A stretch of DNA of 64,000 nucleotides from the NCBI RefSeq assembly GCF_028009165.1, contig NC_079246.1, positions 2,418,001 to 2,482,000 of the forward strand, given 5' to 3'. Positions 1 to 64,000 of this stretch are shown here, in pieces (position 1 is the stretch's first letter; every line of letters starts with the position of its first letter). This DNA is from Akanthomyces muscarius. Its lineage: Eukaryota; Ascomycota; Sordariomycetes; Hypocreales; Cordycipitaceae. A program made the position numbers and the translations under genes. The notes under the pieces are model-generated. The model was not told the origin of the DNA, did not search any database, and worked only from the letters and a program-made list of their open reading frames with translations.

Positions 1-317
1 TCCTGGTCGTACATGTGCTTCATGAGCGGGCGGAGGTGCGGGTGCGCGCGCACGAGGGGCGGCGTCTGCGCCGTGTAGATGAGCGTGGCGGCGAGCTCGC
101 CGGCCTGGTTGACGCGCAGAGCCGAGGAGAGGAAGGCGCGCTGCTCGGCGGTGAGGGGCTTGCGAGGACGAGGTGGCGAAGGAGGCTCGGAGGTGGAAGT
201 TGTGGTGGTGGTGGTGGTGTTGGCGAGGCGGGTGGGACCGGTGGTGAAGGATCGCAGGGTGGATGGACAGATGCGTAGACGGCGCGCGGGCCGGGCTATG
301 CGTTGGACGGCGGACAT
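1..317 (-). CDS. COQ7: COQ7, 5-demethoxyubiquinone hydroxylase (N-terminal part)
   Basis: Di-iron hydroxylase of mitochondrial ubiquinone biosynthesis, converting demethoxyubiquinone to the demethyl intermediate in the inner-membrane CoQ complex. The start codon is at 317-315. About 105 residues lie inside the window before the gene runs off the left edge. The first 50 residues are rich in Arg, Ser and Thr with no acidic residues (MSAVQRIARPARR...), as expected of a mitochondrial presequence, followed by a run of seven Thr. The mature part begins with the family motif RVNQAGELAATLIYTAQ, which contains the first Glu iron ligand, and then HMYDQ, which leads into the second ligand helix. The motif makes the family call firm. 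The gene is divergent from RTF1. The DNA around the start codon is partly duplicated just upstream (see the repeat at 294-380). Confidence 0.9.
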   Translation of the reverse strand, partial: MSAVQRIARPARRLRICPSTLRSFTTGPTRLANTTTTTTTSTSEPPSPPRPRKPLTAEQRAFLSSALRVNQAGELAATLIYTAQTPPLVRAHPHLRPLMKHMYDQ

Positions 318-380
318 ATTCGATGATTAGGCGTTGCCAGGCTATACGCTGGACGGCGGACGTATTTGGTGGTTGGGCGT
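294..380. repeat. Imperfect tandem duplication over the COQ7 start codon
   Basis: A 41-base unit at 294-334 is repeated at 340-380 (offset 46). I count 7 mismatches, all transitions. The unit contains the COQ7 initiation codon, and the second copy has lost it (CAT becomes CGT on the + strand). Read directly from the sequence. Confidence 0.8.
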
Positions 381-945
381 GCTGATTGGTAATTAATGTT
401 GGGTTTTGAGGACAAGAGGATGAAGTCATGGAATGGCCTGAAGTGCCACTATTCACGGTAGCTCGTAGCGGGCACCGGGGCTGGCACTTTACAGTGGATA
501 CTCGCGCTTTACAGTGGCTTGCTTCGCTGTGAGCCGGAGAAAGACTTCTGCCGCATTCCGCTGCTGTGGCACAAAGCCGCGTCGCCACCAGTGGCTGCAC
601 GACGTTGCGTCGCGGCGCGAAAGTCAATGTCCACTGCGCTGCACTGCTGCTGAGCTGCCCATTCAACCACCTAAAAGCCAGGTGCTCTCTCCTCGCCCCT
701 GGCCCTGAAAACCTCTCACCCTTTTCATTCCTTTTTCATTTGCTTCCATCTCCTTCAATCCTCTCCTTAGCAGCCTTTTTTCTTTTACTGTAATTCTGCC
801 CTGCATCTCTAATACCAACCGAACAGAGTTGGCAGCAGGACAACGCGCATCCAACGCCGGCCTTTCACCGTTGAAAACCTCCTTTTGCCCTCACCGAAGC
901 CGATTCTGCATCGCAGGGAATAGTCGACTGCGCGACCAATACACA
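318..945. promoter_or_regulatory. Divergent COQ7/RTF1 promoter region
   Basis: A 628-base gap between two divergent starts. Apart from the tandem duplication at its left end it holds pyrimidine-rich stretches (about 705-800), typical of fungal core promoters. No convincing ORF is present. Confidence 0.6.
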
Positions 946-2939
946 ATGGCTGATTTCGAAGCTGATCTCTTTGATCTCGCTGGCGGCGGCTCCGATTCGG
1001 AGGGATCCGTCGACCGCAGACGCTCCCCGTCGCCGCCAGCAAAGAGAGGCTCCAAAGCGACAAAGTCGAGGCGCGCAGATGATGGCGACTCAGAGGAGGA
1101 AGGCGAAGCGTGAGTGCTCATCTCCCGTGGCACGAGATCCATATTATCCTGTTCAAGGTGATGACGGATGGACGAGATGATGAACGACGCATGCTAACCT
1201 GCTCGGAACAGCTACTCAGGGGCAGGTTCTCCCGACTCTCTAAACTCAGCCCCCATGGACGAATCAGACTCGGACGACGAGACTTCAAAAGGCCGCGGCG
1301 GCGGCAATGATGAGGAAAAGTACCCCGTCGACGGCAAGTTTCGAAGCGAGTCGGAAAAGCACGAGATTCTGGCGATGCCTGAACTGGAACGAGAACAGAT
1401 CCTCGCGGACCGCGCCAACGAGATAGAGAGACTGCGGCAGAACCGCCTGTTGCGCCAGATGGTTACGGATACACAAAACGATGAGCGCAAGGCCAAGAAG
1501 AAGCGCAGCGCCGACAGCGCCGATCTCGACGACGGCGACGATGACCGCCGCGGCAAGTCGTCGCGGAGCAGTGGTGGCACGGCCATGGATGCGCTGCGCC
1601 GCGCCAGAGCCGACAGGCAGAAGCGCAGGGAGGACCACGAGCGACGCCGCGACGCGTACTCTCCCCAACGGGACTCGGATGGCGAGGAGAGCGAGGACGA
1701 CTATAGACGCCGTTCGCGCACCCCTGAAAAGAAGGAAGAGAAAAAGGACGAGCCCAAGCCGGAGTTGAGGGACTTTGAGAGGGTGCGTCTGGGACGCAAC
1801 GAGTTTGCGCAGGTGTGCTTCACGCCAGGTTTTGAACCCTCGATTACGGGCTGTTTCATTCGTATCGCCGTTGGTCCTCACCCGGACACAGGTGTCGAGC
1901 AGTACAGAATGGCTATTATAAAGGGTACGTGTGGTGGCTGTTTCTTCCATCAAGAACTTGAAGCTAACCCTATGCAGGTTTTACCACCGGCAGAGCTTAT
2001 GCCCTGAGTGGTCCTAATGGGACTTTTGTAACGGATCAGTATGTCAAGGCGGCGCATGGAAAGGCGGTTAAGGAATTCCCTTTCATCGCCGCCTCAAGTG
2101 GCAAATTCACAGAGGTATGAACGGTACTCCGCACGAGCCGTCAACGTGTCTAACAAGCCATGCAGAACGAGCTGAACCGCTACCAAGTAACATGCGTCAA
2201 TGAAAACGTCAAGACGCCTCTCAAGTCTGTCTTGACTAGCAAGGTTGACCAAATTAACAACCTGCTCACCCACAATTGGACCAACGAGGAGATCAAGGCG
2301 CGCCTTGCCCGGCGAAACGAGCTGCGCAAGCGCTTCGACCCGGCCGAGCGTGAGCGCGTCGCGCGCCTACTCGAGGAGGCCACCGTCGCTGGCCACGAAG
2401 ACCGCATGCAGGAATTCCAGGAGGAGCTCGACAAGCTAGGCAGCCAGCGCCTCGCCTTCAAGACAAGCCTGGGCCCGACCAAGTCGTCGTCGTACGAGAG
2501 TCCCGCCATTTCCAGCGAGCAGGACCGCCTGGCTGCGCGCAACAAGGAGAACCGTCGCATGAACCAGGAGGCTGTTCGCAAGGCCCAGCTGCGCGACCAG
2601 GCCAAGGCTCGCGAGATTGAAATGTCGCTCAGCCGCGGACAGATGGTCGAGGAAGAGCCCTCGCGGCGTCTCCGTACCAAGGCCAAGTTTGTGCACGATG
2701 TGAACGAGTCACCCGCCGGTGCGGATGGTGACAAGGCGGCAAGCGGCATACTTACGCCAGCAGCCACAGCATCCAATGGGGCGCCGACGGCGACAAAGGG
2801 GTCGGGGCCGCTGCCGCATCTGGCCAAGTTGCAGGACAAGAGCCTGGCGGACAGCAAGGGCCTGCCGACGATTCATAAACCGCTGATGGATGACGACGTG
2901 ATTGGGTCGCTGGATCTGGATATTGACATTGATATTTAA
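946..2939 (+). CDS. RTF1: RTF1, Paf1-complex subunit with Plus3 domain
   Basis: Subunit of the Paf1 transcription-elongation complex; it promotes H2B ubiquitination and binds phosphorylated Spt5 through its Plus3 domain. Exons 946-1109, 1212-1924, 1978-2114 and 2166-2939 give 595 residues, close to other fungal RTF1 proteins. The start (MADFEADLFDLAGGGSD) opens a long acidic, Ser-rich and basic disordered region, followed by a charged helix rich in Glu and Arg (the histone-modification region). The Plus3 domain starts near residue 240 (LRDFERVRLGRNEFAQ) and runs across introns 2 and 3 through GFTTGRAYAL. The C-terminal half is a long basic coiled coil ending in an acidic tail (SLDLDIDIDI). 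All splice phases close. The neighbour upstream is COQ7, divergent. Confidence 0.92.
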
Positions 2940-3293
2940 CCGATAAAAAGCTAGCTTGATGATGGGGTATTAGATTGCGGGAAGGAGTTGAAAAAGACGG
3001 AATTGGCGAGAGCAAATGCAGTTGTATCATTTCTATATATATCTCGTTTTATCAGCAATCGGAGAATGATACTTTTCGCGGGAAAAATAAGATGAAGCCC
3101 CCAGGCAGGAAATGGAGGTTAAACGGCGTTCTAGGTGGAAAGAACTAGGTTATCGTACTATTTCAGAATTCTTAAACATTTTCTTCTGCTCTGAACTGAT
3201 GAACTAATGCTGTATGGGGAAGGAGTAGATCATTTTTTGTGAGCGCTTCCAATCTTGATTTTCAAATGCATCGCTGCTAGAAATCACCACGGG
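2940..3293. other. Convergent intergenic region, RTF1 / F-box gene
   Basis: The 3' flanks of two converging genes. AT-rich stretches such as 3032-3052 could serve polyadenylation. No gene seen. Confidence 0.5.
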
Positions 3294-3466
3294 CTAATCG
3301 TCATTCTCATCTTCGTCATCCTCGTCATCTTCGCCATCCTCGTCATCGTCATCTTCATCGTCCTCATGTACTTGCAGGGGATTGCGGCTGTCTGTGCCCT
3401 GGCCCAAGATCCAAAACTCGCACTCGCTGAACTGGCCAGCTGCGGCACCAAATATCCTTTGATAGT
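3294..3466 (-). CDS. Probable true C-terminus of the F-box protein in the alternative frame
   Basis: This frame is open from 3503 to 3294. It contains an ordered-looking segment (DYQRIFGAAAGQFSE, CEFWILGQGTD) followed by about 25 residues that are almost all Asp and Glu. It joins the F-box frame if one base is removed from, or two are added to, the 12-base homopolymer at 3467-3478. An acidic tail of this kind is frequent in fungal F-box proteins, so I read it as the real end. A slipped assembly and a genuine mutation cannot be told apart here. Confidence 0.55.
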
Positions 3467-5199
3467 CCCCCCCCCCCCGCCATGGTATCGCGTTCAGCGC
3501 CACGCGGCTCTCGAAGTATCATCAAAGCACACGTCTTATCCCTGAACACATCCAGGGCTGCTTTCCACGTGTCAGTAAGCAGGTGGACCTGTGTCAGATG
3601 GATGCTCTTCATCGGCTGCGGCAGCTGTTTCAAGTCTGAAAGATTCACAGCGACACAGCTGAGCGTCATGTCCATCAGGTGAGGTCTGGGCCGGGCACAC
3701 AGAACTTTTCCCAGGTCGACGCTTTCCCCTGGCGGCCTCGGGGAACCCATGTCTAGTTTGAGCTTCTGGAGGCTGGCCGTCTCCAAGCAAGCAGAGAGAA
3801 AATCATGAAGACCCCCCGCCTCTGGCGCGTCCGCCGACATGCCAGCTTTGAATGAAAAGGCTGTCAACCGCCGCGTGGCAGATGACAGCTCTCGCCAAGC
3901 GTCTGGGGCTGCTGCCATGCCACCTGGGCTTCCCAGAGTCCGTAGGTTAATATCGAGACTGTCGAGGACTGTGCCGGTTTTTCCGACCGCCCTGATGAGC
4001 TGGATGGTGCATTCGAAGTTGGACAACCCTAGTCTGTATTGTTCCGCATCAGTGTCTGCGGCTACTTGGAGCATGGACCGACAGATCAGAGTCCTCATGC
4101 CGGCTCCAGATATCATGCGATGCCTCTCCGTAACAGGATTATGGTCTGCAACGTCCAGCTTCCACACGCTCGTCAGCCTTGCAGCTGCAGAGCCAAAGAG
4201 TCGGACGAACTCTCCAGTGTCGATCAGTGATGCCTGATTTTTCAAGAGAGCTCGATACTTTCGATGCGCCTGGTCTAGGCTCGCACGGCAATTCTCATTG
4301 TCTAGGGCAGGGACGTCGTCGTCGCTTTCCGTATCTGCTGACGCATGCCCGCGTATCTTGGACAAGACCGCCGCTACGTCTACTGATATCTGTGTCTCTG
4401 TCTCCTCGGGGATTTGTGTTATATCCCACAACTGATCGTGACTGTCGGTTTCGTCTTGAGCTTCTGTGTGGAGGTGAGAGAAGAATGTGCCAAGGTCGCC
4501 GAGTGCGGACGTCTCGAAATGAAGGCCAACTCGGAAGGCTCGAACGCCCCTAGAAATGGTGGGATGGCGAGAGACCGCGCGCAGGCGCGCAAGGGATGCC
4601 TCGTTGGGGCTGATGCGCACGCGGCGGACCAGCAGCTGGGAGCCCAGTTCGCAGAAGCGCCGACAGACTAAGCGCACGTTTTGAATGTCCCTTCTGCCCC
4701 CAGACATGCCGTAGCTAACAGGCAAATCCGGATCAAAGCCTTCAACCAGTTCGAGGATGCCGACGAGAGTCTCTTCAGGCAAGTTCATGATGCTGAGGCT
4801 TCTCAAAAACGGACGTGACAATGCGTTGACGGCGCGCCAAACAGCGTCCCGATGTGCCACCAATGCCGCCCCCTGGATTTCGACGTGCTCAATCTCACGT
4901 TGCAAGTTTTCCGCAGAGTTGAGGAGACCTCTACCGCCCGCGCGTTTCCACCATTCCGACTCAAGCGGTGGTTGGTCCCCGAACCCTTTGCGCTGGTACC
5001 ACGCGCGCCAATAAGTTGATCCAGCTTGGCCGGGTCCGTTGTGTTCAGCGGGAAACAACAACGTCTTGACGGTCATCAGGCAATTTAGCTCGCGCAGCAG
5101 GCTGCGAGTCTCCGCGTCGACAATTCTGAGTTCATCGTGCGCTTTTTTTAGGCGGTCGCCGTCGTCGGCAGCGGACGCAGAGGGGCCGGGCGAGGCCAT
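3364..5199 (-). CDS. F-box protein of unknown target, probable C-terminal frameshift
   Basis: Likely SCF ubiquitin-ligase substrate adaptor. The ORF opens at 5199 (MASPGPSASAADDGD); an upstream in-frame Met at 5391 is less likely because the residues in between look untranslated. Residues 15-50 and 85-115 are predicted helical. An F-box-like segment follows at about 125-175 (IMNLPEETLVGILELVEGF, then VRLVCRRFCELGSQLL). The rest alternates charged and Leu-rich segments like degenerate LRRs. The annotated frame ends at 3364 after a run of 12 C at 3467-3478 (G on the coding strand). Beyond the run it becomes basic and low in complexity, whereas the +1 frame reads on through DYQRIFGAAAG and CEFWILGQG into an acidic Asp/Glu tail ending at 3294. 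The true protein probably ends there. No introns needed. Target unknown. Confidence 0.75.
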   Translation of the reverse strand: MASPGPSASAADDGDRLKKAHDELRIVDAETRSLLRELNCLMTVKTLLFPAEHNGPGQAGSTYWRAWYQRKGFGDQPPLESEWWKRAGGRGLLNSAENLQREIEHVEIQGAALVAHRDAVWRAVNALSRPFLRSLSIMNLPEETLVGILELVEGFDPDLPVSYGMSGGRRDIQNVRLVCRRFCELGSQLLVRRVRISPNEASLARLRAVSRHPTISRGVRAFRVGLHFETSALGDLGTFFSHLHTEAQDETDSHDQLWDITQIPEETETQISVDVAAVLSKIRGHASADTESDDDVPALDNENCRASLDQAHRKYRALLKNQASLIDTGEFVRLFGSAAARLTSVWKLDVADHNPVTERHRMISGAGMRTLICRSMLQVAADTDAEQYRLGLSNFECTIQLIRAVGKTGTVLDSLDINLRTLGSPGGMAAAPDAWRELSSATRRLTAFSFKAGMSADAPEAGGLHDFLSACLETASLQKLKLDMGSPRPPGESVDLGKVLCARPRPHLMDMTLSCVAVNLSDLKQLPQPMKSIHLTQVHLLTDTWKAALDVFRDKTCALMILREPRGAERDTMAGGGGLSKDIWCRSWPVQRVRVLDLGPGHRQPQSPAST

Positions 5200-5723
5200 T
5201 CGTACAGCGGCGTGGTGGCCTCGGGGACTGATGAACCTGCAAGTCGTCTGTGTCCGGCTTTGAGTCAGTCGTAGCCCTGGAATGGCCCGTGGCAAATTGT
5301 GATTGTTTTCCTCGCTTTTCCTCTTCTGGGTGCCCAGGTCCGCCAGCCTGACTGGTGGTTGGTTGTTGGGGGGCTGCGAGGCGTTTCCCACTGGGACAGC
5401 CGATCACGACCAACTCTGCCATAATCAGGCTCTCGTAATTTCGAGCGAGTGCGTTCACTGGCTCATGAGCGGGACTCGCAATCAAACGTACATGCATCAT
5501 CATGCCTCATGCGCAGACAAGGTGTGTTGAATTAAAGGCACATTTGGCGCTTCGGCGTCGTTATCCATCCCTTGGGCTGAGGACATTGAGGTAGGTGTAA
5601 GTTGCACCACGACGTGAAAATTATTTAAATAAATCCAAACTGTTCTCTTGTTCAAGCGGCTATCTTTGACAGCTCTCTGTCGAGACAATATGAAACCGCC
5701 CCCCACGTAGAGCTCTCTCTTGT
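5200..5723. other. Intergenic, upstream of the F-box gene
   Basis: The 5' flank of the F-box gene and 3' flank of the first UstYa gene, both on the minus strand. An AT-rich stretch lies at 5618-5645. No supported ORF. Confidence 0.5.
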
Positions 5724-6844
5724 CTACCTAAGATGGGGGTGATTCGGATGCTTATACACAACTGCGTCGCTGGGCTTGGCCGGCACTCGGATGCCATGCG
5801 CCGTTTCATTGGCGTACGCGACAATCGAATCCCAGCTGCGGCACTTGTGCTCGACCTCAAAATCCGGCCAGGGAATGTCTCGATTCTCGACCCAAAAGGA
5901 CATGTACACGCCGACGTCGCCAGCGCACATGATGGCCTCGCGAAGGTAGTCTATGCAATGGTCTAATTTGGAAACTAGTCTTCAGCTCATGCGTGCAGCG
6001 AACAGGTAATAGGGATAGGTGGGTAGCTTACCGACGTGCTTGCGGAGCGTGGCGGGTGAGTCACGGAAAGCGAATGGCATAGGATCTCGCTTGCGGTAGT
6101 AGTCCTCGTAGGTGAACTTGCGAATGAGATTCAGGCAGTGCAACTGTGCGAAGACATTTGCGGTTAGCGCACTGGCTCTCATGGATATAGCATATTGCTG
6201 ATTACGAGGCACACCTGATGGAAGACCTCCATGCTGCCAAGGAACTCTTGTCCGTTGGTGCCGTCTAGCGCAGCATATGTTTCGTTTTTTCCCAGCGTCT
6301 CGACCAAATCCATTTTAGAGACCGAGACATAGCCAGCTATTGTACCATTGACGCGTTAGCAACAAACCCGAATCTTTGCGTATCATGGCTCTCAGCGCTC
6401 GCGGAAGATTGATATCTTACCGAGATCTAGGTCTTCCCACCTAGAGTCGATCTCGTCGGTAGGGTATCCTTTGTAAGGAGACTTGGCTGTGAATCCTTGA
6501 AATGTAACAATTTCATAGCTGATATGCGGCAAAGCCGGTGCTGACATACATTTTGTCAGCGGGAATGTGAGAAAACGGTTGTGCGACGAGAGCTTACAGA
6601 AAGACGAGAGCAACTGTGTGCAAGTTTGCTCTGAGCATGTGGATCTGACCACAAAGAAGAAAAAGACGAGAATGTTGCCAAATAACAGTGTTGCATTGGT
6701 GAGGAGGAGGTATCGGGAGTGTTTCGGATGTGTGTGCAGCGGTACAGAGCTAGGAACCTCGGTGTCGTCGCTGCTCCAGGTCTCGTCCGCGGTGTTGCGC
6801 AGAAGCGAAATGCCATGTTCTTTGTCGTCGCTCGACTTGCCCAT
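5724..6844 (-). CDS. UstYa/DUF3328 family oxidase 1 of the RiPP-like cluster
   Basis: UstYa-family proteins are membrane-anchored oxidases that act on Kex2-released core peptides in dikaritin RiPP pathways (ustiloxin, asperipin, phomopsin). Exons (minus) 6598-6844, 6421-6540, 6215-6336, 6032-6143 and 5724-5962 give 279 residues. The short N-terminal cytosolic part is followed by one membrane segment at about residues 44-66 (LLLTNATLLFGNILVFFFFV). Both diagnostic HxxHC motifs are present: HQLHC, split by intron 3, and HVDHC, split by intron 4 in phase 1. Between them is a Tyr/Arg-rich loop. After the second motif comes a conserved CAGDVGVYMSFW segment and a C-terminal HKCRSWDSI block. Intron 1 (57 bases) is a multiple of three with no stop, so retention would keep the frame. 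It is co-oriented with the precursor-like gene 0.5 kb upstream. Exact reaction unknown. Confidence 0.88.
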
Positions 6845-7355
6845 TACGAGAGTTTCCTTGGTAGAATTGAATGAATCTCATGCAATCCGGGGCGATTGAA
6901 TAATTTGCACTGCGGGATAAAGGAACTTAGGTCGCGGGATGCAGTGTACGTGTTGATGAGAGAGGGTGACGCTGCTGTGGGGATACAGTCGAGGCTGGAC
7001 AATAGCCTTTAGAATCGCAAGTGAGTTTACATAATCACTGAACAGCTGGTTCCGAGCTCGAATTCAAAGTCCATGGTCGGTCTGAAAAGCACACCCCTCT
7101 AGTGTAATTTACAAGTGTTGCAGCGCGTTCGAGGAGAGGTCAATTAGCCCGCCGCACACAACAGCGCCAAAACTCGAGGATGTTCCTAAGTAGTAAAATT
7201 CTCAAAGTACCAGTTCACGATCAACAGAGTTTATAGTTTGTCTATAGATATAGGTCTATGATTGATAAGCTCGGTGTTGACCTAGCTGCTCCCGGCATCG
7301 TGACTTGGATGATCTCCCAGTCTTGCAAGCGGTTGCTACACTGCCAAGGTCTATT
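6845..7355. other. Intergenic between UstYa 1 and the precursor-like gene
   Basis: Promoter of UstYa 1 and 3' flank of the small peptide gene. AT-rich near 7215-7265. No ORF supported. Confidence 0.5.
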
Positions 7356-7553
7356 CTAGTCGTAGTACTCGGACATCTTGCGCTTCTCGTCGACATCCTG
7401 CGCAAATTTAGCTGCAAATCTCCGGCCTAGACGCTTTTTTCTTTACGCAGCATTTTTCTATCAACTTACATTGAGAGCACGGTCAGCATGGTCAGCGGGC
7501 AAAGCCATGGCAAGGCCAACGGCGGCGAGAACGATTGCGAATGAAAATTTCAT
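7356..7553 (-). CDS. Candidate single-core RiPP precursor peptide
   Basis: Two exons, 7470-7553 and 7356-7397, joined in phase 0 across a 72-base intron (GTAAGT donor, GCGCAG acceptor), encode 41 residues. Residues 1-17 (MKFSFAIVLAAVGLAMA) form a textbook signal peptide with likely cleavage after AMA. A short acidic pro-segment (LPADHADRALNDVDE) ends in Lys-Arg, the Kex2 site. Only KMSEYYD follows before TAG. This is the minimal architecture of a dikaritin-type precursor: secretion signal, Kex2 site, and a short Tyr-containing core with an acidic end. Known members (UstA, AprA, PhomA) usually repeat the core several times; here there is one copy. It lies between UstYa genes and has its own TATA box (7652-7660). 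The UstYa context is the main functional argument. It could instead be a small secreted peptide or the remnant of a longer precursor. Confidence 0.65.
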
Positions 7554-7645
7554 CTTGATGTTTGTTCGAGGATATATCTTTTACGACAAGTTTAAGAGAT
7601 TGCTTTTCTGGAGAGTTGTCAATGACCAAGGAGTATGTCTGGGCG

Positions 7646-7665
7646 GGATGCTTTTATATGCATCC
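7646..7665 (-). promoter_or_regulatory. TATA box inside an inverted repeat, upstream of the precursor
   Basis: On the minus strand a TATA element (ATATAAAAG) lies about 100 bases upstream of the precursor ATG. It sits exactly between the arms of a short inverted repeat, GGATGC (7646-7651) and GCATCC (7660-7665). Position and orientation suit a core promoter; function is inferred. Confidence 0.5.
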
Positions 7666-8870
7666 GGACACAGTGCGAGGCTCTACAGCCTTCCTCGACG
7701 TCTACATTAGATAGAAGGAGATTCCGACTCATTCGAGACCTATTCTACTTGTTTGTGATGCGGGGTAGCCTTGTCGGAATCGGCTGGGTGACGATAGCGG
7801 GTTGACCATTGAACATGAGGAGCCATGCCGAGAAGAGCCACACGCGGCGACAACCCCGTTGCCAACAATGTTTCACTGCCTACGAGATACAAATTCGTCA
7901 TCATCGTCAAATAAAAACAGAGAATTTACAAATACGAATAACAAAGGTAATTGTTCCCGACTGTCCACGTGGGCTTCTTCACGGCACCCTGCTTGCCGAC
8001 AATCCGTCTTCCTGTTCCCCCTGTCGTGTAGGAGATTGATGGTGTAGCACTACTACATGAGGCCCGTATGGCTTGCTTATGGTACGGGCCTCAGGCGCCT
8101 GCAGTGAGTGCGTTATTTACACTCCCCATGATGTGTAGCTGATGTCCGACAATGATGATATTCATTTGAGGTCCCCATTCTCAATTCAGGAGGCTATTTC
8201 TATCCAGTATCTTATCGAGCTCCAGTGCACTTGGTTATTCGCCGCCAAGAGAAGACAAAGCCGCTCCTATGTACTAGAGCCTGTTGACAGGCGATTTGGG
8301 TGCCATCACGGGGTAACATAAAAACACGCCGCTTGAGTAGAAGTAGTAGTTTGTTATACCTTTTATCTTTTATTGCTTTTATTACTGTCCTCTATTTTCT
8401 TGTTATTCTTATTCCTCTTCCTCTTCTTATTTTTCTTCCTCTTATTTACCCTATCCTCCCTATCTTCCCTATCTTCCCTATTTTCTTTTGATTTCTCTCT
8501 CTCTCTTTTTAATCTTTTTTTAATCTTTTTTTAACAATAACTGATATCCCCGCCACTGGCGTCTTTTTTCTTCTTCTTTTTTTTGGCACTCTGGCAATGC
8601 ATCGGGTGGCGTGCCGTGGTTCGCCACACCCGAGGCGAGTCAGCTCCAGCAGAATTCAACGCCACAGCTAACCTGGGTGAATTATTCGAGCGTTCTCTGT
8701 GCACCCATTCTAGGCTAATCTATTAGCTCTATGCTGTTTCGTAGACATTCGCTCTCCACATCTCGTACAGGCGCTGGTGCTGAATATGTCGCGCAGATAA
8801 GAGGGTATACATAGGTCGTCCACAACTAGTGGTCGGCCACGATTTTTGCGTGACAGAATATGCAGCCACA
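7666..8870. other. Long intergenic with pyrimidine-rich tract, UstYa 2 to precursor
   Basis: About 1.2 kb without a supportable gene. Positions 8340-8580 form a strongly asymmetric T/C-rich tract with tandem variants of TATCTTCCC and AATCTTTTTTT. A GC-richer part follows at 8585-8700. I find no further precursor-like ORF (signal peptide plus KR sites) here on either strand. Confidence 0.5.
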
Positions 8871-9867
8871 TTACTCGTCCGTCAGCCGGCTCAGCACCTT
8901 GGGGTCCCAATCTAGAAGGTTGCGCTCGACAGCCCAAAGCCTCATTTTTTCAAAGTTGCGACAAGTCTGCGTCGTTCGCATATTTATGCCCCATTTGCCC
9001 AAATGCTCGTTCCACCGCCAGAACGATGCGCCAATGTTCGCGTCGCACATGGTCGCCTGGCGGATACGGTCGACGCAGTGGTCTGATGCTCGCGCTATTA
9101 GCATGCAGCCAACTCGACTGAGGCCCCGGAATGCTATGTCGAGAGATACGTACCGTGATGAATGGAAATATTCTGGTTCCTTGTTCCGTTGGGGAAGAAG
9201 ACGCTGTAGTCTGGGAATCGCTCAGGATACAGAGACTTGCGCAGAGCATTCTAGAAAGCCGCAGTCAGATAATGACAGTGTTCGAGGTATTTTTTGCCAA
9301 CAGACAAGACAATGTAGCTGATGAAATACTTCCAAGGAAACGATCCCATCACCTTGAGTTCCAGGTGCGACCATGGTGCTATTGGGCAGTCTTTTTGCGC
9401 GCTTTGAATCAATCACCGTCGTGCTTGTATCTAACTCATGTTGGTAATTTGGCTCATGGTGAGGTACAGAATTACTTACTTCGGTACAGCTTGTCCCAGA
9501 TCTCATCTTTCACGTCATCAGGTGGTCCTTGAAATGGTGATAGCTCGTGAATATTGTCCAGGAAAACGACGGTTTCGTATTCTACCAAGTCCCACAGCGG
9601 TGCTGGAGACTCAATTAGCAAGAGGAGAGGGACGATGAGCGAACCCAACTTACTGTTTTGCGCGAACAGATCACATTTTGATGTTCGTGAATCGGATAAA
9701 AAGAAAAGGCAAAGTAGAGTGAGGATGGCCGCATATAAAACTGATAAGTGAATCTTGTGATAAAATGCTGGGTTTTGCTTCCAGAGTGTCTCGTTCAACT
9801 TTGGCTCCGACACTAACAGTGTGTGGCTTTCTTCGTCAGTCATATGAGTCTGGCCGTGGGAAATCAT
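8871..9867 (-). CDS. UstYa/DUF3328 family oxidase 2 of the RiPP-like cluster
   Basis: Second UstYa-type protein. Exons (minus) 9654-9867, 9480-9602, 9306-9430, 9154-9250 and 8871-9082 give 256 residues; an alternative in-frame start at 9843 (MTDEESHTLLV) gives 248. One membrane segment lies at about residues 40-58 (LSVLYAAILTLLCLFFL). The conserved N-terminal lumenal block is PLWDLVEYETVVFLDN. The first HxxHC motif (HQLHC) is intact at the end of exon 3. The second (HHDHC) is split by the phase-1 intron before exon 5, followed by VDRIRQATMC and a Trp-rich segment (ASFWRWNEHLGKWG). The final intron position is the same as in UstYa 1 and 3, showing common descent. It is divergent from UstYa 3, 273 bases apart. 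Likely a core-peptide tailoring oxidase; substrate not proven. Confidence 0.87.
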
Positions 9868-10140
9868 GTTACGTTTTAACAGATATTTTTGACTTGGGTA
9901 GCAGATCAGTTTGTGCGGGTATGGACTACCTTCATAGAGTATTACAAGTCAGTGTCCGGAGCTCGGAGAGGTGTGAAGAGCAGAGAAGGCTGTAAGCTGT
10001 TGCTGCTCACTGCGACCAATCGCTCTCAACCACGGTGCGTGGGTCGTTTCTTAATTCCGCACACCAAATTCGCCAAACACCATCTTTTGCATCAACTATT
10101 TCTTCAGTTTTCTGTGTCTACGCCTGTGCTCGGAAGATCA
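9868..10140. promoter_or_regulatory. Shared divergent promoter of UstYa 2 and UstYa 3
   Basis: A gap of 273 bases between divergent starts, short enough to hold a common control region. I see no clear TATA box in it. Co-regulation is inferred from the arrangement. Confidence 0.5.
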
Positions 10141-11183
10141 ATGTCATCAAAACACAAATACGCGCTGCTCGAGTCCGCAGCGGCAGTTCACCCTCACGAG
10201 GTCAACGCTCACTGGTGGCGCCGGCTTCGTTTAACAGCCTACCTCATTGTACCCATCATCACTAGCATTGGAAGCTTTCTGCTTGGTGTTCATATCTCAG
10301 AGTCCCGATCAGTATGCACTGAAGGGGCTGCTTGCTGGTGTAAGTCGCCGTGAGATTCTCTACATAGGTACGCAACTAACAAGTCGACAGCTGCTGAGCT
10401 GGCGGCGATGGAAAGGCGGCCTGTACAATTTTCTGGCGCCTTTAATTTCACGAATCGATATCGCGCGCCACCCAGCGATGTACTAGATGAGGAATGGAAT
10501 CGATTTACGCACCATGGTGAGTCGTTGAGAACCACTCGGCTTCGCAGATCACTGATTCCAGGCGCAACAACAGCGTTAATCGACGGCACCGCTTCGTTAA
10601 TAGCAGTCACCGCGAATGATATTATGAAAGCGAATCTAACTGCGGACAGCAGACTCTTCGACAGCACAGTAGAGTACGGGCAGGTGAACGGCGGTGGCCA
10701 TATGGCAACGTTGGAGATGTTCCACCAGCTGCACTGTTTGGTAAGTTGCATTGCCTCTTTGCGTAGAGAAAAAATATCACCCACACTAACAATAGCAGAA
10801 TATGCTGCGAAAGGCCGTTCATAGTGATTACTATGAGAAGATAGGTCAAGCGGGCTCTCGCTCAGACAAAATGGCCACGCATCTTGGTATGGTGCCTCCA
10901 GTCATCACAGTCCATGGATCGCGTGCTCCTGATGAACTAACATTGCCCAGACCACTGCATCGAAATCTTGCGCCAGGTCATCACCTGCTATGGCGACACT
11001 GGTTTAATTACCTACCACTGGGTACAGGGAAATCCAGTACCTTATCCAGACTTTAGCACATGGCACCAGTGTCGGGATCCTGAAGAGATGCTGGCCTGGG
11101 CAAAGGAGCGCGAGGCCCCAATCCAGGTCAAAGTTGATAAAGCATTCTTTCCGAACGTCTTCGAGCTGGAGGAAGCCCCATAG
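10141..11183 (+). CDS. UstYa/DUF3328 family oxidase 3 of the RiPP-like cluster
   Basis: Third UstYa-type protein. Exons 10141-10339, 10391-10516, 10562-10740, 10799-10886 and 10951-11183 give 274 residues with all phases closing. The N-terminus is cytosolic and contains HPHEVNAHWWRRL. One membrane segment follows at about residues 30-50 (YLIVPIITSIGSFLLGVHI). Exon 2 carries the conserved PPSDVLDEEWNRF block. Exon 3 ends with HMATLEMFHQLHCL, the first HxxHC motif. The second, HLDHC, is split by the last intron in phase 1, as in the two paralogues, and is followed by IEILRQVITC and YHWVQGNPVPYPDFSTW. Likely acts with UstYa 1 and 2 on a secreted core peptide. UstYa proteins often work as pairs, so three may mean successive or heteromeric steps; this is inference. 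Confidence 0.88.
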
Positions 11184-12272
11184 TGGCGTAGGTAATACTG
11201 CACAGGTAGTCTGTTAGCCACATCATTCTGAAGAAGCTTCATTCGCTCGCGGCCACTCTTTGCCCATTTGTCTCGGGATTTGGGTGCCGCGCAACGGCGC
11301 CACCTCCGCTTCGGACCGGGCCGGTCACACACCGTCACATGGGGCGAGATGCTATCGCGACTTTGCGCGAGTCCTCGTGTCCCCCACAACAGTCTTGCAG
11401 GGAACCGTAACCCCTGCAGCCTGGTTTTCAACGCGAGTTATCGGACCCTTCTCTTCGGAATGGAAGCCACAATGGTCGAGAACAGGGTCGATCCACTGCC
11501 CTACAGGAAAATCGACTGGGGCAGTGACATACTCCGCCGACGGACCGGTGTCGTGAATTGGAGGCGTTGCAATCAGGCCAGGCGACCAGGAAGGCGCTGG
11601 AGCTGAAATGTCTCTTTCTGGAAGGTCAGCATTTTGTTAAACATCGCGTGATTTTTCCGCACAGTGCGAGGTTCAAAAGTCCCAGTGGCAGCTTTCCATT
11701 GCTCCAGGCGCTCAACACGAAGCCGATGTGCTGCGCGAACAAGCCGAGATTACGCCCGCGCAGCCAGCTTCACACACCGAAAAAAAAAAAGCATCCAACC
11801 CGGCAGGGCTATCGCATAGCTAGGTGCTATTCTCCCACATGCCATTAACCCTGTTATCTCATAACGGTCTGAGCTAGTCGTTGCTTCCGCTTGATCGCTT
11901 GGAGCAGCAGTGCTGAGCACCAGTCCACTCACATTGGTGCCTGGTAATCTACTCTCACAGCTCACCAACCATTTCGGAGCTCTACAAATGTGCTGAGATA
12001 CCATATCAAGCATCTGCACGTTAAATCTTCGTACTGCATTATATCTCGGGGTTAGTCAGAAAACATGGAGAACGAACTCGCGCACGAAAACGTGGAGTTC
12101 GACTACCAACGGCAAGGACATTCATAATCATTAGTTCAAAAATGAATTCGAGGCTGATGTATGATACAGAGTCCCTCCATGGCTTGCAGTGGTAATAAAG
12201 GCTGCCCAGCAAGGGCGAATACAAACATACCTCGTCATTCTTTCCTGCTTTGGCACGAGCTTCCAGTTCCTC
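11184..12272. other. Intergenic, 5' flank of the ABC transporter
   Basis: About 1.1 kb with only short, low-quality ORFs. The missing 5' exon or exons of the transporter may lie here. I could not find a first exon that splices in phase with the open frame beginning after the in-frame stop at 12162. An acceptor-like TTGCAG ends at 12189. Confidence 0.45.
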
Positions 12273-15200
12273 ATGGGTCAAACCAAGCACAAAATCCAGA
12301 AGACTAACAGCCGAGTCCCTTATGAGCTGCTGAACAATGTGTTGAGAGTTGCAAGCTGCGTCTCACTTTATCTGACACCACTGGCGCTGGAGAAGTTTTC
12401 GTCCACTGTTGTTGCTTTGGCGTACATCTCAATCTTGGGAATTGCGAAGATGCAGTCTAACTCGGCCAATGCCAGTCACTTGCTCCAACAGACGGTGCTA
12501 CTCTCCATGACAACACTCGCTCTCATGTTTGCAACCCACTTCTTGCCGCTTCTCGTCATAGGCAGCACCGCCCAGCCCAGCACTAGAGCGCTTGCTAGCA
12601 CTGTCTTGTTGTTTCTGTCTATTTTCGTCACCTCCATTACACCCAGGGACTGGATAGTACCCGTTGGCGCTTCAGAAGCAACCAAAAAAGGACCGTCTCA
12701 AGAAGAGACTGCCAGCTGGTTGGATTACTGGTGCACATTTGGACGCCTGACTCCTCTCATCGCCAGGGGCTGGGATGGACAAATTACATCGAAGGATCTT
12801 GCTTCTCTACCATGGGACTACCAACCCAGTGTACTTCTTCAAAGAATCAGACAGCTCCGACATAAGCACCACTCAACGGCAAGGACGTTGTTCGCTTTTC
12901 TCTGGTTCGACCTCTCAATCGCTGCAGTCTCAGCATCGATGTTTTTCGTCACGGAGCTCATCAAGCCCCTAGGCATGTATTATCTTCTCGATTATCTTGG
13001 CAATCCTGCAGATGCTGTATTTCAGCCATATATCTGGCTCTTTGTCATCATGGTTGGTAAGCTGTTTGGTACCATTGTGCAGCAGCAGCTGGCCTTCCAC
13101 TCTGGCCGGGCTTCTCTCAAACTCCAAATTGCCTTGACAGGTGAGATTTACAGTCACACGATGCAGTCTCGGCAGCTAGACCACGATTTTCTGAGCAGCT
13201 CAGGCTTGAAAGACGCCAAGCGTTCCTCAACAGGTCTCCTCACCAACCTCATGTCGACTGACATCAAGACCATCATGCAAGGCAGAATTCTCATCATGGT
13301 CATATTTGGTGGGCCTGTAGGTGGGATCATCGGTCTTGTTAGCCTGTATAAAATTATCGGCTGGCCATGTCTTGTTGGACTGGCGATTACTCTGCTTGGC
13401 ACACCAATCACTGCTTGGATTTCCAACTATGCATCGGATGCGGAAGAAAAAGCCAAAGACTCCCAAGATACTCGAGTATCGCTTTCAACAGAATATTTCC
13501 GATCTATAAAAATTGTTAAATATTTTGGATGGGAAGATGTAGTCGCAGAGCAGATGGAAAAGTCTCGAGATGAGGAGCAGAGCCATCTTTGGAACGTGGC
13601 GCTCTTCTCTACTGCCTCGACAGATGTAGCCTACATGATTCCATCGCTTGCACTCGTTGTCGTTTTCGCGCTCTATGCTGGCGTCCAAGGCAACCCCATG
13701 ACAGCATCTGTGGCCTTCATCACCATTGATCTGATGGAAATCGTCCGCGACAATACGACCGTCGTCTCTGTGGTAGGGAGAATGGTTCCAAAACTTCGAC
13801 TTTCCATGAAGCGCATCGACCGCTACATTGCTGCCGCTTCGCCAAAGCACACATTCCCCGAGGGCAGGTTGATCGTTAAAAACGCGACATTTCAGCGCAC
13901 GGCTTCTGCCGACTTTAGACTGCGTGATATTTCAGTCGACTTTGTGCACGCCGGGCTGAATGTCGTGGTTGGGCCTAGCGGCAGTGGCAAGACGTCGCTT
14001 CTGCTCTCGATTCTGGGCGAAACTGTGTTGGAAGATGGAAAGGTCACCAAGCCACGGGACGTAGCGTTTGCATCCCAGAGCCCGTGGCTACAGGCAAGAT
14101 CTTTACGCGATAACATTCTCTTCACGTCTACCTACAACGCCACCAAATATCGCCAGGTCATCAAAGCGTGCTGCCTCGATGTCGATCTGGAAGAGCTGAC
14201 AGGAGGAGATGAGACAAACATTGGCGAGAATGGACAGCTTCTTTCTGGTGTGTATAAACTATTTCATACTTTCTTCGTCGCTTCATTTGTCTTCTTGGTT
14301 ATTCTAATCCTTGGCAGGGGGGCAAAGAGCCAGAGTTTCGCTAGCTAGGGCCTTGCTCAGCGACGCACCGCTGCTTCTCCTGGACGACATCTTTTCTGCG
14401 CTTGATAGCACCACTGCAATCTCTCTATGGAACAATGTATTTTGCAGCTCGCTTCTAAAAGGCAGAACTATCGTTCTTGTAACGCAGCTTCCTTGGATCG
14501 CGGCAGAAGGCGATTGCGTCGTGACTATGGAGAACGGTCGCGCGACGACGGAGAAAAGGACTGTCACACGGAGTCCCAATTCCGTGACAGGTGCTGCAAA
14601 CCGAGAGGCTGCAAAACATCTTGCACAGACAGAGACAAGCATGGAAAAAACTGGCTCGGCCCCGGAGGATGAATGTGACGAAGAAGTGGCAACTTTACAG
14701 GCGCGTCACCCAGGGCGTTTTCAGTGTAAGTCATATCATGCTGTCTCTTTCGAGTTTACTAACCATGTCAGGGATGGAATACATTGGCTATTTTGGTAAC
14801 TTGTTTACCATTGCACTTACAATGTCCACCTTGGTCATTTTTATTCTCACCGGCATGGCTACTGATCTCTGGCTCACGTCGTGGGTCGACATTGAGGACA
14901 CCCAGTCAAACCCGCACACGGCTTACCACCTGGGAATTTACATTTTTCTCTCATTATTCACAACTTTCAGTGAGGGAATCACAAACCTAGCTTTTATGCG
15001 TGGAAGTTGGGTCTCAGCTCGCAAGCTCCATTCGTTGTTTGTTCATGCTGTTCTGAATACTTCCATCGGTTGGCTGGAGAAGACGTCCATCGGTGGCATC
15101 ATGGGCCGCCTCTCATCTGACCTCGACTCTCTGGATCAAAACACCTCGGAGCCTTTGAGGGAGTTTCTTGACGAAGCTTTTAAAGCCATCATGATGCTTG

Positions 15201-16637
15201 GCGCCATCACAGGTATTTTGCCGCTCATTGCCGCGCCGGCCATTGTACTATCGATGGTCGGCGCCCTTGTTGGGGAGGTGTATAGCCGCGCTATCAAGAT
15301 GGTCAAGAATATCGCATCGTCTACGCAGGCACCCGTCATCTCGAGACTCTCTGAGACCATTGACGGTATGGCTGTGATTCGCGCACGCAGCGACAATGTC
15401 CAGTTCGCTTTTGATGAGACTATTTTTGGGTTGCTTCACAACTCGGCACGGGCCGCAGCCGCGCAGAGGGACTGTGACCAATGGCTTAAGTTCCGCATGT
15501 CCCTTCTTTCGGCACTCATTAATGTCGTTGCTGGCATTCTGGCCCTGCGGGCGAGTGGACATATTTCAGCAGGTCTTGTCGGATTCTCGCTCGCCCAGGC
15601 GTCGTCTCTCAGCAACGGGCTTCTGCGACTCGTGTTCAAGCTGAACGAGCTAAATCTGTCCATGCAGTCTGTATGACAACACATCTTTTGATTCATGATG
15701 TTGCGCGTGCTAACATTCCCTGCTAGTTCCAGCGTGTCAAGGAGTATTGTCATCTCCCACCGGAGGAGGAGCCAGGCTCCAGAAAAACGGGAACTCTTAG
15801 TCTCAGTCCGTCCTGGCCACAGTCGTCTCAGGTTGAATTCCGGAACGTCACTGTTCGCTATTCCCCAGATGGCGCTGACGTTCTAAAGAAAGTCAGCTTC
15901 TCCTTTGATGCTGGCGAGCGAAACGCCATTGTCGGCCGCACAGGCAGTGGTAAATCTACCGTATGTACCACTCTACACACTCGACTGCCCGTCTTCAACT
16001 CAAAACCCTACAGGTGATTTTGTCTATCCTCGGCTTCACACACATTGTCGCGGGTAAGATTCTCTACGACGGAGTAGACATTGCCACCGTGCCTCGCAGG
16101 AGACTTAGACAAGCCATTGGCATGGTCCCGCAAGACGCGCTGCTCTTCCAAGGCACCGTCCGTATGAACCTCGATCCATCTAACACCATCCCTGACTCTG
16201 ATCTCAACGAATTTCTCTCCATGTGTGCATCGCTCAACGCCATGAAGAGCCAAGCCGAAAACGATTCCTTGCAAAGTGATTTGATGCTAGACACACCGGT
16301 CAGCCCAGGCGGAAACAATTTCTCGCACGGGCAAAGACAGGTGCTCTCGCTATGCCGAGCAATGGTGCGCAAGAATAAACTCACGTTGCTGGACGAAGCG
16401 ACGTCGAGCGTGGACATGGGCACGGATAGCGCCATCCAGGGTATTCTCCGCGCCCAGCTGAGCGGTGGGCAGCATGGCTTGATTACGGTCGCCCATAGAC
16501 TCAAGACGGTGTTAGACTATGACAAGGTTGTGGTTATGGGCTTTGGCAAGGTGCTGGAGATGGGAAGCCCGACGGAGCTCCTGGATTCCAAGTGCAAGTT
16601 TTATGACATGATGGAGCATAGTGGTGGCGCCGAGTAG
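12273..16637 (+). CDS. ABCC (MRP-type) multidrug ABC transporter, 5' end uncertain
   Basis: Full ABC exporter of the MRP/ABCC type, probably for export or self-protection against the cluster product. Exons 12273-14247, 14318-14725, 14772-15670, 15727-15960 and 16014-16637 give 1379 residues from the first in-frame ATG. The frame is open upstream to a stop at 12162, so a 5' exon carrying more of the N-terminal TMD0 may be missing. In order: partial TMD0, linker, TMD1, NBD1 with Walker A GPSGSGKTSLL (about residue 566), signature LSGGQRARVSLARA interrupted by intron 1, Walker B LLLLDDIFSALD, acidic linker, TMD2, NBD2 with Walker A GRTGSGKST (about 1164), signature FSHGQRQ and Walker B LTLLDEATSS. 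The NBD1 Asp in place of Glu after Walker B is the usual ABCC asymmetry. Co-oriented with UstYa 3. Confidence 0.85.
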
Positions 16638-17094
16638 GCGAACACACTTGAGTCTTCTGAAACGCTGAAAGCCATTGTCTCTTTAACAATGCATAACAAG
16701 CACCTCGAGTGAAGAAGAGGCTTGAGAGTGCGACGGTTTCAAGTGAACTCGTTTAACTTTTGTGCGCATACTACGACGAACGCCTCGAGTGAGACGCTCG
16801 CAATATATATCTCATCTACACAGATGGAACCCACACCGCATGACCTCAACCGAGGCATTGACATTTTACACAACTGAACTGTCAAATTTTCTATAGCATA
16901 CTCAGCGCAGGTCCTCGAGTGAGGCATAGGCATCCTCATCCAACTGCGGATTGTCACATATTACATAGCGTAGCATAACTATTATTATCACCTCGAGTGA
17001 GGTTGTCAAGTCGTATTACGCAGAATAATGCAGATAAAAGTCTATCGTGTATGTCATGGTCCAAATTAGTGTCTTTCGACAAGTCCAGCAGCCC
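16638..17094. other. Convergent intergenic with spaced 10-mer repeats
   Basis: The 3' flanks of the ABC transporter and the GDPD gene. It holds four copies of CCTCGAGTGA (separate entry) and is otherwise AT-rich with no ORF. Confidence 0.6.
16703..17000. repeat. Four dispersed copies of CCTCGAGTGA
   Basis: Exact 10-base copies begin at 16703, 16783, 16913 and 16991, with spacings of 80, 130 and 78. The last two sit in short hairpins in which CCTC pairs with GAGG across a GAGT loop. The core CTCGAG is palindromic. Seen directly; meaning unknown. Confidence 0.85.
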
Positions 17095-18498
17095 CTACTG
17101 GATCTTGCGCTTCATCACGTCAGGCAGCGTATCCAGCCTCTTCGAAAACCTCCGAACGGCCTGCAGCACCACCCACAGCAGCGTAAACTTTGCCGCCTCC
17201 CACCCGTCGCCCCATCCGCTCCTCACACAGCTGACCAGCCCCAGCCGTGGCCTCTCGCGCTTCCCGTCCAGCTCGTCCTCCCACCGTTCGCACGCCGCGC
17301 GGAACTGTCTCGGGTCGTCCGTGATGACGGCGTCCAGCACCCGCGCCGAGGACACCACGTCCTTGCCGCCCTGGTGGTCCCGGACCAGGTTTCGGTCCAG
17401 CAGCCACCACATCCAGTTATCCTGGTTGACGGTCCACGTCATGACGGGCGCGGCGGGGACCATGGGGTGAGCACCACGCGCATGCCGCAGGAAGCGCCGG
17501 CCCAGCAGGCCGGATAGGGTGGAAAAGTGCAGGCTGAAGCCGAGGTTGGGAATGGCGGTGCCAAAATGCTGCGAGTAGGAGCGTGACCAGGAAATGTGCG
17601 AGAGGGGAAACGTGGGAAGGAGACGCCGTGCTGTGGTAATGTATGTGGCCTGTGTTTTCAGGTTAGTTCGGCCTCGTAGATTAAAACACAAAACGGCAAG
17701 TTCTTGATACGCAAAGGTGGTATACGTACGTTCCAGCAGCCGAGGAGGATACGCTCCTCCCATGGTACAGGACCTTTGACCGAGTCCAAGACTTGCCTCA
17801 TGCTGGATAGAAGCTGATCCGCATCGTCGTCAATCTACAAGATTAGCTTCGGTGCTCTAGAAAAACCAAGGGGGAGGGTTGTATCTGATATACCTTGATA
17901 TCGAGCACGCACCACGTCTTCTGCATGCCGTCCTCTGCTAGCAGTCCCAAGACGTCACTCAACCGCGGCATCCCAACATGTGGCGACCTCAAGCTCCTCA
18001 GAGTCGAAATATACTCCCAGTCACAGTCGGCAATCTTCTTTGCTACGCCATAGCAGCGTTTCAAAGTGGCGTCCTGTTTTCCCGCTCCATCGGTCAGCGA
18101 AACAGCTTATATAAAGAATACGGGATAAGCAATCACATGTGACATGACGACAACGCCGTCCCGGGTTAGGTGCACGTCCGTCTCAATACCGTGCGCGCCG
18201 GCCTGCACCGCCGCGCGCATGCCCTCGAGGCTGTTCTCCGGCCACTGCGCCTTGTACCCCCGGTGAGCGACCGTCTGCGGGAGGAGACGGGCCGGGTCTC
18301 TGGCGGAGGGGATGGCGGCCGCGAACGGCGCTGTCAATTTAAATCAGCGACATTCTCTTGTCTTTTCTTCTTTCTCTCTAGACTCTACACATCTCCAACT
18401 CGTTGAGATGGGCACCGCGGGGTTTGGCAAAGAGCCGAGGTTAGGATGGGAGGAGACGTACCGTCCGGAAGGTCATCAAATAATGAGGCGGGATCCAT
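17095..18498 (-). CDS. Glycerophosphodiester phosphodiesterase family protein (Pgc1-like)
   Basis: GDPD-fold phospholipase. The yeast relative Pgc1 degrades phosphatidylglycerol at mitochondria and lipid droplets. Exons (minus) 18462-18498, 18137-18330, 17894-18073, 17730-17834 and 17095-17649 give 356 residues. The catalytic and metal-binding motifs are in order: [12 protein letters not shown] (near residue 35), [12 protein letters not shown], and the His of VVMSHD, which spans intron 2. WCVLDIK matches the conserved strand before the next metal ligand. Two C-terminal stretches (WWLLDRNLV and [13 protein letters not shown]) could associate with membrane, as in Pgc1. The start ([12 protein letters not shown]) lies in a 37-base first exon. 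It converges on the ABC transporter. Substrate choice (PG or glycerophosphodiesters) is not settled by sequence. Confidence 0.85.
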
Positions 18499-19521
18499 GT
18501 TGGGTCGTGGTTTTACATGTGTAGATGGAAATCGAAATACTCAACGAGTTATCCGTCAAACGTATTATGTAGGTGCGTGCTTGAGTGCCTGATCTCCGCC
18601 CCGGTCGCCTCCCGGAGATAGCGCAGCACGGAGTCTCCGATTCTACCGCAACCCCACCAAAGTCCGCCCACGTTCAGACGAGGCCGGCCAGCATGATTAC
18701 CACGTCATCAACTACATGCTCATGGCTGAGCATTAAACTCAAGAGGCCTTTCTCGTTTAATCTGTGCACTCTTCGTCAAACGAGGTGGCACGTTGCCCTG
18801 TAAAGATGATGATGGGTAAGGCGTGCTGCAAATCCGCCGGTTGGATAGCCCAATCCCGTAGAGTTGGTGTTTCCCACAACAATAGGCTGTTAAAGGAGAT
18901 AGAGGCGGTATTGCTAGCGGAGATTCTTGCTCGTTCAGGTAGGATGATGAGATACTAGGATGTCTTCCAAGTGATGGATGACCTTGTAATACGCTGGTAT
19001 AGTAGGCAGTAGTGGCCCGCGACTTGCTGCATGATTCACACATATTTCGAGCGGCAATAATAGAGACGATCTTTCAACGTCCAGTGGCCGTGAGCTTTCT
19101 TCCTATCCCGATGTATAGACAGCGGTTCCCTGAAAGATATGACCGCAACCTTCCTCGCAGTCCTCTTTCGCGCCGTCTACAATCCCCGGCATACATTTAG
19201 TTGAAGCATTTGCATGCCGTTTGTGGCATTAACTTGCCAGTGAGATAGATTCAATCTTGAGAAGCAGCAACACAAGGCGAGCAGCCCCTGGATACTGCAC
19301 ACCGGGATTTGAGTGTTGCCATCGTGCAACGTAAGACTGGCCACTGGACATAGCCGCATGCCTCGCCTCGGGCTTCTTGAGACGTGATACATGTGGCAGA
19401 ATCACAATGCAAAGAGTGCGTCTGGCCCGGTCCTCGTACCAGATCAGAATAGATTCTTAGGTGTCTATCGCTGCTCCGCCCAGATCCTTTCGCTCCAAGC
19501 CAGCTCTTCACCTATAACAAG
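18499..19521. other. Intergenic, GDPD and small Cys-rich gene promoters
   Basis: About 1 kb between divergent genes. I see only short overlapping ORFs with no family resemblance, and no RNA gene I can support. Confidence 0.5.
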
Positions 19522-19782
19522 ATGTTTCGTCAACGCGCTACTTGTACGCAATACTACATTCACTCCACGTGCGGTCACGATTTGGATGTTGAGTTTGTCA
19601 AGTGCCCTACCCATGCTACCAAGGAAGAGTTGCGCTGCCCTACTGGCGTGTGGAAGCGGATGCAGGCCAAGTTTTCTACGCATAAATGCCGAGCATGCTT
19701 GAGAAGTGATACCTGGTGCGTTTCTGCCTACAAACTATATTTTACACCAGCTAATAGTGCTATATTTAGCATCCAGACATGA
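19522..19782 (+). CDS. Small Cys-rich hypothetical protein
   Basis: An unrecognised small protein in a style common in filamentous ascomycetes: a short N-terminus followed by paired Cys/His (CTQYYIHSTCGHD, VKCPTH, RCPTG, CRACLRS), which suggests metal binding. The unspliced ORF has 86 residues. An alternative intron (donor GTGCGT at about 19718, acceptor ATTTAG just before CATCCAGACATGA) would replace the hydrophobic end by a short tail with one more Cys (DTCIQT) and give about 68 residues. I favour the spliced form because it extends the Cys pattern. There is no signal peptide, so it is probably intracellular. Function unknown. Confidence 0.55.
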   Translation: MFRQRATCTQYYIHSTCGHDLDVEFVKCPTHATKEELRCPTGVWKRMQAKFSTHKCRACLRSDTWCVSAYKLYFTPANSAIFSIQT

Positions 19783-19872
19783 GCAAAAAGGGGACCATGC
19801 GAAGCCATGAGCGAACTGGTATTGTGGCAGGATAGTGCTGGAGATGAGGCCGTACTGGCGACCTGGTCATGG

Positions 19873-20703
19873 CTATGTTTCTATATCCCATGGTGCTCCT
19901 AGCCCTGATTGATCGGATAGCCCTTTATAAAGATTCTGTTTTTCCTTCTCTGCGAGTTTCTCCCAATCAGTCGTCTCATCCCGCAATCTCGACGCTTCAA
20001 AGTCAATAAATTTGGGCCCATCCTTTGTCATGATGATATTATACTTGTTCATATCGCCGTGGATGACGCCCACTTCATGCAGATCACGCAGTGCCTCAGA
20101 ACACGCCACGTAGTCGTCGGTTGATTCGGGATAGTGTCCGACCAGTTCCTCGGTGATGAAGCCAACCACGCGATCGTGCGTGTCCTCGTAAACGTATCCA
20201 ACCAGTGCAGGTGACACGGCAGAGCCGCACAGCCTATGATACACCTTTACTTCCCGCTCCAGTGCCCTGACTTCAAATTCGAACCTTGCGAGTTTCACAT
20301 ACACCTCGGCGCCTCGGGCTAGGCAGTGTCGGGTCCGCGCCTTGACATTGTATTCGCGCTTCAAGTTTAAAACGTCGAACAGGCCGTAGCAGCCGTGTAT
20401 GGATGCTGGAGACATAGAGTGCGGCTGAAACGCGTCAACATCGATTTGTAGAGTAGAAGCGGCATTCATCGTAATCGTGAGCGTCTTCCAGTCGGGGCGT
20501 CGCCATTCATCAAGCTTCGAGAGGAGTCGTATGATACCAGGGCCATATGTACGATTGTCCTCTGCGAGAAACTCGGTCGTTGATACGTGGACGTAGACTA
20601 CCGTCGCACGGCCGCCGATGTAGCGGCGAATTCTGTAGAGGGGATCGTCTGGGAGCGAATCAATGTCCAATACTGTGCCTTGCGGTCCGGCCACTGCTGC
20701 CAT
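19873..20703 (-). CDS. Protein kinase-fold (APH/RIO-like) phosphotransferase
   Basis: Single-exon, 276 residues. The C-terminal half shows a small-molecule kinase fold: KLARFEFEVRALEREVKVYHRL (helix C region), then FITEELVGHYPES (hinge), the catalytic loop HGDMNKYNIIMT (HxD...N) and the metal motif FIDFEAS (DFE in place of DFG). The N-terminal 110 residues (DDPLYRIRRYIGGRATVVYV...) form an extra domain seen in fungal-specific kinase-like families. Some relatives are misannotated as alpha-galactosidase A precursors. The substrate is unknown. Start choice: first Met, MAAVAGPQGTVLDID. Its 3' end lies beside the small Cys-rich gene. Confidence 0.75.
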   Translation of the reverse strand: MAAVAGPQGTVLDIDSLPDDPLYRIRRYIGGRATVVYVHVSTTEFLAEDNRTYGPGIIRLLSKLDEWRRPDWKTLTITMNAASTLQIDVDAFQPHSMSPASIHGCYGLFDVLNLKREYNVKARTRHCLARGAEVYVKLARFEFEVRALEREVKVYHRLCGSAVSPALVGYVYEDTHDRVVGFITEELVGHYPESTDDYVACSEALRDLHEVGVIHGDMNKYNIIMTKDGPKFIDFEASRLRDETTDWEKLAEKEKQNLYKGLSDQSGLGAPWDIET

Positions 20704-21056
20704 CGTTTCGACGCTAATACTGTGTCGTATATTATTAGGTATGCTTTACTTTTGCGTATGCATGAGCAAACGGGACGGAAAGGCGACGGCGGAAGAGCGG
20801 ACGAGCTGAGTACCGCACTGTGCGTTTCAAGCAACACGCTCGCACGATCACACCAAGTACAGATTCAGGCGAAAAAATAGATGGCATTATCCTGAGCTTC
20901 GATAAATAACCGGTAAACGAAAAAGATATAAAAATTGCATCAACTCCAGCAACCATACCCAAGTAAAACAAAGACCAGCCCATAATCGCTCCATTCATAT
21001 ACAGCGCCTCCCGTAAAACAAAATTCGTTATCATCCAGAGAAACTAAGATTTCGGA
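20704..21056. other. Intergenic between kinase-like gene and facB
   Basis: The 3' flank of facB and 5' flank of the kinase-like gene, both minus strand. A hydrophobic minus ORF at 20735-21034 has no family features and lies where a 3' UTR is expected. Confidence 0.5.
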
Positions 21057-23908
21057 TCAAATCAGGTAGCCATCAAGCGTGTCCATATTGAATGATTCGC
21101 CGCCAGCAGCTTGCATCTGCTTTTGATAGCTCCCTCCCATCTGGCCCATGGCAGGTGGCGACACTTCCTCGCCGGAGCTCAAGCTCTCATCACTCATGCT
21201 CAGCACGCTCTGTGGCGCATCCGAGGCGGTAAAATCGCCAAGGCTGAAGCTGCTGAGGTCCCACGAGTCGGGCGACCAGTCGCTCGTCTTGCTTGCAAGC
21301 GCAGGTTCGTTCACCAGCGTTGCGCCTCCATAAATCGCATTGTATACGTTATCCATGCCGCCTTCCATCGAACCCAGCAGAGCCTCCCACTCATTGTTAC
21401 TGACGCCCGCAACTTTGTTCGAAAACTGAGTGTTGCTCATCATGTTTGCCAGATGAACTTGGGCCTGGCGGTCAAGTGGCAGCTGCTGCTTGGAGCCCGG
21501 TGAGTGCGATCGAGATCCATTGGGTGTCGTGTTGAGAGAGAGGTAGTCGAGATTCGGTCGCGTCGCTAGGAGAGGGTTTGCGTGCTGGCTCGCGGTCGGC
21601 ATCTGCGACATGCACAGGTAGCTTTCTGGCCGAGCAAAATCTTCGGACTGCACACTCTCAAATGACCCACGGCTGCGCGCCATTTCCAATTCAGAGTCGG
21701 GCGAAATTAATGCCGGCATCGTCATCCGCCTCGACTTGTCTTGAGTGCTCACGTGCTGCGGTTGGAGTTGGTGCCTTTGTTTCTTCTCATTTCCACTCAC
21801 TCGCCTCCTTGGCTGCTCCGCTACAGGTGACTTGGAAGTTGAGCTGCGGCGCGGACTGGAAGACGAAGCTGGCGATGGCAATGATGATCCCTCTACCGTT
21901 ACGAGCGTGCTGGCGATTCTTCGCAGATCAACACAGCCGGGTGACCGCAGACGCTCAACGGTGCTAATCACAGAGTTAACCAGTCGCTGGTTGTCCCGGG
22001 CCACCTTACTCTCCGTTTTGAGATCCACAACCTGGAATAGTAAAGTCAAGGCGCTGATAGTAAGCACGTCGCCCTTATTGAGGCAGAAAGAGAACGAAAG
22101 ACTGCGTTCTTCAAGAAGCTCGGAGATCTGAATGATATGCTTGCCAGATTCCGCAATGGACATAAGTGCCGAGGCTGACTTGTTGCCTAGACCGGAACCG
22201 ATAGCAGGCCGGTAGATGAGGGTGCGGATAAAGTAGTATGCGAGGGCCTGTGCGTGTCAGTTGGGTAGAACAGTCTGCCGGAGGTTCTTCGTTGCTTACC
22301 AAAAGAGGAGATCGGCTTCCAGTGACATCTGTGGATGGTTTGTCTTGGGCAAACCTGAGTTTCAGGTGCGCCGGTAGCGCGTCATACCAACTATCCAGTT
22401 CGTTCTCCAGTGTATTCATTTGTTGCAGTGAGAGATCATAGGTGGTGGCAGACGGATAGTTTTTCTCGAGAACCTTGGCCAGGATGCGGGTTGCGCGGAA
22501 CAGGGCCAGTGCACTGGACAGACGCGTATGCTCGCCCGGAAGAGTAGGCTGAAAACCCTTTTCCGTTACGTATTCATCGTCCGTGTCAGAGGGATATTCC
22601 ACCTGCAAGTCATCTTCACGCAGCAGTTTGGGAAGCCCCAAGGTAGCGGCGGAGAAGCTATGGTGATGTTAGTGGCAATGTACAAACAAGGGATGCATGG
22701 GTGGTGACGCCTACCAATCCACAGTATATAGTGTCCAGAAGACCTTCTTTCTTGTTTCAAGTGTCAGCGCACCGAAAGAAAATCGCTTTTGGCTCTGGTG
22801 GAGGCCAAGGCGATAGGCTAAGCCGACCGCGATAGACTTGTAATGTTGCAGGCGTCTATAGTCGGCAGTAAGGGAGCAGTAGAGCAGTGCGAGTACGAGG
22901 CACTGAAGAGCACTCATGGTATTCTCCAATAGAATCGCCTCAAGGGCGCCGGCCCATTGTCGCTCACATGCTGCCAGCTGATCCAGGTCAGGAGCCGAAG
23001 AAGAAAGCCCAGCGAGGCTGAAAACGAGGTACAGCTGGGCAATCTTGTAATTGCACTTGACCTTTTCGGGGTCGGCGACAAACTCCTCATAGATGCGCAA
23101 AAATGTAGGCTTGTGAAGAGCGGGGAACAAGGCCGCCCATTCTTGAAAGTATACATTGACGCATCTGTCGGTAAAAAGACGAGGTGGCACTCTGAGAGCA
23201 GCCTCGGGTGGGTTGGGCGTGAGTGGTGGGCAGCCTTGCACATGCAGGAAAGCCTCGGGATTGAATTCGCTACAAGGCTTCCCACTCTCTTGCAGCTTAC
23301 GCTTCAGGGCCGCTATCGGGCAGGAAAAAGAACGAGTCAGCAAATATGATGTAGGCAACAGGAAAAAGGCGTGGCACGTAGAATTTGACCATGTCAGCAA
23401 ATGGTAACTTACTAATGAAGGTGCGGCCGCTGGATGCGCCCATAAAGTAGGCATCGGAGTTCTCCACGCCGAGTAGTAACGGTGACGCTTGAACGCGGAA
23501 TGTGTCCTCCTTGTCAGAAATTGTATCTTTTGAGCCATCGCTGTTTGTGCTCGTGTCATGGAGGGCCGATGACGCCCCAGACGTAGAAAGACGGCGGCCC
23601 TTGTGCATGGCGGATAACATGTCAATCTTTTCGTCCTTCTCGTCCAGTAAATCCTTCAGCTCGCGAACTTCGGTTTCCAAGGCACGCACGCGCTCCTCGA
23701 GAGATTCCGTATAGCCTCGAGGGAAAGCGCGCCGTGACAATTTGTCGCTAGTGCGACATTCAAAGCCGACGTTAGCACATTGCGAGCAAGTAGGGCGGAC
23801 GCCGTCACAGCGAATCTTTTTACTGCGGCAGCGATCGCAAGCCTGTGCAATGCGGCTCTGGGCGCTGGTGCCGACTTTGATAACCTTCATAGGCAGAATG
23901 CCAGGCAT
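21057..23908 (-). CDS. facB: FacB/Acu-15/Cat8-type acetate regulator, Zn2Cys6
   Basis: Transcription factor that activates acetate utilisation, glyoxylate-cycle and gluconeogenic genes. Exons (minus) 23413-23908, 22715-23312, 22300-22657 and 21057-22247 give 880 residues, near the length of Aspergillus FacB. The Zn2Cys6 cluster at about residues 24-51 reads [28 protein letters not shown]. It is followed by the family-specific linker [20 protein letters not shown] and a leucine-zipper-like coiled coil ([20 protein letters not shown]). The middle fungal-trans domain carries [21 protein letters not shown] and [12 protein letters not shown]. The C-terminal third is Ser/Pro-rich and acidic ([12 protein letters not shown]), a likely activation domain. 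An alternative start at 23890 (MKVIKVG) is possible. A long gene-poor region upstream suggests extended regulation, as expected for a carbon-source-controlled regulator. Confidence 0.92.
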
Positions 23909-26900
23909 TGTGGGCGATTTCGCGCAACGGTCGGCGTTTTTTGGTAGAGGATTCTGGCGCTGACTCGCCCGGTTCGAGAGGTGTTTTTTTCGCTAGTACT
24001 CGGTTCGCAAAATTTCAGACGGTTCCCAGTCTCCTGGTGCAGCACCACGGCGAGAAATAATTCATGCGTACTCGTCTCGTGTGTGCCGTACTTTTGCAGG
24101 CTCGTTTTGTTCTTTTTTTTGGTCGAGGGTGAATTGGCTGCCGTGAGCGGGAAAGGCGAAGCGTGCAAGGGGATTGTGGCGGTTGACTAAGAATCTCCTT
24201 GTCGTGCGGCTCGGGTAAGCGGAAGTAACGATATAGTACAGCGGCGCGTCCAACTGAAAAGGCGACGACAGCGATAACCCGACGCAGGACAACACCACAC
24301 AAATTCAGATCTGAGAACAGAAGAGGATTTCAAGAATATGATAGAGTAAAAAAGGCGATTTTACGAATAATGGCGGAGAGTAATAATGGAAGGGGAAGAA
24401 CTGGTAGAAGAGCGGTACCCCAGCAAAGTAAAGAAAGATTGGGTCGTATGTGCGGGTCTGGACAGGTCTAATACGGAGAACTGGTAATGAGAACCCCGTA
24501 CTGGTGCTCCGTATGTACAACGACGGTAGATGTGGCAGGAGTCAGGACATGGTGTCGGAACCCACTGGCACGGCTGTGCAAGCCTGGGGATCAAGTCGTC
24601 CCGAAGAGCCACGAAGGAAGACCCGACTCTGTCTGCCGACCCCGGGATCTCCTATGGGTCTCAAGCGTCCCAACAGCATAGGGACAAGCGGCGGGCCTAG
24701 TCGCATGGCCAGAAACCAACGCAGCCTGTGGTGGAGCGTCGTTAGCGCCACCGCAAGACGTGTTAGACGTGCTGCGACATGCGAGTCTGTTGTCTGCCAA
24801 CGGCTAGCTGTATTTGCAAGCTCCCCGGCTGGCTTCTTGGCTCCTTGCAGTGGCCTTGTGGCCCTGCTGGTTCCGACTGGCATCCAGAGCCCGTTCCCAC
24901 TTCGTTTTAGCGACCGTGTGAGCGTCGAGTGGTGCCCTTGCCAGGTGCTTGGCGGGCCACCGGGCGCAGACCCATCGCCACTATTGCCATGGATGCTAGC
25001 TAGTTGGAAGAAGCCAGCCATTCAGCAGTTTCGCAAATCCAAACTAGCGGCGCACAAATCGTCCCAAAACTGGAATTCCGGGGGTGGGCCGTGACCTGTC
25101 TTTTTTTGCTTTTGTCCCAAGCGAAAAGTGGGTGGCGTGCCTTGGGTGCCTTTGGTCTGGCGCGAGAGTCCCAATTTCTCTGGCTAGTTTGGCATTTTGC
25201 ACCATTTCCCACACCAAACTGCGGCGAGCACCTGTCTAGAATCGTGATGGTGATGTAATGTGTTGATCCTGGCTGCAACCTCTTGGTCTTCTCCGCGCCA
25301 AACCCGTCGTGATGGGTGCTTCGCTGGCTGCCCCGAATCCTTCAATCTCGACCGCATATGTGCTGCCTGGACAAGCCGTAGCATCATCAACTCTTGGCTA
25401 GGCTCGTCGCAGAACGTCATTGTTTCCGACTATTCATCCCAGCCTAATATAACTCCGTGTCGTGTGCCATTCCCAGCCATCGTCAAGGGCGGCTTTGGCC
25501 TCTTCCGACGCCATTCCCAGCTAGCCAGTTGTCTGCATTTGTTTCGAGTCCTGCTTCCCGGAGTTCAATCACACCGTCGCCTCTGGATCCTCTTCGTCAC
25601 CTTTGGCTTCAGCAGCCATCATACGATGTTCCGATTTTGACTCCCAACACACACTAGCTATCCCTAGTGTCTTGCCAGAAAACGCCTCTGGCCTGAAGCT
25701 GACGGTGCAAAGCTGCGGCGTTACTGCTACTCCACTCGAGCCGCGGCTCGCCAGTGCGCCTTTGCTGTTCTAGATGTCCACTGCACCTCGGCGATGTTAG
25801 ATGTATGACCAGCATCACGCTGTCAGACTGCGATCTTAAACCGGAAGTAAAGCGAATAGGAAAGCGTGGTTCAGCTGGCGGCGGTACGTGTTGGCGATCG
25901 TTCCATACTTTCCGGGCAAGACTCAATGCTTTGCATCGCAGGCAGTCGTCCAACAGAGCTCAAAGCTTGCATTCCTGTTTTGATCGTATTCTAATCCCCG
26001 AAATTGGTCCATTTTCGAGCTGTATAAGTCCGACGTAGCCCTCAAGCTTGGTAAGAAGACCCCGGCGCTCGGTCAGCACCAAGTGTGGTGGGGCATTCTA
26101 ATCGACTTCCATCGTGCATCACATCGTTTGCCCGTAACCAGATTACCCCGCCTTGCTGGCCGACTCTTCGTAGTTGCTCGAATACTTAGGGTCGTATTGA
26201 ACGTCAAAGCGGCAAGATTGCGATGTACAGAGTGGGATAGCACAGTTCGTACTAATGAAGTGTTTAGAGGTCGCGCCGGGCTGTTGCGTCTCTTGCAGTG
26301 CCGTCCCCTTCCCGATGATATGTTGGATGAATGAAGGCTGGTTCTGCTCGTTCCTTCGTCCGGTGGCGAAACCCAAGTCCTTCTACATATAGCAAAATGG
26401 CAAGCAAACCCGCCAGTGTACATGCTTCTTTTGCTCGCGACCTCCAGAGAACTTCAGTTTCATCGTCGTAGCTGGTCGCAAGGCTGGTCTCCATCCCACA
26501 TCCCTAGGTTGTGGCGTAGACTTGTCGCAGGCTACAGGTATTAGCGAATTTAGCGTTAATGACGGGAAGGCTTGCATACCACTTCCAGCAGCTCAGCCTG
26601 TCTGCAGGCCAGTTATGAATCATTCTGCACTTCCAATAGCCGCATGCACGAGTCGTAGGTCTAGCGTCGTCGATTTTCTTTTCGTCGCAAGGCATTCGCT
26701 GCGTTTGCATTTGCCGGCCCTGCGTTGTTGAAACCCGGTGTTCACCCCCGGCTAGCTTGGAGCTCTGGCCTTGGGCATTAACGCCGGGCATGTATGTCTC
26801 AGGCGAATTCGCTGATAGGGCTTGGGAGGAAACTGTGGCCGAGTTCAAATTCGCAGCGCATGAAGCCTGTTCAAGTGGTTGGGGATGAGCCTTGTATCGC

Positions 26901-27666
26901 CGTTTGTAGGTGGGAGAGAGCCGCTGTCAACTGGCGGGATCAAGTACCTGCCAAGACGCGGCACTTTGGCAACGCTTAAACCCAGCTGAATTTCCTCCTC
27001 AATCCAAAGAGCGAGCAAATAAACTTGTTCTGATTTCTACTCTGTAATTTTACACCGTCTTACTCCAACGCCGGAGCTCCTACCACACGTTCTCTTCTTC
27101 CGAGCCCGAACCCATCATGCCCCACCTCCGCAAAACGGTTGGGCACAGTGAGGTCAAGCCTGTTAGAATGAACGCCTTGAATGCTAGATCCATTGGTAGA
27201 AGCTTGTACGTCGTTCAGATCAATGTGGACCATTGCCATTAGCAGCAATAAGCTCTTTCTCAAATATAATTGGCGCTTCAATGCATCACGAGCTATTTCG
27301 ATAGCTCTGGTACACGGCGCTAAGCTATGATCGACCGGCTGGCTTTGCCATGAACAGCCGGATTGCATTTGCAAAGAAGATGTCCCTGCTGTCCCCGAGA
27401 ATCACAGAAGTAGAGTAAACAAAGATTATTTCAGGATAGGCGACAAATTATCTTCCGCTCGTGCGCCTGCGACCGTTGACTGTGTTTTTTTTTTGGTACT
27501 CTTCCAAGTGTTGGGGGACTCGCTTATCAGACTCCCAATGATTGGCAGGCTGTTCCGAAGTCTTCCTCGCCAGTTCCAAGTTCAGCTCAAAACACGCCAC
27601 TTCGCTCGTCGGGCAAATTTGCCCGACGAAGAGAAGCAGGTAGTGACAAAGTCTAATAAGAGCGTC
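23909..27666. promoter_or_regulatory. Gene-poor 3.7 kb upstream of facB
   Basis: No ORF here is convincing: the longest (24450-25094 on +, 24542-25021 on -) overlap each other, are biased in composition and carry no domain signature. The region probably holds the facB promoter and long leader, and perhaps non-coding transcripts. A perfect 24-base palindrome lies at its far end (27606-27629). Confidence 0.45.
27606..27629. repeat. Perfect 24-base palindrome downstream of the SET gene
   Basis: The arms TCGTCGGGCAAA and TTTGCCCGACGA meet with no loop. It lies about 38 bases beyond the SET gene stop codon, so it would form a hairpin in that transcript's 3' UTR or act as a symmetric protein site. 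A 12-base perfect arm is unlikely by chance in a window of this size. Confidence 0.85.
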
Positions 27667-29514
27667 CTAGCTAAAGTCGACGTCGTCATTGGCTGGCGCG
27701 GTTGTATCGTCTTGTGCTAACTCGTTTTGGTCATCTTCCATCGACCCGAAATACGCCACAACAGTTTCGTGTTCAACTAGTCGGGATTTCTGATTCGATG
27801 GCAAATTTTCACAACGCGTTAGTTTCCGATGTTTCCCCCACAAAGATGAACACAGTGTTGAACGGCACGAACGGTAAAGGTAAAAAGTTGATGAAGGATT
27901 GTGCATGCGGGATGTTTGCGGAGAGGGTAAGGGGAAACAAGGCTAATAATAAGAAAGGGGGTCTTGGTCTGGGGTTCATGGTGACAGGTCGGAATCGGAA
28001 CTGGGGTGAGTACGTACCTCTTTTTCTAGTTCCGCCACAACGGCTTCGAGCACAGAACGCTCGATATCCTTGAGGGTCGAGACCAGGTCTACATGATTCT
28101 GGTCGATGATGTCTGCCGCAATCAAGGGTTCCAGCTGCTCACTACTCGGCGCGGCTGCCAGCTTCTGCAGCTGGCTCGCCGCCCGTTCCTGGACCACCGA
28201 CACGGCCCGGAGCTGGAAGAGTGCTTGCAGCGGGTGATCTTTCAGTAGTGTCTCAAAGTCTCCCGCTCGCTCCGTGACATCTTCGTCCTGCCAGAAGACC
28301 CTCAGCTGCCTGTCGCCCGCATCGTCCTGCAGGATGCGAAACTCGAGCCCGTCCTCCTCGTTGAGGCACATGAGGTGCACGAAGCCACTGTCCCACAGTC
28401 TGTCGCCGCCTCCGCTGCCGCCCTCGGTCTGGCGGAGCGTGACAACGGGGGCGCCACCAAAAACACGCCGCTTCGCCAGGCCGAGCGGGTCGTCTGGAAA
28501 GCTCTCGAGGTGCAGCGTCAGCTGTCGCGTCTTGCCATCCGGGTCGATGAAGCCGTAGCTGAAGAGCATCTCGGCCGCCGCCTTGCTGTCCCCGTACGAG
28601 ATGTTGATTTCGTCCCCGGCAGCGACGCTGGCACCCGGCCTGATCCGAAGCGACACGTCCCCGCTCGTCTCCTCTTCGTAGTAGGCCGTTGCGCCGGCAG
28701 CAGAGTGGTTCACCATGTCGAGCGCGGGGACCATAGCGTGGCTTGCTTGGGGAAGCTCCAGACATCTAGATCTGTACCAAGCATCTGCGAGAAGCCAGTC
28801 GGGGAATGCGGCGCCATCCTCCTCCCAGAATAGTCTATTCCAAAATGGTAGGGTTGTCGAGGCGTCCCGTAGCTTGTCAAACTCACTTTGTAGCGCAGTG
28901 ACCTTCGCATCCAGTGCGTCCTAGTGATCGGTGTTAGAGCACATGCAATGGATTTGCGTAGTCTATGCGTTAGCTAGACATACCTCCAATGAAGTTCCTC
29001 GCAAAAGCATCTGATGAGGCTCTGACCATAATGTAGGCACGGGAATATCTTTTGGTAGAAATTTGATATATTCGCTCCATGGAGTTGATACACAACGCTT
29101 GGTTTTGTCCCCAACATGTCTTCCTGAGACGATGTGTACCAGTAAATAGAGCATAATGTCGAGTCGAGCGGACTGAGCGAAATTATTAGTCTAGGCTCAG
29201 CAGATACAGCCACCTGGGTCGTGTACCTTTCTGCCAACGGTATCTATGAGTTGTTTGAAGTGTTGGTCCACCTTGACATACTCTTCAACAGCCTCTCTTG
29301 ATAGTACGAGCTCGGCAGGGATCCTTATAATTTCGAGAGCTTCGTTCAATTTTTTCGAAGCATTCAGTTCGATCTCCGCAACGAGTCCATATCCTTTGCC
29401 CTCGATGCGGCGCATGGCAACCTGTTGGAGCCTCACATCTTGTAGGGTGGCCCAAGCCGGGAGGGACTCGATTGGCAATTGGGGAGCGGCAGCCATCCTG
29501 GCGGCCCTTGACAA
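27667..29514 (-). CDS. SET-domain lysine methyltransferase (Rubisco-LSMT/RKM type)
   Basis: Class VII SET protein; yeast relatives (Rkm family) methylate ribosomal or translation proteins. Exons (minus) 29227-29514, 28984-29172, 28018-28920 and 27667-27789. From Met at 29496 the protein has 494 residues; an upstream in-frame Met at 29514 is possible. SET motifs in exon 3: LDMVNHSAAGATAYY (the NHS motif that binds SAM), then GDEINISYGDSKAAAEMLFSYGF, with the terminal Tyr/Phe pocket. The remainder is the helical Rubisco-LSMT substrate-binding domain. The last exon is separated by a 228-base intron with a CTAAC branch site and joins in phase 0 (VVAELEKE to KSRLVEHETVVAYFG), ending in an acidic tail. 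Without this splice the ORF stops early at 27976. Substrate not predictable. Confidence 0.85.
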
Positions 29515-29898
29515 CGCGCTTATCCGAGTGGCAGGCAGCTATAATAAAAAGAATTTGCGTCTCACAATTCGGCGGGAGTTCCAAGTTTCAATTTGAGCGA
29601 CTGATATTGTTTCATGGCATCGGCCAAAGTCACAAGCCTTCTGCTCGCTGGCGGAGCCTGCACATTGCCCCACCAAAATCGGTACGTCACGCCGAAAAAG
29701 TGCTGTGAGATGGTGGCATGGAAATTTCTATCGAGAGCAAGCGTGCAGTTATAAGACGCTGTCACACAACACGACTCCTCTGAACTAGTAGTATATTTTG
29801 CACACCGACCCAGAACACCATACAATATCATTGCGCCCAATTGCAGACCCCAGCCTGCACACGATTCCTCTCCCCTCCGCACATAAAGATACCCCGCC
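29515..29898. promoter_or_regulatory. Divergent promoter, SET gene / Ygr210c-like GTPase
   Basis: A 384-base gap between divergent start codons. No ORF or clear TATA box. Confidence 0.5.
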
Positions 29899-31393
29899 AT
29901 GCCTCGCGATCCCCTCATTGGGCTCGTGGGGAAGCCCTCGGCGGGCAAAAGCAGTACGATGAACAGTTTGACAGATGCGACTTCCAAAGTTGGTAAGTTC
30001 TGCGCTTCTTGCGACCCCGCGACACGTTTACACGGAAACCCCCATACTAATCACACACCTCCCAGGCAACTTTCCGTAAGCGGCCTTCCTACGCCTTGCG
30101 ACTCTTTCACAAACCCTCCCTCCCCCTCCTCCAGCGTTTTCGCCGAATGCTGACCCAGCCACCGCCTACGCTCTTCTAGCTTCACAACCATCGACCCCCA
30201 ACGAGCGATCGGCTACCTGCAAATAGACTGCGCCTGCGCGCGCTTCAAGGTCTCGGACCGGTGCAAGCCCAACTACGGCGCGTGCGTCGACGGCCGACGC
30301 TCGGTGCCCATTGAGCTGCTCGACGTTGCCGGCCTCGTACCCGGCGCGCACCAGGGCAAGGGGCTCGGCAACAAGTTCCTCGACGACCTGCGCCACGCCG
30401 ACGCGCTGATCCACGTCGTCGACGCCTCGGGCACCGTCGACGCAGAGGGCAAGGAGACGCGCGGCTACGACCCCTCGGTCGACATTGCCTGGCTGCGCAG
30501 CGAGGTAGTCGCCTGGATCCTCGGCAACCTCATGCAGAAATGGGGCTCCATCCGCCGGCGGCACATTGCCATCAAGGCCACCGCCGCCGAGACGCTGCAG
30601 AACCAGTTCTCCGGCTACGGCTCCACGCCGACCGTCGTCAACCGCACGCTCGACCGCCTCGGTTTCAAGGAGCCGCTGGAGGAGTGGTCCGACGAGGACG
30701 TGGAGAAGGTGGTGAATGCCTTCATCGACGAAAAGTTCCCGACCGTGATTGCGCTCAACAAGATTGACCACCCGGACGCGGACAAGAACATTGCCAAGAT
30801 TGCCAAGATGCAGGACCCCAACAGCATCGTGCTGTGCTCGGCCATTTCCGAGATCTTCCTGCGCAAAATGGCCAAGCAAAACTACGTCAAGTACGTCGAG
30901 GGCAGCGAGTTTGTCGACACGCGAGAGGACCTGGTCGAGCAGGGCGACCCCGACGGCGGCGGCCTCAAGGAGCTCGACGAGAAGAACCGCAACCGCATCG
31001 AGAACCTCAAGGACATGGTGCTGTACCGCTTCGGCTCCACCGGCGTCGTGCAGGTGCTCTCCAAGGCCGCGGAGCTGCTGGGCCTGGTGCCCGTGTTCCC
31101 CGTGCGCAACGTGTCGACGTTTACGACGGGCGCCAACGATTCGAAAAACGTATTCAAGGATTGTGTCTTGGTCAAGAAGGGCTCCACGGTGGGCGACGTG
31201 GCGCGCAAAATCATGGGCGATGCGCCGGTCGCATTTGTTGAAGGCGTGGGCAACATGAGAGTGTCAGAAGACGACGTTGTTGGAGTCGGCAAGCATGATG
31301 TGAGTATCGAACCCGGCTTTGGCCTTGCTTCATCACGATGTGTCAGGACTAACAGGCCACCAGGTGCTTTCATTCAAGGTTGGTAGGGCATAG
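29899..31393 (+). CDS. Ygr210c-like Obg/YchF-family GTPase with TGS domain
   Basis: Translation-factor-class (TRAFAC) GTPase related to YchF/Ola1 and to yeast YGR210C. Exons 29899-29992, a 10-base microexon at 30066-30075, 30180-31299 and 31364-31393 give 417 residues. G1 is [12 protein letters not shown] (residues 8-19). G2 lies around NFPFTTIDP, which is assembled across the microexon. G3 is [16 protein letters not shown], with His in the place of catalytic Gln as in HAS-GTPases. G4 is LNKIDHPDA. The insertion [15 protein letters not shown] matches the YGR210C group, not bacterial YchF. The C-terminal TGS domain starts near [16 protein letters not shown] and ends FKVGRA. Codon use in exon 3 is strongly GC-biased, as in highly expressed genes. 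Cellular role unknown. Confidence 0.85.
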
Positions 31394-31543
31394 TGACCAT
31401 TGGGAACGACTGCCGGTGACAAAAGTTTTGGGTTTGGAGTTCTGCTGGAGGGTTGACATTGACTGTATAGAAACATGATGAATATGATGACCTAGAGCCT
31501 GGATAGCCCAGGGTATTGCATATACATATATTTATGAGCTCGT

Positions 31544-33913
31544 CTATGGCGTAACTGGCACGGGCCATTCTCTAGGCCGCTCACCAAACACGACCGTTAC
31601 GCCATGTTTTGCTGCCGCCTTTCCAAGCTTGTCCATCAACGCGCCTCGTATCTGGTTCTGGTATATGAGCTTCAAGGTTTTGGTTTCTTTTATAACGGCG
31701 GAAATGACGGAGCACATTTCCGCTTCATCGTAATGGTCTGACCGGATCTCGAGCGTCTCCAGCTTCGGAAACGTTGCGAGAAAAGTCGGAAGAGGCATGT
31801 CGTCTGACGTCCTCGGGAACGGGCGGAATCGAAACTGCGACAGAGACATGCAACGCATCCCTGGTGCTCCGGCTAGCCATTCATACTTTGCGAGGTGCGC
31901 TGAGCTGGCGGCCCCAGCTGGCATGGCGAGGTCCTCTGGCGGGAATACGACGTCCAGGGTGTGTAGCTGACCGGCGATGGCCTGGGGTTGTGCCACTCGC
32001 TGTAGGCACCCCGGCTCCAGAACGGCGTTGGCGAGCCTGACGGCCTTTAGTCTTTTGTATTCATTTTGCCAGCTGTCTTCGGGGTCCAGCACAGTGCCGG
32101 CCATGTTCCAGACCTGTTGGATGGCAGGGCCTGGATTGAGAGTCAGAGGCTCCATGGCGACGGCGTCCGGATTCGGGCTCCAAGGCAGATCCAGGTCAAT
32201 ATATTCCAGCTTGCGGCCGTGGTTTAGCGAAGACAACAGGCGTATGATGAGGGTGATGGCGAAGCGAGCGGCTGTGCTAGAGTTGCTCCCGGCGACGACC
32301 AAAGCCTTAAAGTTGGGCCAGATTTTGCTCCATTGGTCTTCCCAGTCGTTGGAGCGGTCAGGTATCGTATCTTGCAGCCACAGCTGTTCCAAGGCAGGCG
32401 TTTTCGAGCCAATGTGTAGCTTGAGATGAAAGTTAGCGTAAGAAGCAGTTTCTCACGGGCCGCAACTTACAATTGGAAACATGGCAGTGGACCCAGCACG
32501 CATCTGCAAGCGTAGGTTTTTTATCTTTGGCATGAAGGGTACATCTTGCTCCCGGAACCAGCTCATAGGTAGACCAGAAAGATGCAGCGTTTCAATTGTT
32601 TCCGCCACAGGATTTAAGAGTTCGAACGGAAAGGCAGACACGGGTATATAATCCAGGCCGACAATGTTTTTCTTTGGTTCCGTGACAAACAATCGCAGCG
32701 AGAGTGTCTTGAGGGTTTTGCAAAGGCCTGCCGTTGGTGGTATCTTGAGGGTGTGATCAGGAAAGCTGAGCTCGAGGTGCTCCAGTCGCATTGCTCCCTG
32801 TAAAAGGGTGAAGAGCTTAGCTTGTGAGAGTTGGAATCGATGACTCTTTTCTTCAATGACAATTTTTCGCACGTCGCGTCCGGCGCTGGCGACGAGCTTC
32901 TTGAGAAAGTCGATGCGCGGTGGCCGTCGAGGTGTCGAAGAGCCGGTAAAGTCGAGGACTTTCCACAGACTGGCAAAATCGCGTGATGTAAGTGTGCGCT
33001 GCCACAGTTTGGAGACTCTTAAGCATCGGCTTCATCATAGCAGTTAGTATTGTTTCATGACCATTTATCCGCCTCATAGCAGCACTTACACTCTTTGGAT
33101 TAGGTTACAGTATGAGAGAATCCACAGAAACAATTCTGACGGTAGAAAGATGGGGTCCTTGCGACAGAATCGGATGTGAAGCTTATTTCGAGCGCTATAT
33201 AATTGCTGTTCATAATGTCGTTAGCAGTAGGCTGGTGACAATCTGTAAAGCGTGGACCAACTTGGAATTTTGGGCTGGTGGCCATGCGATTAGCATTACC
33301 AGCATGAACCCCAGCGGTGTACATCTTCCAGGCGTATTCGTCATTTTTTTGAAGACGAGCAATTTTTCCCAATCTGAGATAGCCCTGTTTCTTCGTCAGC
33401 CAACTTGCACACTTCTCCTCAAGGCACCCTCGTCGTGCTCGGGCGTCATACATCGGGAAGACGGGGAGCAAGCTCCAGCATCCATTCCGCATCTCTTCTC
33501 GCGCGGTCCAATTCCTTCATCGCCTCGAATGTGGCAGCGCGGTAGTCCAATGCTTTGACATGGACTGGGTTGTCGCATTTGCTAAAAGTCTTGCCGACAG
33601 GACAGGAGCAAGTATACATGGCCTCGTGAAAGATGGAGCCATCCTTGTCCGCCACCGCCTCAAAGTCCTTGCAGGAGCAGCGATCCCTCTTCATTCCTCG
33701 ATTGCATTTACACAAGCGCATGGCCTATAGACACGGAAATAAAATTAGGCTGGATCAGCTCGCGGGGTAAATGGCACACGAGCGGCATGGCGTTCGCTGC
33801 CTGACCGTGGCAAGACATACCCTGGTAAACTGCTCCAGCGCGTGCTTGTAGCGCTTCGCCCGGTACTCATCCTGTCCTGCCCTGACGGCGGACTCGGCCT
33901 GGTCGCCAGACAT
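31544..33913 (-). CDS. Dia2/Pof3-like TPR/F-box/LRR protein
   Basis: Likely SCF ligase adaptor related to S. pombe Pof3 and yeast Dia2, which guard replication forks and the genome. Exons (minus) 33821-33913, 33452-33724, 33262-33384, 33205-33262 upstream boundary to 33090, 32471-33017 and 31544-32419; exon 4 is 33090-33205. Total 675 residues. N-terminal TPRs: GQDEYRAKRYKHALEQFTRA, then RAATFEAMKELDRARRDAEW and GYLRLGKIARLQKNDEYAWK. Between the first two is a Cys-rich insert of about 45 residues (CKCNRGMKRDRCSCKDF...YTCSCPVGKTFSKC). The F-box reads DPIFLPSELFLWILSYCNLI and VSKLWQRTLTSRDFASLWK. Exons 5-6 encode Leu-rich repeats (LEHLELSFPDH, LKTLSLRLF, IKNLRLQMRA). All phases close. It converges on the GTPase gene 150 bases away. 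Confidence 0.8.
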
Positions 33914-34362
33914 CCTGGTCCACAACAGTATCTCGCGGTCCAAAACGGATCGATTGCGAATTACTCAAGAAAAACTTGAGAAGAGGAAGGTTGCACAGTG
34001 CAGCAGCTATAGTGATTGTCGCGGCGCGTTGGCACGTGTACCTAGTAACTTAGTGCGGCCCACTTGCCATGGTGCCTGAGAAGCTGCGGCAGCGCCCGTT
34101 TTGCCTCGTGTCAAAACGGCGGTATTCTAACGTTAGAAGGTTATCAACACTCGCAGCCGGTCGTTTTTCTGTGATTTTATTATAATTATTAATTTACTCG
34201 GTCGTGAGGCGCATCCAATCATGTAGCAGTAAATCTCGGGCGTTTGTTCTTTTCGCTAGAGATATTGATTGGCTCTGAAGCCATTGACCCTCGATCTGAC
34301 GGGGTGCGATCATCCCGCTAACTATCAAGACAGATAACGGCCCGAGATGCCTTTGTGCCCTT
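33914..34362. other. Intergenic, promoter of the TPR/F-box gene
   Basis: A 449-base gap between two minus-strand genes. AT-rich at 34164-34200. Nothing else seen. Confidence 0.5.
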
Positions 34363-35237
34363 CTACTTGTTTAACCGCACCTGCGCCGCAATAAAGCCAG
34401 ACACACCATTGCTTATCCAGCATTCCTCGCCGTCAAACAGAGTCTCTGCTTTGATAGACTCTTCTACCGCAAGTTTACTGTTATTCCGTTAGCTGGCCCA
34501 GCAGCTGTTATGAGGTGCACCTACTTTTCGAGCGCAAATCGCCTCGATGTTCCGTTGTTGCCCCCGCTCCCCAGGTTGGAGCTGAACTCGGCTGAAATTG
34601 GAGGCGTAATCCACCTGTCATTCCTCCAAAAGTACGGTGTGGTAATGCTGCCTTCCATGATTTCGCCATTCTGGTCATTGATCATGAGTACTTCTTTTCG
34701 TTCGCCCGCCTCAATACCAGCACGGTGACGTGCCTCGTTGTACACTTCTCGCTTCGACGTTTTATGATGCGTAAATTCAGAGCGAGAGATGGGGGTATCG
34801 TCACGAAGAAGCGCATACACCACGGATCGTTTGGCCTCCATTTCGCCCGGCGTTGCGCCTGGCACGGGTAGGCGCAATGGAAAGAGGTTTTCCATCGAGG
34901 CATCCGGAGTATCAAATTGCTGAAACTCAAACGTGCCGTGGGCGTGAACAATGATTCGGAGTCGCACCGGTGTCATCTGGGACGTGCCAAGGAACTCGTT
35001 GGCGGACTCGGCAAGCTTCGTGACGGCCTCATCGCCGGTGAGCGTATCGATAGCGGACTGCCATCCCCAATGAGTGGCTGCTTGAAGCAAGCGATCTCGG
35101 TGATAGTCTAGACAGTAAAAGGGAGATACGTGATTGTAATTCCATGTGGCATGTTGAAAGCCACGGCTGGGCACCTGCTGCAGGCTGGGGTCGTATCGCA
35201 CCGAGGTGAAGATATAAAAGTTGTCTGTCCCAGGCAT
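34363..35237 (-). CDS. Aminodeoxychorismate lyase (Abz2-like, PLP fold IV)
   Basis: PLP-dependent lyase that makes p-aminobenzoate and pyruvate from aminodeoxychorismate for folate synthesis. Exons (minus) 34525-35237 and 34363-34477 give 275 residues. Fold-type-IV features: YIFTSVRYDP at the start, FYCLDYHRDRLLQAATHWGW (substrate region), HHKTSKREVYNEARHRAG holding the candidate PLP lysine, EVLMINDQNGEIMEGSITTPYFWRN (the EGS-T block contacting PLP phosphate), and at the end EECWISNGVSGFIAAQVRL, where the usual LxxGxR-type strand lies. The 47-base intron splices in phase 2. It could be a related fold-IV aminotransferase, but length and motif spacing fit Abz2-like proteins best. Divergent from TOM70. 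Confidence 0.8.
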
Positions 35238-35329
35238 GGTGAATGTTATGCCGATGATTGATGTAGAAGTGTATAGGACAAATTATGAGCTGGCAAGGCT
35301 TTGGTCTTATAGATGTTCAGAGGCCTCAC

Positions 35330-35742
35330 CTTGATAATGTATGACGGCACGCATTTTGTTAGCGGGAGAAGTAGCCGTTCTGTATACGATATCCACCAGG
35401 GCAGGGTTGATATCTCGAGGTCTTGCGCCGTCTTTGTCTACGCAAATGGCACGGACATAAACGTGCTGAAAAGTTGAACAATATACAAGAACATTCAAGT
35501 TACATGATGTTTTTTTTCTGCCGCGAGGTGCATCGAAAGGCCATTGTGCACAGCTCTACGATGTATACGCTTTGGTGCACTTGACTGACCTGATACCGAG
35601 GTTTCAATGAGTACATTTCCTTTAATTTTCTGGAATTTTGTACGAGCTTCTTCATTGAGATACCAGTAATAGATACGACCTCCGTAGAATAGAGGCCATC
35701 GCCGCCGACATTGTCGACGAGCTCATGCCTCAGGCACTCCAG
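35330..35742 (-). pseudogene. Orphan exon-like block, gene fragment or unrecognised gene
   Basis: Two adjacent open segments look spliced to each other. The first (about 35590-35742) reads LVDNVGGDGLYSTEVVS and KLKEMYSLKPRYQ up to a GTCAGT donor. The second (35330-35465) starts after a TTTTCAG acceptor and reads HVYVRAICVDKDGARPRDIN, then ALVDIVYRTATSP, up to a GTGAGG donor. They join in phase 0. Upstream a stop codon closes the frame, and downstream only about 90 bases remain before the lyase start. I recognise no family. Either exons were missed, or this is a relic of a lost gene. Confidence 0.35.
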
Positions 35743-36131
35743 TCAGGCCAAGGCCCAAAACTTTTTGTGGTCTTTTAGCGGGCAATGGCCTATAAGCTCG
35801 CGCTGCAGCTTTGAAAATGCGCGTTCCAGTGGGCGTTTGCAGCGATTGAGGTGTGCATGACTAAGGCAGTCTGGCCGTTGGCTGGTCGGCCCAGACAAGC
35901 TGCACCCGCAAAATTACGACACACCACGTCTCGGCTGGAATCGTCTTTTTTTCCGCGACCCAGAAGCTTCTGCTGCCACAGCTCCTTATTCGCATCGGTC
36001 CTCCCCGCCTGCTATTCATTGCATCACGGGCTTATTTCTGTTGCGACTTCTTTCCTCTTTGTTGCTTCCCCTTTTTAATACCTTGTACTCCTTTCTTCGT
36101 TTCGGGCACTGTATTCTACCTTTCCACAGCC
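35743..36131. promoter_or_regulatory. TOM70 promoter region
   Basis: The 5' flank of TOM70. A pyrimidine-rich stretch (36035-36125) directly precedes the start codon, a usual fungal core-promoter/leader feature. No ORF. Confidence 0.5.
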
Positions 36132-38111
36132 ATGGCGAACCCCCTACCTTCCATGCCCGCCGTCCGCCCGGTCGAGGTACCCATCAGCGCTCCCTCCAGC
36201 ACCTGGGATCGCATAACCTCATGGGCTTCGGAGAACAAGGCTGTCGTCTATACCATTGCCGGTGTCGCGGTCGTCATCACTGGCGCCGGTGCCGTATACT
36301 ATCTCAACTCGGACTCCGTGAGTGCCATCCCAGGAAGCCGTCTGATGTCATCGATCAGCAAATTTGCATCTAGGACATCATGGTATCAATTGGCATTTAT
36401 CACTAACGAATTGCCCTGTAAACAGAAGCCGAAGAACGATGGAGCCCCTAAACTCAGCAAAAAGGAACGTCGCAAGCGCAAGGAAGCTGAGCGCAAAGCT
36501 GCCGACAACAAGTCCGCCACCCCGACGTCCCAGCCCAAGGCCGCTTCTGTCCAGGCCGAGGATGAGCTTCCCGAAGTCGACGCGGCCATTGTTCAGACCC
36601 TTACTCAAGATCAGCGCGAAGACTACGCTGCCCAGCTCAAGCAGGCCGGCAACAGAGCCTACGGCGACAAGGCCTACAATAAGGCCATCGACCTATACAC
36701 CAAGGCCATCCTCTGCAAGCCCGACCCCGTCTTCTACTCCAACCGTGCTGCCTGCCACAGCGCCATGAGCGAATGGGATACCGTGATTGACGACACTACC
36801 GCCGCCATCACCATGGACCCCGACTACGTCAAGGCCATCAACCGCCGCGCTACCGCCTACGAGCACAAGAAGATGTACTCCGAGGCCCTCCTCGACTTTA
36901 CCGCCTCGTGCATCATCGACAACTTCAAGAGCGATTCTACTGCTCAAGCTGTTGAGCGCCTGCTCAAGACCTTTGCCGAGGTCAAGGCCAAGGAGATGAT
37001 GGCTACTCGCACTGCTAAGCTGCCCAGCCCCATCTTTGTCGGCAACTATCTCCAGAGCTTCCGCCCCAAGCCCCGACCCGCCGGTCTTGAGGACTCTGCT
37101 GAGCTGTCCCCTGACACTGGTCTCGGCCAGCTGCAGCACGGTCTCCAGGGTCTCGAGAAGCGCACTTCGGAAGGATACGAGCAGGGCCGTCAAGCATTTG
37201 AGAAGGCAATTGAGCTTGGTGAGCTCGGCGACAACGAGGCCCTCGCCTACAACTGCCGTGGTACCATGCGTACTCTGCTTGGAAACCACGCCGCTGCTAC
37301 CGAAGATTTCAACAAGAGCATTGAGCTCGACCCTGAGATGACCCAGAGCTACATCAAGCGCGCCAGCATCAGCCTCGAGCTCGGAGAGCCCGCTCAGGCA
37401 GACCAGGAATTTGCTGAGGCCCTTAAGCACGACCCCAACGACCCCGATGTCTATTACCACCGCGCCCAGGCGCACTTCATCAAAGGCGACCTCTCGGAAG
37501 CCCAGAAGGATTACCAGAAGTCGATTGACCTGGACAAGGACTTTATCTTCTCCCACATTCAGCTTGGTGTAACGCAGTACAAGATGGGCTCCATTGCCTC
37601 CTCAATGGCTACGTTCCGTCGTTGCATCAAGAACTTCCCCAAGGTTCCCGATGTGTACAATTACTACGGTGAGCTGCTGCTCGACCAGGGCAACTTTGCC
37701 GAAGCCGTGGAGAAATTTGACACTGCTGTGGAGATGGAGAAGCAGACCAAGCCCATGTCGATGAACGTGCTGCCGCTGATCAACAAGGCGCTTGCTCTAT
37801 TTCAATGGAAGCAGGACTTTAAGGAGGCCGAGAACCTGTGCGAGAAGGCTCTCATCATTGACCCCGAGTGCGATATTGCCGTGGCCACCATGGCCCAGCT
37901 GCTTCTGCAGCAGAACCAGGTTGCCAAGGCGCTCAACTACTTTGAGCGCGCCGCCGAACTTGCCCGCACCGAGGGAGAGATTGTCAACGCTCTTTCCTAC
38001 GCCGAGGCCACGAGAACACAAGTCAAGGTCACCGAGAAGTACCCGCAGCTGGCAGCAAAGCTCGCTGCTTCGGGAGCTGGTGGCGCTGGCGGCCTCCGCA
38101 TGGGCGCTTAA
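36132..38111 (+). CDS. TOM70: TOM70, mitochondrial outer-membrane import receptor
   Basis: Receptor of the TOM complex that takes carrier preproteins from Hsp70/Hsp90. Exons 36132-36317 and 36426-38111 give 623 residues, matching fungal Tom70. The N-terminal membrane anchor at about residues 37-58 ([20 protein letters not shown]) is preceded by a short Pro/Ser-rich part. A Lys/Arg-rich linker ([15 protein letters not shown]) follows. The chaperone clamp TPRs begin at [20 protein letters not shown] and include [13 protein letters not shown] and [14 protein letters not shown]. The C-terminal TPR set runs from [20 protein letters not shown] to [12 protein letters not shown]. The single intron is 108 bases, a multiple of three without an in-frame stop, so retention would insert 36 residues right after the membrane anchor. 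Confidence 0.95.
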
Positions 38112-39001
38112 GATCAACAGTGACGCACAACCCTGATCCGGTTGTGGGCATTATCATAATACAAATGAGCAAAAAAAGGTGTGAGCAACAGTGTACGATG
38201 GTGTCTCTGCAGGGAGCGAGGTGGCGATATCGAGCAGTGTGCTCGTCATGACGGTCTGTCTAATTTCCCTGTCAAAGCATGTGTAAAAGGAAAAAAGGCA
38301 CAGGACGCATAGGATTTTTTGTAATGTTTCTTGAGGGTGGCAAAAGAAGCTCGTTTGTAGAGAGAGGCAGCTGCATTTTTTTTTCTTGCATCTTGCTGCA
38401 ATTGGGGAAGGCGCCTCTTTCTTGTGTACATTTTTTTTTATCCAAATCATCATCCTTGTTGGTACTATTTTCTTCAATGAATGAAAACTTCTCTCACTTA
38501 CTGTCTTGTGCTGAATACAGCGACTGGATAAGTGGTATGCGTGACGAACTTGCGTTGGATACGTGGGCATGAACATGGTTCTATTGAACAGTGGCGAAGA
38601 TGATGTCTTGTAGCAACGTTGATCATCTCTGATCGTGCAATCTTGGCATTTGCAGAGCCATAGGGCCTTGATAGGAGGCGAGGCAAGGCAAGTCACAGGC
38701 AGGTGTCAATTCACATTAACAAGAGTTTAAATAAAATCATATTCATCTTTTTATACAAGATTACATGAAAACGTACATGTCCTCGTCTGATATCTCGTTG
38801 GTGTCAATTACTTGTCCCTCCTCATTAGCATTGTATTCTCGACGTAGAAGGAATAAAAAGAAATCGCAAGTATTTCCGCTGGTATAGATTTTTCGTAGTT
38901 AAAACGGGTGTAGCCTTCTTCCCCAATCGTCCCTTTTTCTCTCTCTCCGTCTCTCTATAAACACTTTCTTTGTCCTTCCCCTTCTTCGTGCAACATGCGC
39001 C
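38112..39001. other. Convergent intergenic, TOM70 / syntaxin
   Basis: About 0.9 kb of 3' flanks with poly-T and AT-rich tracts (38370-38445, 38720-38770). No gene supported. Confidence 0.5.
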
Positions 39002-40314
39002 TTAATTGCCGCTGGCCTTTTTGGTCAGGGTGATGCCGAGGGCGATGCCGAGCACAGCGGCAATGATGATGAGGACGACGATGAAGAAGCACCACCACTT
39101 GAGCTTGCGGCGGTTGCGGGCGCTCTTGTTGGCCTGGGCGACCTGCTGGTTGCCCGACTCGAGGTTGTCGACGACGTCCTGGCCCTTGTTCTCGGTGTCG
39201 GCAATGACCGTCTCCTGCTGCTCGACCATGGTGGCGAGCTCCTGGTAGAGGACGGCGAGCTCGGTGAGGGTCTGCTCGATGCGCTGGAGCTCGTTGTGGC
39301 GGGCGCGGACGTTGCCGAGGAGGGAGGAGGCGTGGCCGGAGCGGTTTGTGCGGAGCTGCCAAGGAGGTCATGTTAGTCCTGACCTTTGCTACGCTGCGCC
39401 AGAAAGGAGGGCAGAGCTCGAGCAAGATTTATGGACGAAGAAGAAGGCAAGGGGAGGAAAATGAGGGTTAAAGGCACTTACGGCGGTCTGGAAGACTCCC
39501 TCATTGCCCCAGTCGGTCTCCGCCGCCTCCTGAACCTCTTGCTCCGATGCCTCCGGGTTCACGATGCGGTACTGGCGGGCAATCTGGTCCCTGTACTTTT
39601 GCCTGTACTCGCGCTCGATGCTCTGGTACGAGTCGAGCTCCGACTTGAAAAAGGTGCGGAGCGACTGCAGCTGGGTCTGCTTGGTCTTGCGGGAGGCGTC
39701 GGCGGTGCGGGCGAGGTCGCGCTCGAGCGCCTTGATGCCGTCCTTGATGGCCGTGTTGCGGATCTGCGTCTGGGCGACGTAGTGCTCGAGCTGCTGGTCG
39801 GCCTGGGGGTCGGCGGCGCCGAGCGAGCGCTGGTGCAGCTGGCCGATGGTCTCAATGTCGCCCGTCAGGCGCGTGATGTCGTTGCGCAGCGACTGCACGC
39901 GGGCGAGAAAGTCTTGCTGCGAGAGCGGCGCCCGGGTGCTGCTCGAGGTGGCGCCGGCAGCGCCGGCGTTTTGGTACGAGGACGTGTCTTGGAGCTCATA
40001 GTTGTCTTGCGTGTAGGGGTTCGGCTGTGGCGCGGGAGGGAAAGAGAAGGGACCAGTTAGCTTGAGATGTATCCTGGGGCAGTGGAAGTCGTCGGGGGCG
40101 GCGCATTGAAGCTATTCGCAGCGGCTGCGCCGGCGCCGGGCAGGTAGGGAAGCCCGCAGAGCTCTCGGTGCGAGCTAGCCTGCGCCGACGCTGTGCAAAG
40201 CTACATGCGCCAAGCACGACGACAGACGGAGAACAAGAAACGTACCTGGCCATAGCCGTGACCGGCCTCTTGCGCTGGCGCCTGCTCGTACGGGTTCGGT
40301 TGGCCGTAAGACAT
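39002..40314 (-). CDS. Plasma-membrane t-SNARE, syntaxin (Sso1/Psy1-like)
   Basis: Qa-SNARE for fusion of secretory vesicles at the plasma membrane. Exons (minus) 40246-40314, 39482-40024 and 39002-39355 give 321 residues. The N-terminus (MSYGQPNPYEQAP) is Gln/Pro/Tyr-rich. The Habc three-helix domain spans about residues 55-200 (ARVQSLRNDITRLTGDIETI, TKQTQLQSLRTFFKSELDSY). The SNARE helix runs from VRARHNELQRIEQTLTELAV through ATMVEQQETVIADTE, holding the zero-layer Gln. A basic patch (SARNRRKLKWW) precedes a C-terminal membrane anchor of about 20 residues and the short tail TKKASGN. It is the terminal partner of Sec9 and Snc in fungi. Phases close in both introns. Confidence 0.93.
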
Positions 40315-41973
40315 GATGTGCGACGACGACGGCGGCGGCGGCGGCGGCTGACGAAGTCGATATTAAAACACGCAAATCAGCGCCCAAGGTCTGGCAATTG
40401 ATGGAGATATCGGGTGCCGGCGCGCAAGAAAAAAGAACAATATCCGATAACTGGAAAATGGAGAATAGAAGAAAGGGAAAAAATTGAGATTGCGACGGGA
40501 GAGGCGGAGATGGGCCAAAAGGCAAAAGTACCAGGCGCTGGTGGTGGTGGATTTGGCGGGAGTGCGGGATCCCCAATGCTAACTACCTTTTCTGTATATC
40601 TTTTGCCGCTTTCTGCGATGACGAACTGGGACCAAGCTAGATCCGTTGCGCTGCGTCGGTACCTAGGTAGGTAGGTTTGAAGTAGCTCTCCGGTGGGCGC
40701 GGGCTTATCAAGGAACAGACTGAAGCAATTGGTAGGTAGTAAAATGCAATGTATGGATTGATCCGAAATAAGAGCAGGACGCAATTGACGGGACTGGTCC
40801 TCTACAAATAAAACTGATGCGTTTTCGTTCTCCAAGCCACCGCGTTTCCGTTCCATCCCATCCCCGGGACGGAGGACCCTGTTGCCTGCCAGCAAGGGCC
40901 CGAGAAGAAACAGGAAAAGCAGAAAAGGCCGCCTGATGCAAACGCGCTAGCCCGTTTTCCCGCAAAAATACCCACTGAAACAAGAAACGAAAGAGAGCAA
41001 AAAAGCGTTCGCTGCAGAAAGAGGTTCCCGCTAAAAATGACGGGCAATGGACCAAAAATAGGCTTTCCGCCCCAGCGAGAGGAGAGACACGCAAGCTGCA
41101 GGTGGCGTATGTATCCGTCCCCCAAGGCTGCCAGTTTTCTTGCTGACAAGGTGCTGGAATTGGGCCCGTAGCCTACCTACCTACCTAGGTAGGGTTCTTG
41201 TTGCATCCGTAGGGCCGGGAAGCTCGCATTTGTTTCGCTCGCATTGCTGCACCCGCAGCCTCCGCCACAGCAATCTGAATGCGCCGCATCATCGCAACGA
41301 GGCTGTGACAAAGGCCCAGGGCTGAACAACTTCAGTCTGGCAGCACAGCCCTGATGACGCTATTCACGAAACACATTTCTACGTTATCATCCGACGACGA
41401 CGGTTTCGCCTTCTTGTATGACCTCTTTTGCCTCTTTGTTCTTTTGTTCACGCTTCACTGCGCATTTCCTGTAGTGACAGGTAATCGCGTGCGGATATCA
41501 CATCCCATTTTTGGCGGTACACTGCCTGCTAAATGGGCACAAGTCAGAGACCGCCTTTGGTCATCCCAATCGCAACGCAGTAATCTGTTTTACATGATTC
41601 AAATTCTTTATATGTACAGTCATGTTCTAGAAATGTGGTCATCTGCCCATCTTGGGCCAATGTCGTCATGATGCATTCTCTTCCGCTCGTCCCATCTTGA
41701 TATCTCGGTGCCTGATGCTAAGAGCTGCTCTTGTCTCACAGTGCTAACAATGCGACTTATGGCGGTTAGTCTTTGAACGAGATCACCGTGAGCGTACCAT
41801 GTCCCCCAATGCACGATCCCACGCACATCAGATCATTCGTATTGTAATCTGGCAGCCTGGAGCGGGTCTGTCCACAACAATTGGTGACATCTTGACCCGG
41901 ATTTTTTCTTCCTCTCGGCCTGGAGAATAGGTTTAACAGTCGCTGGTATTGTCGTGTTCGTATGCCCTTCCCC
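40315..41973. promoter_or_regulatory. Syntaxin promoter region with inverted AGGT repeats
   Basis: About 1.66 kb with no supportable gene. Short tandem CCTA/AGGT repeats occur in opposite orientation at 40660-40677 and 41172-41193. Minus-strand ORFs at 40377-41149 overlap each other and lack any family feature. Confidence 0.5.
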
Positions 41974-42934
41974 TCACAGATAATTCTTCTTCTTCGCCGT
42001 CCGGGTAAACTGCGACAAGTGCCACTCCACGTCACCATCCTTATTTTCCAATGTGCCTGCACGAATCTCAAAAGGTCGCATTGTCATCCGCGGGCCAACC
42101 TCTGCCAGCTCCACGCTGTCGTACCCAGTGCGCACAAACACGTGGTGTCGTACCTCGATGCTGTCGTCGATATTCTTAAACGTCACCACACGGCTCCCCA
42201 TTTTATTTTTAGTAGTGATTGGCTCCCGTGGCGGGAAGGTATGTTTTAGCACCTTGACGATACGCTTGCCCAGCGGCGTTGTGAATCCGTCAAAGATGAG
42301 GTGGGGATACGACTCGCTAACGGTGCCGCGCACGCTGCCGGGAATGTCGTGTCGCAACACAACGTTGTGGAGAGAAAAGGACACAGTCGGGCCGTGGGGA
42401 AAGTGCGAAAGCGTCATCGCTGTAGGTGTGCCTCTGTGCTCGTGCAGCACAATCACATCCGACAGGCCAGACGACTTGGCCGAGCGCACGAGCTCGGGCA
42501 GGATGAGGTTGCCACGGTTCATTCGGATCGCAGTCGGTAACAGGAGGCGGATTTCCTTGGCAAATGCGGACAGTCTTGCGGAGGGGTCGCGCGAGGTCGT
42601 GACCAGGATGCGCGGGTCGACAATGCCAGACAGTTGGGCGTACTCGTCGTCTAGGTCTAGCTCCTCCGCCGTCGACTTCTCGACCGACTCGTCGTACTGG
42701 TAGTCTTTACGGAGAGATTTATCGTTTGCAATGGTAGGGTCTAGAGGCTTGCCCGATGCAAGGGACGACCTCATTTTGGCTCTTTTCTCGCTGATTTCGG
42801 CATCTCGTAGAAGGACGGCGCGACGGTAGAGATAGTCTCTCCGTTGCCTGGCTTGCTTGCGCTGCGGGACGAGATTAGAAATGCACACATTCCAAACGAC
42901 GCGGATTCGAAGCTCGGTTACTTACAATCATCAT
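41974..42934 (-). CDS. IMP4: IMP4, U3 snoRNP Brix-domain protein
   Basis: Brix-domain component of the Mpp10-Imp3-Imp4 complex in the SSU processome, which guides U3 snoRNA pairing with pre-rRNA in the nucleolus. A 9-base first exon (42926-42934, Met-Met-Ile) joins in phase 0 to 41974-42861, giving 298 residues, close to yeast Imp4 (290). The N-terminal helix after the splice reads RKQARQRRDYLYRRAVLL. The Brix core begins at ILVTTSRDPSARLSAFAKEI and includes LPTAIRMNRGN, DVIVLHEHRGTPTAMTLSHFPHGPT, HLIFDGFTTPLGKRI and the C-terminal ELAEVGPRMTMRPFEIRAGT. The tail is basic (TRTAKKKNYL). Divergent from UPF1. Confidence 0.95.
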
Positions 42935-43534
42935 CTTGAAAGATTGTGGCGGCTGTTATGCCTTGTTTAATTCCAGTTGACCGTAAAAAAAGGTTGCCAG
43001 AAAAAGTAGTCAACACCCAAAAAGTTTAGACTTTCAAGCGCTATCGATAGCGCTCCCGCTTATCACGTGTACCCAAATTGTCCCACCAAAGTAAGTCGCC
43101 TTGGACGGAACAAGGTATGGCGAATTGCGCATCTGCAGGGCTTCTCGAATTCTTGGTAGCCGGAAAATACAAGTCTGTTTGCCTCTCTCGCAGCTTGGAC
43201 AAAGATCATTTTCCCTTGCAAGCTTCGCTCCAGCTTGCGCACTCGCCACCCCTGGCTCCTTACCCTCTTTCCGCCGCCACCTTGCCCGCGATGATGTGAA
43301 TCACTCCCGCAAACGATTTCTAGTCTTCTTTCTCTGTCCTTATCCGAGCACCACACACGTGCTGTCAGAGCTTGTCTGGCAATAATTGACATTCTGTGAG
43401 TTTGAAAAAGAATGTGCAGCTGTATTTGCGCTACTGATTTTCTTTCTTGTCTCCTACCGGTGTTGATCGTACTAACCCAGCTAGTGAAAGAAAATTGCAA
43501 CCGCCACCTCCCGACCGCGGCGGTTCCAAGCAAC
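42935..43534. promoter_or_regulatory. Divergent IMP4/UPF1 promoter region
   Basis: A 600-base gap. It holds a perfect 18-base palindrome AGCGCTATCGATAGCGCT at 43037-43054 and, 10 bases further, a CACGTG E-box at 43064-43069. Two known classes of transcription-factor site are palindromes of this type, but the factor is not identified here. Confidence 0.6.
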
Positions 43535-46500
43535 ATGGAGGGAGCCTTCACCCATGTAGGCAATCACCTCATTTCCGACTCGGCTGCGGCAATCAACGCT
43601 GGAAACGACGACCTCTCCACCCTCGACCCCGACGAGCGACTTCTCTATGGCAAGTATGGCGATCACGGCGGGCGTCGCCGCGCCGACGACGACGACAACC
43701 AGACCGAGGCCTTCGAGGACGACAACGATAGCGTGGGTAGTGTTCCAGTCGACGAAATGGTTGGGCTAAACCTCAATAACACCGAGGAGGAGAAAGAGCT
43801 CCCCGCGTACGCATGCGCGTAAGTAAACACTCGGCAGCCCTCATATGGTCTATCGCGAGCTAACATGTCGTAGTTATTGCGGTATTCACGCTCCGGCCTC
43901 TGTCGTCAAGTGTTTGATCTGCAACAAATGGTTTTGCAGCGCCCGCGGCAACAGCACGTCCTCCCACATTATCAACCATCTCGTCCGAGCCCGCCACAAG
44001 GAAGTTCAGCTTCACCCCGAGTCCGCTCTCGGCGATACCGTACTCGAATGCTATAGCTGCGGCACTAAGAACTCATTTTTGCTTGGCTTCATCCCTGCAA
44101 AGTCTGACTCTGTCGTTGTTTTGCTGTGCCGCCAGCCTTGCGCCGCATCGGCCTCCAACAAGGACATGAACTGGGATCCCTCCCGCTGGGAGCCGTTGAT
44201 CAAGGAGCGAGCGTTCCTCGATTGGCTTGTCAGCGCTCCCTCCGAAGCCGAGCAGCTGCGCGCCCGCCACATGTCTCCCAACACCATCGCTCGCCTCGAG
44301 GAGATGTGGAAGTTGGAACCCAACGCCACCATTTCCGATCTCGACAAAGGGCAAACTGTTGACGACGATCCGGAACCCGTACTCTTGAAATACGAAGATG
44401 CATTCCACTACCAAAACACTTTTGGACCGCTTGTGAAAATGGAATCCGACTATGACAAAAAGCTCAAGGAAGCGCAGTCCGAAGACAACTTGAAAGTGGA
44501 ATGGTCGCAAGGTCTCAACAACAAGCATCTTGCTTCCTTTAACTTGCGCAAGATTGAGTCCGGAGAAGTTAAGCTTGCTGTTGGTGACGAAATGTTGCTT
44601 CGCTACAACGGTGAGCTCAGGGAACCTTGGCAAGGTGTAGGCTACGTCATGAAGATTCCCAACAGTCAGTCTGACGAGGTTTGTCTTGAGCTACGTAAGA
44701 CTGGCAACGACAGATCGGTCCCAACCGACCTTTCCCACAACTTCTCGGCCGACTATGTCTGGAAGGCCACCTCGTACGACCGTATGCAGCTTGCCATGAA
44801 GACTTTTGCTGTCGACGACATGAGTGTCTCTGGCTTCATTTTCCATACATTGCTTGGTCACGACGTTCAGCTGCAGCCGATGAAGTCCAACCTGCCTAAG
44901 AAGTGGTCTGCGCCAGGTCTGCCAGATTTGAACCAGAGTCAAGTCGACGCGATCAAATCGGTTCTGCAGAAGCCGCTTAGTCTTATTCAGGGCCCTCCTG
45001 GTACTGGTAAGACGGTGACATCTGCTACCATCATCTATCACTTGTCCAAGATGAGCGGAAACCAGGTTCTCGTCTGCGCACCTTCTAACGTTGCTGTTGA
45101 TCAGCTTTGCGAGCGTATTCACCGCACCGGTCTCAAGGTCGTTCGGCTGACTGCCAAATCCCGTGAAGATGTCGAGTCTTCTGTGAGCTTCCTTGCTCTT
45201 CACGAGCAGGTGCGAATGTCAGAGCACAATACAGAGTTCGCGAAGCTGTCACAGCTCAAGAGCGAGGCTGGCGAACTGTCCAGCCAAGATGAAAAGAAGT
45301 TTAGGCAGTTGACAAAGGCGGCCGAACGAGAAATTCTCAACAACGCCGACGTTGTCTGCTGTACCTGTGTTGGTGCTGGCGACCCTCGTCTGTCCAAACT
45401 CAAGTTCCGTAGCGTACTCATCGACGAGTCTACTCAGTCGGCCGAGCCCGAATGCATCATCCCGCTCATGCTGGGCTGCAAGCAGGTTGTCCTTGTCGGC
45501 GATCACAAGCAGCTCGGCCCCGTCATTATGAACAAGAAAGCCGCCAAGGCTGGCCTCAGCCAATCCCTGTTTGAGCGCCTCATGCAGCTTCGCCTTCAGC
45601 CCATTCTCCTCAACACTCAGTACCGAATGCATCCCTGCCTGTCAGAGTTCCCCTCCAACATGTTTTATGACGGCAGCTTGCAGAATGGTGTCACGCAAGA
45701 GCAGAGAATCCGAAAGGATGTTGACTTTCCCTGGCCTGTTGCCGAGATGCCCATGATGTTCTGGTCCAATATCGGCAACGAAGAAATTTCTACCAGCGGC
45801 ACCTCGTATCTCAATCGAACGGAAGCCTCCAATGTCGAAAAGATTGTCACCCGATTCTTCAAGGCAGGCGTCAAACCCTCCGAGATCGGCGTTATTACGC
45901 CATACGAGGGCCAGCGAAGCTACATTGTTACGACTATGCAAAATTCGGGCACCTCCAAGAAGGAGCACTACAAGAGTGTCGAAGTCGCGTCTGTCGATGC
46001 CTTTCAGGGCCGTGAAAAGGACTTCATTGTCCTCTCCTGCGTGCGTTCCAACGAGAACCAAGGCATTGGTTTCTTGTCTGATCCTCGCCGCCTGAATGTC
46101 GCCCTTACCCGTGCCAAGTACGGTGTGGTTATTCTTGGTAACCCCAGGGTACTTTCCAAGCACGAGCTCTGGTACAACCTGCTCACCCACTTCCGTGACC
46201 GTCGCTGCTTCGTCGAGGGCCCCTTAAACAACTTCCAGCAGTGTCTTCTTCAGTTCAGCAAGCCCCGATCGCACCGTCAGAAGCCCACCAATCAGCTTCC
46301 GGTCGGTGGCTTCCAGAACCAGAACGGACGCTTCAATGGCGCGGGCACGGGCACGGGCACGATGCGCGACTTTGACTCTGGCTCCATGATGTCCTACGTC
46401 CCCGACGACGTCTCCTCCATCCATGGCTCGACCTTTGGCGGCGCTGCCCTCAACACGGCGTTCCCTGCCATGTTCTCCAGCTTTGCCCCCGAGCAGTGGC

Positions 46501-46853
46501 CAGGTCTGCCTGGCGTCGGTGGCCAGGGTGCTCGTGGCGGAAAGAGTCGCGCTCGCGCTGCCGAAAGTGTCACCGGTGAGAGCGTGGCCAATTCAGAGAC
46601 CACAGACGCGTCGTCTAGCATTATTGGCAGTCGCGGCGTGGGCCAGGGCGGTGTAAGTCTCGGCGCCGGTCTGCAGGATGCCGTCACGGGCATGCGCGCC
46701 ATCTCCTACACCCAGAGCGATCGTCTGCGCCAGTACGTCGAGAGCGGCGCCCGCATGCCCGCTGGTAATCGCTACGCCGGTCGCCGCTATGATGACGATG
46801 AGAAGAGCGTCAGCACCGCTTTCCACAGCCAGGTCGGAGGTGGCTATGACTGA
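43535..46853 (+). CDS. UPF1: UPF1/NAM7, RNA helicase of nonsense-mediated decay
   Basis: SF1 RNA helicase central to nonsense-mediated mRNA decay. Exons 43535-43818 and 43874-46853 give 1087 residues. Start [12 protein letters not shown] is followed by an acidic N-terminus. The Cys/His-rich zinc domain that binds Upf2 spans about residues 93-230 ([26 protein letters not shown], split by the intron inside YACA|YCG). The helicase core has Walker [13 protein letters not shown] (about 468), [10 protein letters not shown], Walker [13 protein letters not shown] (about 610), [45 protein letters not shown] and [14 protein letters not shown]. The C-terminal 200 residues are disordered and rich in Gly, Ala and Arg with few SQ sites. 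A very secure assignment. Confidence 0.97.
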
Positions 46854-48427
46854 GTGACCAAATATCGAAGACGCATCATTCTTGCGTTTGATCAACACAG
46901 CATTTTGGGGCCAATAGCCGATATTTGCAAAGCTCAGCCAATGTCGCCTAGACGACTACTTGTCCAGCTATACGTCTGTTCATAGCCGCACAAAGACGCT
47001 CTTCCGACACAGGCTAGCATTGCATGTGGAGAAAGCACAGCCAAGCCGTCAGAGGTGCACACTCTGTGGTGACGAGACTTTATCATCCCGCCTCCTCGTG
47101 CCCTCTTGCTGTGAATTATCAGTCTTTTCAACAAAGACTGGCCTCTATCTCATAGCCACCGTCGGCCACCTTTTTTTTTTTCAGCTTGTGGGTGAAGCCA
47201 TGACTTTCTGTGGCCCTCGCCGATTTCAGCGAAAAATAATCCCGACGAAAGAAGACGATGGAGGATCACCAGCGATGGCACTACATTATAGAGGAGGAAG
47301 CTTTGATGTTTGATGAGGACTAGAGAAAAAGAAGATATACTTAGATAGCGCTGGCAGGGATGCTGAGTGTGGGCTTGGCGCGACAACGGTTATTTGACTG
47401 TTGGGGTGCCATGTATCTCGCTGCCTCCTTGCCAGATTTATTAACAACCAACTGATATTCGCTCCTTGCTCGCTACTATTGCGTTTTGAGTGCTTGTTGA
47501 TTTTTCGTAACAGTCGATGACTGCGTTTTGAGAGTAATACGGAGTCGACACTAAGAAACTTGGTGCTTATTCTCATTAGGATTCTCTCCAGCCGGGGCCG
47601 ATTCCTTCTCGGACCATTTGGGAAGCGATAGATGCAAGCCCAACCTTGCTGTATCTATGTTTGGCCGTCATTCCTGCATTTCCAACCTCCACTGCGAGCG
47701 GTACCTTGGCAACGTGGCGACGGAGACGAGGAGTGAGAAGACGGGCCGAGGAGGGTTGCACCAATGCCAGGCTAGGCTGATGCTGCCCCTTCGGCTTACA
47801 CCCTTTTCGGCGACTCGTGCTGACCACATCCGAACTAAAACTCCATCGGCAGATTTTGTTTCTGGGGATAAGACATCTCCCAGGGCTGTGTTGCTGGAAA
47901 GGGACGCTGGCCGTCCCAAACGAGTTGAGAAAGATCTGGGAGTGACTGAGACACTCGTACGATCGGCAGGGCGTGGAGGATGCCGAATCCAGCCGTTAGT
48001 GTCGGGAAGCGATCTGGGGATCGAAAATGGACCTTGTTCTTGAGCATCACAGCGTCTTTTGGCCGTATGTTGATTGTGAAAAAGGTCTGATTGGTCAACT
48101 TGCTTCTTTAGCACATTGCTAGAGTACGGCTCGGCATACGGAAGTAGCTCGCTTCGGGTCAGCACCGAGCGCCTGTACTTGTTAGCACGGTAAAATGAAG
48201 GAAGAAAGCATGGCAAGACTGCCCACGCTAGCCAACGTGGAAGGATTCGAAAGCCATTTCCCGAACCTTTTTTTGTGTATAAAAAGCACAGCCGTCTTTC
48301 TCTCGGAAAGCAAAACTCCCAATCCGAATCAGCCATTGAAGTATATATATATCTACATACCTCTCCAAGTGTTTCACGCACTGTTTCTTTTTCGAAATCT
48401 GCCACATCACACACGCGCACAAACGCG
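46854..48427. other. Intergenic, UPF1 3' flank and CVNH promoter
   Basis: About 1.6 kb. The minus ORF of 382 residues at 47668-48816 is not credible: it overlaps the CVNH gene and includes a KKER tandem encoded by the CTTT microsatellite. A TATA-like TATATATATC lies at 48344-48353. No other gene. Confidence 0.5.
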
Positions 48428-48687
48428 ATGCACTTCACCACACACCTTCTCGCCGCGCTCGCCGCCAGCGCCGGCGCCGTCTCGGCCAGCGCGCAGTGCA
48501 GCAACTTCCTCGGGTCGTGCTCCGGCATGGAGCTGCGCTTCCTAGGCGACAACGGCGGCGAGCCGTGGCTGCATGCCAACGGCGGGTGCGGCGACAACAA
48601 CGGCGGCAAGTCGTACGGCTTCTTCGACCTCAACAGCAAGTTTACCAACCACAACGGCAACCTGGCGCAAAGCGACGAGTGGGTTTT

Positions 48688-48739
<52 letters not shown>

Positions 48740-49056
48740 GGCACATCCCAAATTAAGAGAGGGGATTTGTGAAGGTTTGCATGCTGACAATGACTGGCAG
48801 GGGCGGCTTTGGGCACTCGTGCCGGAATATTCGCTATGAGAATGGCGTGTTGACGGCCGAGTGCGGCGATAACAACGGCGGTACGCCGACTACGTCGATT
48901 AACCTGAGTGAGTTATTGCCCCAGTACTATTCTTGGATTTAGGAACATTCTGCTCTTGTTTTTGGGTTTTCTTTTCTTGGAAGCCAAAGTGCTAATCAGT
49001 CTCATTGCTTAGATGAGTACATTTGCAACATCAACGGTCAGCTAGAGTGCTTCTAA
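48428..49056 (+). CDS. Secreted CVNH (cyanovirin-N homology) lectin-like protein
   Basis: Exons 48428-48678, 48801-48907 and 49013-49056 give 133 residues. Residues 1-22 (MHFTTHLLAALAASAGAVSA) form a signal peptide. The mature protein is a single CVNH domain: two sequence-related halves, FLGSCSGMELRFLGDNGGE and GHSCRNIRYENGVLTAECGDNNGG, closing with the hallmark SINLNEYICNINGQL. CVNH proteins bind oligomannose or similar glycans; filamentous ascomycetes make both intracellular and secreted forms. Extra Cys residues (ANGGC, EYICN, ECF end) suggest added disulphides in the secreted form. Intron 1 contains a (CTTT)n microsatellite. The NGG-rich loops occur in both halves. Role (self or host glycan binding) unknown. 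Confidence 0.8.
48684..48739 (+). repeat. (CTTT)n microsatellite in the CVNH gene intron 1
   Basis: About 13 uninterrupted units lie between the donor at 48679 and the branch/acceptor region ending at 48800. Length polymorphism would change intron size but not the coding frame. Confidence 0.95.
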
Positions 49057-50952
49057 AGACTTTGAAGCCGAATTGTTTACCTGGCAAACTTTATGCATAT
49101 AATAGATAATCCGATACAAATATGACTCTGCGCAAATTTTGTCCGTCATTACTCATTTCAACTGTAGCCACTCTTGGCCATTCCAGCTGTGGGAAGCTAT
49201 CCCAAACTCATCCTACATGTATAGCTTTAATAGTTGCAACGCCGCACACCTCAGCAATACTGCATCGACACTATCTCCCCCCATAATATGGACAGCAATT
49301 TAGCCTTCCTATTACTTTTCTGCACCAGGTACCGCAGAAATCTATGCAAGACTTCGGCGTGGGGCCTTCGCGGAGCGGCAGCGCAACGGGAACTGGTCCG
49401 TTGGGGCCGCTGCCGGCAAGACAGTGCGGGGGCCGCAAGGCATATCAAAGCTGATATTAACCAGGGTTCCCATCTGTTTCTGCGTACCGTGAGTCTTGGG
49501 GTCGATTCTCCTTGTGAGGGGTAGTATGTGCAGCGGTCATGGTCGTAACTCGGAGTCTCGGCCGCGCGACCTGCGAAACGATGCGAGCCACGGAATCGGC
49601 ACTTCGGCGACACAGCATTTCAATTGAGACGAGTACGCTATTACATATAACAAGCATTACATGCATTTTATCACACTAGCATGGCTCAGGAGAGTGTTTC
49701 CTTGGTGCATGAGCAGAAGGATGTCCACGTAAAGAGGGCGAGAGCGGGTGAGCGTCGCAAAATTGTTTCCCATCTTTTACTTCACCACTCATGCAAGTTT
49801 CAGCTCGAGAAGCTTAAAAAAGGGCACAAAAAAAACTCGGACTTGCTTCCTTTTTGTATCTTGACAAACCGATGTGGATTAAACGCAGTAATCTCGTCAC
49901 CATGCAGGTGAGACGCGCCGGGCCGCCGTGGATGAGGGGAGAACCTGCCTCGGTGGGCTCGAGGTTCCGGGAAAAAACGGAGTGGGCGGCAGCTATAGAG
50001 GATGATGCAGCCTCTCATAGTAAGTTGGATTCTCTCTTCCAGCCATCTTCCGGGACACGGTGGCTTTTCTGCACGAACGAGCTTTTCTGTCCTTATGGCA
50101 GATCCGGGCCGTAGAGTCAGTCTCTTGCCAATGGACGGGCTGTATCTCGATGCGGCTCCCGATGCAGTGTCAAACTTTTTTACAGGATTCGATGAAGAGA
50201 TCCTTTGTAACGCAGCTTTCACTGTAAAAGTGCAATGCTTCTCACCCAGTAAAAGGTGCTTGTCTGTGAGCATGCCGACGAGTTATCTTATCTCATATGT
50301 CGTATATAAACGGGGTCTGTTCATCAATTGCATGGAGTAAACTCTGCACTGCATTCACTGTAGTGCGCACGACGTTTTGACTTGTTTTGCATGCGCTCCT
50401 CAAAACATGACTTGACAAATGCTACTCTTGTTCCCTCCCTTTACAACACCAGCGGTGGCCCAATATGGCGGATCAAGGCTGACGAAGATTGGCAGGCCGT
50501 GTGCATTCACCAGAGCAAGATACGTCTTTTACCAGTCCTCGTTCCTGAATTTTTACAATAATAGGGTGGCCCTTCCGTAATCACTCATTAATGGCAGTTT
50601 TACTATATGAGCTGCAGTCTTTAGCATTGTGGAGCGGCATAATGAAACCTCTGAGAGCTGCCGACAGCAGATCGTCTTGCATATGCAGCACGAGATGGGG
50701 CGAGTTGAGAAGTGTTTGCGGCGTGGAGGCATCATGGGCTTTCGGGCCGCATGCGTAACACTTTGAACATGGGCCCAGAAGTATGCCTACAGTTCAATCT
50801 TGAGTGATGCTACGGGGCTTTGTACAGCCGCTCATTATTTTGCAAGTATAAAGGATAGGGCTGTTTCCGCGTCAGACAAGCTTTCCTGCCGAGCCGCTGT
50901 TCTCAACTCCCCCTTTTCTCTACCTCATTTTCCCAGTTTCTCTCACAACAAA
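49057..50952. other. Gene-poor stretch between two secreted-protein genes
   Basis: About 1.9 kb with no ORF showing family features; 49681-50340 has overlapping ORFs on both strands that I reject. It lies in a local accessory-like interval with the two secreted proteins. Confidence 0.45.
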
Positions 50953-51816
50953 ATGAAGCTCGTTAGCCTTGTTTCCCTCTTGACCGCTGTTCTCGTCAGC
51001 GCAGAGACGCAGCAGGATATTTCCTGGCAAGAGTCCGAGGCCTGGCACGGCTGCACCCAGAGCCTGGTGGACGAATTCGACCAAGGGAAAACCGGCGACG
51101 TGCCGGCCTGCAATCTCTGGGGCTGCCTCCACAAGCAGGCCAGTCACTACGGCCGCGGCGGCACCATCACGACCATGTCCAACCTCCTGTCACCTGCCTG
51201 CGTGGCAGCGCGGCTCAGCTCAGTAAGTGTCCACCCCCCTGCCCATGCCTATCATTTCCCCGCGTAAGACCATTTTGCGATAGTTGCGCTCCATGGCACC
51301 CTTTTTTTTTTGTTTCTGTTTTTTTTTTTTTTCAGCCTTTGCAACGTTGAGTGAGGCTGACTGGATGGATTACTAGGGCGGGTTGTTTGGCAAGCCCAAG
51401 CCCGGCCCTCCCGCATCCTACCCCGAGTTGCTGGCGTGGGACGACTGCATGAGCTCGCTCGTCGAGGAATTTGAGAAGAACGGCGACGGTAGCCGCGCGG
51501 CGTGCAACCTGTGGGTGTGCCTCCACAGCAATGCGGACACGTACCAGCGCGGCGGCTTATTGATTTCGGCCTCGAAACTCATGGACCCAATCTGCACTGC
51601 AGTCGGTATTATACTCCCGGTGCGTTTTCGCTCTTTGTCTACTTTTTTAGAGCGCATGCGAGAATCTAACTCTCGAAGCAGAAGTAGTCATGTAGTCAAT
51701 AGTCGCATACGATCTTTGTTTGGCAAATTATAGTGTAAGCAAGCTTGATGCAGGTCTTCCGTCGGGGGCAGTTTCCCCCCCCTGCGTACGCGAATGCGGA
51801 GCGTCCGGTAGCTTGA
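50953..51816 (+). CDS. Secreted protein with two tandem four-Cys modules
   Basis: Unrecognised secreted protein. Exon 1 50953-51222 and exon 2 51377-51619; a third exon at 51754-51816 is possible, otherwise the frame continues to a stop at 51733. A signal peptide spans residues 1-17 (MKLVSLVSLLTAVLVSA). Exon 1 encodes one module: W-H-G-C, LVDEFDQGK, PACNLWGCLHKQA, YGRGG, LLSPACVAA. Exon 2 encodes a clear copy: WDDCMSSLVEEFEKNG, AACNLWVCLHSNA, YQRGG, LMDPICTAVG. Each module has four Cys at equal spacing. The intron lies between modules, so exon duplication is the likely origin. A linker GKPKPGPPASYPE joins them. With three exons the protein has 191 residues. A candidate effector or surface protein; function unknown. 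Confidence 0.65.
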
Positions 51817-52916
51817 ATAATTGAATCGATTAATCAGCTGCAAGAATATGAGCGAACCCTGAGAGAAGAACTACCCTGGCTTGCTAATGCGTCCTGTTGC
51901 CTGGGCAGGTCATGTGGGAACCTCTGCCATTGTCATTAGCCGACTTAGACACGTCCATATTGGCCACAAAAAAACCGCCCATCCCTGCCTATTCCCTACT
52001 CAATTTGTATTTTGCTTTCTTGTTCCAGCTAGCTCTGTCCGCTACTCTCGTACCGCCAGCCAACCACGGAGTCCTACGAATCCAGCTAGCGTTGGCTTTC
52101 TTTCTGTTATGTGACGCGGGACGGACTTTCCGACCGCCACCACGGGCGAAACTCGCTCACTCACCCTTTGCGGGCTTTTGGTTTGCATTGAATGGAGTTT
52201 ACGGAAACTTTTTGGCGGCAATTACTTTTCTCGCACAGTGTCTCGGCAAAAACAAACCTTGGCGTGCACCTAATAAAGAGGAGAACCATCCTCCAAGTAT
52301 ATTCGAATCTCGCACCCGCACACACTTGCGCGCGCGCCGGGGCCGAGCCGAACGCCGCCTTGTTGCATTTCTCCCTGTTCAGCTCGAGTGCTATCTTTTT
52401 TCCGCCCGAACGCAACTTCGTTTCTCACATCTCTCGACCTGGCGCTTGCGCAAGGCATCCCTTCCCCCGCCGCCCACACACACTCATCGGTAGTAGCCTT
52501 GCCTAGTTTCGGCCCCGGTACTCCGTACCGACGGGCGATCACCCAGTCTCTCAGACACTAACGATAGCCTTCTTGTGCGGCCAACCAACTCGGGCCAGTC
52601 GCGCAAGCTCAACCTCATCGGCTGCCAACTCGAGAGACCTCCCTTTCATCCATCAAGACCCGGAAGAGAGGTAGTCGATTAGAGTTTGATCGATCCATCT
52701 TGATCCAACGCCTGAATCTATCCCGCTCCACAACGGTCTTCTTGAAACGGGCCATTATACCCTTGAGCGCGCCCTGTAAGCTGGCACGCGCGGGAGCCGC
52801 GGGCGTTGCATCTCTCGACTTTCGCCGGTCATTTCCGGGCCCATCTTTGCCCAGTCGAGAGACTTCACCCCCGTCGGTCGTGTAACCCCCGGTGATCTCG
52901 CGCAGGCATCCGGGGC
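51817..52916. other. Upstream region of the second Zn2Cys6 gene
   Basis: About 1.1 kb, with pyrimidine-rich and low-complexity runs. The ORFs at 51897-52506 and 52615-53063 overlap on opposite strands and look random. Confidence 0.45.
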
Positions 52917-54448
52917 ATGGCACAACGGCCAGCCGGCACCGGTGGCAGGGAGGACACGTCCAAAGCCGTCGTCGTTCGGCAGCGCAAGACGCACCGCAAA
53001 TCCCGACTGGGTTGCGCAAACTGCAAGCTCCGTGGCGTTAAAGTGAGCTGTCATTCCATCCATCCTTCCGTCTCATCTCCACGCAGTCCCCCGCCCCCTC
53101 GGCTATCGGCGAATCTAGCCCCCAACTTTCCTTGCTGACTGCATCTTCCTATTTGCCAGTGTGACGAATCAAAGCCAACGTGTAGCCGATGCACGTCGGC
53201 GGGCCTCTCGTGCACCTACTCGGCGCAGGCGCCGACTCTACAGCCGTCGTATGAGAACGTCTTTAGCCTAGAGCCGGCGGCCACGGTGGAAGTGCTGCCG
53301 CCGCCAAAGCTGATGATGCAGCGGATTCTGCCCTCGGCGCTCCCTATAGCAGGGAGTACGGGCAACTATGTGCTGCGGCAGAGCGACAAGGCGCTCGTGA
53401 GCCGGTTTGTGCACAACACAATTCTTACGTTTGGTCCAGGCGAAGCCGATGCGCACAAGAGTCGCTGCATGATGCTCGCGAATGCTGTACGTCTCCTTCC
53501 ATGACTATTTGTTTGCGGTGTACACAGGATGACAAAAACTGATCTCGTCAGCACAAATATCTCTACCACATCTACATTGGCTTTGCGCAGCTCCAAGACG
53601 CCCACTTCAACGTAGTGCCCGGCTCCCCGCGCCCCTCGGACGGCGCGACCATGGCGCTGCACATGTACCACAGCGCCACCATGTTCAAGCAGACGCTCTC
53701 GGAGCTCATGCCGCGCAAGAAGCACATCTCCTCGATGGAGCGCGACGCCCTGTGGATGGGCGCGTCCATGCTCGCCACCTCGTGCTTTGCCAACATTGAC
53801 TCGCTCGACCCGCGCGAGGTCTGGCCGCTGCGCGCCCCGGACATGATGGACCTCGACTGGCTGCGCATGAACCAGGGCAAGGACATTGTCTGGGAGATTG
53901 CCGACCTCGGGCGGTCCGACAGCGTCTTCAACGACTTCTTCGTCGAAATGGCCACCACGCCTCTACCGTCCGCGTCGTCGCCGATTCGGCCGCACGCGCT
54001 CTCGCCGCTCTTCTACACGCTCTTCGACATATCGCCCTCGTCGACGGCGGAGAGCAACGTCTACCACGGCGCCGTGTCCTACCTCTCCCAGATCATCGAC
54101 GACGAGGTCAGCATCTACATTGGCGCGCGGCTCTTTATCTTTCCGATGGAGGTCGGCGTCGGCGTCAAGAAGCTGCTGCGCGCGCGCGACCCGCGCGCCA
54201 TGCTGCTGCTCGTCTACTGGCACTCCAAGCTCGTCGAGTACCCGGCGTGGTGGGTCAAGTTCCGGTGTATCGTCGAGGGGCTCGCGATCGCGATGCACCT
54301 CAGGCGCGAGCACGCCGAGGACATGCCGGATCTGATCCGGCTGCTGGAGCCGCCGCGGCAGGCGCTGCTGGCGCAGTTTCGGAAGAGCAAGCTGACGCAG
54401 GTGTGGCCGCAGGAGGTCATTGACGAGGCCGAGGCGCCGTACATGTGA
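52917..54448 (+). CDS. Zn2Cys6 transcription factor (Upc2-like family)
   Basis: Nuclear regulator of unknown targets. Exons 52917-53042, 53160-53486 and 53552-54448 give 449 residues. A basic N-terminus (RQRKTHRKSRLG) leads into the zinc cluster at residues 33-60 (CANCKLRGVKCDESKPTCSRCTSAGLSC), split by intron 1 between Lys and the third Cys. Many fungal regulators of the Upc2/sterol-control type share this cluster and intron position. The rest is all-helical: MYHSATMFKQTLSELM, DALWMGASMLATSCFANID, LLLVYWHSKLVEYPAWWV, as in that family's ligand-sensing C-terminal domain. Upc2-like proteins sense sterols, but many relatives regulate secondary metabolism or are uncharacterised, so no target is assigned. 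It lies near secreted-protein genes and is far from the 5.7-16.6 kb cluster. Confidence 0.8.
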
Positions 54449-55025
54449 TAGAAGTCTGTGAACAGGTTCTTCATGTTGCTACTGGACTTGATTATTTCAC
54501 GAAGTATGACGGCGTATTGTATGGTTGTGCATTTATTGAGCGAGTTTTATGCAGTTTCTATATGGGTAGCAATTTGATGATCCAGATCCTTAAAAAGAGT
54601 TAATCAATTGTATGGGCTTCATCTGCCCGTGCCGTCTGTGCTATCAAGGTCAACTCGGCGATTTCGGCCGCTCGCACGTGTCGGCGCGGGAGCAGTTCAT
54701 TAACAATCTTGCAACAGTCTTTGTCGCCAAAACCCACAAAATTGATAGAAGAAACATTGAATCAGTCTTCAACGACTTTCTTGAATAAATCACTGTGTAG
54801 ATGATCGAGATTACATCGATATTGGCAACGCCCAGGTTCGGCTCCGAGCATGAGGGTGTGGTGCGCATCGCGCCCCATAAAATGACATCGTCGTGCCCTC
54901 ACCACATTTCATCTGCCCAACTCTGCACCTTCTTCACATCCGCCGCAACGACAACCGCGACTTCTCCCCGCCGATGACGAGATAGCGCCACGCCCAAGGA
55001 CGACATAAACGGAGGACCACCAGCA
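54449..55025. other. Intergenic, Zn2Cys6 3' flank and J-protein promoter
   Basis: A 577-base gap, AT-rich in its first half. No ORF supported. Confidence 0.5.
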
Positions 55026-56105
55026 ATGGCTGCGCTGGCGCGCGCGGCGCCGTGTCCGCGCCTCTTCCTGCGATCCACGGCATCATCGTCGTCACCAAAG
55101 GCCCCCCAGTCGGCATCGCCACCACCGCGGCACGCCCGCGCCGTCGGCGTCCGCACCATGCGCTGCCACGCCGCGTCAGCGACCGGCCTCCGGATCAACC
55201 CTGCGTCACCGTCGCCAGTACCGCAGCACCAGCACCAGCAGCGCCGGTCGTTTCGCTGCACGGCGGGCATGCGCCAGGACCTCGCCAAGCGGAACCACTA
55301 CGAGCGACTCCAAGTCTCTCCCGCCGCCACCCCGGGTGACATCAAAAAGTACCCTCCTCTCCCTCCCCAAGGCCCCATTCTCTCGTTCTACGTCCTCTAA
55401 CCCAAAACCCTCAGATCCTTCTACAAGCTCAGCAAAGCGCACCACCCCGACGCCAACCGCAACGATCCCAACGCCGCACACACCTTTTCCCTCCTATCCG
55501 AGTCCTACACGCTTCTCTCCGACCCCTCCCGCCGTGCCACCTACGACCGAGACGTCATCGCCCGCCTCCAACCCTCCTCCTCCGCCACACCCTCTCACGG
55601 CTCCTACCACTCCGCCGCGTACCCCTCCGCCGGGGGCCGCCCAGCCTCCGGCCTCTCCAAGCGCCGGGGCACATTCCGCGGCCCGCCGCCGAGCTTCTAC
55701 CGCAACGGGGGCTGGGGCGCGCAGACCGATCGCCGACGGCGCGCCGAAGACCAGGCATCGGCGTCTTCCTCTTCTTCAGCACACTACACCAACTACGAGG
55801 GCAGCAGCAGCGGCGGTGATGCCTTTACCGCGCAGCAAGCGCCCGGGGGGAGGTTCCACAGGGCCGAGGACGACGTGCCGCCGCACTTCGACAAGGAGGC
55901 CCACCGGAGGACGCACGAAAAGGAGGACGAGCGGAGGTGGGCACGGCGAAGGCGCGCGCTCGACGAGGAGGACGTCGAGTTTGAGCCGCAGGCGAGCCTG
56001 GGGGCGCACTTTGCGATTGTGCTGGGGATACTGGGCGCGACGGTGCTGGTGCCCGTGTGGTATCTGAACACGGTGAGCGGGAAGAAGAAGAGCAAGGACT
56101 ATTAG
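55026..56105 (+). CDS. Mitochondrial J-domain protein with C-terminal membrane segment
   Basis: DnaJ-family co-chaperone. Exons 55026-55348 and 55415-56105 give 337 residues. The first 85 residues are Arg/Ala/Ser-rich without acidic clusters (MAALARAAPCPRLFLRSTAS), a plausible mitochondrial presequence. The J-domain starts near residue 90 (NHYERLQVSPAATPGDIKK). It continues across the intron into SFYKLSKAHHPDAN, which contains the HPD motif, and SESYTLLSDPSRRATYDRD. There is no Gly/Phe or zinc-finger domain (type III). A long Ser/Gly-rich linker leads to a charged helix (HEKEDERRWARRRRALDEED) and a C-terminal membrane segment (HFAIVLGILGATVLVPVWYL) with a short KKKSKDY tail. Probably inner-membrane anchored; partner Hsp70 unknown. 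Confidence 0.8.
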
Positions 56106-56475
56106 GAAGTTCTTGCGGGCTGCGAGATACATATAAAACACGGGTTCGCGATTGTGAAGGCCCGTCAAGAATACCTCTACCAGGATTCAGGGCATGGCTC
56201 GAGATCATCGGCAGTCAATATACATTGTACATACATATATGGCCAAGTCGGCGAATAGAAATACGAGCAAATATTAAGCTTGATTATGCATACATGAACA
56301 TGATAAATCACTGCCTGAACGAAAAGTGTATAATTCATCCATCCGAGGACATCATTAAGATATTTTCTTGTAGCGACTCTACATCTACATCCGAGATCAA
56401 CCACGGGCAAAATGCACGCATCTAGTAGGGTGGTACAGGAGGCTATGGATAGCCTGCGGGAGCATCCAGGGCGAT
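56106..56475. other. Convergent intergenic, J-protein / porin
   Basis: A 370-base gap of 3' flanks, AT-rich. Nothing else seen. Confidence 0.5.
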
Positions 56476-57846
56476 TTAACCCTGGAAGGTGAAGCTGGCA
56501 CCGAGCTGCAGAGTGTTAGCGGTCAAAGTAGTTTCTCGGGTCGTCGGATGTCGTACCTTGTGGGTAGCCTGGTCGAGCTTCTGGGTGTCAAAGGAGCCAC
56601 CGAGGCCCAGGGTGACGCCCTCGCGGAGGAGGACGTTGTAGCCAATGGCGGCGATGCCACGGTCGTTGAGCTTGACCTTGGCAAAGGAGACGGGGTCGAT
56701 GCGGTACTTAGACGCGACCTCGAGGCCGACGGCATTGCCCGTCTTGGAGTTCCAGGTGGCCTTAGCACCGGCCTCGACCTGGGAGTTGACCTTGTGGTAG
56801 TACGAGGCGGCAAAGATGCTGAGGTTGTCGGTGGCAGTGACGGCGGCGCTGTACTGGGGGGCGGCGTAACCGACGGCGGCCGAGTAGGTGGTGATGGCGG
56901 CCTTGTTGACGTCGTAGCCGGCCGAAGCGCCGGCGAGGAAGCCCTCGTGGCCGACGACGGCGTCAATGTTGGCCGTGGGGCCCTTGAGGAGGTCGAAGAA
57001 GGCGCGGCCGTGGAAGCCGGGCTGCTTGAAGAGCAGGTTGAACTTGGCGCCCTTGGCGGCGGTGGCGGGGAGGAAGTTGAAGAGACCCTCAAGCTTCAGG
57101 CCCTTGGCGAGGGTGTCGTTGACCTCGAGCTTCGTGTCGAGAACGTTGGCGGTGTTCCAGGTCTGGGTGAGGGTAAGACCTGCGGGCAAAGTTAGTAGGC
57201 TGATTGGGGCAGCGTTTCTGGACGTCGTTGCGCAACGCATGGGCTCGCGTCGCTCGGGGTTCGAGGCCGACGAGGTGTCGCTTCGTGCTGCGCGCGATAT
57301 TTGAAACGTCGGGTAGTGGAACCGTACCGGTGGGCTTGTCGGTGTATTTTCCCTCAATCTGAGAGCAGGGCGGACGAGTCAGTTTGGCGCAACGCGCAAG
57401 AAGTAGAAACAGAAAAACTTACAGCAGCAGAGGTGTTCTTGTCGTGGCTGGACTTCCCGGTGACCTTGAAGGCAACGCCGTTGGGGGCGGTGTCCTTGAA
57501 CTCAAAGGTGCTGGCGGAAAGATGGTAGAAATCCTTGTTCAGGAGCTGTCCAGGCCGGGTCAGTATCGTCTCTTTCTGCAAGTCATTGATTCGCAGCGGG
57601 TGTCCTGGGGTATAGTGAGCATGGTCGAGGACAGCATTAGCCGATTGGGTGGCTGGACGCAAGTCGGGTGCCGGAAGACATCATTGCGCAGATGCCAAAA
57701 AAAAAAAAAAAAAAGAGCTGTCCTCAACGCAAGCAAACGGGTAACACCGGGACAGCACCGCAAAGGGGCGAAGGTCTAAGAATAATCCATAATTGACGTA
57801 CATCGTTGGCCGGCTTGGCAATGTCGGAGAAGGCGGGAACAGACAT
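56476..57846 (-). CDS. VDAC, mitochondrial outer-membrane porin
   Basis: Voltage-dependent anion channel, the main metabolite pore of the outer mitochondrial membrane (POR1 in yeast). Exons (minus) 57802-57846, 57423-57545, 57328-57358, 56557-57179 and 56476-56505 give 283 residues, the canonical length. The N-terminal helix (MSVPAFSDIAKPAND) is encoded by exon 1. Then LLNKDFYHL begins the 19-strand beta barrel. GLKLEGLFNF carries the nucleotide-binding GLK motif of VDACs. A late strand reads YNVLLREGVTLGLGGSFDT and the barrel ends LGASFTFQG, a standard porin C-terminus. The 31-base third exon and 30-base last exon are small but all phases close. Downstream is the J-protein, convergent. Confidence 0.95.
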
Positions 57847-59042
57847 GATGACTGGGTTGAGAGACTGTACGAGGTACGAAGAAAAAAACGGTGTTTGGAT
57901 GGTGATGGTGTTTTGGGAGGTGAGAAAAAGGGAAGGAAGCAGAGACGAGCCGAATTTGGCGCGGCTGCGTGCTAGCTAAACGTTGGGGAGCATGCTAATA
58001 GGTCAGGCGGACCAAAAATGTTTGGGGCTCTGTAATTGGACTAATCCCCCCCTGTACACACCAGCCCCAGGAGCACTTTGTAGGTACACCTGCCGGAGAG
58101 GTACAGCCTATTTACAGGCCCCCCGACATCAGCCGACCAGTCACCCCTTGTGCCTCACAAGTTGCGCCAGACACCCGAAAAGTGGTGCAGCTGGCTGGGC
58201 TGAAGGCCTGAGGTACCCAGGCAGTACCTGTTTGTCTATCCCGGGCGCAACAAGTGCCACGAGGACCCTGGACACACTAAGCCGAAAGCTCATCCATCTG
58301 GAGAGGAAAACTAGTCAATGCTGTGAAATTAATTACCCATATTATTACCATCGCTGTCTGTACGTACTACGTACCAGTGCTCCGTACCTACCAATGTATG
58401 CATGCACACATCCCCCCTCCACGTGGGGAGGCTGTTGACCCTGGAAGCTCCCATTGGCGTGATCGGATACAACCGGAAAGCCTTTTTGCAACCTGGCTCC
58501 CTCTACTAAGTGTGTAAATGGCACACATGGCGAAGCGTTCACCAGAAATACCATGTACTGGTCACCCTTTATGGCATGCCGGTTCGTGGAAAAACGCCAT
58601 GGCGCTGTTGGCCACACCCCCGCCTCGCTGCCATTGGCACATCTCAAAGGACGCCCAAACAACGGCCTCGTGACGACCAAGCCCTCTCTCTGGCAGACAG
58701 TCACGAGATCCTCTGCCTCAACAAAAGCCAATTTACAGGGAAGTCTTTGCATAATGCCTTGTTATCCCGAGTTTCATGCTATTGTTTAGCCGTTGTGGTC
58801 GTTATACCCCAGTTTCTGACTCGGTCCCCCTCACTCCCCAGGCGAAAGCTTCAGCCAATAGTCGCGTCGCGTTATTAATATTACAGTCACGTATATCGTT
58901 GATATATCCAAAGGTCAGATAGATTGCTTTCCAATCATAGTTTGTAACTAAACTTGAATTTCCCTACTATACTTTTTATCGAGCATATGAGAGCAGTCGA
59001 CCCTCCTTGACTCGAGCATGAAACTCCTATATTCCTGTGCAT
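57847..59042. other. Intergenic, porin promoter and asparagine synthetase 3' flank
   Basis: About 1.2 kb without a supportable gene. ORFs at 58345-58878 overlap on both strands. Several short TACGTA/CCGTA motifs cluster at 58358-58390; I assign no role. Confidence 0.5.
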
Positions 59043-61432
59043 CTATGCCGCACTGTCGTACTTTTGGTTGTGAGTGGAAATAGCTCTGCAATCATGTTAG
59101 CGACCAGCTTCTCCAATTTAGTATTCATAGCATCAGTAATACATACCTGCCACTGGGGTCCGACTGCTTGGACCATGTCGGCGCCCAACGCATGACTGTC
59201 GAGGCACAGCGGGGAGGGAAATGCTCGTCAAACATAAGGCGGTACCAGTATCTGTCCTCCGTTAGCAAATTGCATAGTGCATGCTGTGTATGGTTCACGT
59301 ACCCCTCCTTGGTGTCAGGCACGTCGGTACCCCATTCCGCCTTGGGGTTCTTCATCATGTCGTCGGTAACATGCTGCTCGGCAGTATCCTTGAGGGCGTC
59401 AATCCATCCGTATCCGACACCGTCCGAGAACTGCTCCTTTTGTCTCCACAGGATCGACTCGGGCAGGTACGGCTTGTTGTCGGGCTCGTCCGTCGTGTCG
59501 AAGGCCTTGCGCAGAATGTACTTTTCCATGCGCTCCTTGTTGATCATCTTGTCGGCCGGGTCAATGTTCATGGTGGTTTCCAGGAACTATTCACGTTAGC
59601 TTCTGGTCCCTCAGGCGCTTCTTCTCATAAAGCTTACCTCCTTGTCCAGGAAGGGCACACGAGCTTCCAAACCCCATGCAGAGGTCGACTTGTTGGCACG
59701 CAAGCAGTCAGCCAGGTGCAGGTTCTTGACGCGGCGCACCGTCTCCTCGTGGAACGCCTCCATGTTGGGCGCGGCGTGGAAGTACAGGTAGCCGCCGAAG
59801 ATCTCGTCGCTGCCCTCGCCGCTGAGAACCATCTTGACACCCATGGCCTTGATCTTGCGCGACAGCAGGTACATCGGGGTCGAGGCACGAATCGTTGTCA
59901 CGTCAAAGGTCTCGAGGTGGTAGATGACATCGGACAGGGCATTGAGGCCATCCTCAATGGTAAAGGTCATGACGTGGTGCTTGGTGCCGAGGAACTCGGC
60001 GACCTTGAGGGCAGCCACGTTGTCGGGCGAGCCAGGCAGGCCAATCGAAAAGGAGTTGAGCTGGGGCAGGTAGGTGACGGTGTCAAGGTGGTCCTCGTCG
60101 TCGATACCGACCAGACCTTCTCCCTTGTCAGCGTCCTGCGCCTGCTCCTTGTCCTTGCCAGCCTCGATGGCGAGCTGCTTCAAGCGTAGCGTCTCGCGCT
60201 GGGCAATTGAGGCAACCAAGCTCGAATCCAGGCCGCCGGAGAGCAGCACACCGTAAGGGACCTCGGCCATGAGGCGCTTGCGAACGGCCTTTTCCAGACC
60301 ATGGCGAATGGCCATGTAGTCGACGGGCGTCGAAGGCACGTTGGCAGGGTCCCACCATGTGGGCTTGAAGTATCTCGTCGTCTCGCCCGTCTTGGAGTCG
60401 TAGACGTGGCCGGGAGGGAATGCGACAATCTTGTCGCAGACGGGGGCCAGACACTTGAGCTCAGAGGCAAAGTAGACGGCGTTGGGCTCCTTCCAGGACC
60501 AACCCTGGTAGAAGGTGGTGATGCCGATGGGGTCGCGAGCGGCAATGACGCGGTCCTGCTTCTTGTCGTAGAGGACAAAGGAGAACATGCCATCGAGGTG
60601 AGCGGGGGCATCGCTGTCGTAGGCCATGTACTATAAATCATAATGCTGTTAGTGGGCGAGCTCGCGCGTGCTGAAGAGCGACTCTGGCACTGCGGGGCAG
60701 CTGATTCATACCAGAGGAATAATGACCTCGCAATCCGAGTGCGTCTTGAAGTGGTACGTCTCCTTGAGGTTCTTTCGAATCAGACGATGGTTGTAGATTT
60801 CGCCGTTGACGGCGAGCACAATGGAGTCGTCGGCGTTGGTCAATGGCTGAGCGCCAGAGTCTGGAGAGCTGTGAGATGGGATGCCAAGGCTGGAAGCGAA
60901 AATTCAGTCGCGCAACTTACCGACGCCGACAATGCTTAGACGCTCATGGCAAAGGACTAAAGGGTCAGTATTGTGAGTTTATACGTGTTGGATAGGCCAT
61001 TTGAGCATACTTGTGTTGTTGGAGGTGACGTTGCCGCCTGCGCAGGAATTGTTAGCATCGTGGTGACTGGCTTGCCGGTTGCGATCAAGTGCCGAGACTC
61101 ACTCCAATCGGGGCCACGGTGGCGGATTCTGCATGTTGCGTCAGCTTGTTTGTCCCCAAAAAAAACGCTTCTCTTGAGCAATGGCAGTAGGATTGACATA
61201 CTGTTTCGCCAGGCGCAGAGCCGTGGGCTTGAATTTGTGGACGTCGGGATGACTACAGCCGTGATATTAGCACATCGATTAAGCTTGCGACAGGCGGCCC
61301 GATGCAGTTGGGCAGCAGAGATGGAGGGGCAGCAGCAGCACGCATGTCGATGCGATTGCCCCTCACTCACTAGCCCTAACAAGCAGGTCGAGAGACAGTC
61401 ACGTACCGGTGGCAAGCAAAGATGCCACACAT
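59043..61432 (-). CDS. ASN1: Asparagine synthetase, glutamine-hydrolysing
   Basis: Class II glutamine amidotransferase plus ATP-pyrophosphatase that forms Asn from Asp, Gln and ATP. Ten exons (minus): 61407-61432, 61202-61252, 61103-61128, 61011-61037, 60921-60956, 60712-60860, 59638-60630, 59303-59586, 59147-59251 and 59043-59085, giving 579 residues. The start is MCGIFACHR, with the catalytic Cys after Met removal. Then [44 protein letters not shown] and SDCEVI (glutaminase). The synthetase domain carries the PP-loop [11 protein letters not shown] (about residue 236), [12 protein letters not shown] and [20 protein letters not shown]. The C-terminus [12 protein letters not shown] and [19 protein letters not shown] is fully conserved. 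A 35-residue acidic/Gln insertion follows the PP-loop helix, as in other fungal enzymes. Five small 5' exons are unusual but conserved in fungi. Confidence 0.96.
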
Positions 61433-62357
61433 GGTTGCGAAAGATGGAGTTTTGGTTTGTTGATTTGGTGATGCAAGGTAGGAGATGCAGATTCACAAGC
61501 GGAAGAGAAAAAAAAGGTTTGGAAGAGCTTCCCACCAAGCCCCGAAGGCGGCGTGGGGAACACAGATACTCGCGTGTGGGAGGAGTCATAGTGTGGCCGC
61601 ACACTTCTCGCGCGCTGCATCTGGCCAAACTGACTCGGCCGCTGATAAGGGGACCGCGCTATGGATCCGTAGCGCTTTTTCTTTTGGCCCTGCCGAATGG
61701 CATTTTCCTGGCGCTGTCAGGCTCTAGCTTCACTGAATCTCACCCAGCCTCTGCTGAAACTACTTCACCTCCAGAGGCCTGTAGCACATGTCCACTGCAA
61801 ACGGCCGACTTCGGATTCCTGCCTCAACCACCACTCGCAACTGACAGTAAAACACCTCAACCCGCACCAAGCACGCCCGTCTTCCCCATGTCTAGATTAA
61901 CTAGTCGATGCAGCTAACTAGACAATCCCGGTCTTTGCCGGTTCCTGCCAAATCAGAGAGCCCATCGAATCTGGTTCCCTCCCTACCTCGCTGTGCCTTG
62001 CCGTCTGCCCGGCTGGTCGCTGTCTCTTGTAACACGCCACTGACTGAGTGCTAACAACTACATCCACATCTACCACGTCGGTCATGCACACTTCAGCAAG
62101 ATTAATTGCAATGAAAAGCAAACCAATGCAATTTAAAATAATAGATGGCTACCCCTTGACCAATTTTGCATCTCTTCCCCGTCATATCTCCTTTGTCTCC
62201 TCTCCTCCAAACTCCACCGGTTCGTGTTCATCATGATATGCATTCAGTCCGCCATATAGCACCGTATAACGCCTGGTACTTTAGTCTGGTGTTCTCCCTT
62301 TCCGCTTCCAAAAATGAGAATCCGCAAGTTAAACTGCTGGCAATTCCATGCCTTTCT
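61433..62357. other. Intergenic, asparagine synthetase promoter, UBC9 3' flank
   Basis: About 0.9 kb. The + ORF at 60973-61917 overlaps asparagine synthetase antisense and is a shadow. No other gene. Confidence 0.5.
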
Positions 62358-63017
62358 TTACGGAGCCGGGTTCTCGCGCACCACGCGGCGCACGCGCTTC
62401 TCGTACTCGACTCGGTCGCGCTTAAACAGGTTGTACGCCTCGGCTTGCGCAGGCGACTCGGGGTTCGGGTCGTTGAGGAGGTCCTGAATGCCTAGCATGA
62501 TTTGCTTGACCGTGATGGCCGGCTTCCAGGCCTCTTCCTCATTCAAAATCGACAGGCAGACGGTGCCAGAGGGGTATACGTTGGGGTGGAACAGCGGCGG
62601 GACGAATTTGCCTATTCGCAATTCTGTCAGTGTCTTCTTCTCTGTTTTATTTTCCTGCAGGTTGCGATATACACTTTGGAGGCTTTGTCGGGTATTCTAA
62701 ACGCGCGCAAAAGGTCAGTCTCCCAAACGTTACACAATAGTCTCACGTGCAGCCTCACCGTCGGGGAAAGACATGGTCAGCTTGAACATGCCGCCCTCCC
62801 AGATCGTCTTGTCCTTGCCGGGCACGCCGCACTCCCAGTTCTTCAGGTCCAGGACGCCCTCCTTTGTGCGGGTCGGTCGCGCGTAGAAGCCAAAGGGGTG
62901 GTCCCGTCGCCATTGTTTGCTGCACGTTGCCCGGGTTAGCAAGCCCGCCGTTGGCCGCAAAAGTACCTGTCGCTATCCTTACCGCTCCTCTTGTAATCTG
63001 TTCTGACACAGCGCCAT
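62358..63017 (-). CDS. UBC9: UBC9, SUMO-conjugating enzyme E2
   Basis: E2 that transfers SUMO to targets such as nuclear and cell-cycle proteins; essential in most fungi. Exons (minus) 62983-63017, 62759-62919, 62673-62696 (24 bases) and 62358-62611 give 157 residues, as in other Ubc9. Start [20 protein letters not shown], then the SUMO-binding surface [12 protein letters not shown]. The E2 core is [20 protein letters not shown], split over introns 2 and 3. HPN is in [14 protein letters not shown], followed by the active-site Cys in [14 protein letters not shown]. The specific insertion and C-terminus ([19 protein letters not shown]) match Ubc9 over Ubc4/5. All splice phases close. Confidence 0.95.
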
Positions 63018-63771
63018 GTTTGGTTTCGTACTGTACGCGACAGTCGGGGGTGGTATCTCGGTGGCAAAGGGAAAAGCAAAGAACGTTGGAAAGAATCGGC
63101 GCGAGCCTGCAAAGATTAGGTTCACCTGTTCTTCACGAGGCGTGGAGCTCGAAATGAAAACTCGTAATTTAGAAGCGTATATGCGGTCGTGCGTGTAAAC
63201 GAATCTGTTGAATTCGGTGCTGTTGATGCTGATGGGAGAAGGCGCTGTTCACGTCAAGAGGTCGTGACGAAGGGATTCAGGTCTGCAGTCATGCACCAGT
63301 GAATGCGCTACACTTCACTTTCGTCCGCCCGGCGCCAACCAACCAGTTTGGGGTAGCTTGTGGTGAGGCCACAGGGAGGTGTCGCACTGCCACAGGCACC
63401 AGCCTCAGCTTTAGCACAATGCTTCAGGTGGACCCTATGTAAATATAAGACTGCCTTGGCTTTATTAAATTAGGCATTAGCTTATAACTGGAGTATTTTT
63501 GTAAGTTGAGAGGCTTGTTTTATACAATTTTTATATATTTAAATTAAAAATCTAAAAATAGTTTATTCTAGTCATTCTATTTTCAGAGAAGATTATTGTA
63601 GAATCTATATATAATTACCTATAACTAGTTTTTGTATAAACTTCTCCTGGACTAGATACTCTATCAGGCGTAATATCCAGCCGGCTATTCCGTGTAGGGA
63701 TTCAGACGAAGGCAGTGTTGCAGAGTGTACTTGTGTTAGGAAAGCCCCGTTATCTATCACCGAGTTCCATT
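63018..63771. other. Intergenic with AT-rich island at its right side
   Basis: The 5' flank of UBC9 followed by a sharply AT-rich block at about 63440-63690 (separate entry). No ORF supported. Confidence 0.6.
63440..63690. repeat. AT-rich island, possible RIP-degraded repeat
   Basis: About 250 bases of strong AT bias (many TATA, ATTTA, AAAAAT words) stand out against the GC-rich surroundings. In ascomycetes such blocks are often transposons degraded by repeat-induced point mutation, but I can identify no element ends or ORF. Confidence 0.5.
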
Positions 63772-64000
63772 CTAAGCTCCGAAGTGCTTGGTGATGAACC
63801 CTTCGATGGTCTGCAGCTCGGCATCCTCGCCAGTGAGACCTCTTGCGGCTGCGGCCTTGGCCTTGAGTGCCTTTGCCGTGGACGAGTCGTAGAAGGTCTT
63901 GGCAAACTCGGCATCCATAACGTGCGTCAGGCCAAAGATGCCCTTAATAGTATCTGCCTCCAAGTTGCCGTGCGTTTCGAATGTTTCCCAGTCGAAACCG
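63772..64000 (-). CDS. C-terminal part of an unrecognised protein
   Basis: The frame is open from the right edge to a stop at 63772-63774, giving 75 residues with no intron. It starts GFDWETFETHGNLEADTIKG inside a longer protein and continues with IFGLTHVMDAEFAKTFYDSS, then an Ala/Lys helix (KALKAKAAAARGLTGED) and the end TIEGFITKHFGA. Codon use is typical for the window. I do not recognise the family. The end resembles a helical C-terminal tail of a metabolic enzyme, nothing firmer. The 3' flank abuts the AT-rich island. Confidence 0.7.
   Translation of the reverse strand, partial: GFDWETFETHGNLEADTIKGIFGLTHVMDAEFAKTFYDSSTAKALKAKAAAARGLTGEDAELQTIEGFITKHFGA

Follow-up and report, generated by a model that had tools for sequence, protein, structure and literature searches.

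The 64-kb stretch of DNA analysed here (the window), which comes from a probable relative of Akanthomyces lecanii, probably contains a minimal UstYa-type RiPP cluster, in which a single core released by Kex2 would be tyrosine cross-linked by three UstYa enzymes. The cluster is made up of three UstYa/DUF3328 genes (U1, U2 and U3), a small gene and an ABC transporter gene, and all of these parts are confirmed where a first-pass annotation of the same DNA had placed them. That this is a natural dikaritin-like pathway working on a single non-repeated core, with three binuclear copper enzymes for one seven-residue tail with adjacent tyrosines, is a more tentative proposal, on which we are close to undecided. 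If it is true, UstYa processing can do without repeats and genome mining that relies on repeats misses a class of fungal peptides. A single core beside nine repeat-bearing sister loci would then be a natural test of the need for repeats, and would bear on why dikaritin precursors retain repeats that are costly and unstable.

Organization of the cluster

The features of the cluster are given in Table 1. The small gene sits between U1 and U2 on the same strand as both. U2 and U3 are divergent, with an interval of 273 bp between their starts. The ABC protein contains two stretches each of PF00005 (ABC_tran) and PF00664 (ABC_membrane), with Walker A occurring twice. The transporter gene that had been annotated is therefore present and, with two membrane and two nucleotide-binding domains, its product appears to be a full-size ABC exporter. 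A repeat scan of the whole window rules out a hidden repeat precursor within it.

Table 1. Positions of the predicted genes and of the elements of the small precursor gene in the window
Feature	Position	Strand	Details
U1, UstYa/DUF3328	5724..6844	-	279 aa, 5 exons (6844-6598, 6540-6421, 6336-6215, 6143-6032, 5962-5724); start 6844, stop end 5724; HQLHC at residue 162, HVDHC at 199; one transmembrane-like segment 48-66
Predicted precursor gene	7356..7553	-	41 aa, 2 exons (7553-7470, 7397-7356)
Predicted core KMSEYYD (single)	7359..7379	-	Residues 35-41, stop codon directly after
Kex2-type dibasic site KR (single)	7380..7385	-	Residues 33-34
Precursor intron (predicted)	7469-7398	-	GTAAGT...GCGCAG, 72 nt
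Predicted signal peptide	7503..7553	-	About residues 1-17; hydropathy rule only
TATAAA	7653..7658	-	105 nt upstream of precursor ATG
U2, UstYa/DUF3328	8871..9867	-	256 aa, 5 exons (9867-9654, 9602-9480, 9430-9306, 9250-9154, 9082-8871); HQLHC at 149, HHDHC at 185; transmembrane-like segment 39-57
U3, UstYa/DUF3328	10141..11183	+	274 aa, 5 exons (10141-10339, 10391-10516, 10562-10740, 10799-10886, 10951-11183); HQLHC at 163, HLDHC at 196; transmembrane-like segment 35-53
ABC transporter	12273..16637	+	1379 aa in model, 5 exons; predicted exporter; start codon uncertain, possibly upstream of this

The UstYa-type proteins

The spliced U1, U2 and U3 proteins score 187, 134 and 168 bits against PF11807 (cut-off 25), with E-values of 6.4e-55, 1e-38 and 3e-49, respectively. 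Both HxxHC motifs are present in all three, as the first-pass annotation had claimed, and are seen only after splicing at the predicted sites: a phase-1 intron splits the second motif in each gene and, in U1, an intron splits the first as well. The two motifs and four C-terminal cysteines are in the same register across the three proteins, and hydropathy predicts one N-terminal transmembrane-like segment in each. Taken together, the family score, the paired motifs and the predicted membrane anchor place U1, U2 and U3 in the UstYa/DUF3328 family. Spliced alignment, for which these same predicted proteins were the queries, gave identical models.

There are relatives of U1 (LEL_08438, 92%) and U2 (LEL_08439, 93%) in Akanthomyces lecanii, and their tags are consecutive. 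The expectation that the same gene set would be found in related genomes is borne out by this for the U1-U2 part only. The public model of LEL_08438 lacks the second HxxHC, and that of LEL_08439 lacks the first and has an altered second. These models use splice sites other than those chosen here, and we take the loss of the motifs to be a putative effect of splice annotation. Both motifs are invariant across 30 aligned relatives, and for this reason we prefer the present splice models for U1 and U2. The second-nearest species with U2 is Aphanocladium album, whose record has HQLHY at the position of the first HQLHC; none of the 45 U1 matches bears the name of this species. P0122, a relative with 47% identity to U1, has an AlphaFold2 model (mean pLDDT 78) in which each HxxHC lies on its own long helix. 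A sequence search of the PDB with U1 gave no match at E 1 or better, and a fold search with the P0122 model gave none at E 0.001 or better.

The small gene and its sister loci

The first-pass annotation described a tiny gene between two UstYa genes, with a signal peptide, a Kex2 site and a Tyr-rich tail, and the two-exon model in Table 1 agrees with this. As a prediction, the model fits the ER signal peptide (judged here by hydropathy) and the Kex2 site beside UstYa genes that are expected of a dikaritin precursor. There is one KR and one tail and there are no repeated core sequences. As the repeat scan was also negative, we do not file the gene as a KEP (Kex2-processed repeat protein), which would have several repeats separated by Kex2 sites. 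The only non-self match in the genome is to the leader of a repeat precursor at locus L025 (C5:2940595), with 52% over residues 1-27 of the small gene and an E-value of 0.27, which is weak by itself.

By our own grouping of UstYa matches there are 22 UstYa loci in the genome, and nine of them have tandem-repeat Kex2 precursors. The repeat units contain Tyr in eight of these precursors and Trp in the ninth. The precursors of L010 and L021 are arranged as a signal exon, a short intron and a core exon; five of the nine have no leader intron. A TATA-like box is present within 300 nt upstream in three of the five repeat precursors examined.

Loci L025 and L024 resemble the small-gene locus in that the precursor is flanked by two UstYa genes and the leader starts with MKFS or MKSF, and their minus- and plus-strand UstYa genes resemble U1 and U2, respectively. 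They differ in having nine and two copies, respectively, of a core ending in GWG-KR, no leader intron, the U2 equivalent on the opposite strand and no ABC piece in either region. A GWG-ending short frame (L031:157-327) was considered as an L025-like core but, being a single frame, is taken as chance. By E-value the best match to U1 at another locus is the minus-strand UstYa gene of L025 (41%, 1e-27), although the UstYa gene of L017 is slightly ahead by summed bits. The best match to U2 is the plus-strand UstYa gene of L024 (C5:2846984), and U2 forms a group of five (93/94) with L014, L018 and the plus-strand genes of L025 and L024; the one row closest to U2 is L014, from a locus that has no repeats. 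U1 was not placed in this grouping and no starred branch contains U1, U2 or U3. Having a repeat precursor is a weakly clustered label among the loci (a value as low was obtained in 41 of 500 shuffles).

Support for the RiPP reading is good, and the strongest part of it comes from within the genome: nine UstYa loci carry tandem-repeat Kex2 precursors, and the leader of one, L025, weakly matches that of the small gene. The first-pass annotation had proposed this reading and is strengthened by the sister loci, but it left unflagged that a single core goes against the multi-copy norm. It had also proposed that the product is a cross-linked, exported cyclic peptide; the sister loci support the RiPP part of this, while cross-linking and export are what we infer.

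Alternative explanations

The substrate of the UstYa enzymes might be a small molecule or a peptide from elsewhere, in which case the 41-aa gene would be a chance frame or would encode a small secreted protein with no link to them. We consider this unlikely, although database searches found no homologue of the small gene and no precursor could be detected at 12 of the 22 UstYa loci. A relaxed search of 13 UstYa regions (130 kb) gave no other single-core gene with two or more Tyr or Trp in the tail, and single-core precursors at the 12 other repeat-less loci are rejected on this basis. However, when the U1-U2 interval was shuffled preserving dinucleotides, any candidate arose in five of 1000 shuffles and a candidate with two or more Tyr in one of 1000, with detector thresholds that were fixed after the candidate had been seen. 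Across 306.5 kb the rule-based detector picked up five such short genes. One of them is a true repeat precursor, and only the small gene has two or more Tyr in its tail. Additionally, the L025 precursor that it matches itself sits between two UstYa genes, and neither an NRPS nor a PKS was seen when ten selected flanking frames were scanned with Pfam or when the window's listed frames of at least 200 aa were inspected by eye. Another explanation is a signalling role for the secreted, unmodified peptide, with the UstYa genes serving another purpose. In the survey data cited from PMC7329392, 78% of Kex2 repeat proteins (6120/7878) lack a DUF3328 gene within their 15 nearest genes, and these include almost all pheromones. 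The small gene, in contrast, is directly flanked by UstYa genes and its tail is rich in Tyr, a residue reported in 65.6% of repeats near DUF3328 genes and 38.2% of those elsewhere (PMC7329392), which makes the signalling role very improbable.

The small gene could also be a relic, its repeats having been lost by recombination and the remaining copy no longer made into a product. The number of exact copies varies from two to nine among the sister precursors, and in six of the nine a core copy ends at the stop, as in the small gene. In ustiloxin, more repeats are reported to give a higher transcript level and yield, with production rising quadratically with repeat number (PMC10512285); one copy would therefore give little. 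Yet the small gene has an intact frame, TATA box and splice sites, the three UstYa genes are intact in the models, A. lecanii retains U1 and U2 at 92-93%, and the window holds no leftover repeats by the repeat scan. We therefore regard a relic as distinctly unlikely. A core pathway of U1, the small gene and U2 (perhaps with U3), with the ABC transporter as an unrelated neighbour, is doubtful but deserves more weight. The gap between U3 and the ABC model is about 1 kb, paralogues of the transporter occur elsewhere in the genome (38% and 37% over the first 659 residues), there is no 8-mer common to three or four of the four promoters compared, and a Golgi-made product would not require an exporter. 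On the other hand, ABC pieces occur in four of the 22 10-kb UstYa regions, where about 0.55 would be expected on an estimate of 62 ABC genes for the genome; in one of the four, L016, the match covers 118 residues only.

Comparison with known systems and predicted pathway

To our knowledge, known dikaritin precursors are multi-copy. A 2022 review counts five dikaritins, with repeat-bearing precursors, whereas the small gene has one core. The cyclase of asperipin-2a is AprY, and ApnU is a UstYa-family halogenase that acts in a polyketide pathway; no polyketide synthase that could be an ApnU-type partner was seen in the window, by eye among the frames or in the ten that were Pfam-scanned. UstYa proteins are described as serving other non-RiPP pathways too (PMC12048977). 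In CctR, a cyclochlorotine hydroxylase, HxxHC(x)nHxxHC is reported to be a binuclear copper site and the C-terminus to be lumenal (PMC12435403). U1, U2 and U3 share with CctR this motif pair, a membrane anchor and C-terminal cysteines, but the CctR substrate is given as a non-ribosomal peptide (PMC12435403) and no such synthase is seen in the window.

The asperipin-2a cluster of Aspergillus flavus has a UstYa-type enzyme and, as is predicted here, a Kex2-processed precursor. That precursor contains repeats, however, and the cluster has a single UstYa gene (PMC7329392), whereas here there are one core and three UstYa genes. It is described as having four genes, with no regulator reported around the precursor gene in the account cited (PMC10512285). 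Hence the present gene set is small, as the first-pass annotation held, but not notable as minimal. The AprY enzyme, a DUF3328 cyclase, is reported to depend on copper and O2 (PMC12435403). In ustiloxin and phomopsin, as is predicted here, the precursor has a signal peptide and a Kex2 site and there are several UstYa homologues, two in the ustiloxin and five in the phomopsin cluster (PMC7329392). Both are reported to have multi-copy precursors (16 repeats in ustiloxin) and a tyrosinase gene, in contrast with the single core here, and the ustiloxin cluster has a regulator and 15 genes in all (PMC7329392, PMC10512285); neither a tyrosinase nor a regulator was found within the present cluster.

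A 2021 definition, as reported in PMC12048977, makes the UstYa-type enzyme class-defining for dikaritins, and the cluster has putative enzymes of this type. Dikaritins are also defined as products of a Kex2-processed repeat protein, and the small gene does not have the repeated cores of such a protein. A five-gene definition (PMC12048977) also expects a tyrosinase, a methyltransferase and a peptidase nearby; none was found among the five genes or the ten selected flanking reading frames, and we count none as a cluster member. Functional dikaritin clusters that lack one or more of the five kinds of gene are described (PMC12048977). The best reading is that the predicted pathway would work like that of a dikaritin yet departs from the repeat criterion. 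We found no description of a single-core precursor beside UstYa genes in the open-access literature, which was the scope of the search. A 109-aa Trichoderma RiPP precursor has been predicted to have a single core, with no UstYa link seen in the sections cited (PMC7099791).

In the pathway that we favour, the signal peptide would direct the precursor into the secretory pathway and in the late Golgi Kex2 would cleave after KR to release the seven-residue tail KMSEYYD. Held by the N-terminal helix with the catalytic part in the lumen, U1, U2 and U3 could use a two-copper centre and O2 to introduce tyrosine cross-links or related oxidations. The product would then exit by secretion, or the ABC protein may move it.

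Finally, the first-pass annotation saw no regulator, peptidase or methyltransferase. This is correct for the cluster itself, but there is a Zn2Cys6 regulator beyond the ABC gene, with domain matches at 22714-23992 on the minus strand in a gene that may reach 21057. We do not count it as a cluster member because unrelated genes, GDPD-family and kinase-like frames, intervene. The regulator presumably resembles FacB/Cat8.

Arrangement of the cluster

The host genome comprises 36.2 Mb in 12 contigs, and the window occupies C6:2418001-2482000. The gene order, from left to right, is U1, the small gene and U2 on the minus strand, followed by U3 and the ABC transporter gene on the plus strand, and all five genes fall exactly within the limits drawn by the first-pass annotation (5724-16637). 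There is an F-box-like gene on the U1 side and a GDPD-family frame on the ABC side. The gene for a Zn2Cys6 regulator, which we take to resemble the acetate-type FacB/Cat8, is separated from the ABC gene by GDPD-family and kinase-like frames. No 8-mer was found to be common to three or more of the four promoters. A long, pyrimidine-rich, low-complexity stretch lies between the small gene and U2.

Features in the window and at UstYa loci elsewhere in the genome (L-numbers)
Feature	Position	Strand	Remark
F-box-like gene	3367-5199	-	sub-threshold Pfam match
U1	5724-6844	-	UstYa/DUF3328
Small gene	7356-7553	-	exons 7553-7470 and 7397-7356
Low-complexity stretch	8340-8580
U2	8871-9867	-	UstYa/DUF3328
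U3	10141-11183	+	UstYa/DUF3328
ABC transporter gene	12273-16637	+	predicted exporter
GDPD-family frame	18110-18343	-	Pfam scan
Zn2Cys6 regulator	21057-23992	-	domain matches 22714-23992; past ABC gene
Open frame adjoining L025 cluster	L025:7320-8045	-	HVTHC and HTSHC
Short frame	L031:157-327	+	ends SKR-GAGYNVAVPLGWGD-stop
UstYa-family match	L012:4614-5393	+	both HxxHC motifs incomplete in spliced model

The UstYa proteins and their relatives

U1, U2 and U3 score 134-187 bits against PF11807 (cut-off 25), each has one transmembrane-like segment close to the N-terminus and, as first noted, all three carry both HxxHC motifs in the spliced models. The second motif is interrupted by a phase-1 intron in all three genes alike. 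Because introns pass through the motifs, their intactness hangs on splice choice.

Akanthomyces is an insect-pathogenic genus, and the identity of U1 and U2 to A. lecanii proteins makes the host most probably related to it. A search with U2 gave 138 relatives at E ≤0.001; among the best 120 of these, identity falls from 93 % (LEL_08439, Akanthomyces lecanii RCEF 1005) to 59 % (PWT90_04944, Aphanocladium album) and then to 40 %. U1 has 45 matches, headed by LEL_08438 of the same A. lecanii strain (92 % identical over 53 % of U1); none is Aphanocladium by name, in a word-limited search where some matches have no species name. LEL_08438 is annotated with the F-box neighbour fused to the end of U1. 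A. lecanii therefore keeps the F-box gene and U1 in the order found here, collinear with U2 too if the tag order is followed, and the consecutive tags suggest that no gene is annotated between U1 and U2, so that the small gene, if present there, would have been overlooked by annotation. A database search with the small gene gave no candidate homologue.

The public A. lecanii models skip the first motif and place extra residues inside the second (LEL_08439, P0001) or skip the second motif (LEL_08438, P0121), and both deviate from our models at our intron positions. Since both motifs are invariant across 30 aligned relatives, we prefer our predicted splice models; the motif-breaking splices are likely to be annotation errors. 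The first motif of the A. album U2 record reads HQLHY, not HQLHC, which may be a real change. At L012, the metal site of the UstYa-family match may be lost or changed.

The predicted small precursor gene

The two predicted exons of the small gene encode MKFSFAIVLAAVGLAMALPADHADRALN/DVDEKRKMSEYYD, with a single KR, and are separated by a 72 nt intron (GTAAGT...GCGCAG). The ATG is preceded, 105 nt upstream, by TATAAA. Genes of this type were sought with a rule-based detector that requires a hydrophobic leader, KR and a tail of 4-15 residues and allows an intron. It found five in 306.5 kb; one of them is a genuine repeat precursor, and the window's gene alone has at least two tyrosines in the tail. 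Dinucleotide shuffling of the U1-U2 interval, repeated 1000 times, gave a candidate of any kind in five cases and one with at least two tyrosines in one case. The limits of the detector were set after the gene was seen, so these figures are somewhat flattering.

Repeat precursors elsewhere in the genome

A PF11807 profile search gave at least 48 matches, which we grouped into 22 loci; 10-kb stretches at the 21 loci outside the window served for comparison. Nine loci (L010, L011, L016, L017, L021, L022, L024, L025 and L030) have tandem-repeat precursors with Kex2 sites and two to nine core copies, counted as exact matches to the searched core string. Example cores are GDILYNNQAGWG, NPDILYFMPVGWG, EELEPYGAYGNV, IEYTHPAGGVTD and SDADAATAYVVD; the core start SDADAATAY is common to L011 and L030, on different contigs. 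The repeat units contain Tyr in eight of the nine and Trp in the remaining one. In six a core copy stands right at the stop codon, as in the window's gene, and three finish with a short spacer after KR. Intron status was settled in seven of the nine: five have an uninterrupted frame whose start opens a hydrophobic leader, whereas L010 and L021 have, like the window's gene, a short intron between signal-peptide and core exons. Of five repeat precursors examined, three have a TATA-like box in the 300 nt upstream, as does the small gene; none was found in this interval for U1, U2, U3 or the ABC gene (0/4).

Proposed pathway and classification

AprY is the cyclase of asperipin. One study reports that AprY is copper- and O2-dependent, that DUF3328 proteins are binuclear copper enzymes, the metal site of CctR being formed by HxxHC(x)nHxxHC, and that CctR has a membrane helix with its C-terminal part inside the organelle lumen (PMC12435403). 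P0122 is 47 % identical to U1, and in its AlphaFold2 model (mean pLDDT 78) each HxxHC lies on its own long helix (residues 163-178 and 197-217); comparison of this model with PDB folds gave no match at E ≤0.001. The topology would be consistent, placing signal peptide, Kex2 and UstYa domain in a common lumen, and it is from this that we infer the route. The precursor would enter the secretory pathway and be cut once by Kex2, and the Tyr-rich tail would be oxidatively cross-linked by up to three UstYa enzymes before the product is released. An exporter role for the ABC protein is plausible because four of the 22 UstYa regions contain ABC pieces where about 0.55 would be expected (Poisson 0.0024), an expectation that assumes 62 ABC genes in the genome, our own estimate from 72 matches.

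We think it fairly likely that the predicted cluster is a RiPP cluster working like that of a dikaritin; our confidence is somewhat reduced because the motifs differ in the public A. lecanii models. The older definition requires repeats and the newer one rests on the UstYa enzyme (PMC10512285, PMC12048977). The window's cluster has the enzyme, but its precursor has a single core and so differs from dikaritins in the older sense and from KEPs, which are likewise repeat-based. We call a single-core, three-oxidase cluster new with respect to the open-access literature; subscription journals could describe such a case. Its value is that it can be set against nine sister loci with repeats in one genome, because repeat number influences transcript level and yield of ustiloxin (PMC10512285).

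Links to the sister loci

When the whole genome was searched with the 41-aa protein, the one match besides the two exons of the small gene itself was to the L025 precursor, in its leader (52 % over 27 residues, E 0.27). This precursor, of 219 aa, is flanked by minus-strand and plus-strand UstYa genes. On its own this match is weak; what makes it striking is its location. The open frame adjoining the L025 cluster has two HxxHC motifs and no match in the PF11807 search; it is possibly a divergent third UstYa-type enzyme. The short L031 frame, some 10 kb away from the precursor of L025, recalls the L025 GWG cores, probably by chance.

At other loci, the best match of U1 by E-value is the minus-strand UstYa of L025 (41 %, 1e-27), with the L017 UstYa slightly ahead by summed bits; that of U2 is the plus-strand UstYa of L024. 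A tree was built from 28 modelled UstYa genes out of 31 (three short ones omitted), and none of U1, U2 and U3 is in a fully supported branch. One group, at 93/94, unites U2 with L014, L018 and the plus-strand genes of L024 and L025; the single row closest to U2 is L014, whose locus has no repeats. Another, at 89/81, contains U3 together with L016, L017 and four further genes. U1 has no placement; its nearest row by path is the L024 minus-strand gene. Repeat-locus membership is weakly clustered on the tree, a value as low occurring in 41 of 500 shuffles.
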